A DNA stretch of 64,000 bases from Acorus gramineus (Eukaryota > Streptophyta > Magnoliopsida > Acorales > Acoraceae). Of this stretch, positions 1 to 64,000 are shown in pieces (within the stretch, counting starts at the first letter, position 1; every line of letters starts with the position of its first letter). The notes beneath the pieces were generated by a model. It was not told the origin of the DNA and did not search any database. It saw only the letters and a list, made by a program, of their open reading frames with translations. Where the stretch lies: the NCBI GenBank assembly GCA_030737835.1, contig JAUJYN010000069.1:246758-310757 (forward strand). Reading direction: 5' to 3'. The position numbers and the translations under genes are program-made.

Positions 1-319
1 CTCCTTCTCCCTCTCTATCTCTTTCACTACGTCCCTGGTTCCAAATAAAAAATAAAAAATTAAGTGTTTAATTATTTAGGATGTTTAAAGTTTGATTATT
101 TGGGTTGTTGATTATTTTGATTTATTTGTATCTGTTTGTAATTGGGATGAAAATGTGCCTCATTTTCGTAAAAATCACGTGGAAAGTCTAGATATTGTAA
201 GTGTTTATCATGTCTACGTAGATACTCTTGATTAAATATATGCATTCAATTCATTCGATTACACACACACATTCTATGTACTTGAATTAATTGAATACAT
301 ACATTTAATATTTTTATAA
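1..319. other. AT-rich intergenic sequence
   Basis: I see no coding exon. The stretch is AT-rich with a short (AC)n run near 262-271. It ends at the left target duplication of the MULE that starts at 329. Confidence 0.5.
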
Positions 320-328
320 TAAATTTTA

Positions 329-1076
329 GGGATTTTTGCATATATATCCCTATTAAATGCCAATTTGGTCAAAATACCCGTGAAGAAACCCACAGTGCAA
401 AAATACCCTTCAAAATACTTTAAATGGGTATAACCGTACCCTTATACCACAAGCCGTGAAGAACCGTGGATTAACTATGATTAAAAAATCTTAGCTCCAC
501 ATGTACATTGACCTAAATGCCCTTATTCTGGAAAAAAAAAACTAACTTCTTCCCTGAAACCCTAGCCCCCCCTTGAATCTAAGTTCTCCTTTCTCTCCTG
601 AAACCATATCCCCCCCTCCTTCCATTTGATTGTAGATCGATCCCTCATCGCACTTTATTCATTCGAAACCCTAACCTAAACCCTAAATCATCGGTTTGAA
701 CACATTGTGATGAGAGGTGGTTGAAGAAGACTTTAGATCCATCAACAGTGGGTTTGGGAGAAAGAAGATGAGCTGAAAATTGTGTAAAAAGTGGGTTCCA
801 AAGAGTTGAAATGCCCTAGAATTGGTAGAGGAAGAAGATGAGATGGTTTAGAGAAGGGTTTGGATTGTTAAAATTGAGTAACCTGATGGTATAAGAGTCA
901 TTTGGGCTCCTCTACCAGAATGAAAACGTAGAATATTAATCATACCAGACGAAACTTGACCACAAAGGCACGGTTGCACTCACTTAAATTTTTTGAGGGG
1001 TATTTTTGCAATGTGAGTTTTTTCAGGGGCATTTTAACAAATTAGAATTTAACAGGAATATATATGTAAAAATCCC
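329..1076. mobile_element. Non-autonomous Mutator-like element, 748 bp
   Basis: The ends are inverted repeats of roughly 110 bp: the left end reads GGGATTTTTGCATATATATC and the right end is its near reverse complement. A 9-bp direct repeat, TAAATTTTA, flanks it at 320-328 and 1077-1085. Long terminal inverted repeats with a 9-bp target duplication are the hallmark of Mutator-like elements. There is no transposase. The interior has a CT-rich stretch and CCCTAA-containing sequence resembling a plant 5' leader, so it may hold captured host DNA. Confidence 0.85.
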
Positions 1077-1085
1077 TAAATTTTA

Positions 1086-1694
1086 TGATGACATAGTGTA
1101 GTTTTGTTTTGTGATTTTACATACCTCATTAGGTAACAACGCACGATCATATTTGTACTAATCATTATAAAATGGTTTGAGTGTAAAAACATTTTAATAC
1201 TTTTTTTGGTGTAAAAGTTGGGACATGACGACAATTCTCAATCATACAATACAAACACTACTAATATTGAATAAGCATAGATCACCAATAATACAAAATA
1301 TAAAGGGTGAATTGTCCATATGCCCCTGAACCAAGCCCCACATTATTTCCATGTCACTTAATCTTGGGAATTTTTTTTTTTTTTTGCCCCTCTTTTTTTA
1401 CCCTCATTGCCATCTCACATTTCCCTTCCACATTTACCATTTCCCTCCCATTTCTCTTTCCCTCCAACTTCTCCCCCAATCGACCGAAAAAACATCCCTA
1501 AATCCTCTCGGCTTCCCCAATCAAATTAGTAACACAATTCCCTTCTCATCTTCCCAACAAATCTATTCGGTAGCCTAGGTGATTACGAAAGCATCCCTCT
1601 CGTCTTCCCCCAATCGATTCGGAGGTTACGAAAGCACCCCCTTTCGTTGTTATCCTCTTCTTTCCCGGTAGCCTCTGTAGTTACAAAACCTCCT
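1086..1694. other. Pyrimidine-rich stretch without a recognisable gene
   Basis: Open frames exist here on the plus strand, but they are products of the T- and C-rich composition around 1370-1560 and show no domain. The stretch leads into the poly-C run and the TATA box at 1735, so it may be upstream DNA of a broken gene. Confidence 0.4.
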
Positions 1695-1722
1695 CCCCCC
1701 CCCCCCCCCCCCCCCCCCCCCC
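1695..1722. repeat. Poly-C run followed by (CA)n
   Basis: A run of 28 C residues is followed at once by a short (CA)n run to about 1734. Length will be unreliable in most assemblies. Confidence 0.9.
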
Positions 1723-1734
1723 ACACACACACAC

Positions 1735-1741
1735 TATAAAA
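1735..1741 (+). promoter_or_regulatory. Candidate TATA box
   Basis: TATAAAA lies 70 bp before an ATG at 1811. A CT- and A-rich leader of plant 5'-UTR type lies between. It is the only promoter-like signal in this part of the window. Confidence 0.4.
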
Positions 1742-1810
1742 GCCTCTCAAACCCTCTCATTGAAACCCAATACCAACATCTCAACCCTAACCCATCACCG
1801 TAACCTACAA

Positions 1811-1880
1811 ATGGTCGAATCCTCCAACAAAGCAGCCACCAAGAAGAAGAAGAAGAAGAAATATGTCAATCCGATGGGAG
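1811..1880 (+). CDS. Candidate first exon, Lys-rich N-terminus, gene unidentified
   Basis: An ATG starts MVESSNKAATKKKKKKKYV and continues to an exon end before GTATGC at 1881, a good donor. With the TATA box 70 bp upstream it looks like a genuine first exon. I cannot find a convincing second exon: the sequence after it runs into a minus-strand pseudogene by 2152. It may be an orphan exon left by rearrangement. The poly-Lys run gives no functional clue. Confidence 0.3.
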
Positions 1881-2151
1881 GTATGCAAGTTTTTACCTTC
1901 ATAGTTGCATAGCTCTAGGGTGAGGAACTCTTCCTAATTAGGTTTTTCATGAGTAGTTGAAATATTTCCTCTTTGCAAATTTCTAAAAGTCTATTATTCA
2001 TTTGGGTTGGCCTGGCCCTTTTGGAGATCTTTTCTTCATTGAAATCTTTTATGTATGGAATTCCCCAATCATTGCAGAGTCCTCTGAAAGATAAACATCC
2101 AGTTCTATCTCACCATCTTCATCTCAGGTTGCTGCAAATGGAAATTTAGTA

Positions 2152-3294
2152 TTATTGAGGGGTTGAGCCATGTGAAGGTGGCGATGGAGGTGGCGGCGGT
2201 AGCCCCATATTTCCCCCATCATTCCAGACTGCAAGAGCACACACAAACATCAGAGAAAAGCATTTAATCTAAATCAAAATGAGTGACATCCAAAATAATG
2301 CTTTATAAGTTACAAAACTTGCAACTGATTCAGGCAACGCTACGAGGTTTAGGAAGATAAATATCATAACAAATCATCATCGGGATCAACCGATTTAATT
2401 ACATAATTCATCCATAAATTTTGATGCTACATGTTTTGTGTCACTTGCCAATAAACTTTATTAATCAGATTGAAGCGCGTAAAATATGACAAGATTCAGC
2501 ATATTCAATTCAAAATATCCCAAGCGTACCTGGTAAGGAAGTCCTCGAATAGGTGCTAAATATCCACCTTGTGGCCTGTTATAGGCACCACCAAGTTGAT
2601 AATCCCTGGTGACATACCACTGGGAAGTTGTCCTGATCCGCATTGGAATCATCCCATGTGGCATTGGAGAAAACATCTGATTCACAGACCCTTGCAACAT
2701 CTAAAACCGAAACTCCAAATATTTGAAAGTCCCCAATGACAAATTTAGATGTAAAAAGAAGAGAAGAACCCACCATTGGATTGGGCATTGGCATCTGTAG
2801 AGTATTAGTCATCGTTGGCATCGAAGATTGGATGTTTGGGGGCATCCCTAGTTGGGGAGGTGGAGGACGAGGCATATGAGGGTGTGAGAGCAATGGCATA
2901 TGTGACGGAGGCTGCATCTGGGGAAAATTTGGAGGTGGCAATGGTAACAAGGGCATTTGTCGAGGCATATTTTGGAGATGATGAAGCTGTTGGTTAAGTT
3001 GCTGAGGAATTTGTTGATACATCTACTGTCCAGCAGCAGCCACGACTGACAGATGGGGTCCCGGTGGAAGTGGAGGTGCTCCCATAGGCATAATAGCTGG
3101 AAGAGGCTGTCTTTGTTCTCCTTGATCGGACCCATCAAGAGACTGAACTGCCAATGGCATTGCCATTCCAACACCAAGGATGGCTCCTTTGTTTCGTGTC
3201 AACCCACCAACAAATGGTCCTGGAGTAGGCGGAGCATCTGACATGGGAAAACCAGCCACCACATGACCAGCAACGGCATTTGGATCTCCATAAC
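2152..3294 (-). pseudogene. Broken C-terminal exons of a Pro/Met/Gln-rich protein
   Basis: Three minus-strand exons can be placed: 3294-2774, 2700-2530 and 2228-2152, each bounded by GT donors and AG acceptors. They encode low-complexity sequence rich in Pro, Met and Gln, with motifs such as MYQQIPQQLNQQLHHLQNMP, RPPPPQLGMPP and a Pro-rich end PPPPPSPPSHGSTPQ. Such tails occur in nuclear RNA-processing proteins, but I do not recognise the gene. The first exon has an in-frame TAG at 3023-3025, and the last needs a one-base shift near its GATGGGGGAAA run to reach the Pro-rich end. No upstream exons are visible, so this is a truncated, decayed copy. Confidence 0.5.
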
Positions 3295-4590
3295 CTGTAG
3301 AAAAGATTAGATGAGGAATTATGAGAATTCATTAACATGGAAGCATAAACAAAATCAGGGTAGGAAGACTTTATGATGAGATAGAAATCCAGTAGGAAAC
3401 GAACATATTTTTTTAAGGTTAGATAAAGTTTGCATTGATGTATCAAAAAAAAGTATAAGTACAGGTGAGGGTGTTTTATCCTATAATGAGGAAAATTAAA
3501 ATGCAAACATCCGACATTCCTACAGGAGTAAGGAACCTCTCCGTACACACAATCAGCATTATCATCATCATCATGATGATAAGGCTTCTATCTGTGCGAG
3601 CAACGGTGATGCAGATCGAAAAGATGAACAGAAGAACCTTCAAGAGAGAGAGAGAGAGAGGGCAAACCATTATTGCTTAACAAAACCATGAACTGTTGTC
3701 AAACGAGTCCAAAAGACATCTTGCAAACTCAAAGAAAAAACAATTTTAAAAATATCAATGACTTTTACAACTCTAATCAGGTCTATTTATATGCATTTAA
3801 GTTTGTTAATGTTGGATAATTACTAATCTAGATCTTCAACCACTCTCAACAAACAAATATATTAACTACATAAGAACTCAGTTTTTTCATAACTTAACCG
3901 CTCTTCATTCTAACAAACTCTAATAAACTTATTTCAAATCCACAGATGAAATATGTAGTAACAATAAAAAAATCACTATTATAATAGTGCGAGGGGATGA
4001 AGGGATCGTGTTCCAAAGCCTGGCTCCATTAAGCTGACATTAAGCAAGAGTTTAGTTCTAAAAAGAGATCAATGTGGCTGGATAGAACTGAAGGGTGTGC
4101 CGTAAGAAAATACTGGTTCTAAAATCTGTAGCGCCAGTTGTTCATTTCATCATGGGATAGTATGCACTATGCGGTTTGAGAGAATACTAAATTTACAATC
4201 ACTGGAATGCAGTCCTCAAGAGATCATTTTAATTGAAACCTGGACCATCAATGCTATGCAATATATAAACTACAACACAGAACTCATCGCTTTTCACATA
4301 ATATAAACATGTAATAATATATATATATTGATATTATTCAGGCACAATAAGAAACATTTTAACCCTCCACATAAACGATCTTGCATGCATGATCTGAGTT
4401 TGTCAAACCAGCAAAATGGAGTTTTACAGAGGTTCAGATCACAAGTAAAATATGTCCAAAATAAGAGTTAGGGTCTTTTTGAAAACACATATTGAAAAGT
4501 AGCTTTTGAAATAAAGCTGTTTTTTAAGATGATTTTAGACCTTGAATTTTATTATAATGTTTTGTTTTAATTCAGAAATCAATATTTGAA
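3295..4590. other. Non-coding stretch with short (GA)n
   Basis: I see no gene. There is a (GA)n run at 3643-3660 and a (TA)n run near 4316-4328. The rest is AT-rich unique-looking sequence, probably the former intron and upstream DNA of the pseudogene on its left. Confidence 0.4.
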
Positions 4591-6110
4591 AGCAGTCTGG
4601 TTTTATTAGTGGTTACGTTTTGCTTGGCTTTAAATTGTGGTTGTTTGTGGTGTCCGTACACTCTGTTGTATTTTTTATTCCACTCATTCTTTGCAAGTGA
4701 TGATCAGATTGTTGTATTGTTGTGCTTATATTTTGTAATTATCTATTGTGGCTCTCAAAATATGTGCTATATATTACATTATATTGTTCTTGTTATTAGA
4801 GAAAACATGTTATCTTACAATTTATCACCAGTGATCTTGTGCAAATTAGTAGGGGATTTGGAGGAGATGAGATCTCTATGTTCAAGACACAAAAGAACCT
4901 TGCGGGCGCGTCTATCCCTACTAAGTCTTTTTTTTACCCCACCAATCAAAAAAAAAAATGATGTTTTTTTTATTCCCACCGATCCGGCCAGGTAGACCAA
5001 ACTTGTTCATCATTTTAAGTTTTCGGCAACCGAACTTGATCAAACAGAATTTGTAATAAAGTTTTTAATTTTTTTTCTTGGAAACTTAATCCTATGACGT
5101 GTATCCTCCTTGGATCTTTCATGCCACTCCAAGTCTGAGTTGTAATATAAGGAGAATCAATTATTATTTTTAAATATAGAATATAAGAACAATTTTTTTA
5201 CATAAGTGACGGATAAATTTTTAAAAGCTAAATATAAAACGTGTTTGGATCAACTGATAGGTTTTTTTTGTTTTTAAACAAAGAATCTGCTTAACTACAA
5301 ATTCAAACGAAGCTTAAAAATGTTATATATTTGTCTAATAAGACATTTTTGTATAAAAATTTGAATTAATTGAAAGTATACCTACTTACATTTTTTCAGT
5401 CCCTTAGCTGTTATTTGGATAAAAGAATAAATGTAGAATATGATGGATAAACCCAAAAATTTATTTGTTTACAAAGAACATATAAATATAATTCTGGACC
5501 CTGTTCAACTAATTTCAGTTGCCCAAAACCTGAAATGGCGACCAATTTCGGTTGCCCAAAACGTGAAATGACGACTAAGTTTAGTCGTCCAAAACGTGAA
5601 ATGGCGACCAAGTTCGGTCAACCTGGATTAGTGGGAACAGCTAAACACCATTTTTTTTTTTTTATGATGGGTTAAGTGAAACGTTTAGTGAGGATAGCCG
5701 CGGCCGAACCTTGCATTGGCCAATGAAAAGTCAATGTTTACACAAACATTGACTGAGGCAGGGGCGAGCACGGTGCGGTTCGAGGGGGATCAATTGTTCT
5801 TGGAGGAATAGCACTGCTTTGACTGAGGCCGAGTGGACTCTCGTCCACCGGGATTGTAAGGACCGTCGTAGATTACTTTATATAATTTTATTTTCTTCTC
5901 TTATCTCTTTATCCCCCTTCAGTCATTGTCATTACAATTTACTTAATGAGAATGCCTACTTGCCTCAAAAAAAAAAAATATTTACACAAACAACTTTAAA
6001 CTATGCAGTTATTGGTTTTTTTACAAACTACAAGTACCACAAAAAAAAAAAAAACTAATTTTACAACCGTTTTTAAAATTTAAATTTAATTCATGATTAT
6101 ACAGTTACAT
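4590..6110. repeat. Duplicated block, copy 1 (DUF247 3' flank)
   Basis: Sequence at 4600-4910 and 5970-6110 matches 35975-36330 and 36340-36460, which lie just behind the DUF247 gene ending at 35651. A shorter match is at 29935-30055. So this block is the 3' flank of a DUF247 copy now missing. The 1.05 kb at about 4911-5965 has no counterpart in the other copy and is a later insertion or expansion. Confidence 0.65.
5513..5620. repeat. Three tandem copies of a ~32-bp unit
   Basis: The unit contains CCCAAAACGTGAAATGGCGA and is repeated three times with a few substitutions, inside the insertion that interrupts the duplicated block. Confidence 0.75.
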
Positions 6111-6610
6111 GAAAATAGAATATTCTAAAAATATTCTATCAATTCGGATGGAAATTTAATTCAGAGATGATATTTGATTTTTTTTAAGTTTACAAGGATT
6201 CCTATGTTTGCCTTAAATTTGATAGACTTATATAAAATTTTCTATGGTTGTAGAGATCTAAATGTCTTTAACCCAAATATATAACATTTTTTAAAAGTAC
6301 ATAGTATATACACACAATAAAATAAACAAAAAAACGTTTCATTGCACATTAAAATATCTTCCAACAAAATGAGCAACATTTTTTTAAGAAGAATAGAAGG
6401 AAAAAAAAAACAAAAAAACGTACTCACTGGCGTCATTTATGAAGACTGAAGTGTTTAATTTTGCTTTCTCAGTCAAAGAGGGATCTCCGATCTCCCAATA
6501 CAAATACCGTCAATAAACACAGATTTCGTTTTTTTTTCTCAATCATAGGTCGATCGATCTCTCAATACAAACACTGAATTTGAAAGTCAAACAAAAGATT
6601 GACAGAAATA

Positions 6611-8533
6611 ATGGCGGATCTGTTCAAGAAGCAGAGGAAGAAGTACTCGGATAACCGACCGGGTTACCCCGACGAGCCCTTCCGATTCATTGCTTCCAAG
6701 ACTCCCAAGAACGACCTCGCCTGGGACGTCGGCACCGACAGCGGCCAAGCCGCCGTTTCTGTGAGTCTCTCTCTCTCTCTTATGTCCCTTCTCAATGTTT
6801 AGTAAAAGTTCAATGATTTGATAGCTTTCATAGACGATATTTTGTTTCAGTGGATCCTAACTCTATTTTACAGAATAAATACTTTTTAGAGTACCGTGTA
6901 AAATTCAACTTCAACCCAATATTCTACATGTATCTCTATATGATTTAGAATAGAATTTATCTATCCAAAATTGAATGAAAAATTTCACATAATAATGTAA
7001 TTAAATATGAAATACGATTGGACAGCTTTTGTATTTGTAGTAAACTGTTTCTGCAATCATGCAACCAAATAAAAAAAATGAGACATCTTTAAACAAATTT
7101 CAAGTAAATAGTGCTCAAAACCTGAGTTTTCCAAAAGCTAGGGGAGGTAGCTTCCTATATAATCAGTGTTAAACCCAACGTTGTAAAAAATCAGTTTTAT
7201 AATCTCACTATCAAAACTGCCTTAAACAAAAAAACATATAGACGTTAATAAACTATATCTTATCTTAATTGTTAATATTATCTTTTTTTTAAGTGTATTC
7301 AATATTGGTCTCGTTTAAAACATCTCCATTCTAATGGTAATTTAACACCGTCGGATTTATGTAATAAAAGTTATGTTATTTTTTAAAATATATTTGAAAG
7401 AAAAAATAAAACCATCATATTTGGAGGATCATTCCAAAAATGGAGGAAATAATAGTATTGAAGGTAGAGATTTTACTTGGAATAATGTTGGAGATGCTCT
7501 TACTATTCATCTGCATAACAAAGCATTTGAACTTTTCTGAATGTCTGAAAAGTAATCTATTAGGCTACCTCTTATATGTATTTTGCATTTTGTTTTTTCA
7601 TTGAACCATGCGTTTAGCACGGCACATTCATCAAACAATGCGTTTAGCACATTATAAATCTATGTATTTATTTTAACTCATGATGTCATTACTATCCATC
7701 AGTCAAAAACAATAGCCTGATTATCTCTATGATCTAAGTGATCATTTTATTTGGTTTGGATAATATATTACATTTTTTATAAATTAAAATAAAAACATAA
7801 TTATTATTCGGTATTTTTTTGTGACCCATATCGTTATTTCTTTCTCCAATCATATACTTTCATCGTATTTATCATTTACGAGTGCACACTCATCAAATAC
7901 TCTCATGTGTAACAGCTATCCAAAATCTACAAGAACGTGATCGCCACCGACGCGAGCGAGCAACAGCTCGCGCACGCGCACAAGCTCCCCAACATCCACT
8001 ACAGGCACACGCCCACAACCATGTCACCCGCGGACCTCGCGCGCGCCTTGTCCCCCGAACCGCACGCGGTCGATGTGGTGACCGTCGCGCAGGCCCTTCA
8101 CTGGTTCGGCCTCCCCGCGTTCTACGCCCAGGTGAACCACGTCCTGCGCCGGCCCGGCGGCGTCTTCGCCGCGTGGTGCTACACCCTCCCGCTCGTGGAC
8201 CCGCCCGTGGACTCTGTTTTCAACCGGTACTATGCGACGTCAGGCCCCTACTGGGACGCGGCGCGGAGGCTCGTGGAGGAGGAGTACAGGACAGTCGCGT
8301 TGGAGGAGGAGGACCACACGGGGCCGTTCGAGTTCACGTCGATGGTGGAGATGGGGTTGGACGGGTTTCTGGATTACCTGCGGTCGTCGTCCAGGTACCA
8401 GACGGCGAAGGACCAGGGGGTTGAGCTGCTCGGGGAGGAGGTGGTGGCGGAGTTCGAGGCGGCGTGGGGTGGAGAGGGGACTAAAGTGGTGAGGTTTCCT
8501 GTTTTTCTGAGGATTGGGAGGGTGGTTGAATGA
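6611..8533 (+). CDS. SAM-dependent methyltransferase, two exons
   Basis: Exon 1 is 6611-6760 (donor GTGAGT) and exon 2 is 7916-8533 (acceptor AACAG). The intron is phase 0 and the protein is 255 residues. It belongs to the small plant class-I methyltransferases annotated as 'putative methyltransferase DDB_G0268948-like'. Visible parts: N-terminal KYSDNRPGYPDEPFRFIAS, motif I at residues 42-49, the acidic ATDAS strand near 60-64, VVTVAQALHWF near 99-109, and a C-terminal FPVFLRIGRV. These small proteins are predicted to be cytosolic; the substrate is unknown. Oddities: motif I reads DVGTDSGQ where the family has DVGTGSGQ, so a glycine of the SAM-binding loop is Asp. About seven residues after EEEYRTVA are missing relative to the copy at 38.5 kb. 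Exon 2 is strikingly GC-rich compared with its surroundings. Confidence 0.85.
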
Positions 8534-8744
8534 GTGGGATGATGTGAACTTATGTATCAAAACCGTGTCAAGTTATGATCTGCCTTGATTAAATGATGTG
8601 AAGCTAATAATACAAAATAATGAGAACGATTGATGTGAATGTTTGAGGAATTTTAATGCATGTCATGTTGGGACTTGTCTTAATTAACTTAACATATCAT
8701 ATAACATCATATTTTGATGACAGTATTGTAAAAAATATGCATTA

Positions 8745-9660
8745 AAACCATCTGGTCCAGATTTCAAAGCTTTTGTTAATGAAGGTGTAGTATTGGTCAT
8801 GGAATTTCTATTTGCAAATGAGCTTGGGAGATATCTACACGGCTATTCTAGGTCTACAAAAGCAGCAATTATGATTGACTTGAAAAAGTTGGAATAGCAT
8901 TTAGAATAAAATATTTGAAATTGAATTAGGTGGATTTGGTCAGGATCAATTGAGATGGCCTCATTCTAATAAAAAGAAAAAAGGCTGTCTTACTACATCA
9001 GTTGTTTGGGACTTCCTAAGAGAAAAGGCATAAAAAGCTCCTTGGCTAATTGGGTAAGGCAGAAATATCAGTCATCAAAGCAAATAAAACCCCTACATGG
9101 AGTCACTATTCGAAAAGCAGTTGGTTACTTCCACAACATGCAAAATAGGTAATGTAGAATCAGAAACAGCTCCTTTGTTCTGAAAATGTTCTTATGCTGC
9201 TTATATCTGGACCATGGCTTTGCAGAAGATGGGATGTATACATAACTCTATTCAGGATTATATAAATTGGTTTTCTTCTTACTTTCCAGATGGTCCTACC
9301 AAATATACATAAAACAGTCCCTGTTGTTTTTTAATTCCTGGAAAACAACACACATTTATAGGGAAGGTAACCAAGTTGCTGATATTCTAGCAAGCTGGAA
9401 TACCACTTATGGAAGCATTACAAAATGATGGTTTGGGAATTCCCTTCAGCAGAATTAGATGAATGGAAACAGATTTGATGTTTAATATACTGTTCTGTTT
9501 TTTTATACTAGTACCAAATGTATCTATAGAAAAGTCTTAGTGATTTTAGTAGGGATGCAGTTCAGTATGAAAGGCTTTTGAACATAATCTGAATTCCACT
9601 TCCACATAAACAAACTTGTACAGATTTGTCTTTCTTCTTAATACAATACTTTTACCCACA
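8745..9660 (+). mobile_element. Decayed LINE 3' end
   Basis: Short stretches in different plus-strand frames match the end of plant L1-type LINE ORF2: a GPDFKAFVNEG-like segment, a WDFLREKA-like segment, and REGNQVADILASWN, which resembles the end of the RNase H domain. The region ends near 9660 in TACTTTTACCCACAAAAAGA, a typical plant LINE tail. Many stops and shifts show it is old. It lies directly behind the methyltransferase gene. Confidence 0.6.
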
Positions 9661-9728
9661 AAAAGAAATACATTAGATAGTATTAACATTAATGTTAATA
9701 TCAATATCAATAATTAAAGGGTGTTACT

Positions 9729-9744
9729 GGGGGGGGGGGGGGGG
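9729..9744. repeat. Poly-G run
   Basis: Sixteen consecutive G residues followed by a short (AG)n, about 30 bp before the left target duplication of the MULE at 9783. Confidence 0.9.
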
Positions 9745-9782
9745 AGAGAGATGTGATGCTATGGAAGGGCATTAAAGATGAA

Positions 9783-11228
9783 CAATAATGATTCCCAAGC
9801 CCCAACTTCACAGGCCCCATCAAAGGCCCCATGAGGTGGCATGTGTCTAATACCTGTTATACCCTTAGTTAATTTTTTTTTTTTTGATAACTGATCCCAC
9901 AATATAAGGAGACAATTATGATTGATTAAATAAAAAATAAAAAAGATCTTTAAATAAAAAAAAATAAATAAAGGTGAGTCTGGACGGACACAATTTTCTT
10001 TCTTTCGAGTAAACTCTTTTTAATCAAACCTATTAAAAGAACACCTATCCCACTCACGAAGGAAGTCATAAGGTCAAGAGCTTGACGGCATAGAACTTTG
10101 TGAATTAGCTCATTGGGTTTGGCGGTGAGCGGTACGTTATTTGGTAATGTCAACTTCTTTATTTCTTTATACGGATGTCGAGTTATCTTTTTTTGGTTTC
10201 TAGGATGATTTTTTTTCCAATGTTTTTTTCCACTTTCTTTACTTTTCACTACTTTTTTTTTCGAATATATTGAGATGGTCTCTTCTCTTCCAACCTAAAC
10301 TTTTCAAAGATCTCCTAGAAAAAAACCCAACTATGAAGAGTATTATAACATGCAAAAGAATCAAGATCCTCTGTTTCTTTGTTCTATTGTTTCTAAGGTT
10401 AGTTACATTTAATTTATATATGATTTGTATGATGTTAATGTTACATTTCTGACATCGAATAAATGTAACAGTCTGAAATGTAACATTTATTTGTGTATTG
10501 CATTTGTTTAAATGCATGTAGTAATTTATATTTGTTACATTTATTAATGTAACAGTCAAATACATATATTTATTAAATGTATCACACAATAAAAAAGGTG
10601 TTTGACATTTTCTATAAAATGTAACTGACTATTGAAAATAAAATCTGTTTATAAATTGTTTAAATGTAAATGTAACAGTTTTTATGTAAATGTAACAGTT
10701 TTTATGTAAATGTAACAGTTTTTATGTAAATGTAACAAATCGTTGTGAGAGATATAAATATTTAAGAAATGTACTTGATATAACTGCTTCATATAGTAAC
10801 TATATATGTTTTTTTATTTAAATTTGAATACAATAAATATCTGAATTTTTTAATGTTCAGTTAATAACATTCTTAAAAAAAAAAAAAATTAATGTGTATA
10901 ATAAGAATATAAGTTTGAAGAAGAATTTTGATTAAAACAATTTAGATAATTTTTTGTGTAATTTAATTTTAATTGTAATTTAGGTAAGGATTTCAAAATT
11001 CAAAATTTGAAATGGATAAATGGATTTCAAGATTCACTCATAACCGAATAGAGAAAATGTGGGGATTTGGATTAATGGGATAGATTTTTAATGAAGGGCA
11101 TATTTGTATTTTGACATTTTACCCTTTTTGAAAAGTCAACAAACCAATTAATAAGAACCAATAAAATAATGACACCTCATGGGGCCTATGAGTGGGGCTT
11201 ATTTTTTGGGGCCTGGGTATCACCACTG
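9783..11228. mobile_element. Mutator-like element A, 1446 bp, non-autonomous
   Basis: Flanked by a 9-bp direct repeat AAAGATGAA (9774-9782 and 11229-11237). Terminal inverted repeats start CAATAATGATTCCCA on the left and CAGTGGTGATACCCA on the right strand. The right-hand ~220 bp matches, inverted, the left end of the element at 58942, so the two are one family. The interior holds a tandem array rich in ATGTAAC (10440-10740) and a minus-strand open frame of about 99 codons at 9950-10249 that I do not recognise. There is no transposase. Confidence 0.85.
10660..10738. repeat. Tandem 19-bp repeat inside MULE A
   Basis: Four near-perfect copies of a 19-bp unit (TGTAACAGTTTTTATGTAAA phase). Looser ATGTAAC copies continue on both sides. 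The same word is frequent in the related element at 59.4-60.1 kb. Confidence 0.85.
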
Positions 11229-11319
11229 AAAGATGAAAGATGCTGCCTGATTTGTAGAGGTGAAAATCTCCATTGGTATCCTGTTTTTGAGGAAGGGTGA
11301 AAACCTCTTTAAGTAATCA

Positions 11320-11520
11320 AAGTTGATTATATCTTCATCCGTTAAGGATAACTGTTCTTGCCCCCACGATGTGACGTCCCCAGTCACGAATGCTTGCCTC
11401 TACCTTCTCCCATGCATTTTCCAATTGTGTCCCCTTGAAGATGGCTTCATTCCATATTCTCCAAATGGCCCACGCCTTAGTGGGTATGAAAGATTGGGAT
11501 ATTACAGCCCAAAATATAAT
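11320..11520 (-). mobile_element. LINE fragment, C-terminal reverse-transcriptase region
   Basis: The minus strand encodes KAWAIWRIWNEAIFKGTQLE followed by WEKVEASIRDW. This is the pattern found near the C-terminus of plant non-LTR retrotransposon ORF2, after the zinc-binding domain. It is only about 60 residues and isolated. Confidence 0.5.
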
Positions 11521-12054
11521 GTCATATACATCATTAAAAATCCAATAAAACATATACACCGTTAGATAAGGTATATACATTATTAAAAAAAAATTTACGT
11601 TTCTTACAATGGGTTCATCAACTTGAAATGGAATAATATACACTTTACATTAAAACATATACCTCGTTAGATGACGTTTATTATCTTTTAAAAATAAAAA
11701 AATATGCAGTCTGAGTTTTAATTGTAAAAAGGCCTGAGTCTAACATTTTTTATTGGGCTATATCATAAGTTGTCCCGCTCCTATCCCCAAGACGACGACG
11801 CAGATTCTTGCCAATCTACCAGATCTCCTCACATGATATATTTTTCGTAGTACATCCTCACATAATTTGATTTTTAAGACGCATATTATATGTTTTTTTT
11901 TAAGTTAAACGGTAGGCGTCGTCTACTTAATCTATATTATCTATATTACTATATAAAAGTCTCTTAAACCAAAAACTTGCCTTTTAACCATTTTGCCCTT
12001 GTCAATTCATTCAATCCCATTACAGTCCATTCACACCACTTTAATGACAATCAT

Positions 12055-12500
12055 TTTTTCATTTTACCCCTACATTTCTATTCAATTCCATTAAAATCCA
12101 TTCACATCATTTTAATCTCATTTATAGTATACTATAATACATACATTTCATCATATAACATATTTATTAACTTATATTTAAAATTGGTTATCATAATATT
12201 AATAGGATACTCCTACATTTCTATTCAATCCCATGAAAATCCATTTACAACATTTTAATTTCATTCATAGTTTATTCTAATACATATATTTCATCATGTG
12301 ACATATTAACTTATAGTTAAAATTGGTTATCATAATATTATTAGGATAAGAGGATCCTTCCATTTTTTCATTTACCCCTACATTTCTATTCAATTCCATG
12401 AAAATCCATTTACAACATTTTAATTTCATTAATAGTTTATTCTAATACATATATTTCATCATGTAACATATTGATTAACTTATAATTTATTAATATTTGC
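12055..12500. repeat. Three tandem ~150-bp copies near the Helitron 5' end
   Basis: A unit containing CCTACATTTCTATTCAAT, CATTTTAAT and TCATAATATTA is repeated three times. A partial copy returns at about 23780-23950 near the other end, so this unit is probably a family-specific terminal sequence multiplied inside the element. Confidence 0.7.
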
Positions 12501-12620
12501 ATCCAAAAATGATAAATATATAAATTTATTTATTTAATATTTAATGTTCCCATAACTTTCATATTTGTTTAAATTAGGATATATATAAAAGATATAATGA
12601 AATCTATTCAAAGTTTGTAT

Positions 12621-13021
12621 ATAATTTGCATATTAGTTTATGAATAAAAATATGAAATCTATTTAAATTTTATCTTTAATTTGAATGTTAATTTCATTTT
12701 ATTCTTAATATTATCCAAAAGAAATTCTGAATACTAATGAGACGAGATTGTGTCCCATGATAATCCTTGATTATATTTTTTAAAAAAAATTTAAATTCAA
12801 ATGTGTTGCTTTAAATTTGGAATGGTAAAAATAAAGAACTAACCCAAAAAATTAATAATATTTGCATTCAAAATTTCTAACTAATAAATAAATAGATGTA
12901 ATTAATATTGGTAATGCTGCCTTTTTTTAAGTTGGAAAATTTTAACAATATATAGACAATATAATTACACAAAAATATTTACTTTTCCGTATTTCTAAAA
13001 AAATATTTCATCATTATGATT
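12621..13021. repeat. 401-bp direct repeat, copy 1
   Basis: Almost identical to 19086-19486 in the same orientation, with only a handful of differences by eye. The two copies bracket the helicase and Nopp140 fragments. Confidence 0.9.
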
Positions 13022-14386
13022 GTAATTATATATGTAAAATAAATTGTGAACAAATCCCATGTCACGCTTAATATGTATCTTACCTGTGGATCTTTTTTTA
13101 ATTTTATTAAAATGTCTATATCTATTGTATACAACTTATATATATACTTTCATTTGACACTTTTATCATTTCCAAACAATAGAAATCTATATTTATTTAA
13201 GCATGTTAATTATTGAAAAAAAAATCTAAATATGATTCGAATCCGTATCTGAAATATTAGAAATATTCGATATTCGAATATCTGGAGTGCAGATCTCGAT
13301 ATCAGTCTATCCGATCCAAAAAATATCTGTATCTGACATATATTATAAATATATATATATACATATTTGTATTATATATTGCCCATATTGTTATAAATTA
13401 ATATGATAATATATTATATTACTATTAAATTTTTAATATATAATATCTGAAAAAAAAAACCTTATACTCTCAATTTTAATTTTGATATCTCACTAAAATA
13501 TCATTTGATTATACGAATTAATGTTAATATTCAGACATATCAATTATTCTAAAAATATCTGATTTATATCTAAAAATATCTGAATCTCAAAATTAATATT
13601 CGTATTAGATTCCAAAGTTAGGATATAATAGTATCACATCGAAGCCGGTTGGTTTCTTCCACTTACTCTTTCAACTACCCATTTTGGTCCCACATGCCCA
13701 GATAATTAGATAAAAACCGGGGACTGTATTCAATTTATTCATTGATACATCATTTTTTTTTTTTTCGATTGAATTTATTCAATTGATTCTCTCTAGCCTC
13801 AACATTTATTGATGGGAAAACGAGGAGTCCCCCATTCCGCCATTCGTTTTAGGAAATATCACAAAATGAAAAAAAACATTGCATATATAATTAGATTAAT
13901 ATATTTATTAACTTATAATTAAATTTGGATATCATAATATATTAGCAGGATAAAAAGATGCTTATAAAATAAAAATATATTCAAAATATAAATTTTAGAA
14001 TATATTTTATATTACGTATATTTTATGATATATATATATATATAATACATATATATATCATAAAATCATATTAATAATTTACATAAATTACATGTATTTG
14101 AATATATCCATCTATACTTCAAAATCTATATCTATATTTATATAAAAGCCCTTTTTATTTTTTAAGTTTACATTTATCAATCTCTGCAAACCCATGTTAG
14201 TCCTAAATCCATTCTTCTCATGTGGACCCTTCGTCTTCCGTGCCCCTTACTGGCGCCATTGATGTTCAGTGAATCTATCCAGTCCCAAACCATTTTTCAC
14301 CCATCCATTATATTTGATTAATTATGGTTAAATGTAAAACCCTTCAAATTCACATAAAAAGTGGGAGCAGAGAAAGTGATCCTGCA
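13022..14386. other. AT-rich Helitron interior without a gene
   Basis: Very AT-rich, with a (TA)n-like patch at 14028-14045. A segment at about 13225-13340 containing CGAATCCGTATCTGAAATAT is inversely repeated at about 22675-22775. No coding signal is seen. Confidence 0.5.
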
Positions 14387-14728
14387 ATGGAGGAGGCTGG
14401 AAACGAACGGCGTTCAAGTATTTGGGCATCTGCGACGATCTCTTCGAGGCCAGCGAGAAGATCGTATGGAAGACCGCCTCAAAATCCCAAGCCGAAGCCA
14501 TCCCTCTCGCGCTTCAAGGTTTGTCAAAGTCTGTAGATTCTCCATCTAGAGTTTGTACATACAAAACATAAGGGGCTTCTTTTGGTGGATCTGTTGTTCA
14601 GGGAAGGATTTGATTGGGCTCGCGTAGAATGGGTCAAGAAAGACCAGGAGCTTTCCAATCGCTTCCTGAGGTAGTGTGCGATAAGAGAAACCCACGGCTT
14701 TCTTCATATTCATGCTTTACCCAACGAG
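14387..14728 (+). pseudogene. DEAD-box RNA helicase fragment (RH10-like), broken
   Basis: Two exons are visible: 14387-14518 (donor GTTTGT) and 14602-14728 (acceptor TTCAG, donor GTTTGC). They encode the Q-motif and motif-I part of a DEAD-box helicase: FKYLGICDDLFEASEKIVWK, SQAEAIPLALQ, then GKDLIGLA. After that the Gln expected in GLAQTGSGKT is a stop, and the P-loop reads NGSRKT. FMLYPTR matches the LSPTR of motif Ia after a frame change. A frame change also separates the ATG from the Q-motif. It resembles plant RH10/Rrp3-type nucleolar helicases and cannot function. It lies inside the Helitron, on the same strand as the Nopp140 fragment. Confidence 0.75.
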
Positions 14729-15128
14729 GTTTGCATTTTTATTTTTAATTGGGTTCCTGAATCATTGGTTGAATTGGTGTTGATGAAGATCTCTCAATAG
14801 GGTTTGAATTGTTGATTTGTTATATTAGGAAATTGGCCATTCAAATTTCTGAGAATTGGCGCATTTGAATGCCATCATGATTTTCATTGGCGCATCAGTC
14901 GTAAATGCGCAGTGGTGGTTCTTTTTATTAATCTTAGGTACATGTTTCCTAGAGTTTTATTAAGATTATATTTATAGCATGGTGAAATATTGAAATATCA
15001 TATCAATTTTTTTTTTATTATATTCTATTGGGATTGGATTGCTGGCGTATATATCTTTATATGTAATATGCAATTTTGGGGATTTATAAGACAATTCATT
15101 TTGCCAATCTTTTGACATCCCAAAACAG
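14729..15128. other. Non-coding spacer between captured gene fragments
   Basis: Probably intron or filler DNA. I see no exon with splice signals here. Confidence 0.4.
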
Positions 15129-16546
15129 TCAGTCCATTTCAAAGAGTGAAGGTGAATGAAGTGGAATTTGCTGACGAGAGGCTTCAAAAAAATTCGTATT
15201 GGGCAAAGGTATATTGCTTACAGTATGAGTTTTCTTCTGTCAATTTGATTAATTCAAATGATTGTTAACAGATTTTTTTATTTCTTGAGCATCGGTTTGC
15301 AGGAGGGTGCAAATGGTGGATACAATGCAAAAGCTCAGGAAACTCTTGGGCAAGTTAGAGGATTTTTTTTTTTTTTCTGAATTCTAATGTGGATCTTTCC
15401 TGACATGTACATAAAGCTAATGCAAATATGCATGCACGTTTGTTAGAAATTTGTATTGATAATTTTTTTTACATATTTGTTTACTAAAAGTTTTTTGCTG
15501 AAAAGAAAAATATTTTAGGACCTGGCCTACAGATCTAAAAGTTCTGACTTTTGACTGTCTTCCATTTTGAAGTTTACATTACACCCTGTGATGATAAATG
15601 AGGGAAATTTGCATGTGTTTATGAGTTTCATTTTGGTTACTACGCCTTGTTTGTGAATATTAAAGCTCAGTCAATTTTCAGGAACTGCAAGATACTTGAT
15701 ACAATTACGTGTTCCTTGAGCCACCTCCATAATAGTACTATTATCAGATAACAAAACATGTAATTTTGATTTTATTTGAAGTACATCTAACTATTCCAAA
15801 AGCTAAGCCATTAGCCAAAGTTTTTCAATGAGTCATGTGATTTAATAAACTATTCTTTTATGTATCTAACGTAATGATTCCTTCAATATTATATATAATG
15901 TTATAAAAGGCAACTCTGACCACTTAGTAGGTGATTCTCATGCACGTCCGTAAATGATGTTTCTCAATTTAATATAAAAGTGAATACTATTATCATGCAC
16001 TTTGGCCCTTTGAAAGAATAATTGGTTTAGAAGTGAGCGTGAGGAAGATTTTTTTTTTTTTTGGACCCAAAATATTCCTTTGATCTGATTCATCCACATG
16101 AGAAATTAAAATTCCTTTGAAAATAAGGGCTCAATATGATAATCATTCTTGTTCTTCTTCTGTTGGAGCACACAAGTAAATTACATTTAAAATTCTTCAT
16201 TCTTGTGGTCATTCTAGATATCCTACATAAAATTTCTCTGATTTTTCCTTCTTAAAATCTATTAGAATTAGATATTTGTGAAAAAAAGTTATCCTTTTTA
16301 ACCATAGTTGTTAGAAGACTTCTGAATCTGAGTTATCAAATTGACTCTAAATCATGGGAGTTGATTTCAAAATTCAATGTTCATTTCATGTCTATTTTTT
16401 ATGAGTTAATTAGTCATGCATGAAGTATGAAAACTGATGCATGGATTCTCTCTTCTTTCTTTAAGGGATTTCTGGCAGCACATACAGGGGCGGTATTATC
16501 GATTTGCACTTACACTATAACCTTTAATTACTCCGATGATGATTGA
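15129..16546 (+). pseudogene. Nopp140/SRP40 C-terminal domain fragment, broken
   Basis: Exon pieces at about 15129-15208 (donor GTATAT), 15303-15353 and 16465-16546 encode the SRP40 C-terminal domain. They read PFQRVKVNEVEFADERLQKN then SYWAK, next EGANGGYNAKAQETLGQ, and finally a TYRGG-like stretch and FNYSDDD before TGA. In intact plant homologues the same order is followed by a lysine-rich HEKTKKKRG segment before SYRGG; that segment is missing here, and the last exon needs a frame change. Nopp140/SRP40 proteins act in the nucleolus as chaperones of snoRNPs. This is a captured relic inside the Helitron, with its introns. Confidence 0.75.
15354..16464. other. Intron-like sequence of the Nopp140 relic
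   Basis: AT-rich sequence between recognisable exon pieces, with long T runs (about 15363-15376 and 16050-16062). No independent gene is seen. Confidence 0.5.
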
Positions 16547-17198
16547 AGTGATGGAGTTTTCTATCTTCATTCTTCAATTCAGAAGAGAAGCTCAGTGCCT
16601 CCAAATTTGAGTAAGTATTACGAATTTTGTTTCAAACTCAATTTATTTAATGATGATAGATACTTGTTAGTGGAAAGAGTTTTTTTTGTCATGATTCATA
16701 TTTTTTTAATCCTGATCATCTAATAGAAGTCACTTGGGTAGAATGCATTATATATTTGAATGAATATTTCTAATGGGTTTAAGTTATGTTTAATTTCATT
16801 TGATATTTTGCCTGTATAAATTAATGCGTAGTTCGTATGCGTCCTTTTTCATATGAAATGAAATGAACTTTAACTTGAAGGGATAAATTTTGTTTCTTAA
16901 TTATACTTATTATTAGAATGTTAAGCTCTAAAAAATCTTGATTATTATTATGGTTTTGTGGATAGATTATAGATTATTGCCTTTGACCCCTATTTACGCT
17001 GACAGATATAACATCATGATAATTTTTTTTTTTATTTGACAAATCACTCCTTTATGAGTAAAAGAATACTCTAAAAAAATGTAATCATGCTGTCTTTATG
17101 TAATGTAGTCCCTGACCCCCCCCCCCTCTAGCGTGGAACATAAGACCAGAATAATAAAGAACAGATGAGAATAGCTAAAAAAAATTGTTTGTTTTGAT

Positions 17199-17622
17199 AG
17201 AATAAATCCCGATAGTTATGTCTAGATAAGCTAGGATAAAGCCTGATAACTATTCTAAGGAAATGTTGGAATTGCTTATCAAGGCTTATCTATGTCAATG
17301 GATAAAAATACTCTTCTCTGTCATTTTAAAAAATTTATCTCACCTAAAAGACTCACACAGATTCTAAAAACTGTCACATCTATCAAATCAATCATATATC
17401 TCTTACACTATTCCCAGGGGGTATAATTGTCATTTAAAAAATCATAAACTCTTATTCATCCCTTATCAATCATTTATCATCACTTTATCCAAGGTGAATC
17501 AAACAACAAAAAAGTCATTTTTACGTTTCTCAATGAGAATAACAAAAAAGATAACCAAACAAAAAGTTGCTTATTCAGCCTGGATTGTTATCTATTCCAG
17601 TATAACTATCGAGAGCGAATAA
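17199..17622. mobile_element. MITE-like inverted-repeat element
   Basis: The left end (GAATAAATCCCGATAGTTAT) and the reverse complement of the right end (both with CGATAGTTAT and a downstream CCTG/CCAGGCTGA) are similar over about 50 bp. The interior has TAATTGTCATTTAAAA and AT-rich sequence, and no ORF. Target duplications are unclear. Confidence 0.5.
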
Positions 17623-19085
17623 CCTAATATCACACCCCATACGGGGGTAACTCTCTATGTTACTTAACGAAAAAATTGTTTTAATTTTTGGATGATTTGT
17701 ATGTGAAATATGAAAATTTGTACATATAATATATTTATATTCACATAATTTTTTAATGTGAATTGTGAATAATGTTCACAATCTTAATAATGTATCAGTG
17801 TCACTCCACTAACATCTTCCTACTCCTTTAATCCTCTTCGAAGCAAAATTTATAATTTTTAACAAAAAATTAGTTTAGATTTTTTGACAAAATTTGCATC
17901 ATATAATGATAATGCATTGATTTCCTCTATTATTTCAATGAATAAACTTATGTTTAGATTACTCGAACGAGATTTTTCAATCATTTTTTGATGGAGGAAC
18001 CTTTTTGATGAATGTATATATTAGAAAAAAAAACAGCACCATTGTTTAGTCAGTAAATTTATATAAAAACATTTCATGCAAATCTTATGAAATATTCATG
18101 AATTTTTGTTTCACAATGTTCTTTTGTGTGTTGCAAAATAAATAAATATCTTCCACATGATAATTCACTTTTTCATAATTTAAGAATTCATTTGATTCGC
18201 GGATGATAATTAAAACTCAGGTTAAAAACATATACACATACAACACTGATGACCAAGTATTTGAAGCCGTAAAAACATGTTTGGACACATTTTAGAGATT
18301 CTATTTTTACAAGAATAATACTTAAATAGATAATTGTTCATAAGCGCCAACAAAAAGTGGCTTTTAATTATAAGACATAATTTATGAATTGAAAAAAAAA
18401 AAGGTTTTTGAGAAGTTATTTTGGAACCAATGTTCTTTGAAGACATCACCGTTCGATGCGAGAATATTCCTGATAGAGACCACGCAACCGATGGATTTGT
18501 TATGATTGGAAAGGAATGCCAATCAATTCAAATCATTGATATCACATTTAATTAGATCTAGACCACCATTCATTTGACTGTAACCCTAAAATATAGGTTA
18601 ATATTATTTTCCTTTTCTTCCTCTCATTCTCCACCTCCATCGCAGACCAATCGGATCGAACCCTAAATCGAAGTTAATTTATTTTTCCATTTCTACCTCT
18701 CATTGTCGACCTCCAGTGCAGATCAATTGGTCGGACTCAGGAGGAGATACTTTTTATGTGAATTGTTCAATGGGATTTTCGATTGTGAGCTCATGAAATG
18801 AATTTTTTTTCAGTGGTTCAAACTTTGCTCTAAGATGAAAAGATGTGATCTTTAGTGGTAATTTTTTATTGTATGAGAGCTTGGTTAATGGGAGGGGTTC
18901 CAATTGGGGTTTGGACTTGGAAGAACAATGTTAAAGTGAACTGAGAATCTAAAGATTTGGGAGCTTCATTGATGGGAGGGATTTTTGAATTATAATATAA
19001 TATATTTTTGAATTATATACAATGGAATATATATGATTAGTTTAGTAAATTTGTGAATCAATGAATAAAAACTTTTCAAATCTCT
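17623..19085. other. Helitron interior without an identified gene
   Basis: Mostly AT-rich. At 18600-18740 a ~60-bp CT-rich unit (CCTCTCATTCTCCACCTCCA) occurs twice in tandem and is leader-like; the DNA after it could be a fragment of an unidentified gene. No convincing exon is seen. Confidence 0.4.
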
Positions 19086-19486
19086 ATAATTTGCATATTA
19101 GTTTATGAATAAAAATATGAAATCTATTTAAATTTTATCTTTAATTTGAATGTTAATTTCATTTTATTCTGAATATTATCCAAAAGAAATTCTGAATACT
19201 AATGAGACGAGATTGTGTCCCATGATAATCCTTGATTATATTTTTTTAAAAAAATTTAAATTCAAATGTGTTGCTTTAAATTTGGAATGGTAAAAATAAA
19301 GAACTAACCCAAAAAATTAATAATATTTGCATTCAAAATTTCTAACTAATAAATAAATAGATGTAATTAATATTGGTAATGCTGCCTTTTTTTAAGTTGG
19401 AAAATTTTAACAATATATAGACAATATAATTACACAAAAATATTTACTTTTCCATATTTCTAAAAAAATATTTCATCATTATGATT
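19086..19486. repeat. 401-bp direct repeat, copy 2
   Basis: Second copy of 12621-13021, same orientation, 6465 bp downstream. High similarity implies a recent duplication within the Helitron or gene conversion between copies. Confidence 0.9.
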
Positions 19487-19568
19487 ACACAAAAATTGTA
19501 CTCCTTTATTTAATTACTTTGGAAGCTTTTTAGTCAGGTAATAACAAGTTTTTTTTTTCATTTTGATA

Positions 19569-19869
19569 ATGCGGAGCATCAATCAAAACTATACCATTCT
19601 CTTGGCAATTGCTGTTGGAATTAAACAGAATCAAAATGGAACACCATACTCTGTAAGGTTGTTTTATGCATCCTGTTATGTTCTATTAGCTGGATATTTG
19701 GAAAAAGAAAATTTATATAATAATAATGCTTTCTTTTAGTCCAATTTCATTTGTTGAATTGCTCCATAATACTTTCCCATTATGTAGAAAATGTGGATAA
19801 ATGGCGTGATCTTCAATGGAGTCATGGGGCAAGACATATACTAGCTCACAACTAGACAAAGTGGTAGAG
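19569..19869 (+). pseudogene. DUF707 protein fragment, broken
   Basis: An exon at 19569-19652 encodes MRSINQNYTILLAIAVGIKQ and ends at a good donor GTAAGG. A second at 19788-19869 (acceptor TGTAG) encodes NVDKWRDLQWSHGARHILAH, then N-stop-TKW-stop. Plant DUF707 proteins contain LLA(L/M)AVGIKQK and later VDxWxDLxWSxxAIHI-A-NQTKWWF in this order, so Gln and Trp of NQTKWW are the two stops. The central part between the blocks is shortened. The family is of unknown biochemical role, probably Golgi-associated. Third captured gene relic in the Helitron, again on the plus strand. Confidence 0.6.
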
Positions 19870-20184
19870 ATTATTTATTTTATTTATAATCAAGAAATCT
19901 ATTGAATGGAGATAACTTTTTATCATCATTCCTATTTTCATACCACCATTGATCAGTGGATTGCAAGAGAAAAATAGTTAAACAGTTGAATGATAGCCAG
20001 CATGGCTGAAGCATGAAGTACATGAACTGTTTTCTTAAGCATTCCCCTTTCTTATTTCTTGAAACTGTAGAGTCTCTTTGGAAAGTTGTAATTGTTATAG
20101 TTTCTTTGGCATATGTGATGGATATCACTATAGTTCTAAGTGTGGTTGGTAGAAGATCAGTAATTTCTTTGTAATGATCCTATT

Positions 20185-20525
20185 GTATCATAAAAAAAAA
20201 AATAGATATTTAGGAGAAGTAACAAAGTTTGGATGTAGTAGGACATAAGTACAAGAATATCTATTTCACAATTTAAATAATACATTTTCTTCGTATTATT
20301 GTATTATCATAATAACATTGAAACAAACAGTTTTTGTTGCTGGTATATTGGGTTGTAAAAGAAAAAAAAAAAGATATTTGGGAGAATTAACAAAGTTTGC
20401 ATTTAGTAGGAAATAAGAACAAGAATATCTATTTGACATTTTAAGTTATACATTTTCTTCATTTCATTGTATAATCATCATAACATTGAAACAAACAATT
20501 TTCAATACTGGGATTTCTGTTTAGT
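20185..20525. repeat. Tandem duplication of a ~175-bp unit
   Basis: Two adjacent copies beginning in an A run, then AGATATTT, AACAAAGTTTG, CAAGAATATCTATTT and ending CATTGAAACAAACA, about 85-90% alike by eye. Confidence 0.8.
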
Positions 20526-22800
20526 AATTTCATTGATGCACTAACATGTTAATCATTGAGGTATTATGTTATCCCTTCTAACTTTTAGTAGTGTTTGAAA
20601 GTAAAAGTATCTGCAACCGATTCAACCTTCTTATAGGCTTGTAATTTCCTAGATGAATCATGGTTCCCAAAGTTTACTTTGATTATAGCTCAAATCACAA
20701 TACTAATTTTTTCCAGACAAACTACCATAACAATGTTCCTTTGGTTACACCTCTTTTTACTTGGAATTTTATGAATTTCATGTAGGCACGCACTGCGGTT
20801 TATGACAAATTAACAAGATCTATCACCTAAGGAATTATCACTTTAATTTTCATGTGTGCTCATATGAGGATGATCGTAAGTTTTGCTTTATTTTTTTATT
20901 TACGCTTCTACACAAAAATATCATGCCACATGAATTTTTGACATTCTTCAATTTATGTTACTCTTTTTAAACAAGGAACAATAGGCCAACACATTACCTT
21001 GTGTTGTTTGATGAGATTGGATTCAACAGATGATCTTCAAGAGCCCGTCCATTCTCTCTCTATATGTAAGTAAACTAGCTTCTTCTCTTTCTTTATTTTT
21101 TTATAGGGTTATCTTTTCTCTCTTAATTTTTTTTGAACTGATGCTCCTCCATTGATGTATTAAAAGGGTGACCAAGATTAAATTTTTCAATCAAGAAATA
21201 CACAATGAATAATTGATTAGTAATTTAAAAGGGTGATCGTTAAAGTCATTTATCAATTAGAGTAAATCAAAATTCTCATTGAATGATAAAAAATTGCACA
21301 GTTATGAAATTAATCATGTTGTTACATGAGAATTTGAAGGTCAACTTATGAATTTGAAATGCATTGATGAGAAATTTAAAATATTATTTAATTTTTTTTA
21401 TTGGACCATTAAAGAAAGAAAATGATTTTTATAATGGATTTTCAAAACAGTCAGATTAATTAGACATTTATGATAGACATTTAGGTCTATGTCATCAATA
21501 AGTGGTCTATTTCATAATGAAGAAATGAATTGCCATTCAATTTCATTCCCATAAATGAATGCATTATTTACATATGTGGTCTCTTTAAAATTTTCATTCT
21601 ATTGGGAAGGCTCATGAAATATTATTTATTTATTTATTTTTTAGATTGATACCTCCATAATGTGATCATTGATAATCCTTTATATAGAATGAGTGCTAAC
21701 CAATTTTTCTAAAGCTCGGTTCGCTTTTGCAATAAATATTGTGCTTCTATTTCTTCCTTATGTATATAAACATAGATAAGTTATATATGAATTATATCTT
21801 GATTGACGCCATGAGTGTAAATGTGTGACATCCTTTATTTTTTGTTTGGATTACGTTTTGATGTTTTTATTGGAAGTGCATAAGAACTTCAACTTCAGAA
21901 TAACTAATAGTTAGGGCATCTATGATAGATTTTAAATGTATAGCACCTAATTTTTTTGCAACCAAATTCTTTTTTTTTATCAAATAATAATTATGTATTT
22001 TCGTCTTTTATGACATTAAATATTAAAAAGTAATATACCGGTATTTGGTGTTTTTATGTGGCTTTAATGATATTATTTGGAATATTTGTCAAAATTAAGT
22101 AACATTATTAAATTAGATTTATTTCTATAATATGCATGAACTCTTTGATTTCTTTGCCATGAAAATAGAGAATTTTGTTGAAAGAGAAGATAGGTATGCT
22201 TCATACCATTGATTTATAGTTCATAGGAAATCAATAATCATGACTAATGCTTATTTATTACATGTCAACAGGATAATAGTCATAATTATATATTACCGAA
22301 TTCCTTAACAAAATGTTCTTAGATTTTTTAAAAGATGAAACTATTGTGAATAATGAGTAGAGGACCGCATATAGGAGTCACTCATTGTTATTTGTTGTTT
22401 CTTTGATTTAATTTGGAAAATCAAAATGAAGGGGGTGTATCTAACAGAAAAAGTTGATATCTTAATTAATGTAAGTGGTAATTATTATGTACTAAATTAA
22501 ATTACTTTATATCAATGCGTCTCAAAATTATATTAAACTTTTTTTTTTATTTTTTTTTTCATATTATAAATTAAATACACGTGTTAAAATATGCAGTACA
22601 CCATTTCATATTATGCATTAATAAATTATTTATAATGATATAAATATGCATTTAAATGTGATGATACACATATATTTTTTTTTTATCGGATAGACTAATA
22701 TTCATATCCGCATTCTAGGTCTTCGAATATAGGATATTTCTTATATTTCGGATACGGATTCGGTAACTCAGTATTGTGTCGTTTATTATCAAATATTTGT
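20526..22800. other. AT-rich Helitron interior
   Basis: No exon recognised. Contains the inverted partner (about 22675-22775) of the 13.2-kb segment. Confidence 0.4.
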
Positions 22801-24240
22801 AAAAGGAGGACACATATGTAACACCAAAATTGTTGAGTCAACACCAAGGTATTTAATTGTCTCTTAAAAAATTATTGATGTTAGTTATCACAAAGTAATG
22901 CAACATCAAAAAAATTTGATTGAGTAGTGCTTTAATTACATATGCAGTTTATTTGATTTTCTTATTCTCATACTTAGTTAAAAAAAACTATTGATCTAGC
23001 CATTGCTTTCTGTTTTCATTTTTCAAGAACGATCATATAGATTTTCTTCTCTAACAATTGTATTATTTTTTCTTTTCATGTCTTATTTTTTTTTAATTAT
23101 TATTGTGGATGATGGAACATTGTAATATTTTGAATGTTGTATGGGAATTTTTAACTTATGAGAGCATTGTATAATTTAGAATGGTGGTACAACATTTGTT
23201 TTCTTATTTTTCTTGTTTTCTTATGAAAGCATGGTACGACATTATACAATATTTTAAATAGTTTTTATTTTTGATTTTCACATTTTAAAAAGAATGGGAT
23301 AAGATATTTTAATTATTTTATGATATTTATTTTACCTTCATTTATTAATGACTTTACCTTCTTATATTTTTATTACAGTGTATTATTATTGGCTTCTTCT
23401 CCAGCAACATCATATTCTATTTTCAAACCATTTTTCAACCAAAACAAGTAAGTTTTCAACATCCTTGAATATAATTATTAAACAACAAAATTTAATTAAA
23501 TTAATTCCATGTATGCCCTTCATTCAAGTATTTGAAGGGTTTTGTTACATGAAATCCAATGTAATGGATATGAGCCCTAACAACTTTGCTTCCTCAAAGA
23601 GCAAGAGTTTATGTTTATTGTTGTATTTAAATGATTTATTTATTTATTGTACATGTAGGTGTCATACAACATATATATACCTACTACAATGTAGAGAAAT
23701 AAAGTTGCGGTAATTTACTGATAATGATATAGGTAGTTTAGTTTTATAATAATTTTACCTGTGCAATTCTATTAATCAAACCCGTGAAAATCCATTCACA
23801 TCATTGTAATTTCATTCATAATTTATTTCAATACATACATTTATTGTATCTTTATATGATGACTAATTTAAATGTATCATAAAATAATATTAATAAATTA
23901 CATCATTTATATTAAATTTACATTAATATATATATTTAATAACTTATAAGCAAATTTCAGAATCACGTAGATAAAGGGATGCTTATAAAATGAAAGTGTT
24001 TTCAATATTTAATGATGTTAGTTATCTCAAAGTAATGCATTATCAAACTTTTTTATATTGAGTAATGCTTTAATTACATATGTAGTTGATTTGATTTTCT
24101 TATTCTTCGTACATTAGTTAAAAAAAATATTAATATGTCCATTGTCTTTTGTTTTATTTTACAAGAGTGATCTTATAGACTAGGTTTCTCTACTAACAAT
24201 TTTTTTTTCTTTTCATGTCTCATGTTTTTCTTATTTTTAT
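22801..24240. repeat. Direct repeat of ~220 bp, about 1.2 kb apart
   Basis: A segment starting near 22873 (GATGTTAGTTATCACAAAGT) recurs near 24014 with substitutions (GATGTTAGTTATCTCAAAGT). Each is followed by matching TTTTCATGTCT and GGATG-TGGAACATTGTAAT stretches. Between them lies the partial copy of the 5'-end unit. Confidence 0.7.
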
Positions 24241-24792
24241 GTTTTGGATGGTGGAACATTGTAATATTTTAAATGTTGTATGAGCATTTTTAACTTATTA
24301 GAGTATTGTAATATTTAGATTGGGTGTAAGACGTTTAATTTCTTGCATGAGAATATGAATTTTATTTTTTTATATAATTTTATGTTTGTTACATATATGA
24401 CATTATTATAAGAAAAAATATATGTGTGTACCAATAATTATAAGAATAATTAAATTATCCTTAAATGATATATGACATCTACTGCTTTGAAGACAATTAC
24501 TAGGGGCAAGATTATTAGAGCTATACATATAAGTATGCCAGAATGACTAATTAAGAAAAACATAACATCTCCACTTAATAAATCAAAATCATGTTTGTTT
24601 ATGGAGCATTGATGAATGATTATATGATAATAAGTTTATTGTTTTTTCATGTTTCACACTATTATTTTTATCATTTGACTTGGTAAACTATAGACATTAG
24701 AATCATTATATTTAGAGTCAATATCATGAAAATGTTATTGTAACTAAATTTTTAAACATTAATATTACTCCAAACATATATTACATTTTGTC

Positions 24793-24822
24793 TATGTGCA
24801 TTTGCACATACACAACAACTAG
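24793..24822 (+). terminator. Helitron 3' terminal hairpin and CTAG
   Basis: TATGTGCATTTGCACATA folds into a perfect 7-bp stem with a 4-base loop, followed by CACAACAA and CTAG. Helitron ends are defined by such a hairpin shortly before CTRR, inserted before T, which is what is seen. Confidence 0.85.
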
Positions 24823-25310
24823 TTTAATTAAGAGGGCCCAAAAGACGTATATTATATGTTAGGAGCAGTTTCCCCCGCTCATTTTTAAGTGGAACAATTA
24901 GAGGAGTCAAGGGATGATGCATGGTTTGTGGGAAGGGCACAAATTGTTTGGTAACACACAGCAGGGAGGCATAGATTGTTTGGTTTGTATAAAAGATAGC
25001 TGAATTTATTTGGATAGACATATAATTTCAGTTATTGGCTAAGTCATTTGATATATATGAAAGTAGTTTTTAGTTTTTCTTTTAGCAAAGAATGTCATTT
25101 AACTCAATGAGATTCACCTACTCATTGCATATAAATGTGAAAAACAAAAACATGTATTTTATCATTTCTTTTATAGAATTCAAATGGGTGCATAATTAGT
25201 TGTTTGATTATTTTGTTTGATTATTATTATTATTTTGACAATATATTATAATTTTCATCAACTTTTATGGTTTCTATGAAAGTCAAATATGCCCTACTTT
25301 ATTTTTCGAA
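24823..25310. other. Non-coding sequence right of the Helitron
   Basis: No gene seen. The words next to the two Helitron junctions (AGACGCATATTATATG left, AGACGTATATTATATG right) are similar, which may be chance. Confidence 0.4.
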
Positions 25311-25641
25311 TCCGGATTCAGTTAAAACTAGCTTCAGTCAATCCTGTATGTACCGAACTGTACAGCTCATTTATCAAACTATACATCCTATGAATTGAAC
25401 TGCAAAGTCAATTGTTGAGTATATGTTCCACTCTCTTATTGAATACCAATGATATTTAGGAATCCATATGTGGGCACAATCAATATGAATTCCTAAATAT
25501 CATTAGTACCTAATAAGAGAGTGGAACATGTATGCAACAATTGACTGTATAGTTCGATTCATAGGCTGTGTAGTTTGATCAGTAAATTGTACAGTTTGGT
25601 ATTAACAGGACTAACCGAAGCCATTCTTGAGTAGATCCGGA
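25311..25641. mobile_element. Foldback MITE, ~330 bp long hairpin
   Basis: Two arms of about 150 bp are reverse complements, centred near 25475: TATTTAGGAATCCATATG on the left and its inverse ATGAATTCCTAAATATCAT on the right. Similarity runs outward to TCCGGAT / ATCCGGA at the ends. There is almost no spacer, so a transcript would fold into one long hairpin. Confidence 0.85.
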
Positions 25642-26120
25642 CTATTACTTTTCGTCAATTGACTTAAGTATTTTTTATTTCTATATAAATTGTTTTATCA
25701 AAAATTAATTGGGAAATTATAATTCTGCACGGTAAAACATTTTTATATCTTGTGAGTGTTTGAATTAAGTTCGGGAGGGAAGGCTCAGTGTTTTTTTTCG
25801 TTTGGTGTAAACATAAACCAGGATTAATTTGGCGTTCAGACCTCCGATCACCCCACCTCGACCCCCATTTTAAGGAAAATGATATACCACCGTGTGGTAG
25901 TCTCAACCACAATCTTTATTGATTTTTTTTAAAAAATATACACTTCTTATTAAGATATATAAAATAAAGTATATAAAGTATTTTTTAACTTTCAAAATAT
26001 TAAAAAAATAATAATTTTCTCAAATTATGATAGTGCAGTGTATAACAGTGTATAGATGGCTAAAAGATCATTTTTAAAATATAAAGAACTCTAATTGTAA
26101 AATGGACCGGGTATAAGAGT
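25642..26120. other. Non-coding AT-rich stretch
   Basis: No gene recognised; a minus-strand open frame at 25664-25912 has no domain or splice context. Confidence 0.4.
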
Positions 26121-26417
26121 GTTTTTTTAAGGGTTTTTTATTTTTAAGTTTCTATACAATATATGATTTAGTGATCAATCTCTCACTTTTTCATATTTCA
26201 ATTTAAGTCTCCAAATTTAAAGGATATGTTGCTTTTAGTCCTTCCCAGTGACTAAAAACAAAACCAAATAATTTAGTAATAAGTCCCTCCAAGAGAATAA
26301 TAAGAAAAATACATTTTAAATCTAGATATTAAAACTGAAATATGAAGAAGTGAATGATCGATCACTGAATCATATAGTTTACATGAACTAAAAAATAAAA
26401 ATAAAAACCCTTTTTTT
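26121..26417. mobile_element. MITE with ~100-bp inverted repeats
   Basis: The left arm (AAGGGTTTTTTATTTTTAAG ... TGATTTAGTGATCAATC) matches the reverse complement of the right arm (AGGGTTTTTATTTTTA ... TGATTCAGTGATCGATC). No ORF. Exact ends are blurred by T runs. Confidence 0.7.
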
Positions 26418-26524
26418 AAATCTCCTATGTGAAATTTAACCATATAAAAATCCTAGCCACGCAGATGGCATTGAACCCTGTTGAGGTTTATAAATGCTAA
26501 TAATTAGAGGGAATCCAAAGTAAC

Positions 26525-26525
<1 letters not shown>

Positions 26526-26562
<37 letters not shown>
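26526..26562. repeat. (TAA)n microsatellite
   Basis: About twelve copies of the trinucleotide. Confidence 0.95.
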
Positions 26563-26649
26563 TGCAGCTTTTTTTCTAAAAATAAATTGCCCAAAAGAAA
26601 CAATTTTGAGATGGAACCATGGAATAACAAAAACGCACACCGACCCAAA

Positions 26650-28190
26650 AGCCCCTACTAAAAAAAACCTCTTGCAAGCCATCCCACTTTGTTCAAAATT
26701 TATACCAATCTTGTTTTCACACTAGAAGAAACAATTATTCATGCCTCCCTTACACCAAAAAAAAATTATTCATGTCTCTCCACCAAACAGTTTAATGCTT
26801 ATCTAAAGAGTAATTTACTTATTCGATTGTTGAAAGATCATTTTGTTCTCAATCTTTTCATTTTATATAAAGTGGTGAACCAAATATTAATAAAAAAAAA
26901 TTTCATAAAATGAACATAAATATTTTTATATGAACACCAGAAATAAGAATTTATTTTTCTTATCGAATCAAACAGTTCTTCACTTAAAATATCAGTACTT
27001 TATCATTTGCACTTATAATCAATACTTAAAATCAACAATCTGTTAAACCAAACGCCACCTTAAACATTCTTCTAAACAGTAGCCACTTATTTCCCAAAAT
27101 TTCACTTTTTGCAATATCAAATGGGATGGTCTAAGCAGTTGTGGCGCCACTGCTTCTTCCATTTATTTTTGTTAGTCTATTATTTATATACATATTCATA
27201 CATTCAATTAGATATTTTCTTTGGGGAGTGATAAGCCCACCATCCCAATTTTGGTACTCACCACCTTTATTTATAAAAAAAACTGTCATTTCATCGTTAC
27301 CCATTAAAATCATTAAGGACACCACCCAACAGCTGCCACCACCCTATTTCTCTGGACTGATCAAACCCACCACCCAAATCCAAAGAGAATAAACTTCCTC
27401 AGCCCGCCATTTCTCTCTCATGCATTCATTCGTTCACCGTCGTCGATTGCAGTCGGGTTACTCAACTATTTGATCAAGACCTAGCGTTTGTACCCCCTCC
27501 AGCAACTCTCCGGTGAAGATTGTCGTGTCCATTGAGTTAGTTTGCGATGCCCTAGTTCAAGAAAAACATATCTTTCTGGACGTGTAGACACACCGTCGAT
27601 AGATATGTTAAACGAAGACACATATGCTGTCGACGGTAATAGATTAACATCACCTGTAGGTTCTGGAACGAGGGTTAGGCACGTAATTTATCAACAGGTA
27701 TCCACATTGTCAACGATCTTGATGTCGAAGGCAACAGAATAATGAACCCGTAGATACTGGAAGGAGTTAAACACATTTGGTGTCTACTGTCTACATATAT
27801 GTATTATATAGTCAAAGCCTCGGTCAATAAAAGAAGAAAAAAACTCGTAGGTTCTGCAATGAATTTGGCACATGCAGTGTCTACTTATTTGTATTTCCTA
27901 GACAATGCCCCAATCAACGGAAACAGAAAAAAAAAAAACTATAGGTTTTGAAAGTAGTTAAACACGTGGTGTGTCTACGTATTTGTATTTCCTCGACAAT
28001 GGCCCAATCGATGGAAACAAAAGAAAACTTGTAAATTTTAGGAGCTATAGCCATGTGGAGTGTCTACATATTTGGCCCAATCAATTAAAAGAAGAAAAAA
28101 ACTTGTAGGTTCTGGACACGTGGGTTGTCTACATATATGTATTACACAGATAAAGTCCTACGTCGATGGAAAAAAAAAACCCATAAGTTA
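26650..28190. repeat. Duplicated block, partner at 36.8-37.7 kb
   Basis: CTTGCAAGCCATCCCACTTT and the following TTTATACCAATCTTGTT with GAAACAATTATTCATGCC (26670-26760) recur at 36805-36880. AGTAGCCACTTATTTC (about 27080) recurs near 37052. Both loci then enter the same ~90-bp minisatellite. The opening resembles sequence upstream of the DUF247 genes (CTTGCAAACCATCC at 30634), so the block may descend from a DUF247 promoter. Confidence 0.65.
27640..28190. repeat. ~90-bp minisatellite, array 1
   Basis: About six degenerate units. Each starts like GTAGGTTCTGGAATG, followed by a TTA-ACAC word, GTGTCTACATATATGTATTA, a CCxxGTCAATG word and an A-rich run. Period is roughly 75-97 bp. Confidence 0.8.
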
Positions 28191-28520
28191 TGGACCGCCA
28201 TCAGCATCCCCCTGGCAGCCTTCTGCCTCTCCCTCCACACGATGACCACCACTGTAATCGGCACAAGCGAGACTGTCCCTGCCATGAAGAGCAGAAGCAC
28301 GATGAACGTGCTCCGTCCGATCACCTTGTGCTCCAACGTCGCGCAATTGCAATCAACCCGAACAGTCTCCCATGGTGTCGTCCGTAAATCCGCCTGAAAC
28401 TTGATATCGTGACGACGTTCGGGGAGCTACCATGCGCCTCCATCAACCGCATGAGCCCCACCGCGTCGTTGAACTACCCCGCCTCGCAGAACCCCTTTAT
28501 CACCGACACGAACTTGACCA
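28142..28520 (-). pseudogene. Broken gene for a small single-pass membrane protein
   Basis: On the minus strand an ATG at about 28520, behind a CT-rich leader (28521-28680), starts MVKFVSVIKGFCEAG then a stop, then FNDAVGLMRLMEAHGSSPNV. After a frame change the sequence continues TPWETVRVDC and HKVIGRSTFIVLLLFMAG with a hydrophobic segment to about VVVIVW, then basic residues. The first part loosely resembles a pentatricopeptide unit, the second a membrane anchor. I do not recognise the family. GC content is much higher than the surroundings, as expected of former coding DNA. Confidence 0.4.
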
Positions 28521-28879
28521 TGTTAGGACAATCTCCAGAGAGGGGCAAATGGTGGGAGGGGTTGATTGGAGGAGGGAGAGGTAGGGTTCGATGGCAGAGG
28601 TGGAGAGGAGGTGGTGGAGAGGTGACGTGGGAGATGAGAAGAAACAAAACACAAAGAAGAGAGAGTAAGATGTTATAAAAAACAATGAATGGTAGGACTG
28701 ATGTTTTTGTTGAGGGATATATATGGAGTAGTGGGTATGGGAGAAAACCAAATGTGCAGGGTGTGAGTTTAATAAAGTTCTATGCACTCTTAAAATATAA
28801 GGTGGTGGAAATATCCGCCCCCATTTTCTTTTTCTTTCTCGTGTCAAGCATTGCTTGTTTGATCCAAATTTACTTTTTC

Positions 28880-29427
28880 ATTAAATAATTTTATTTATAT
28901 TTATGTTTCTTCTGTCATAAATATGTCAGAAATTACATGAAATACAGAATCTGAGAATGCATGGTATGCATGCATGTAATATTAAAGGGTGCTGGTACAC
29001 TCAGATACATTTTCAGTCTCAATTCTAATTCTATATATATCGATTAAAAATTGACACATATGCTTACGTTAACAAGATATATGTTTTGAAAGAATTTTTT
29101 TACATTTTCTATAAATGTATACATGCAATTCATTAGAGTATATGTTTTATTTTTTATAAAAACATGTATCTTATTAGATGAGATATATTATTTTTTAAAA
29201 ATTCAAAGTATATGTAGACTAAAATTGATACTAAAAATGAGACTATAATTAATATTATCCAATATTAAATTGTTCAGGCTTAATAAGACTGAAATAGCGA
29301 GGAAACAATAATGGGATGCATGAAAGAATGGTGGGAGGGGAGCAAGAGTGATCTGAGCTTTTTTGTTTTTAATTGCAGCCTCCGTATAGAGCTACAAAAT
29401 CTCCCTGTCATCAAAAACCCCTTTGGC

Positions 29428-29429
<2 letters not shown>
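28880..29429. other. Non-coding stretch with a small MITE-like segment
   Basis: About 29000-29250 shares phrases (TTTTCAGTCT, ATTAGATGAGATATA-like words, TTTAAAAATTC) with 11540-11700 and 33730-33850, so it is a dispersed short AT-rich element. No gene. Confidence 0.45.

Positions 29430-29474
<45 letters not shown>
29430..29474. repeat. (AT)n microsatellite
   Basis: About 22 AT units. Confidence 0.95.
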
Positions 29475-29477
<3 letters not shown>

Positions 29478-30470
29478 TCCCTTATAAAAAAAATACATAT
29501 ACCACATAGATAGACAGGATATCATATTGTCCTCACATAACATGCATGAAAATTATAAGATTTTGTCGTAATTCAATATATGAAATCTTTAATATTATAA
29601 AACTGAATTATCCTCGTCAACTGCCTCTGGGAAAGCTTAAAATTCTCCATCACCCATCCAAACATATTTGGGCGTTTGACGAGTTGGACACATTTCACAA
29701 TTTTTCTTTTTAAAAAAAATTCGATATTTGAAAAGCTGAAAAATATTAATGATTTTCAAACACTAGCTTTAAATATCTTGACTTTGGGAATCCCAACTTT
29801 CCCACCGCATATCTAAACGGAGCCTAAATATCTTTGGATGAATAGGTATGGAGGATTCTTATTTTAGGAATTTGTCTAGAGTCAATTTATCTACCTACAC
29901 TCAATTTGTGTGAATTCGTGTACATGCGTATTACTGCTTGTTTGTCTGGATTTATTTATGATTACGTTTTGCTTGGCTTTAAATTGAGGTTGTTTGTTGT
30001 GTACATTGTATCTTTGATTCCACTCACATTTTTCAAGTGATGATCCAAGTCGCCTATGGAAGATGGTTCTAAGATCCCCTCGAAATTTATAAATAGAGAT
30101 AGACTTACGATCCCATTTGTCCCGTTTGGGTAACAACATAACTATTTTTAATAGATAATTAACACATTCTAATTTGATTGTATCTTTAGTTATTTTCATT
30201 AGGAAACGCATAATAATGAAGTTATATTGTTTGGTTAACAATGGATAAGTTGCAGATAAAATCTAAATATAACGTGAATAAAAATTTATAATATTAAAAA
30301 AATTAATTTTACATGCAATGTGAACTTTTCTTGTATCAATGTAATAAATTGAATACAATTCGTGAGAACTTGAGATATTAATTTTATACCTATTTTTTAG
30401 ACATTCACTGTTATTCCACATTTCCACGTACTATTCATTATTCTACCCAAACGTTAACACTGGCCAGATA
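29475..30470. other. Intergenic sequence with DUF247-flank copy and MITE-like DNA
   Basis: About 29935-30055 matches the DUF247 3' flank found at 4600 and 35975. About 30115-30460 is AT-rich with CCCGTTTGGGTAACAACATA at one end and CTACCCAAACG at the other, resembling segments near 31430-31860 and 46960-47343, and is probably a MITE. Confidence 0.5.
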
Positions 30471-30776
30471 TTTGTTTGAATCAATCTCGGTGTTCTTCAA
30501 ATTGTCATAACGTGCAAGGGAAGCACTCGGACATTCCCTCCAAAATAAAACAAAATAAAAGCAAAGTGAGATTGGAATTAATCTTTATAAAGCAAAAGCA
30601 CAATTATACCATCCTTAAAACAATTAAAAGCTCTTGCAAACCATCCAGCCCAATCTTGCTGTCACAGTACTTATTGCTCATGCTGTACGATTTCAACACC
30701 TCTTTATATATATAATGTTACATCATCCATTCCAACAATAACAACAACAACAATAAAACTCATCAAAACAACAACA
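30471..30776 (+). promoter_or_regulatory. DUF247 promoter and leader
   Basis: CACCTCTTTATATATATAAT (about 30699-30718) holds the TATA box, 60-70 bp before the ATG. A CAACAATAACAACAACAAC leader precedes the start codon. Upstream phrases (CTTCAAATTGTCATAACGTG, AGCAAAGTGAGATTGGAATT, AGCAAAAGCACAA) recur upstream of the copy at 63533 and partly at 49690-49866, so the whole proximal promoter is conserved between paralogues. Confidence 0.7.
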
Positions 30777-33700
30777 ATGGTACTTCTCCACAAGGTCTCC
30801 CCACTCCTCCTCCAGACCGAATCGAACCGCCCCTTCTTCGTCCCCAAAGTCGTCTCTATCGGCCCGTACCACCACGGCGATGCCCACCTCGCCGCCATGG
30901 AGCCCTTAAAGAAACAGGCCTCGGAAAAGTTCTACACCGCGGCCCGCCAGAGGGTCCGTGCCGTGGCCGAGAGAGTGCGCGACATGTACGAGATGGATCC
31001 GGGCATCAAAATGGACGACGAGGAGTTCACGGACATGCTGTTCCTCGACGCGTGCTTCGTCGTTCATTTCATCTCCAGCTACCAGATATATATGGAATCT
31101 AGATCCTCTGTGTGAATAACACAGTGAAACTAGGCCCGTCAACTGGTCCGGTCCAGACCCGGACTTGATTACACATATGATACATCTAATCTGATTTGGA
31201 CTCAACCCGATGGACCCTAATATACAAACGGGTCGAGTCCAAATCCACTCCGATCCGATCCTATGGATCTGAGACCGGACGGTTTTATATATAAGCTCAT
31301 ATGTTATTAGGCTATTAGTATTAGTTGATCCATAATTTTGTATCTCAATTTAAACTCTCTCTCTCAAATACTCAATCTCGTCTTTCAATCTCCACTCTCC
31401 ATATCTGTTGATCCTCATCTCCGTTGGATATAGAATTAAGTTATTCTGATGTTTATGATTATTCTATTATAAATAAGGATAAAGTAATTTTGTATTTAGT
31501 TGTGTTTTGAATTGTTTTCTTTGAAAAACGTAATAATAAAGTTTTTGTTGTTTGGGTAAAATGTAAATAAAGTGTAGATAAAGATTTATAAAAGGTGAAA
31601 AAATAATAATTGTTGATTTGACAGGTGATTTATAAGAGGTGATAACAGTTGATTTGACAATGGACCCACATATTTTTTAGTGGAATAACCTAGAATAACT
31701 TTAATTCCAGGGGTTGGTTGGAATCCATATACCGATTTATACAAGTTTATTCTAGCATACCTATACCATGTTATACCTACTCATCCAAACACATTTTTTT
31801 GCTTTATCCCCACTTATCCACATGTATTCCCATTTTATTCTCCATCCAAACAGAGGCTAATAAAAACATGTTTGTTATTCACTCACCAGGTAGTCCTGCA
31901 ACAACAAAAATAATTGCTACATAGTTTGGAGGACAGAATGAGTAAATTTTCATGAAATCTCTACATTTTAGACTTCTAAAAATTCTTCATAACATTAAAA
32001 TCTGGCTACCCAGATTCATATTCAAACCAAATAAAGAATACTAGAAACGTACAAGATTTCAGTATGAGCTTTTCCTTTAGTGAGTGACCACGTCATTTCT
32101 CGTCCAGACATCCCTCTGTCTCGATTGGAATCTTTTAATATGGAAGATTTCATGAGATTCAAGACTGGGGGTTTGTTATGATGTCGTGGCCACGTGGAAC
32201 CTTCTTATTGGCTCTAATCGCGATTGCAACGAACAGTGACATGCAGCTTGTCGAAGTCAGGGCACGTCTCTGTCAATTCGGCAGAGCAGAGCACCCTGAC
32301 CACGCCTTGTGGTGTCAGCGTTCTCTTTTTTCCTTTGGTAAAGGCCAGGTCCGAACCTAGGTCAAGGTGGTACGCCCCAACAGTCATGTTGGGTATGAGT
32401 AACTAGTCTAGTCGACCGGCCTCAATCATCTTTGGGAAGGCGTTAACTCTGGTCACAATTGTGGTATTCTCGCCATAATGCACTTGGTGGAGGAGGCTCA
32501 ATCCGAAGTGCCCTGCTCGGGTTAGGTGGTTCCCGAGCAGGACTTCGCAAGTAGGATTCCCTTGGAAAGTCATCCTTCCTCTCTCTGACTAGTTCTAACC
32601 TGAACCGGATCATGCTATTCGTTTGCCTGATTAGCCAAGACACGTGACGCTCTCAAGAAAAGCAAGCTGAAATTCCTCCTCTACACATATATAGTTAGTG
32701 TTGGTTTCATCATTATTTGTCGAGAGATGAGTTATATATCATGAATGTTTCAGTTTGACAAATTTATTAATCAATTCAATTTAGACTTTACTGTGTGAAT
32801 TGAGTTTAATTTATTATTATTTAGTTTAATAAATTAATGTTTTCAAAAGAAAGTCCATGTTGGTGTATAGTTTGACTCAACGTCGTGCATGATTATAAAA
32901 AGCATTGATAGTTAATTTCACTTCATGTCCTGCGTGCCCCACCAGAGCTACAACACGGCTTCCACCACCTCAGGCCAAACTGCCTCCTCGGTGTCCTTAG
33001 TGCATCTGCACCTCCAGGTAGATACATATATCCGGTTGCAAATCAAGTGATGTGATGCTTGTCACAAAAAAAAAAAAAAATTCATATGTCATAAGTATAT
33101 TATTATTTTTTTTATCAAATTTGTGACAATTCACGTACAGAAATGAGTAAATTTATGTTTAGTTATATTTGATGTTATTTTTATTAAAAAACGTAAAAAT
33201 GATATTTTTGTTATTTGTTTTATCATGACGAAAGTGAATAAACAGTGGATAAGACATGGATAAAAATTTATATTGTGTTTTAAAACAAGTGTGAAAGATG
33301 TGTGTTTGTGATATAATGGATGTAACGATTTTTAGAATGTGTGAGAGAAATTGATGAGATCATTTTTTTTTAAATGACAAAAATTTTATTTTTATTCATT
33401 AGCATGGATAAACGTTAATAAACAATTACAACACCCAGGGGCAACGCCACATTATTACTTATGGGGTCAATTGACCCCATCCAAATTCTAAATAACATCA
33501 AACATTACCCCCATGTTAACCCCATCCAAAAAAAATAAAAATCATTACCACATTCAAAACCCCACTTATAAAAAACAAATACGTGGACTAGTTGGGGGTA
33601 AGTGACAGAGTGGGTGACACATATATAATATGTTGTGATGGTCTAATGGGTCCATCAATATTTTTTAAACAAATTTACCCGGCTATCTCCATATTAACCC

Positions 33701-35651
33701 AAAACTAAAAGGATTATGTTATGTACAACCCTATTTTCAGTCTTAATTCCAGTCCACACGTGTTTTGAATTTTTAAAAAATAGTATACCTCATCTAATAA
33801 TGTACATACTTTATAAGAAATGAAGCATATGCTCTAATAAATTGCATGGGTGCATGAAGTACTACTATGCCTTGTAATAAATTGCATTTATAGCACATGT
33901 ATTTCCTCTTATTCCACGTTTATGCTTTACACATAATAGAGAGTTAAAAAAAAAAAGGAAAAAGAAATTACCCATGCATATTGATAATATGGGTGCATGC
34001 ATGTGATATTAATTTTTCACATATTCGATTGGTATCATCCAGGGTTTCGTCGTACGGGATCTATTCCTCCTGGAGAACCAGTTGCCGTATGAGGTGCTGA
34101 AGGCGGTGAAGCCAGATCCCTCATTCGATGAAACATTGGCTAATTTCATATGCAGCGTCTCCCGCAACAACAATTTGGAGAGAGCCACAGATGCGGTCAA
34201 GAAGGTTAAGGAAGCAGAGATGAAGAGGGAGATGTTGCAGCACCCGAAAAGCCCAGATGAAAGCCGGATTGATATGTCTGGGGCACACACGGGAAACCTT
34301 CTTCATATGCTGCATCAGATGCTCGTCTCCCGCTCAAAAATTTGGGATGGCAAGGGTAAGATGGACCTATGGGGCTCATTAAATTTCAGGTCAGTGAAGG
34401 AGCTCAAAGAAGCGGGGATCAAATTCAAGCTCAACAAGAATGGCAACTTCACTTACGAAAACGTCAATTACAAGGCATAGTAGTACTTCATCATTTCGGC
34501 CATGTTTGAAAATGGTTTGTGGGTGTTTTTGGGTTGACAGGAAGCTAAGTTTCTCAAACTTGTTTTCAAACATAGAAAAAAAGTTATTTCTTAGTTAAAA
34601 GTTGCAGACACCTTTTTACAAAAAAAAAAATGTTAAAAACTAGCTTTTTCCATAATATGTGGATAGATAACTTTTAGTAAACTCGGTTTTAAAGAAGAAA
34701 AGCTAACTCCAAAACCTGTTTCCAAATAGGCCTTCATTTCAAGAAAAAGAAAAAAAGTTAAGGTTCCATCCTCAATAAGAAAAACAAAGAAAGGGAGATA
34801 AAGAGGGAGAAAAAGCAAGAGAGAGATGGCAGTGAGCCACCTCTCTCTCTCTCTCTATTTCTCTCTCATCCTACCCCTCCACTCTCTGCCACTGCAGCCC
34901 TCCCCCTCTATTTCTCTCTCTTAATCCCTCCTCCTCGGCCGCTTCCTCCCCGTCGCTACCACCTCCATCCGCGTCCTTCCTAGTTCTTTTTTCTCTATCT
35001 TTCTTTCTCTTTTTCATCTGAGGATGAGGATAGAACCCCCACCTTAGAAAAAAAAAAAAAGTGGAGCTCCACCTTCAAAGGGATGGCTCTAACCCTCCCC
35101 ATATCACAAAACCTACGTGTTAGACACACATATATAAGATTGTCACACGTAATAAAAAAAAAAGTGTTTCTAACATGTGTTTTGATCAGAAGGGATACTT
35201 ATTTGGCATCGTATACCTGCCCGGAATGACCGTCGACGACTCGACCAAATCGAATTTCCTGAACCTGATGGCCTTAGAGATGGACCCTGAAGGCGGCACA
35301 CGAGGCTACGGCGTAATCTCGTACATCTGCCTCCTCGACAACCTAATTGACCACGCTGATGATGTCCGCGAGCTCCGCTCGAAGGGAATCCTCATCAACT
35401 GCCTCGGGAGCGACCAACAAGTGGCGGACCTCTTTAACGAGCTCGCCACTAATCTCACACCCAACCCCAACGCCTATGGAGATACCATCACAGGGATCCA
35501 CAACCACCTCAAAAACTGGTACAAGGTCACCTTCGCGACCACCATTAACACGCATTTTAACACGCCTTGGAGTATTGTCGCCACGGTTGCCGCCACGGCT
35601 GGTCTTGCGCTCTCTGCGGTGCAGGCCGGGTACGCGGTTAAGCAGGGCTAG
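30777..35651 (+). CDS. UPF0481 / DUF247 protein, four exons, splice sites doubtful
   Basis: Exons: 30777-31085, 32946-33017, 34043-34474, 35190-35651, all phase 0, giving about 424 residues, normal for the family. Exon 1 has FFVPKVVSIGPYHHG and FTDMLFLDACFVVHFI, exon 3 VRDLFLLENQLPYEVL, exon 4 FLNLMALE, YICLLDNLIDHADDV and a C-terminal membrane segment (SIVATVAATAGLALSAVQAG). DUF247 proteins are plant-specific and membrane-anchored; in grasses two are self-incompatibility determinants, elsewhere the role is mostly unknown. Exon 2 (SYNTASTTSG...HLHLQ, 24 codons) is supported by the same exon at 53634. Oddities: the exon-1 donor is AT where the copy at 63533 has GT, and exon 3 can end only at a GC donor just before a stop. 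Either rare splicing is used or the gene is recently dead. Confidence 0.7.
31125..32695. mobile_element. Insertions inside DUF247 intron 1
   Basis: Compared with the intron of the copy at 53148-53633, about 1.57 kb is extra. It starts with TAGGCCCGTCAACTGGTCCG and nearby GGTCCAGACCCGG, resembling hAT-element ends. Then comes a MITE-like AT-rich stretch (about 31430-31860) and a GC-richer stretch (32170-32640) with no domain I recognise. Individual boundaries and target duplications are not resolved. Confidence 0.5.
33430..33660. mobile_element. hAT-like terminal fragment in intron 2
   Basis: CAGGGGCAACGCCACATTAT followed by ATGGGGTCAATTGACCCCAT resembles the 5' end of Tip100/Tag1-type hAT elements (CAGGGGCGGAGCCAC... 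with a GGGGTCAATTGACCCC core). Only one end is seen. Confidence 0.45.
34481..35189 (+). other. DUF247 intron 3, with CT-rich tract
   Basis: Contains (CT)n-rich sequence at about 34830-35010 and ends at a plausible acceptor TTTTGATCAG at 35189. No separate gene seen. Confidence 0.5.
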
Positions 35652-35969
35652 GTGAGATGAGTCACAATTTCACAAAAAAAAAAATGAATAAATAAATTCG
35701 TGTTGTTGTTTACTGAGGTCTTGTTTGAATCTGTGGTGGGGCGGATTTGGCGTTGAAAATGCTAAAAATTCTTCACCACCAATCCAAAAATAGGTTTGGG
35801 TGTTTGATGGTTTTCCCACCGCACGTTCTAATGGGGTTTAAGTTTTCTTTGAACGAATAGGTATGGAGGATTTTCATTTTAGGAGTTGTCTACAGTGAGG
35901 CTAATCCGGCTACATTTAAATTTTACGTGAATGTTGTGTGCATGCGCGCGTGTTATACTACTTGTTTGT

Positions 35970-36460
35970 CTGGTTTTATATGTGGTTATGTTTTTGCTGG
36001 GCTTTAATAAATTGAGGTTGTTTATGGTGTACACTTTTTTTTTTATTTGTAGACAGCGTCCGTATTTTTTATTCCACTCACTCTTTGCAAGTGATGGTCA
36101 GACTGTTGTATTCTTACGCTTATATTTTGTTAATTATCTGTTGTAGCTCTCAAAATATATGCTATATATTACATTATATTGTTCTTGTTATTAGAGAAAA
36201 CATGTTATATACATATTACAATTTATCACTAATGATCTTTTTTATATAATTATATTAGTAGGGATTTGGAGGGGATGAGATCTGTATGCTGGAGACACAA
36301 AAGAACCCTGCATTCGCCAGTTAAAATTTAGTTGATATTTGCACAAACAACTTTAAACTATGCATCTATTGGTTGTTTTGTAAACAGCAAATACCCAAAA
36401 AAAAAGCATTGAGTTTACAATTAATGGTTTTTAAAATTTAAATTTAATTCGTGATATATG
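35970..36460. repeat. Duplicated block, copy 2 (DUF247 3' flank)
   Basis: Partner of 4600-4910 plus 5970-6110; here the two parts are continuous. Contains AGAGAAAACATGTTAT, AGGGATTTGGAGGGGATGAG and ACAAACAACTTTAAACTATG, all shared. Confidence 0.75.
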
Positions 36461-36621
36461 TAAATTATTATAAGAAAGAAAAATTTGGTTATGATTTTAC
36501 AATTTGAATACATAATAGATAATAGAGTATAGGATACATAAAAATCAAAAATTAAATTCAATTATATGACATATCTATCACTTTACTTATTTAATGATTA
36601 TTAAATTTTGTATCATTGTCA

Positions 36622-36624
<3 letters not shown>

Positions 36625-36669
<45 letters not shown>
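36625..36669. repeat. (AT)n microsatellite
   Basis: About 22 AT units. Confidence 0.95.
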
Positions 36670-36671
<2 letters not shown>

Positions 36672-36779
36672 CTGGAATGTTGTAAATTTTTATTTAAGTA
36701 AAAAATAGCAGAGAAACTTATACAGTCTTTCGTGCGATTGCACTTACGGTTCTCACTTTCACTAGCTTATTATATACAG

Positions 36780-37690
36780 AGCCTTTCCTAAACAAAAGCT
36801 TTGGCAAGCCATCCCATTTTGATTCAGAATTTATACCAATCTTGTTGTGACACTTCAAGAAACAATTATTCATGCCACCACAAACTGAGTTTGGGTTAGC
36901 CTGCTAGCATCCCCTGTCCAATAAAGATGTCAAGAAATCAAACCCCAAGGAACACCAATTTTTCAAAAAAAAAAAAAACACTATGCCACCCCAAAAGCAA
37001 TCCACAGCGTACTATGGTCTCACAACCTAGGCATTTAAACATCATCCAAATAGTAGCCACTTATTTCTCTCGTATCAATGAAATAGATTAGATAAAATGG
37101 CACAATTCTAAAAAATTAAATAGAATATACCAATATGATCAGCTAATTTTCATTTATTATAAAATATCTATGGCAGAAGTAGCCTTCCTAGCTCGACCGT
37201 AAGATCAGCCACGGGGGCCCCTCTGATATAAAAAAAAATAAAAAAAATTGGATACTAAATAAATCCATATATTTTGGAATGGGTTAGACACCGGCCTAGT
37301 CGATAGAAATAAATCTGAAACACATAGGTTCTGAAATGGGTTAGACACATGGAGTGTCTACAAATATGTATTACATAGGCACCGGCCAAGTCAATGAAAA
37401 CAAATCCGAAACCCGTAGCTTCTGAAATGGGTTAGAGACATGGAGTGTCTACAAATATGTGTTAAATAGATATCAGCCTAATCGATGAGAACAAATCCAA
37501 AACCCGTAGGTTCTGGAATGAGTTAGACACATGGAGCATCTACATATATGTATTACATATACACCATCCCAGTTGATGAGATCTGAAACCCGTAGGTTCT
37601 GGAATGGGTTAGACACATGGAGTGTCTACCGATATGTAATATGTAGGCAGTCTCCGTCGATGGTAGTAAAAAAAAATATATAGAATCAAG
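36780..37690. repeat. Second copy of the 26.7-28.2 kb block with minisatellite array 2
   Basis: The opening matches 26670-26760. From about 37265 to 37690 there are about four to five ~88-bp units beginning GTAGGTTCTGGAATGGGTTA and containing GACACATGGAGTGTCTAC. These units are more alike than those of array 1, so this array is younger or better homogenised. Confidence 0.8.
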
Positions 37691-38541
37691 CTTTAGTGTG
37701 TTTTTAGACAGGGTAGACATATCATGTGTGAGAATATGTGAATCTGTAGACAGTTGATATGTCGATTCATATAGAACAAGGCCCATTTGAAGTTAACGAA
37801 AAAAAAGACATAAATTCAACAATAGTACTTATCAATATCAGCCCTGTTGAAGCCATACAGTGGTTCGACAACATTCATAAACATTGATAGACATTCAAAG
37901 CCCATTTCTTTCTTTCAAGGCCATATAAACAATGATCAACACAACTATACATAGCCATATAAATATTGTTCAACAAGTTCTCCTATAATAACGGTGATAT
38001 ACTTGTTCAAATAATTTACATAAACACATCTAACACATAACTGATCACTCCATTGTTATTACCTATATAAACATTCATTTCAACAAATCTTAAAAAAACC
38101 AAAATGATTTGTTGAAAATATTAGCTATATATGTGATTTATCTGTTGTTCGACTTCAACATTTCGAGAACTTGAGGCCACTTCTTCATATCGATTCTTTT
38201 TATTGGAGGTTGTAGGTCGAAGACGGTCATTAGGAGGCATACTGCATCATTCCCAATTGATTTAGGATTAAAAGAAACACAACAATAACAACCAACCAAT
38301 AAACAAATAACAAACTATTCATTAACAACGGTCATTAGGAGGCATACTGCATCATTCGCCATTTGGTATGGATAAATGATTGAAGAGATTTTTAAATAAC
38401 TTTTAATCAAATTTAAATTTATATACATATTTAAGTTGAAGATTGGAAGAATAAATATATTTTAGAGGAGCATGTGAAATGCTGCTTCAATCCAAAATTT
38501 TATTTTCATATCTTATTTTAAAATACTCTTATTGGCAACAG
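37691..38541. other. Non-coding sequence before the methyltransferase relic
   Basis: No exon found; in particular the methyltransferase first exon (as at 6611-6760) is absent here. ACGGTCATTAGGAGGCATAC occurs twice, at about 38224 and 38329. Confidence 0.5.
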
Positions 38542-39170
38542 CTGTCCAAAATCTACAAGAACGTGATCGCCACCGATGCGAGCCAACAACAGCTCAAGCA
38601 GGACCATCACGCGCACTAGATCCCCAACATCCACTACAAGCACACGCCCGCAACCATGTCATCCGCTGACCTCGTGCGCGCCGTGTCCCCCGAACTGCAC
38701 GCGGTCGATGTGGTGACTGTCGCGCAGGCCCTCTGGTTCGACCTTCCCGCGTTCTACGCCCAGGTCAACCCCGTCGTCCGCCGCCCCAACGACGTCTTCA
38801 CCGCGTGGTGCTACACCCTCCCGCTCGTGGACCCGCGCATGGACTCCGCGTTCAACTGGTACTACATGACATTGGGCCCCTACTATGACGCGGAGCGGAG
38901 GCTCATGGAGGAGGAGTACAGGAGCATTGCTTTCCCATTCGGTCCGTTGAGGGAGAGGACAACACAGGGCCGTTCGAGTTCATGTCAGAGGTGGACATGG
39001 GGTTGGATGGGTACCTTGGCAAACTGCATTCGATTGGGGTCCGCATACCAGATGGCGAAGGATAGGGGGGTTAAGCTACTTGGGGAGGAGGTGGTGATTG
39101 AAAAAACAAACTAAAGAACAGGGAAGATGATTGGAGTTTGAGGCGTGAAGATCATTGTCCTTAAAGTGAT

Positions 39171-39305
39171 TGTTAGATTATATGTGTTATCTTATAATGT
39201 GTGTAGTGTATTACACGTGTAACTCCTAGACATTTGTATATATAAAGGGATTAACCCCTAAGTGGAATACAAGGATTCCCATTATTTTATTCTCTGTTTC
39301 TATCA
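39171..39305 (+). repeat. Copia 5' LTR, 135 bp
   Basis: Starts TGTTAGATTATATG and ends TTTCTATCA, with TATATAAAGGG as probable TATA. Identical by eye to the 3' LTR. Confidence 0.95.
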
Positions 39306-39317
39306 TGGTATCAGAGC
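39306..39317 (+). other. Primer-binding site, initiator tRNA-Met type
   Basis: TGGTATCAGAGC directly follows the 5' LTR and is the standard Copia primer site. Confidence 0.9.
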
Positions 39318-42300
39318 TAGAAATTAAAAAACCCTAGTTTTTTTTTCTTTTTTGGAATCCTTCGCCGTCGCCGTCGTAGTCGTGCCCTTGCCGTCGCCGT
39401 CGCCGTCGTGCCCCTGCCGTCCCCGTCGTACCCCTGCCGTCCCCGTTGCCGTCGTGCCCTTGCGGCTGCCGTCGCCGCCCCTGCCGCTGACCCGCGCCAC
39501 CCTGCCGCTACGCGCGCAGCCCTGTCCTGCCGCGCCCAGCCCTGCCCTGCCCGGTGCCCTGCCGCGCGCCTTGCTGCGCCCTGCCCTGCCGCGTGCCCAG
39601 CTCTGCCCTGCCAGGTGCCCTGCCCGGTGCCCTGCTACGCCGTGCCCCGCCGCGCCCAGCCCTGCCGCGTGCCCTGCCCTGCCACGCGCCCTGCCGCGTC
39701 GTGCCCTGCCGCGCGTTTGTCCCTGCCCTGATTACCCGGGATCTGTCGCGCCCGACAAATCTGCCCGGGCACTGATCCGATGATCCTACCCAGATTTCCC
39801 AGGATTTGCTGGGACTGCTCGTGCCAGCCTGTATTGGGTGTTCTGGATCGTCTCGAGCACCTGACCCGACACCCAACCCGGATCCTGCCTAGCGACCCGA
39901 CCGGGACCCTGCCCAGCGACCCAACCCGGACCCTGCCCAGCGAACCCGACCCGACCCTGGCGCTGCCCAGCGACCCGACCCGGATCCTTCCCAGCGACCC
40001 GACCGAGATCCTGCCCAGCGAACCCGGCCCGACACTGCCCCGCGAACCCGGCCCGACACCCGACCCGAGTCCGACCTCAGGTCAACTCCGGCCGCCCTCC
40101 GGCTCCTCCGGCCGCCCGCCGCCACCTCCGGCACCTCCTTGAGACTCCGAATCACTAAATCGGTTATAACTTTCTCTCCGGAAGTCCGATTAAGGTGATC
40201 CAGGAGTCCATTTTGCTCGATTTTTCGTGCTCTACGTCCTCGTCTGCTTCTGATCCTCATCCGAGTGGTTCTGCACAATGTCAGAAACCAACGGCAACCC
40301 TACTCTTCCGACACCGGCGGCTTCGAAGGTATCTCGTCAGTCTACTTCGTCATTTATCTATGAGGGCATCTTGGGGGCCGCTCCTGCTACGAAAGACAAC
40401 GACCTTCTAAGCAGTGTTATCAACCGAAAGGCCGAGGACATCATCTTCCTCCTATTGTTGCTACGACTGCTACTTCGATTGCCTCCATTCAGTCACACTC
40501 GGATATGCTTGTCCAGATCAGTCAGCGCCTAGACCACCTGATTCTGCAGCAGTCACTTTCTGGTGCTTCTACTCCCTTTGCCTTGTCTTCTACTATGGGT
40601 ACTCCTGCTTATTGGATTTTTATTCGGGTGCCTCACATCACATGACTCCTGATAGTTCTATCCTCACTGCATGCTCACCTGCACCCTCACACCTCCCTTC
40701 GATTCATACTGCTAATGGCTCTCCTTTAGTCATCACGCAGTGTGGATCGATCACCACCACATCCCACCCTACTGGCCGCCTTTCATTACCATTTGTTTTG
40801 CATGCTCCTGAGCTTTGCATGAATCTTGTGTCTATTAGTAGATTGTGTGATTCTGGATTCACCATTACCTTTACCTCTTCTGGGTGTTCTGTGCAGGATC
40901 CACGTTCAGGGCAGAGGATTGGTGTTGGTCGTCGGATTGGCGGACTGTATTATGTGGAGTATCTTTATCTTCCTGTACCTGATCCCTCAGTTTTCTGTGG
41001 CACTGTCACCTCTGATACTGACTTGTGGCATAAGAGGTTAGGTCATGTTTCTGAATCTCGTCTTAAAGACCTTATTAAGTCTGGTGATTTAGGTCATGTT
41101 TCTTTCTCTCCTCTTTCTGTTTGTGAGGGCTGTAAATTAGCCAAACCTGTTGCTACTCCATTCCATTCTAGTAATCATCAGTCCTCTAGTCCATTTGAGC
41201 TTGTTCATTCTGATATCTGGGGTCCTTCTCATATCACGTCAAAGTGGTTTTTCGTATTATATCAGTTTTATTGATGACTATTCTCGCTTTACCTGGATTT
41301 ATTTATTGCGTCATCGATCTGAGGTCCCAAAGATATATGAGGTCTTTACCACTATGATTCACACCCAGTTTCAGACTCGTATCAAAATCTTTAGGTCTGA
41401 TTGTGCTCGAGAATATATTTCTTCCACGATGCGTTCTCTTCTTCAATCTCATGGCACTCTCTTTCAGCAATCATGCCCTTATACTCATGAGCAGAATGGT
41501 GTTGCTGAAAGAAAACATCGCCATATTCTTGAGACCGCTCGTTCCCTCTTACTTTCTTCTTCAGTCCCCAGCACATACTGGGCTGAGGCTGCTCTTCTAT
41601 CTGTTCATCTTATCAATATCACTCCCTCTTCTGTCCTCTCCGGTATGACTCCTCATGAGCGCCTTTACTCCTCCAAACCTGATTATAGCAGACTTCGCAC
41701 TTTTGGATGTACTTGTTTCGTGCTTCTCCCTCCTCATCAACGCACTAAGTTGGCCGCTCGGTCAGTTAAGTGTGTATTCTTGGGGATTAGTTTCGAACAC
41801 AAGGGATATCGCTGCTACGATCCTATTGGAGATCGTTTTTGGATAGCTCGTCATGTGTCATTTGTCGAAGATGTTCCCTATTTTTCTTCTACACCCACTG
41901 CCTCCTCTCCTCCGGTGCCTTCTCCTGTTCAGGCCTCTCCTATTGAGTCTCTACCTCTTCTCGGGCCGTCTGTTCTGCTTGAGCCCACTCCTAGTTCTGT
42001 TCTCCCTGAGTCTCATCTTGGCATTCCCACTGCTGACTCTCCTGGTTCTTCGTCTCCTCTTCACACTCCTGCAGCCAACTGGTCCTCCCTGTTCTCCTCC
42101 TATTGTGTCTCCTCTTGCTCCTTCCGCAGATGACTCCGCTGGTACTCCGTCTTCCACGGCTAACACACCTCCCTCTGATGTGGATCCTCGTCCCTTGACT
42201 CGCTACCCTCAGCGTGAACGTCATCCGCCTGATCGTTTCAGTTTTGACTCTGGACCACTTGACCGATTTGGCTTTGCATCAGTGAGTACCTATTCTCCAG

Positions 42301-43850
42301 AATTCCAGGCCTATCTCACCGCTATACATGCCCATCGTGAGCCCCGATCTTATCGAGAGGCAGTCGAGTACCCTGAGTGGCAGCAGGCCATGGCTGAGGA
42401 GTTTCAGGCGTTTGAGCAGACACAGACCTGGGATGTTGTTCCCCTTCCGGATGGTGTTACCCCTATCAGCTGCAAGTGGATTTTCAAGATCAAGCATCGC
42501 CCTGATGGTTCCATTGAACGACATAAGGCTCGTCTTGTTGCCAGAGGTTTCACTCAAGAGTATGGCATTGACTATGAGGAGACCTTTGCTCCTGTTGCTC
42601 AGATGACTACTGTTCGCACCCTTCTCGCCGTTGCTGCTGTTCGTCGCTGGCCTCTCTTTCAGATGGACGTGAAGAATGCTTTTCTTCATGGTGATTTATC
42701 TGAGGTTGTTTATATGCAACCACCTCCAGGTCTCAGCACTCCTCCTCAGCATGTTTGTCGTCTTCGGCGGGCTATATACGGACTGAAACAAGCTCCTCGT
42801 GCCTGGTTTGAGCGTTTTCGCAGTGTTATTCTGACAGCTGGTTTTGTTGAGAGCCACCAGGACCACTCTATGTTTGTGCGATCCTCATCGCAGGGGCGGG
42901 TAATCCTTCTTCTGTATGTTGACGACATGATTATAACTGGCGATGACTCCGCTGGTATTACTCGGGTCAAGAATCACCTCAGTCGACAGTTTCAGATGAA
43001 AGATCTTGGTACTCTTCGCTACTTCCTTGGTCTCGAGATTGCACAGAGTGATCGTGGGATTCTGCTTTCTCAACAGAAGTATACAGCTGACATTTTAGAG
43101 CGTGCTGCTCTCCGATACCCGCAGTGCGGATACTCCTCTCGAGCTTAATGTGAAGCTTCGTCCTACGGATGGTGAGCTCCTCTCAGATCCTACTCGATAC
43201 AGACAGATCGTGGGTCAGCTTGTGTATCTCTGCATCACTAGACCTGACATTGCTCATGCCGTCAGTATTGTTAGTCAGTTTGTCTCGGCTCCTCGATCAG
43301 TGCATTATGGTGCTCTTATGCGAATTCTTAGATATTTGCGTGGTACTATCACTAGATCGATCTATCTGTCATCCTCTTCGACTCTGGTTCTCAGGGCTTA
43401 CACTGATGCTGATTGGGCTGGAGACCCGACCACTAGACGCTCCACCACTGGTTTCTGCATATTTCTCGGAGATTCTATCATCTCTTGGCGCAGCAAGAAA
43501 CAGGAGGTTGTTTCTCTTTCCAGCACTGAGGCTGAATATCGAGCCATGGCTATCACCACCAAGGAGATTGTTCATCTCAGATCTAGGAGTTACTATGACT
43601 GGTCGTACTCCTCTTCACTGTGATAACCGGTCTGCTATTCAGATTGCTAGCAATCCGGTCTTTCATGAGAGGACCAAACACATTGAGATCGATTGTCACT
43701 TCGTTCGTCAGCACTTTCTTGCAGAGACATTATCGCTTCCGCATATCTCCTCTGCTGAGCAGCTTGCTGATTTCTTTACGAAGTCACATCCAATTCCTCG
43801 ATTTCAGTTTCTTCTTCGCAAACTCACTTTGTATGATCCACCGTGAGTTT

Positions 43851-43859
43851 GAGGAGGGC
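43851..43859 (+). other. Copia polypurine tract
   Basis: GAGGAGGGC immediately precedes the 3' LTR. Confidence 0.75.
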
Positions 43860-43994
43860 TGTTAGATTATATGTGTTATCTTATAATGTGTGTAGTGTAT
43901 TACACGTGTAACTCCTAGACATTTGTATATATAAAGGGATTAACCCCTAAGTGGAATACAAGGATTCCCATTATTTTATTCTCTGTTTCTATCA
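43860..43994 (+). repeat. Copia 3' LTR, 135 bp
   Basis: Same sequence as the 5' LTR, followed by the GTGAT target copy. Confidence 0.95.
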
Positions 43995-44769
43995 GTGATA
44001 ATTGCCCCTACTCAAACAAGTTTCCTAAGAGGTTCAAACAATTTACTTCCAGGATACAACAAACTCATTGAGTCTGCAGATAGCAACTCTGAATAACTCT
44101 CACGAGACTTAGAAACTGATTTTTCTGATGATTGATCTGTTAAATGAACATATTTATATAGTGTTTGAAGGGTTGCCTTTGCAACCTGTCAAAATTCAGT
44201 TGTTGGTTGTTGTGGGGAAAGGGTGTTTGTTAGAGAGTTTTCTGAAGGGATGCATACCAAGTGAAAGAGACTCTTGTATACCAAGTTCAAAATTCAAAAA
44301 CAAAAGGAACAGTCAGAAAAAATAAAAATAATACCTTATTATTTTTACTCGCACATGCGCACACGTGCTAAGTGCACCTAACAATGAGCCTACGCATGCG
44401 GACGTGTACGTGCTTACATGCGTAAGCGTGTGTGGACCACTTTTTCTTTTGCCTTTTTTAGACACCAATAAAGTAGTGGGCCAATATATAAGTTGAAAAT
44501 TTCTTTTTCCACTTCCAATGTAGAATTATGTTTTAAGTCTCTCAAAGTCTCCAACCTATTACAATCTATTTAACAGTGGTGACGGAGTCCGAGGCGACGT
44601 GGAGCTGCAAGAGGACTAAGGTGGTGAGGTTTCCTGTTTTTCTTAGGATTGGGAGGGTGGGTGTCTGAGTGGAATGTTGTAAACTTGAGTATCAGAAACT
44701 TTGTAAACTTGAGTATCAGAAACTGTGTCAGGTTATGATCATCTGCTATAGACATGTTTATTGCAATTT

Positions 44770-45425
44770 AAATTTACAGATTATAGATTATAATTTATAA
44801 TTATAGATTATAACTATTCTGATAAGTTGTAGAGATTTTGCTGTAACTGTTTAAAAGCAGTAAATAAGTAGTAGTGTATGTTTGTTTAATAAGTTATAAA
44901 ACAGCTTTTTACTATACAATTGTCAAAAATACCCTTAAATTGTAGAAGTAAAAAAATTGATTTATGTTTGATAAAATAAGTTGATTTTTACATATAAAAT
45001 TAATTTTATAAATATTTTTAAAAAAATCAAATTAACATAAATATTAAACAATATTTTTTCAAATATTACATTTTAGAATTTAATAAATTAAGTGACAAAT
45101 AGAATTATAAAAAAAATTGATAATGCATTTTTTGTTATAGTAAAATATTGAGAATTTGAAAGGTGGTTTAGTGACTTTTAGTGTAATAGTCAAAAAATAG
45201 ATACACATATTATTAGTAAAAATGATTAAGGGCACGAGTGTCCAAGGGAAAAAAAATTTAATGCAATTTATAAGCTATAATCTCAAAAGCATCTCTTTCC
45301 CAGCTTACAGATTATGACTTTTTAAATTGTTTTTAACTTAAATAAGTTTTAATAAATTTAAACAAACATGCAACAACTGTTTATTTAAAACTAAAAGCTA
45401 TAATCTACCGCTTATAAATTTTAAC
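44770..45425. mobile_element. AT-rich MITE-like element
   Basis: The left part (AGATTATAGATTATAATTTA, GTATGTTTGTTTAATAAGTT) and the reverse of the right part (GGTAGATTATAGCTTTTAGT, ATGTTTGTTTAAATTTATTA) are similar. The interior contains TCAAAAATACCCTTAAATTG. No ORF. Ends approximate. Confidence 0.5.
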
Positions 45426-45428
45426 AAA

Positions 45429-46384
45429 GGGAGCGTTTGGATGTGGGTTTACAAACCCTGCTTTTTATATAAAGCTGATTTTTTTTATAGCTTTTGAATT
45501 TCACTTTTTTACATGGCTTTTCAAATAATCTTCAAAATCGTGTTTGGTAAATAATGACAAGGAAGATTTTAAAATTCTAGAATTAATAAAATGTTTGGTA
45601 ACTAATTAGTAACACAGCTTATGAAAATACAAAATTACAGTTTTGTCCTCATTCATTTTCCAAATCCTACAACTAAACTCATGAATATACCCGCATAAAA
45701 ATAAACCATAGAACATGAAATCTTAAAGAATCCATGAAAAACTAATCCAACAAAACCCACACAAAAAAATAAACCATAAAACATGAAACCTGAAAAATCC
45801 ATGAAAAACTAATTCAACAAAACCCACACAAAAATAAACCATAAAACATGAAATCCTAAAGAATCCATGAAAAACTAATCCAACAAAACATGAAACCCTA
45901 AAGAACCCATTAAGCAAATCCCCGAGGAAATTAAAAAGCGAAGAGAGAGATGAGAGAAAAATGGAAGAGAGAGAGGGGTTATGAAAGCCACTAAACATTA
46001 AACATTTACCTTCAAGGATTAAGCCACCACCAGCACCACAAAAGAATGAGATCATAGAGACCATAGATAGTGAGGGTTTCTAAGGAGTGAAAAAAAAAAT
46101 GAAATGAGGAGAGAGATTGTTGGGTTTTTCTTTTTGTTTATATAAAATGGTAAATACTAATAACTGACAAGGGTATAATTGTCCATTCCATCCACTTTTT
46201 TGGTAAAGTTTGTGGGAAGCGGCCCTTCCGTCCCTTTTCTCAATGAGCTTGTTATAATACATGTATAACTATAATATGTGGCTTTTAATTAAGTTTAGAG
46301 CTTATTTTACTGTTTGGTAACATATTAACAATAATTAGATTCTTGCAAACCCATAATCCTTCCAAACCCACATCCAAACGCCCC
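45429..46384. mobile_element. MITE-like TIR element, ~956 bp
   Basis: The left end GGGAGCGTTTGGATGTGGGT and the inverse of the right end GGGGGCGTTTGGATGTGGGT are nearly identical over at least 20 bp; the next 12 bp are similar. The interior has a tandem repeat (45715-45900) and no transposase. Target duplications are not clear (perhaps AAA), so the superfamily is open; the GGGxGCGTTTGGATG end suggests PIF/Harbinger or hAT. Confidence 0.75.
45715..45900. repeat. Tandem ~65-bp repeat inside the MITE
   Basis: About three copies of a unit containing AATCCATGAAAAACTAATCC, AACAAAACCCACACAAA and AATAAACCATAAAACATGAA. A long minus-strand open frame here is a by-product of this repeat. Confidence 0.85.
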
Positions 46385-46472
46385 CAAACATGTACTATGT
46401 CATGTTGGGACTTGTCTTAATTAGCTTAACATATTATATAACAACTTTTTCTTGGTGATGTCCCAAAAATAC

Positions 46473-46876
46473 TGAAAAGAAATCTACATTAAAACCATCT
46501 ATATCCTGATATTTTAATGTATGGCGTCTCGTAAACCCCAAAGCGTCGCAGTAAATGCCCCAAAGGTCGGATCTAGACCGCCACGCGTAAACACTCCAAC
46601 AGACACCTCGAGCGGCCAAGTCATTCTACGTCATGATATGAAGTACAAGCTGATAGGCCATATCTTCCCATATTCCATAGTGGATCGACGCGCACTAGTA
46701 AGGGGGATCAAGGGATAGCACGTGTACTGTAGATGTAAATTCTTTTGTCCTTTCGAAATTCTTTCGCCCTAACACAGATGTTCACGTGGAGGAAGGGAAA
46801 CATGCGCGAATCTCAGACCCACCATTTACATCAAAATAGAAGGATATAGATGGTTTTAATGTAGATTTCTTTTCAA
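46473..46876. mobile_element. TIR element with perfect 34-bp inverted repeats
   Basis: GAAAAGAAATCTACATTAAA with the next 14 bases (CCATCTATATCCT region) occurs at about 46474 and in perfect inverse at about 46840-46874. About 400 bp in all, GC-richer inside, without a domain. I see no clear target duplication. The left flank matches DNA behind the methyltransferase at 8665-8710, so the insertion lies in the duplicated block. Confidence 0.75.
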
Positions 46877-46959
46877 CAAACCTCCCCCTTGTCATGAGCC
46901 CCTCCAAGCTAACCGAGTCCCAGGAGAGCATGCCTGGGCCCCAGCTTCTATCCCGTTTG

Positions 46960-47338
46960 AGTAGTAACATAAACTATTTCAGAATAGATAATTACTCCAG
47001 CATAGATAATTATGTATCAGTGAAATAATCATTTTCTAGTTTTTTTATTATTATTCTCGTTTGAAAACATAATAACTAAATTTTTATATTTTTGTTGGCA
47101 ATAAAATATAAATAAAAATTTTTAATAAGTAAAAAAAGAAAAAGATTTGACAATGAGAACTCTCTTTTATTACTTGAATAGATTGGGTGGAATAATAACG
47201 CAATTTTAAGGCAAAACTTTATTGGTATACTTATTTTCACAAATTCAAATATAGTTATACCACGTATTTTTTACAAACAAACAAATTTTTAGATTTATCC
47301 ACACTTATTCTACCCTATTCCACGTATCCTTCATTCCA
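46960..47338. mobile_element. MITE-like segment, interrupted on its right by an LTR element
   Basis: Begins CCCGTTTGAGTAGTAACATA and ends CATTCCAAACC, like segments near 30115 and 31860. It has no ORF. The gag-only LTR element at 47344 inserted at its right edge. Confidence 0.5.
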
Positions 47339-47343
47339 AACCC

Positions 47344-49649
47344 TAACGTAGCAAAAAACTGATAAGAAGATCCAACAATCGTTGAGATCTCATAAGTTCC
47401 TTGAATCCACTCCACAAGGAAGAAAACTCAAAACAGAGAAAATTTGAAATATTATTGATAATAAACTATCAACCCTAAATTACAAGTCTGCTATTTATAC
47501 TAAAAACATAAAATTAAAAAATTACTAAAAATAGTAAAATTCGAAAACTAATTTTTCTGATTCTATGAAATCCTAAATGATCATAGGAATTGATAAAAAT
47601 AAATTCTGATCTGTTATGATTGAGATATCACAAATCTAAAACTTACTAAAAATAGTAAAATCTCTAATTTTAAATCTTAAATAAATGAATTTTTGAATTT
47701 TTGAAAAATAAGAATTGTTAGTTGTATAACAACTAATCCAGAATATCTCCTTGATAAATTTCACCATGTAAAATTTTGTGCGATTCTGAGATCGTGACCA
47801 TTGATTTATAACTTATTTGGTGGACCTCAATTGGTGGTCCCATCTGCATAATCTATCCTACATCAGACTCCTCTTCTTCAAAAGAACTCGTCATCGAGTT
47901 TTTCTGCTCTTCGATTGATGTTTCCTTGCAGACGTTTTCTTGATTTCAAATTTCTTTTCAATCAAATCGATCATATAGAAAGTTGAATGCACGTCAATTT
48001 GTAGCCCAAACCTCTTCACCATTGTAGTAGTCGCAAAGTCTTCATCGTTATCATTGTTGATGATGGCATCCAAAACACTCTTGTTGATATATAGTGCATA
48101 TATCCTGCAACACGAGCTTCTGTAGGGACTCTTCCATCTTGGGGGACCGTGAAACAACTCCTCTTGTTCTCCTCCAATAACATCTTCAGAATCACCAGAG
48201 AAAACAACATCATCTGCTTCTTTATTGCTCATGTCCTCATTGATCTCTAATTCAACGATGAAGTTGATCCACTCTCCTTCTTCTACGAACTCGGTGCCAT
48301 CATATATATCATCATCGTCAGCTGTGTTGTTACTTTTGTCCTCATCAATATCTGATTCAACTAGATGTTGATCATAGGATTCGATATTCGGACTCTTTTG
48401 ATTTTTTGAAGGACTTTCTTTGGCCACCTCCATCGATCCATCAACCATAACCTGCACGCTTGATCTCTCTAATTGTGATTCCACCATTGCGGCTTGGCGA
48501 CAATTTTGATACAATTGGGGCACATATCTTTGATAATTTGGTGGTAGAAATTGATCTATGAGGAGTTGTTTCATCTCCTCCATGTACGAATAATTGTCTT
48601 CCCTTGTCGCTGTCGAGTCTTCTGGAGTTGATCCCACCAAACTGTGGCACTGCTCTTCAACAAAAAAGCCACCAATTTGATCATCTTTTCTTCTGGGACA
48701 TCCATCATCTCAAAGAATCTTTCGACTTCTGAGATCCAATCGAGAAAATCCTCGATCAACATATTACCATTGAAGTACAGAATATCCGCCTTCAATCGAT
48801 AATCATTGTGTTCCATACGCCGCCCTCTTCGCTGAGATACTTAAAATTCATCACCTTCATCCTCCGATTCTTCCTCATTATCAGTTTGATAACGAGGAGG
48901 ACGTCAAACGATATTCTGAGCAATAGGTCGGCCTTGGGCAACTCCCTTGACGCGTCTGCTATCACCTTCTGGATAACTGTTATTGGCGTTGAGGTTCAGT
49001 CCAGCGATCATCGTGCAGATCTCTCGCATTTGATCGCGTTGTTCCACGATCGACTTCCACATATCCTCCAATCCACGACCAGCATCATCAGATTGGTTAT
49101 TCCTCTCTTCGTTATTTGCCATCATCGCTCTGATACCACCTAACGCAACCAAAAACTGATAAGAAGATCCAACAATCGTTGAGATCTCATAAGCTCCTTG
49201 AATCCACAAGGAAGAAAACTCAAAATAGATAAAATTTGAAATATTATTGATAATAAACTATCAATCCTAAATTACAAGTCTGCTACTTATATTAATAACA
49301 TAAAATTAAAAAATTACTAGAAATAGTAAAATTCAAAAACTAATTTTTCTGATTTTATGAAATCCTAAATGATCATAGGAATTGATATAAATAAATTCCG
49401 ATCTGTAATGATTGAGATATCACAAATCTAAAACTTACTAAAAATAGTGAAATCTCTAATTTAAAAGCCTAAATAAATGAATTTTTGAAAAATAAGAATG
49501 GTTAGTTGTATAGCAATTAATCCAGAATATCTTCTTGATAAATTTCACTATGTAAAATTTCATGTGATTCTGAGATCAGGACCATTGATTTGTAATTTAT
49601 TTGGTGAACCTCAATTAATGATCCCATCTGCATAATCTGTCCTACATCA
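47344..49649 (-). mobile_element. Gag-only LTR element, 2.3 kb, broken
   Basis: Two similar LTRs (47344-47865, 522 bp; 49141-49649, 509 bp) are bounded by a 5-bp target duplication AACCC (47339-47343, 49650-49654). On the minus strand the LTR starts TGATGTAGGA. An initiator-Met primer site lies at 49127-49138 and a purine tract at 47866-47879. The interior encodes a Gypsy-type gag domain ([28 protein letters not shown]) and an acidic region; no pol is present. It is a non-autonomous LTR fossil, broken in roughly two or three places. LTR divergence of a few percent makes it older than the Copia. Confidence 0.85.
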
Positions 49650-49689
49650 AACCCACGCTACAAGTTTGTTGGAATCTTATCTCCGTGTA

Positions 49690-49866
49690 ACCCTAAAATA
49701 TTGAAAATTTATAATTGGTTCTTCAAATGTACTCATGACTTGCATGGGAAGCTCTCGTACATTCCCCCCAAAACAAAACAAAAAAGCAAATATGCCACTA
49801 AACAATTAAAAGCCATAGTAATCTTGCTGTTGTCATACGGTTTCACCACCTCTTTATATATCATCC
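49690..49866 (+). promoter_or_regulatory. Stranded promoter of the DUF247 pseudogene
   Basis: Matches the proximal promoters at 30471-30720 and 63290-63500, including ACATTCCCCCCAAAACAAAA, AATCTTGCTGT and CACCTCTTTATATA. The TATA box at about 49854 is now 2.9 kb from the ATG at 52789 because an LTR insertion lies between. Without it the TATA-to-ATG distance would be about 60 bp, as in the paralogues. Confidence 0.75.
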
Positions 49867-50119
49867 TGATGTAGGAGCATCTACCACCCTTTGCATCCTA
49901 ATCTCACCAAATTGGTTTTGAAGAAAGTGGTTGTTGACTTGACCACTTTGGTAGTTGATATTGGCATTTGCAAGCTCTTGTTAATTGTGTTTTATGTTTT
50001 CAAAAGTAGTTAATGTCTTGTAAATTGTATTATTACATTCCCATGTTTTGGAATTGGAACAAATTCTTGTAATTTGTGGTCAAAGTTTTAAAAAATGTAC
50101 TTTTGTTTCCATGGCATAG

Positions 50120-52366
50120 TGATGCAGCGTACGAATACGCTTTTCTGCTAATTCGATCGAAGATACAAATTCGCATGCTCCAGCGACGCTGTTGATTCTT
50201 CAAGTAAAATGCCAGTGACGTTGGGCTTCAAAGATATGTTGATTTCTTTTGAAATACCAGATAATTGGAAATTATATGTAGTTGTTGATCCTCCTAGGAT
50301 AAAAAAATACAATAGAGAAAATAAACAAATTTTAATAATCGATAATCTGAATAATCAATTGGTTTACAGGCCTATTTATAGACTAGCGAATCCTTAACAA
50401 ATTAGGATTTCAACTAATTATCTAAATCTGTAAACTATGATCCTAATAGATTAACTAAATCTCTGCAAAATAACAAACACATCTTTATTTAATCTTAACT
50501 AATATTCAAATTTGAATTTAAATTCAAAATTCAAATTCAAAATCTAACTAAAAATAAAAAAATCCATATCTGAATGATATCTGAATATTGACTAATTCTA
50601 ATTATCCAGAAAAGATATGATAAATCTAACAAATAAAATCATCCAGAATCCTCCATATGGTGGTCCTCAACATTGATTGAATGGTCCATGATCGTGCTGC
50701 ATCATTCTCTCCCTCTTCAGAAAAACTCATCTTCGAGTTCGGTTGAAGAAGTTGTGATGAAGTCCAAGCAATTGATGACGCGATTCACTGACTTTTATGC
50801 AACTAGGGCCCACCTCGAATGTCTATGGCCAACGCTTCTTGTTCGATTTTGTTGTAGGTAATCGAGGAGTTGTAACCATGATTTCGGAAGAGAATGAATC
50901 CTCAAAATGATGGTCGCACATGTGAAATGCTTCTTGTGTGAATTGAACGGAGTCAAATATTTGAGTGGATTTCTTGGGTTCGGACTCCTCCATCTCTTCA
51001 TTGAAGATCGGTGGAATATATGTTTCTTCAATTTCTTCATCAAAGATTGGTGTAAGGTTCGTCTCTTCAATCTCCTCATCAAATATAGGTGGAAGGTTCG
51101 GCACTTCAATCTCTTCATCGAATATAAGTGGAAGGTTTGGCATTTCAATATCTTCATCGAAGATGGGTGGAAGGTTCGCCTCTTGAATCTCTTCATCGAA
51201 GATATGCGGAAGGTTTGCCTCTTCAAATAGATTGTCGAAATCACCATCAATAGGCTCCTCCACAAATTGTGGAGTTGTTGGTTGTTCTTGATATCGGATA
51301 AGCGCCATTATATTCTCCATTTGATTAGTTAACGCATCAAGTCCCATGTCCATTTGATGAATGACTTGTTGTTCTATGTCATGGATGTACGGCTCTCCAA
51401 TGGGAACCTCACGTGGAACCGAACGTCTTCTTAATGACATTTTTTTTATCTCTCTCTCTCTCTTCTTTCTTTTTTTTGTTGGACTGGAATGAAAAGAATG
51501 ATATGTGGGGTTGGGTATTATGGAATGAAAACTTGGGTGTGAGGGTTTAAATGAAATTTTTCCCCTTTTTTTTTTAATTTGAAAAAGTGATGTAATCTGT
51601 TGGGGGAGGAGGTTGTATGGGTTGGCTGATTGATTTTTTTTTTTTTTTTTTTTCTTGTGTGTTTGGGTTGTACGGATGGGATGGAATATGATAATTTTTT
51701 TTTTGATAAATTGGTTGGATCACGGATTACCTCAACGAATCGATGAGGCTTTGATATCAACTGATGCAGCGTACGAATACGCTCTTCTACTAATTCAATC
51801 GAAGATACGAATTTAGATGCTCCAGCGACGCTGTTGATTATTCAAGCAAAATGCCAAGGACGTTGGGCTTCAAAGATCTATTAATTTCTTTTGAAATACT
51901 AGATAACTAAAAATTATATGTAGTTGTTGATCCTCCTAGGATAACAAAATACAATAGAGAAAATAAATAAATTTTAATAATCAATAATCTCAATAATCAA
52001 TTGGTTTACAGGCCTATTTATAGACTAGAGAATTCTTAACAAATTAGGATCTTAACTAATTATCTAAATCTGTAAACTATGATCCTAACAGATTAACTAA
52101 ATCTGCAAAATAACAAACACATCTTTATTTAATCCTAACTAATATTCAAATTTGAATTTAAATTCAAAATTCAAATTCAAATCCTAACTAAAAATAAAAA
52201 AAATCATATCTGAATGATATTTGAATATTAACTAATCCTAATTATCCAGAAAAGATATGATAAATTTAACAAATAAAACTAAAACACTAATAGGTATAAA
52301 TCATCCAGAATCCTCCATATGGTGGTCCTCAACATTGATTGAATGGTCCATGATCGTGCTGCATCA
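50120..52366 (-). mobile_element. Small non-autonomous LTR element carrying a tandem-repeat ORF
   Basis: LTRs at 50120-50704 (585 bp) and 51762-52366 (605 bp) start TGATGCAGCGTACGAATACG on the plus strand and end GTGCTGCATCA. The target duplication is CATAG (50115-50119, 52367-52371). A purine tract (50705-50719) and a Met-tRNA-like primer site (about 51749-51761) place the element on the minus strand. No gag or pol domain is seen; the interior holds one open frame (51440-50823). It looks whole for a non-autonomous element, with no evident break in that frame. LTRs differ at several positions, so it is not brand new. Confidence 0.85.
50823..51440 (-). CDS. Acidic repeat protein inside the LTR element
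   Basis: 205 codons starting MSLRRRSVPREVPIGEPYIH. The centre has about six consecutive 13-residue repeats of the form xxNLPPIFDEEIE (plus-strand region about 51000-51240), followed by a His/Cys-containing stretch (HMCDHHFEDS) and a basic end KSNKKRWP. I recognise no domain. It is not a normal retrotransposon protein. It could be captured host sequence or an element-specific gag-like product; position and orientation match the element's own coding strand. Confidence 0.5.
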   Translation of the reverse strand: MSLRRRSVPREVPIGEPYIHDIEQQVIHQMDMGLDALTNQMENIMALIRYQEQPTTPQFVEEPIDGDFDNLFEEANLPHIFDEEIQEANLPPIFDEDIEMPNLPLIFDEEIEVPNLPPIFDEEIEETNLTPIFDEEIEETYIPPIFNEEMEESEPKKSTQIFDSVQFTQEAFHMCDHHFEDSFSSEIMVTTPRLPTTKSNKKRWP

Positions 52367-52788
52367 CATAGGAATGAGATAAGTCAACATAGAAATTTTT
52401 GATCTTTATGAGACTTGTCCCCTCCCTTGGCCTATATAAACTCTCAAAGTTGAATGGGAATGCAAGTAAAATTTGATTAAAAAATATTATCTACAAAGTG
52501 AACCTAAGTAGATTCTTTTGAGTGCAAACTCTCTCTTATTTTTTTTCTTGTAATCTAATTGTGAACAATTTGAGAGTGGCGAGAGTTTCTCTTATCGTCT
52601 TTTGTTGATCGACGATCCGTAGGAGGTGGAGAGTACTCTCTTATCCTCTACGTTCAATTGGGTCAATCCGATTGGAGTGACGAGATTATCTTCTTATAAG
52701 GTCACGTCTCCTCTTTTAAGAAGGTGTTCCCTTATCACATCCATTCCAACAACAATAACAACAACAACTACTACTCATCAAAACAACA

Positions 52789-53705
52789 ATGGTTCTCCAC
52801 AAAGTCTCCCCACTCCTAAAGTCCAAATCGAACCCCCCCTTCTTCTTCCCCAAAGGTGTCTCCATCGGCCCGTACCACCACGGCAAAGCTCACCTCGCCG
52901 CCATGGAGCCCCTTAAGAAATTGATCTCCAACAGGTACGGCGCCGAGGCCCTCGAGAGGGTCTGTGGTGTGGCCGAGAGCGTGCGCAAATGTACGAGATC
53001 GATCATCCGCGCATCAAAATGGACCCCAACAAGTTCACGGACATGCTGTTCCTCAACGCGTGCTTCATCGTTCACTTCATTTCCAGCTACCACAACCTCT
53101 AGATCTGCACCTTGTCGGGGGCGTCTGTCATGGAACAGAACCACCAAGTATAAATGGAATATCTGGATCCTGTGTGTGAAGAACAGAGCATCCATGTGCA
53201 ATGAGAGAATGACACGCATGTGATAAAAATTTCCTTGAGTCGGATTGAATGACCTGAACCCGGTGTGTCAACATAAATGGATTCTAGGAGTTCGAATCCA
53301 GTCAATGTTGGTTCCATCATAATTTTTTCATGGAATGGGACCGATACACACATTCCTTTGAGGGTATAAGATATATCATGAATGTTTCACTTTGTTGAAT
53401 TTATTATTTAATTTGATTTAGAAATTGCAGTGAATTAAGTTTAATTCAATGGAAAATCTCTTTTAGTTAAGTGTAAAAGTTATTTAGTTTAATTAATTTA
53501 ATGCTATAAAAATAAAGTCCATCTTGGTATGGTCATGATTAGTTTGACTAATCTTTAGTTAGTTAATTTGATTCATGGGTTGTGAAGAGTGTTGATAATT
53601 AATTTCACTTCATGTCCTGCATGCGTCAACCAGAACTCCACCCAGGTTTCCACCACCACGGGCCAAGCTACCTCTCCGGAGTGCTTGGTCGATCTGCACC
53701 TCCAG
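52789..53705 (+). pseudogene. DUF247 pseudogene, exons 1 and 2 only
   Basis: Exon 1 (52789-53147) encodes MVLHKVSPLLKSKSN, FFFPKGVSIGPYHHGKAHLA and FTDMLFLNACFIVHFISSYH, but a one-base shift after ESVRK and a TAG after SSYHNL break it. Exon 2 (53634-53705, acceptor CAACCAG, donor GTAGAT) encodes NSTQVSTTTGQ...VDLHLQ in frame, matching exon 2 of the gene at 30777. Exons 3 and 4 are gone; LINE sequence begins about 80 bp after exon 2. Exon 1 keeps about 17 more codons before its donor than the other copies. Confidence 0.8.
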
Positions 53706-53989
53706 GTAGATCCATCTAGTTGCAAACGATATTGATTGTAGTCAACCAAGTAATGTGACTTGTCTCAGATATTTCTGTTTCTGGTCCTAGGTCAAAACTG
53801 GCTTTCACCTAGCCAGTGTCGAGTGGATGCCAGGAAACGTTAAACTGCATGGTGCCAGCTTTTGAATCGCTGGAACCCAAACCTCCTTTAGCTCCTTACC
53901 CTGAAAAAATAGATGGACATTCAAGGAAATCTGCCTCACTATTTCTGACTTGTGTAACTCCTTTGCATGGAAGCAGCGTTGACAACGTT

Positions 53990-54413
53990 CCTTCCAAATG
54001 GACCACATAACGGTCACAAAAACAACCTGCATAATAGATTGCAGGACTCCCACTGAAAAGGACTTATCAACCCACTCCACAAAACCAGCAAATGCACATG
54101 CCTGACCCTTTTGACTCCCATTTTAAACAAGACCGCCTCCCAGATGTATGCCAAAAAGGAACAGTGCATAAAGAGGTGTGCCAAGGATTTTGACCCTGAT
54201 TTCTTTCTAGTGGGAGTCCCGCGATCTATTATGCAGGTTGTTTTTGTGACCTTTATGTGGTCCATTTGGACTTATCAAGCCACTCCACAAAAACCAGCAG
54301 ATGTGCGTGCCTAACCCTTTTGACTCCCATTTTCAGCGAGACCGTCACCCAGATATATGCCTAAAATGAACAATGCATAAAGAGGTGTGCCAAGGATTCT
54401 GACCCTGATTTGT
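53990..54413. repeat. Duplicated and inverted LINE segments
   Basis: Order: B (53990-54060), A (54060-54185), inverted B (54186-54262), A again (54263-54413). Inverted B shows as TCTATTATGCAGGTTGTTTT against AACAACCTGCATAATAGA earlier. A contains ATAAAGAGGTGTGCCAAGGA twice. Confidence 0.85.
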
Positions 54414-55164
54414 TGTTAGGTCTCATGTTATTTTAGTAATAATTTATATAGAAATAGGGCGTTTTATATGAGTATTACCGTAGAAGATACAATATTATAG
54501 GTGTATAATTTGTTTGAAGCCTTTAGATTCATTGTGGTCCTTTCATCCCATGATCTTTTATACCTATTTGTGATCAACCCATGTGTCCCATGTTAAATTC
54601 CACCCACTTTACACCCCACCCCATCCCTTTGACACATAACCCCTTACACTTACCACCAAGTGACCCACGCCACACACACAAGCCAACAAAACCCACATTT
54701 TTCACTCTCTCTCCACACATTCACAAGAAAAGAAGAAGAGAAGGACCTAGGGAGGAGAAACCACCAACACCATTTTTTTCAACTCTTAAGTACTCTCTTT
54801 CACTCTTTATTTTCTTTGATTTCTCTTAATCCAACTGTTGGATCGTCTCCCACCTTTTATGAAAATTGTTGTGTGCGTCGAGTTCTATCCCCCATGTAAA
54901 TTTGAGCATCGTCCACCATTAGTCACCAAATTCCTTCATCTTACCCTTCCTTTTCGGTTGTAGTTTAGGCAACCGCGGGGCGTAGCATCGCATCCTCTTC
55001 CATGTAGCGCATGTCAGAAGCGGATATTGAACTAAGAGGAGGTGGGTGGACCGATCCTAAACTCATGAGATTATCAATTGTTCTTATTGTTTACCATGTT
55101 GAATCCATGTCAAATGAGTGATTTTTTTTAATGTTGATTTATGCATACATGATTGCAATATGGC

Positions 55165-55375
55165 TTGACCCCTGTTTCACCATAATTAACCCCCTGTTTG
55201 ACCTGTTTGACCAGAATAACCCCTGTTTTGACCAGATTTGACCCTATTGACCTGTTTGACCAGAATACATCCAGTTTTGACATGTTTGACCAGAATTGAC
55301 TCTGTTTGACCTGTTTGACCTGAATAGCCCATGTTTGAGCAGAATAAACTTGGTTTGACCATGTTTGATCATATT
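55165..55375. repeat. Degenerate TTTGACC tandem repeats in the solo LTR
   Basis: About a dozen copies of words such as GTTTGACCAGAAT and CTGTTTGACC, spaced about 10-25 bp apart. Confidence 0.85.
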
Positions 55376-56301
55376 TGATGTAGGTGCCCTGTTTAATGTA
55401 GAATTAGCTAAATTGTTTAATTTGGTTGATTCAGTAGGCTTATATAATTTTGATTGTGCTCACAGACTCCTAAGAGTTCGATAGTGGTTGTGCTACTGTT
55501 AGATTGATCGAGACGCGCGTGATTCATTGCGAGACGTAGTACTCGTCTCAGTGAGTGGATCTAACTTGACATTTTGATAGTATAGTTTTGTGCAAAGTTA
55601 TGTTTATGGTAGCTGTAATATAAATTAAGTTTGCTTGACTTTTGTGGCATCCACAAATAATATTAAGGCATGTTATTATGTTATTTCACAGTATGCTAGC
55701 ATATAAGTTAAACTTGGAATATTTAATTAAAGTTAGGATTTATTATTATTAAGCATGTACTATCTTGAATGCATGACCATGATTGATTATTGTTAACTCC
55801 TGCATATTAAGTTATGTTTTCAGTATGTTTTATGATTCTTTTTTTTTCTATAATCCAGTTAATACATAGCTAAGGATAGGGGGTCTGATCGTATGGGTCG
55901 ATCCCGTTACCTATTATGGGTTATCTCATAAGGCCTCGACTGGTGTGTGTCAAGCCTGTTTGGGATAATCTCGATTATGATTCTTCGTGTGAGTTGAGTG
56001 CGCACCTACAATTGAGGCGAGGGTAAACTCTAGGTGTCCTTCACGAGGGAGCGTTTTCGAGGTTCATCGTGGACACCCACGGTATCCGGTAGATGAAATC
56101 GGCCACACGTCAGAGTGGTTGATGACAGAGAGCCTTAGCCAATATTGTGGGTTTGACGACCCTGTTCGCAAAGTGATGATGCCTAAGGCAGGTTCCATTG
56201 GTGCGGTTTAGGTTGCAGTCGGGCTTTGGTGGACTAGGAGAAGTCATTGTGCGACAAGAGAAAATATGAGACGTTTGTATGTAGTGATATTTTAGTCACT
56301 A

Positions 56302-56303
<2 letters not shown>

Positions 56304-56346
<43 letters not shown>
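56304..56346. repeat. (TA)n microsatellite
   Basis: About 21 TA units inside the solo LTR. Confidence 0.95.
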
Positions 56347-56347
<1 letters not shown>

Positions 56348-58015
56348 CGTTGCTAACATGGGATGGATCCCCTGTGGTATGGGACGCAGACGGATCTGTC
56401 TTTATGTTAGGGACATAATGAGGTAAGTGTGCGTTGACCTCCTGTGATATGGGACACAGGTTGGTCGGCTTGTGCTAAACCATTCATTCATAAAATTATT
56501 TATGGATATCGTGAAAACTGTACTTTGAGGTGTTTTATAGTTAATTCCATTCACTAGACCTTCACCGGCTTACCCCCCCCCCCATTGTTATGGGTTTTCT
56601 TTCAGGTGTTGCGCAGGGCGGGGGACTGGATCGGTCAATTTGGGATGCTGTCATAGCTTTTTGTGCGCCTCCCGGTGATCTAGTTAGAGCCTGTCAGCTG
56701 TTCTATAATTCTTTTTGGTCAGGTGTTTTGTAGCTTTTGTTGGTATGTATCATGTAATTTTTGTAATTATGACTTATGTTTACACAGGACGGTGATTGTG
56801 AATTCTTTTGAGGGCCAACTATATCTGCTCCTTGGCCTTATACTGTGTATATGTGTATATACTCTTCTGTTGCTATCTCTTGCCCTTCAGTCCTTTGTTA
56901 TCCTGTGATTTAATCTGATTAAGATATACTCGGTATCATATATTTGTCACTCCTTGGAGACGGCCGCTCTAGGGGTATGACATTTGCATAGTGGGCATAA
57001 AGTGTCCCTCACCAGCCCTTTGCTTTGTAACAGCTCCAGTGTGGGAGTTTTTCCATGAAGATCAACAAGCTAGGCACAAGCCAAAAATTTGGGAGGTTGG
57101 TATTTTTGCCAAACCCACTTGGTCCACTTTAATTGGACACCTGAGGATCTAAGGAATTTCCATGCCGTGGTAGCTAGTAGGGAAATATCCGGAGATACTA
57201 AGCGACCTAGTCAGTGTATCCACTCTTGGTCCCCCACATTCAAGGTTACTAATTTGAGACCACAAAATCCCAACTAGGATTCCACCAATCAGGTTTGGAC
57301 CAATTACCATGGTGTCTAAGGGCAGCGACCATGAGGTCAGGGTGGTCCTCCCAGTGCTGAGATGTCACTTCCAGACAGCCACGAGTCCTCCCAAACTGAG
57401 ACTTTCTCCCCTAAGAAGACGAGAAAGCGAATGCAAGGTTGAATCCAATGTCTTAAGGACAGGATCCGAGGCCATATCCAAGAACCGGATGGAGTAGGTC
57501 TAACCTTCCAAATATTTTGCCTAGACAAGTAGTGTTTGGACACCCAATCAATCCAAAGTGATCTTGACCCTGAAGCCACCTCCCAAAAACGTGCTCCAAT
57601 TGCATCCCGTGACCATTCCCCGATACGCTTCAGTCCCAATTCTCCCTTCTCCTTTGGAAGACAAACTGCAGACCAGTTTACGTGGATGAGTGCTCATTTC
57701 AGGGACGGACCACCCCATAAGAAGGCCCAAATAATTTTCTCTAATGCTTTGATGGTAGTTGAGGGCAGAGCAAAAGCGAAGGTCCAATAGAGTTGGAGAT
57801 TAAATGGAACAGTTTTTGGCAAGTTCATGCCAACATTGAAGCCATTTCCCTTGCTTGTCTACTAGAGGAAGACAGTGTTTAGAGGGGAGAGCCCCAGTAA
57901 ACAGGGGCAGACCCAAATACGTGACCGGCAAGGATCCACGAGGGATACCGATCTTCGTAGAGAAGTGAAGGTGAAGTTCTTCACGGCCACCGCGTAAGAT
58001 TGCAGATAACTTCTT

Positions 58016-58941
58016 ACACTAAACGAGTTGAATATATAACTTCTTACATTTTATTAACCTCGTAACTCTATGAACTCGTGCAAGCCTCCTCCCCTAAATC
58101 ATTGTTCTTTTGGTCTCCAAAGCAACGGGAAGTAATTCTTTTGATAGTGTTATACTATAATTGCCCATGAGACCTTTTTATATTAAAAAAAAATTTGGTA
58201 AAGGCTCTCGCTAATTATGTTATATCTCATTAAGAAATGTTATTTTAAAAAATAGATTTATACAATTCGTTGAAATATATATATTAATTGATATATATCT
58301 TTGAATAAACATGTTTCATTCAATTCATTTGTGCATATATATATTTCTTTTCTTTCGCAAAAGTGTTTATTTCATTAGAAGAAATATTAATATTTAAAAA
58401 AAAAATTCAAAACATATTCAAAATTCAAATGATAAAAGTGATTATAGAAATGATTGAATGTAATATTTTTTTAAAGAAAAATTAAAGGTTAGTTTACTTG
58501 GTATTTAATTTGATGGATGGGTGATACACAAACACACATGCATTATGTATGTGTATCAATTGTATTGCATTGCTGGCCAGCAGCATAAGGAGTTCTTTGT
58601 TACGTTTGTCGTTCTAAACAATTGGCTACTCATTAGGTTACTAATTAGTTATCTATCATTTCTTTTTTTTTCTTTTCTTTTCCTTTTCCTTTTTCTTTTT
58701 TTTTTTCTTTCTATTGGAAAGAAAAGGGGCACGTTTGTGTATGGGAAACAATTTTTTCCACTTTGCAACTCACACATGTTTCTTTTTGTCTTGGCATTGT
58801 CTTAGCATATGGACGAAAAGTCTCATTCTTGACTTACCATGTGGCTTACAAGCCTACAGCCTTGCTAATGTTTAGAGAGATTTATTTCCTCTCCTGTATA
58901 TCAAAGTTCGTATAATTGTTTCACACATATAATTGTTTTAT
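58016..58941. other. AT-rich intergenic sequence
   Basis: No gene seen; T-rich runs at 58660-58710. CACACATATAATTGTTTTAT just before the MULE is echoed as CACACATACGTACAATTGTT just after it. Confidence 0.45.
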
Positions 58942-60196
58942 GAGTCATGATACCCAGGTCCCAAAATATAAGTCTCACTCACAAACTTCATGAGGTGTCA
59001 TCCTATTATTGGTTGACTTGTTGACTTTTCAAAAAGAGTAAAATGTCAAAATACAAATATGCCATTCATTAAAAATCTTTCTCATTAATCCAAATCCTTT
59101 TTTTTTCTCAAATCAGTTACTAATTTTATGGATTTCAAAATTTGAATTTTGAAATCCTTACCTAGTAACTGAATTTTCTATTTCAGTTACACCCAAAACT
59201 TACTTAAATTACAATAAAACTTACCTAAATTATTATTTTTTTGTCAAAATTCAAACGGCTACTCTTTTTTTTTCAAATTATGTATATATTTTTTTAAGAA
59301 TGTTATTAACTAAACATTATAGCATTTAACAAACATCTTTTCAATTTACATAAATAAGATTATCTCTGAAAATAGAAATATATTTCCTAAATATTTACAT
59401 CATTTACAATTATTTGTTGTATTTACATAAACATTGTTACATTTAGGTAAATGTAACATTACAGCTACATTTACATAACTATTTTACATTCCATACAATG
59501 TTTAAACAATTTTAAAGAGATACTCTCTTCAATAGTCAGTTACATTTTATGAAAAAAATCAAACACCTTTTTTGTTATGAGTTACATTTAACAAATATTA
59601 CATGAACTATTTGATTCATTTTCATAAAAACTGTTACATTTATATAAATGTAACATAATAGTTACATTTACCTATATGTTTTACATTCCATGCAATGTTT
59701 AAACAATTTTAAACCGATCCTCTATTCAATAGTCACTTACATTTTATGAAAAATATCAAACACCTTTTTTGTTATGAGTTACATTTAACAAATATTACAT
59801 GAACTATTTAATTCATTTTAATGAAAATTGTTACATTTACATAAATGTAACATAACGGTTACATTTACCAAATGTAATTACCAGATGTTTTACATTCTAT
59901 ACAATATACCTGTAGTTGACACATTTATGAATGTAACAAATATAAATTAATACATGCATGCGGTTGACAGTTACATTTACGAATGTAACAAAAACAACAC
60001 AAATTTGAAAAATGACTATTTACATTGTCAACAATGTAGCAGTAGCATCAAACAAACTACCCCCATATAAAATGTAACAATATCAATTGTTACATTTAGA
60101 TATTGAGACAAAAACAAATCAAACTGTGAAAAATGACATTCAATACATAAAAAAAATCGTGTTTAAATTTAAAACAATAAGCAAAATACAACTCGA

Positions 60197-60502
60197 TTAC
60201 AAATCTAATAATGTCAAACTTGATTCAAGAGACATTGAGGTGACATCCAAATCGAAAAAAAAGGGGTTGTTCTGGGCGTCGATCTGCGGCGGAGGCGGTG
60301 GGAGAGGCGGCGTCGATCTACGACGAAGGATTGTGTACGCCGACGGCTTCCAAGAGACCATCTCGAAATCCTCCACCGCCATCGCCGTTGACGGCGGTGG
60401 GAGCTGGAGCTTCAGGTGGGACGGGAGGGTGTTGCGGCGGCGGAGAGCGGGGGGTTTGCCGTTGGCGTCGGATTTTTCTTCGTCGGTGACGATGGAACCC
60501 AT
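60197..60502 (-). pseudogene. Captured host exon fragment in MULE B
   Basis: The minus strand encodes MGSIVTDEEKSDANGKPPAL, then LKLQLPPPSTAMAVEDFEMV and a Pro-rich segment, starting at an ATG. GC content and codon order look like a genuine plant first exon, unlike the rest of the element. The VEDFEMVS..SAYT part resembles N-termini of uncharacterised plant proteins with an xFELxSLKxxxYTSL pattern (from memory, not checked). After about DAQNN the frame runs into A-rich element DNA, so it is a fragment. Confidence 0.4.
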
Positions 60503-60548
60503 TGAGAGAGAGTTTTTATTTTAATTTTATTTGGAAGGTTTTGAAGAG

Positions 60549-60551
<3 letters not shown>

Positions 60552-60593
<42 letters not shown>
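60552..60593. repeat. (GA)n microsatellite
   Basis: About 20 GA units inside MULE B, next to the captured fragment. Confidence 0.95.
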
Positions 60594-60597
<4 letters not shown>

Positions 60598-60869
60598 TTT
60601 TAATTTAGGTCGTTGATTTTTTTATATATATTTTTATTTTTAAAGGGTTTTGGCAATTATTGGGAGAGAATGAAAGAAGGAGATAATCATTAAGGATATA
60701 GTAGACAATGCACACTTGCCATATCATAGGGCCTGATTTAGAGCTTGTGGAGTTGGGGCCTAGGAATCATTATTGTTGTTTTATATATATAACCATAAGT
60801 TTCATTTGTCGCAGAGAATCAAACTCCGTACAACTGTGTCACACATACGTACAATTGTTTTATATAAAA

Positions 60870-62941
60870 GGAAATTTGCATTTATACCCCTATTAAATAT
60901 TAAATATGATATTTTGCATTATACCCCCTTAAAAAGCTGCAGCTATACCCTGAAAAAATCTTTCGTGTTGCAACTGTGCCCGTGAGGTTAAGTTCCGTCG
61001 GATGAAAGTGGAATATACCAGGAATATTCCATTAACGGCGTTAAATGCAAAATGAATTGACCAAACTACCATGTGGACCGTAGGGGCTTGAAAAATTGCA
61101 TTTATACCCCTGTGTCTGTCTGAAATTGCATCTATGCCCCTGTATCTGCCTCATGCTTATGAAACCCCTTTTCTTCAACCTCCAGACCTGCTGAAACCCT
61201 TTTTTCTCATCTTCTTCAATGATTGATTGAAAACCTTATAATTATTCAAAAGACTAAGATAGATAGTGTTTATTTGGGTTTCACTGACAGATTTTATTTT
61301 CCATAATAGAAAATCTATCAACAAACACTATTTCAATCATATAACCATACCAGAAAATAATCACAAAAATTTTGAACTAAAAAGGCAATGACTAATTGCC
61401 CCTAAAAAATTATGAAGTGTTAACTCCAGTTCCTTTCATTCTATTTGAAACCAGAAGTTAACTATTTCATTCTAAAGTGAAAAACAAAAGAAAAAACATT
61501 ACTAAAATAAAAAAAATTTGTTATGGTTGTTCATTTAAATTAAAAACATATTACAAAAAATAACATAATACAAAACTTTAACTATTAGTATTTCTATTTA
61601 TTTATTTAATCTTCTGTATAAATGACACAATAGTATTAAATATGAATTAAATGAAATAATCAAAATTACATGTTACAAAAAAAAAAACATAACGTGTTTG
61701 AAGACTTTAAATATCAAATTATATCTTCAATTTTATGTGAACATCATGCTAAGAGTGAGTTTTGCAACCTCCAGGCCTATTGAAACTCTTTTTTCTCATC
61801 TTCTTCAACATAAAAATAAAATATACAAGGATCTAGCTAAATTCTTCATGTTGAAAACCTTACAATTATTCAAAAGACTAAGATAGAATGATAGATAATG
61901 TTTATTTGAGTTTCATTGATAGATATTATTTTCTATAATAGAAAATATCAACAAACACTATTTCAATCATATAACCATACTAGAAAGTAAGGCATAATCA
62001 TCTTGACCATCATAGTGAAAAAAATATAAAAATATTGATTGACAAAATTTTCATGTCAGATGATCCTCAACATGTAGAATAAGCACCAATTAGCATAATG
62101 CACCACATAGAGACACAAAAACACCGATTGATTGTAGAATGAACAAAAAACAAAAACCACAAATTTTATTTCAATGTTGAGATTTCACGAACAAAAATCA
62201 AAAGACAATAGAATCTCTAGTTAGCATAATGAGAACCATATGGAACTCAACAATGATCCACTCCAAGCATAGAAGAACCAAGTAGAAATTTGATACTTTT
62301 TAGATAAACTGTTTAAACAACTGTCTTGATTTTAAAGTTGATATTACAAATGTTTCAAGAAAAAAAAAAGATCTATGTATATTTGTCTATTCAGCTACTT
62401 ATTTTTGTTGTTTAATAAACAAGATCACAATGATATGTGAAATATTTAAGCATTGAAAAATACAACAAGACATATGTTCTCTTATATGTTCTTATATGTT
62501 CTTTTTTCTGAGCCTTTATCAATCTTCCAAAACCCTCCATACCTAAAAATTAGATCAACATGAGTGTCCTATTCTAACTGCAATACAAAACAACATAACT
62601 TATATGTTCAGCCTTGGTAACGGAGACAGACGGAGGGGCACAGTTGTAACACGAAAGAAGTTTCCAGGGGTATAGAGGCAATTAGCTTTTCAATGGGGGT
62701 ATAACGCAAAATACCATATTTAACAGGGGTATAAATGCAAAATTCCATGGGGGTAAAAGAGACATTTCGTGGGGTAGAGTTAGGTTCGTAACCATGGTTG
62801 GTTCAGCCTTGGTAACGGAGACAGACGGAGGGGCACAGTTGCAACACGAAAGATTTTTCAGGGGTATAGATGCAATTAGCTTTTTAAGGGGGGTATAACG
62901 CAAAATATCATATTTAACAGGGGTATAAATGCAAAATTCCC
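60870..62941. mobile_element. Mutator-like element C, 2072 bp, with doubled right end
   Basis: Flanked by TATATAAAA (60861-60869 and 62942-62950). The left end GGAAATTTGCATTTATACCC matches the inverse of the right end GGGAATTTTGCATTTATACC, and similarity continues to AAAATCTTTCGTGTTGCAAC. The right terminal region occurs twice in tandem (about 62607-62743 and 62805-62941). Inside, about 61170-61365 and 61765-61990 repeat each other (ATTATTCAAAAGACTAAGAT). No transposase. Confidence 0.85.
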
Positions 62942-62950
62942 TATATAAAA

Positions 62951-63290
62951 CTATAATTAGTAAAAGAAAATCAATAAGTGTAACTTATTCTGCTTGCCTA
63001 TTACAACAAAAAAACAAAACACTTTGATTAATGACCTTCGCCTTGCAATGTTCTACATACAAAAAGAGATTACACCGATCGAGCAGCAAAGATGAGAAAT
63101 TTTAGAACCATTTGAAATGTCAAACATAATTATCAAAATAAAATAGATTCTCACAATGTCATGTAAAAAGCAAGCAGCAAGTACATGGATAATATAAAAG
63201 AAAATTTCTGAAAATGTGATCATAATTATTACTATCACGACTTTTTTTAAAACGTGATCAATGTCAAAAATTCTAGAAGTGACAGATCTT
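62951..63290. other. Intergenic sequence
   Basis: No gene seen between MULE C and the DUF247 promoter. Confidence 0.4.
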
Positions 63291-63532
63291 CAAACTGTCA
63301 TGACGTGCACAGGAAGCTACAATCCCTGCAAAACAAAAGCAAAAAAGAAAAAAAGAAAGAAAGAAAAAAAGCAAAGTGAGATTGTAATTAATATATAGCA
63401 AAAGCACAAATATGCCAATTAAAGGCTATACTAATCCTTGCTGTCTCACTTATTAGAGGAAAAACAATTGCTGATGCCCACCTCTTTATATATTAAACAA
63501 CAACAACAACAACAAAACTCATCAAAACAACA
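63291..63532 (+). promoter_or_regulatory. DUF247 promoter and leader, third copy
   Basis: CTTCAAACTGTCATGACGTG, AGCAAAGTGAGATTGTAATT and CCACCTCTTTATATATTAAA (TATA box about 63485-63493) match the copy before 30777. A CAACAACAACAACAAC leader runs to the ATG at 63533. Confidence 0.75.
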
Positions 63533-63844
63533 ATGGAACTTCTCCACAAGGTCTCCCCACTCCTCCTCGAGTCCGAATCGAACCTTCCCTTCTTCGTCCC
63601 CAAAGTAGTCTCCATCGGCCCGTACCACCACGGCAATGAACGCCTCGCCGCCATGGAGCGCTTCAAGATACAGTCCTTAACCATGTTCGACGACGACGCC
63701 CGCGAGAGGGTCTATGGCATGGCCGAGAGCGTGCGCAACAGGTACGAAATCGATCCGTCCGAAGAAATGGACCCCAACGAGTTCGCGATGATGCTGTTCC
63801 TCGACGCGTGCTTCATCGTTCACTTCATTTCTCGCGACCACCAG
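63533..63844 (+). CDS. UPF0481 / DUF247 protein, first exon, cut by window end
   Basis: 104 codons starting MELLHKVSPLLLESESN, then FFVPKVVSIGPYHHGNERLA and FAMMLFLDACFIVHFISRDH, ending CAG before GTATAC at 63845, a proper donor at the phase-0 position used by the paralogues. No internal stop. The frame would read through to 63910 if unspliced. The expected 72-bp exon 2 and the later exons (with the C-terminal membrane anchor) lie beyond the window. This copy has the best-preserved exon 1 and promoter, so it is the likeliest functional member here. Confidence 0.8.
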
Positions 63845-64000
63845 GTATACATGGAGTTTGGATACTCTGTGGGAAGAACACAAAATATTCCTTGCGTCAG
63901 AAAGACTTGAACCCTCTTTTAGTTTAGGGACCAGGTTAAAGTCCAACATTAACTAGTTGGACAATCTGATCGTCCAACTCATTTGTAATAGTTGGATTTC

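Follow-up and report, generated by a model that had tools for sequence, protein, structure and literature searches.

The 64,000-nucleotide stretch analyzed here (the window, C107:246758-310757, with contigs written C1, C2 and so on) contains a large composite Helitron carrying pieces of at least four host genes. We consider it probable, at roughly 0.7, that this Helitron captured its fragments step by step, was fused from nested Helitrons, lost internal DNA and then multiplied (Table 1). All genome searches used the same assembly (398.6 Mb, 137 contigs), and the window is taken to be plant nuclear DNA, judging from its gene content, its Helitrons and a Ty1-copia-like element recognised by eye. 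That positions 11931-24822 are a Helitron with these ends is almost certain. Its boundaries, between A and TC at 11931 and between CTAG and T at 24822, are confirmed within 1 nt by three empty sites in the same genome. The original prediction of a large Helitron with these ends and coordinates is thus upheld by both sister copies and empty sites.

Table 1. Features of the composite Helitron in window coordinates, and empty sites elsewhere in the genome.
Feature	Position	Strand	Basis or remark
Composite non-autonomous Helitron, 12,892 bp	11931-24822	+	Empty sites; sister copies on C25, C6 and C4 (C4 with deletion)
5' terminus, TCTATATTA TCTATATTAC TATATAAAAG	11931-11959	+	Motif search; copies of first 130 bp; printed 5' ends
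5' module A, common to other Helitrons	11931-13882	+	Copies of first 130 bp; matches of 12600-14110
Internal second Helitron-like 5' end, TCTATATCTATATTTATATAAAAG	14125-14148	+	One C33 locus (L039)
RH10/DDX47 DEAD-box helicase gene relic	14380-14990	+	phmmer; DNA alignment to C5; outer limits approximate
SRP40/Nopp140 gene relic, C-terminal exons and introns	15013-17053	+	Pfam; DNA alignment
MITE-like insertion, absent from SRP40 parent	17054-17647		Relatives in the window at about 30.2, 31.5 and 33.3 kb
SRP40 donor block, continued	17648-18353	+	17648-17738 and 18087-18353 match C2 past the gene; no parent assigned for 17739-18086
300-bp module	18745-19044		Alone at three other places, 97-99%
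Remnant of second module A copy	19064-19486	+	426 bp; 97.4% identical to 12596-13021
DUF707 gene relic, two exons and intron	19493-20173	+	Pfam; DNA alignment to C100
ARGONAUTE gene relic (PIWI domain), introns retained	20605-21090	+	Missed originally; DNA alignment to C1
Subterminal duplication	22864-24344	+	22864-23205 vs 24001-24344 (80%)
3' terminus: hairpin TATGTGCATTTGCACATA, 8 nt, CTAG (T next)	24793-24822	+	Motif search; hairpin scan; copies
Empty site	C2:27669497		99% to joined flanks
Empty site	C2:27644576		97% to joined flanks
Empty site	C25:33086	-	96% to joined flanks

The 300-bp flanks, when joined, form a 600-bp sequence that matches in full at the three empty sites. Two of these read CTACTTAATTAATTAAGAGGG and one reads CTACATAATTAATTAAGAGGG, while the window with the Helitron excised reads CTACTTAATTTAATTAAGAGGG, with one extra T; the junction is also given as CTACTTAATTAATTAAG at two empty sites, CTACATAATTAATTAAG at one and CTACTTAATTTAATTAAG in the joined flanks. 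Comparison with all three places the insertion between an A and a T and shows no duplication of the target, and the one T that the joined ends keep beyond the empty sites counts against our preferred history. The empty sites on C2 may be alleles or paralogues. Window positions 1001-4000 match C2:27629385 at 99% and C107:323464 at 98%, and C107 carries a duplicate of 75.7 kb in which the site is filled again, with an identical left junction; a copy at C107:334424 reaches the contig end and stops there. A flanking direct repeat, AAGACGYATATTATATGTT (11876 and 24842), was rejected as a target duplication because it is already present in the empty sites; its score was reached by 0 of 500 shuffles but by 2 of 1000 real pairs at equal spacing. 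Like this Helitron, Pack-TYPE and Pack-MULE elements (PMC8903248) are non-autonomous plant elements with pieces of host genes. They are bounded by terminal inverted repeats and duplicate their target, whereas here the empty sites lack a target duplication and no short terminal inverted repeats were seen by eye.

The termini are consistent with these boundaries. The 5'-terminal unit TCTATATTA occurs twice in this Helitron, followed by TATATAAAAG; other copies have one to three units, some of them partial. Judged from copies alone the Helitron would start at 11931 or 11940, the number of units being variable; 11931 is favored because the empty sites contain none of the unit. The window has a single instance of the 5' motif (11940-11959; 0.11 expected, at least one occurrence in 10 of 100 shuffles) and, with up to 3 mismatches tolerated, a single instance of the 3' motif, TGTGCATTTGCACA plus 10 nt plus CTAGT (24795-24823; 0.02 expected). 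The terminal hairpin has an 8-bp stem and a 2-nt loop and lies 8 nt upstream of the CTAG at 24819-24822. All 15 printed 3' ends, which were selected by likeness and the CTRR pattern, have CTAG with a T next to it, this T lying outside both query and pattern. A precedes TC in 9 of the 10 loci with printed 5' ends, this locus counted and five further fetched loci lying outside that printout; the tenth, C2d, is a head-to-tail junction. A looser scan for a hairpin before CTRRT returned 13 plus-strand and at least 13 minus-strand sites, with the 24822 end ranking second on the plus strand; this combination is by itself not rare in the window, but the full 3' motif is. No internal 3' end resembling the last 100 bp of the Helitron scored above the level used, and tRNA and Rfam searches of the window gave no matches.

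Both ends recur widely, with at least 40 genomic matches for the first 130 bp and at least 40 for the last 101 bp, four of the latter at 100% including the window itself. Sister copies over ~12.86 kb were found on C25 (98.77% identity) and C6 (98.86%), and a further one at C4:13.926 Mb lacks 19167-20766 and therefore lacks DUF707. The original prediction was open to refutation if no other copy shared these ends or if an empty site had other boundaries; copies sharing both ends exist, and the empty sites agree with 11931 and 24822 within 1 nt. Several Helitrons inserted into each other at this one locus, with no single mobile unit, would account for the internal second 5' end and the repeated module A, but we give this practically no credence, as this composite also occurs, between flanks that differ on both sides, at C6:3.08 Mb and, with a deletion, at C4:13.93 Mb, and the empty sites contain none of it. 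The copies share their ends at unrelated sites, as Helitrons do.

Host-gene capture, as originally proposed, is borne out by likely parents in the same genome, to which the relics align as DNA across both exon and intron. Profile matches and these alignments show that the three relics first reported (DEAD-box helicase, Nopp140/SRP40 C-terminus and DUF707) are real, but the count of three falls short, since an ARGONAUTE relic brings it to at least four. In the RH10/DDX47 relic 39 residues match DDX47 (PDB phmmer, E 1.4e-5), and the likely parent at C5:16.83 Mb aligns over 14411-14929 (14411-14853 at 67%, 14892-14929 at 84%). Exons 1-3 were recognised by eye and contain stops and frameshifts. 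The peptide REGFDWARVEWVKKDQELSNRFLR has no credible relative as a separate protein (best E 1.1); in another frame, its DNA is, by eye, the relic of RH10 exon 2. The SRP40_C match with two exons joined (E 2.9e-10, 41.3 bits, cutoff 28.6) is well above that of one exon alone (E 0.00087, under cutoff). The SRP40 gene at C2:3.13 Mb (L044, L059) matches 15013-17053 at 77-87% and 17648-17738 at 81%; a paralogue on C1 is less similar (72-75%). A simple scan found no clean inverted repeats in the MITE-like insertion between these two segments. The DUF707 match, with pieces joined, remains below its Pfam cutoff (E 8e-5, 22.4 bits, cutoff 24.1); support for it comes from a DUF707-like gene on C100 that is 68-76% identical as DNA.

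The ARGONAUTE relic matches its likely parent at C1:0.73 Mb at 76% over 20605-20759 and at 74% over 20811-21090, and with its exons joined this parent shows a Piwi domain (Pfam E 1.6e-35). When the frames of the relic are combined, the resulting sequence matches Argonaute 10 at E 2.4e-4, a value favored by the choice of frames for their likeness to the C1 locus; the two single-frame pieces gave no Pfam hit. The ARGONAUTE family functions in RNA silencing. At this DNA identity, small RNAs from the relic that match the gene are unlikely.

Could a single Helitron have taken all fragments at once from one block of neighboring parents? RH10 and SRP40 pieces do stand side by side at 8 places, as a single event would have it, but the parents lie on C5, C2, C100 and C1, and we regard this origin as very improbable. 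The suggestion that the helicase and SRP40 parents were neighbors is not supported, C5 (30.7 Mb) and C2 (32.8 Mb) being different chromosome-sized contigs; C1 is in the 30 to 33 Mb range and C100 measures 345 kb. The two may conceivably have been linked in an ancestor. Positions 18087-18353 match C2 further downstream of the SRP40 gene at 82%, with order and orientation kept, and the donor therefore included its own downstream C2 DNA. Identities to the parents are unequal (RH10 67%, DUF707 68-76%, ARGONAUTE 74-76%, SRP40 77-87%), which fits separate captures. Finally, module A with DUF707 occurs at loci without an RH10/SRP40 match, namely C4:13.76-13.77 Mb (minus strand), C1:21.82 Mb and C7:1.27 Mb (DUF707 partial), all 27 RH10/SRP40 candidates having been scored.

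We prefer a history of two lineages, in which partial relatives such as these may represent intermediates. One lineage, with 5' module A and the present 3' end, would have gained the DUF707 and ARGONAUTE pieces; the other, beginning at the present 14125, would have gained RH10 and SRP40 with the SRP40 3' flank. A Helitron of one lineage would then have landed in or against one of the other. A transposition event, presumably by rolling-circle movement, that began at the outer 5' end and ran through to the downstream 3' end could have joined both. Later deletions would have left little of the second module A and taken away part of the DUF707 piece, along with 740 bp of SRP40, before the fused product was amplified. 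The module A limit is seen in 6 of the 94 listed matches for 12600-14110, which stop exactly at 13882, and C2c and C1c have ~270 bp more DUF707 upstream of 19493 than this Helitron. At the C33 locus L039 likeness begins at 14118 and the upstream DNA differs. Against this reading, the inner 5' end is supported by that one locus, likeness at L036, L038 and L041 extending upstream to 13889 or beyond. RH10 is also only 67% like its parent, so that a closer unseen donor may exist.

The order module A, RH10, SRP40, module A, DUF707 and 20515 onward is found, by match positions, at C7:1.158-1.172 Mb. Recombination or gene conversion between Helitron copies, rather than transposition across nested ones, might also have made the A-B-A order, given the long near-identical stretches common to copies. 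The C25 copy shares its left flank with this locus and has an unrelated right flank beginning directly after CTAG, which ectopic exchange would produce, as would misassembly. We nevertheless find recombination unlikely, if deserving of some weight, because the C7 order with its fuller second module A is the expected look of a nested ancestor; the evidence on the C7 locus consists of match positions plus one short locus, which weakens the case for nesting.

Fusion by transposition across nested Helitrons is a model taken from work on maize helA (Dong et al., 2011; PMC3288121) and applied here. That paper describes stepwise fragment capture, some of it from different chromosomes, internal sequence loss, internal pseudo 5' termini in 17.6% of helAs and multiple termini that stem from nested Helitrons; ~80% of helAs (1,253 of 1,515) are sized 100 bp to 10 kb. 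The present Helitron resembles these in its multi-gene fragments, internal 5' terminus and internal loss and, probably, in stepwise capture and nesting, but comes from another plant and family, is large at 12.9 kb and has no internal 3' terminus that we could find. It belongs to a known kind and is well documented, with empty sites, sisters, likely parents and putative partial intermediates in one genome, providing a clear case history of a Helitron gathering unrelated gene pieces. Because likely donors, partial relatives, sisters and empty sites share one assembly, the order of capture, fusion and deletion is testable by sequence alone.

Rep/helicase coding, which is confined to autonomous members, was not found; non-autonomous members lack it by definition. 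No Pfam family appeared in the two of three plus-strand frames scanned (2 of 6 frames), and none of the 44 genome matches to the Rep domain PF14214, some of them pieces of one gene, lies on C107. No autonomous partner carrying these ends came to light, a point against the preferred history: the closest that any of the 44 Rep matches comes to a listed terminus (at least 40 per end) is 42 kb. One Rep match, at C11:11178403, has a module-A match 14.8 kb away on the opposite strand. The Helitron was probably mobilised in trans by Rep/helicase of other genomic Helitrons. Helraiser/Helibat1 (PMC4778049) resembles this Helitron in its 5'-TC/CTAG-3' ends and in the palindrome that immediately precedes the 3' end, but Helraiser encodes RepHel, whereas no Rep domain was found here. 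For Helraiser, read-through beyond the 3' end has been shown as a capture route.

At five of the eight places RH10 and SRP40 adjoin as they do here, and at three (C33, C6:17.52 Mb and C7:1.16 Mb) 737-741 bp more lie between them. At L040, the single locus tested, much of this extra DNA matches the SRP40 gene, and the gap in our Helitron sits between two T runs; the best reading is that 740 bp were deleted from it relative to these relatives. Two Helitron lineages in this genome may also have taken up the C-terminal exon of SRP40 independently, in at least two captures, an idea we hold only tentatively and consider somewhat doubtful. Over the 99-bp exon this Helitron is 92% like the C2 SRP40 gene, and the copy at C5:28.68 Mb resembles each of the two SRP40 genes at 81% and this Helitron at 78%; over ~165-198 aligned columns the corresponding figures are 87%, 65-66% and 63%. 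A literature search on Helitron and SRP40 returned genome reports only, judged by title, and we do not suggest that such captures have gone unreported. Two captures, if true, would suggest a hot spot of capture or some preference for SRP40. Of 13 places with this exon, a count that leaves out C2:3083626 (72 bp, 85%), 4 have a listed 3' end of this Helitron family ~1.1 kb further on.

The sister copy of the Helitron on contig C25 (locus L013/L014, C25:16570-29491) has the same left flank as the window copy, and its right flank, which begins exactly past the CTAG, is unrelated to that of the window copy. This right flank matches C2:14796053-14796440 at 94%, and there the matching stretch is preceded by an A. 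The mismatched flank may have come about through ectopic exchange or through upstream transduction; misassembly is a third possible cause. The window's own contig, C107, carries a 75.7-kb duplication (247758-258388 and 323464-334126), with the Helitron in both copies and the left junction identical.

A possible lead toward an autonomous relative is found on contig C11 of the same assembly (G000), where a Rep-domain match at 11178403 lies 14.8 kb from a match to the Helitron 5′ module (module A) at 11193164, on the opposite strand.

Repeats and insertions within and to the right of the element are listed below; stretches related to the MITE-like insertion occur elsewhere in the window, near 30.2, 31.5 and 33.3 kb.

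Features within and to the right of the Helitron (window positions)
Feature	Position	Remarks
MITE-like insertion	17054-17647	inside SRP40 relic
168-bp unit, 1.8 copies	20194-20502	between DUF707 and ARGONAUTE relics
Inverted repeat	25311-25641	close to the Helitron's right end, outside it; two 159-nt arms with 79% complementarity, separated by a 13-nt spacer
Ty1-copia-like retroelement reading frames	about 40400-43850	recognised by eye

At another Helitron locus, L030 (C2d), two Helitrons are joined head-to-tail on the reverse strand near 9507, the order being CTAG, then TTATTATTATTATTAC + TATATAAAAGTCTC.
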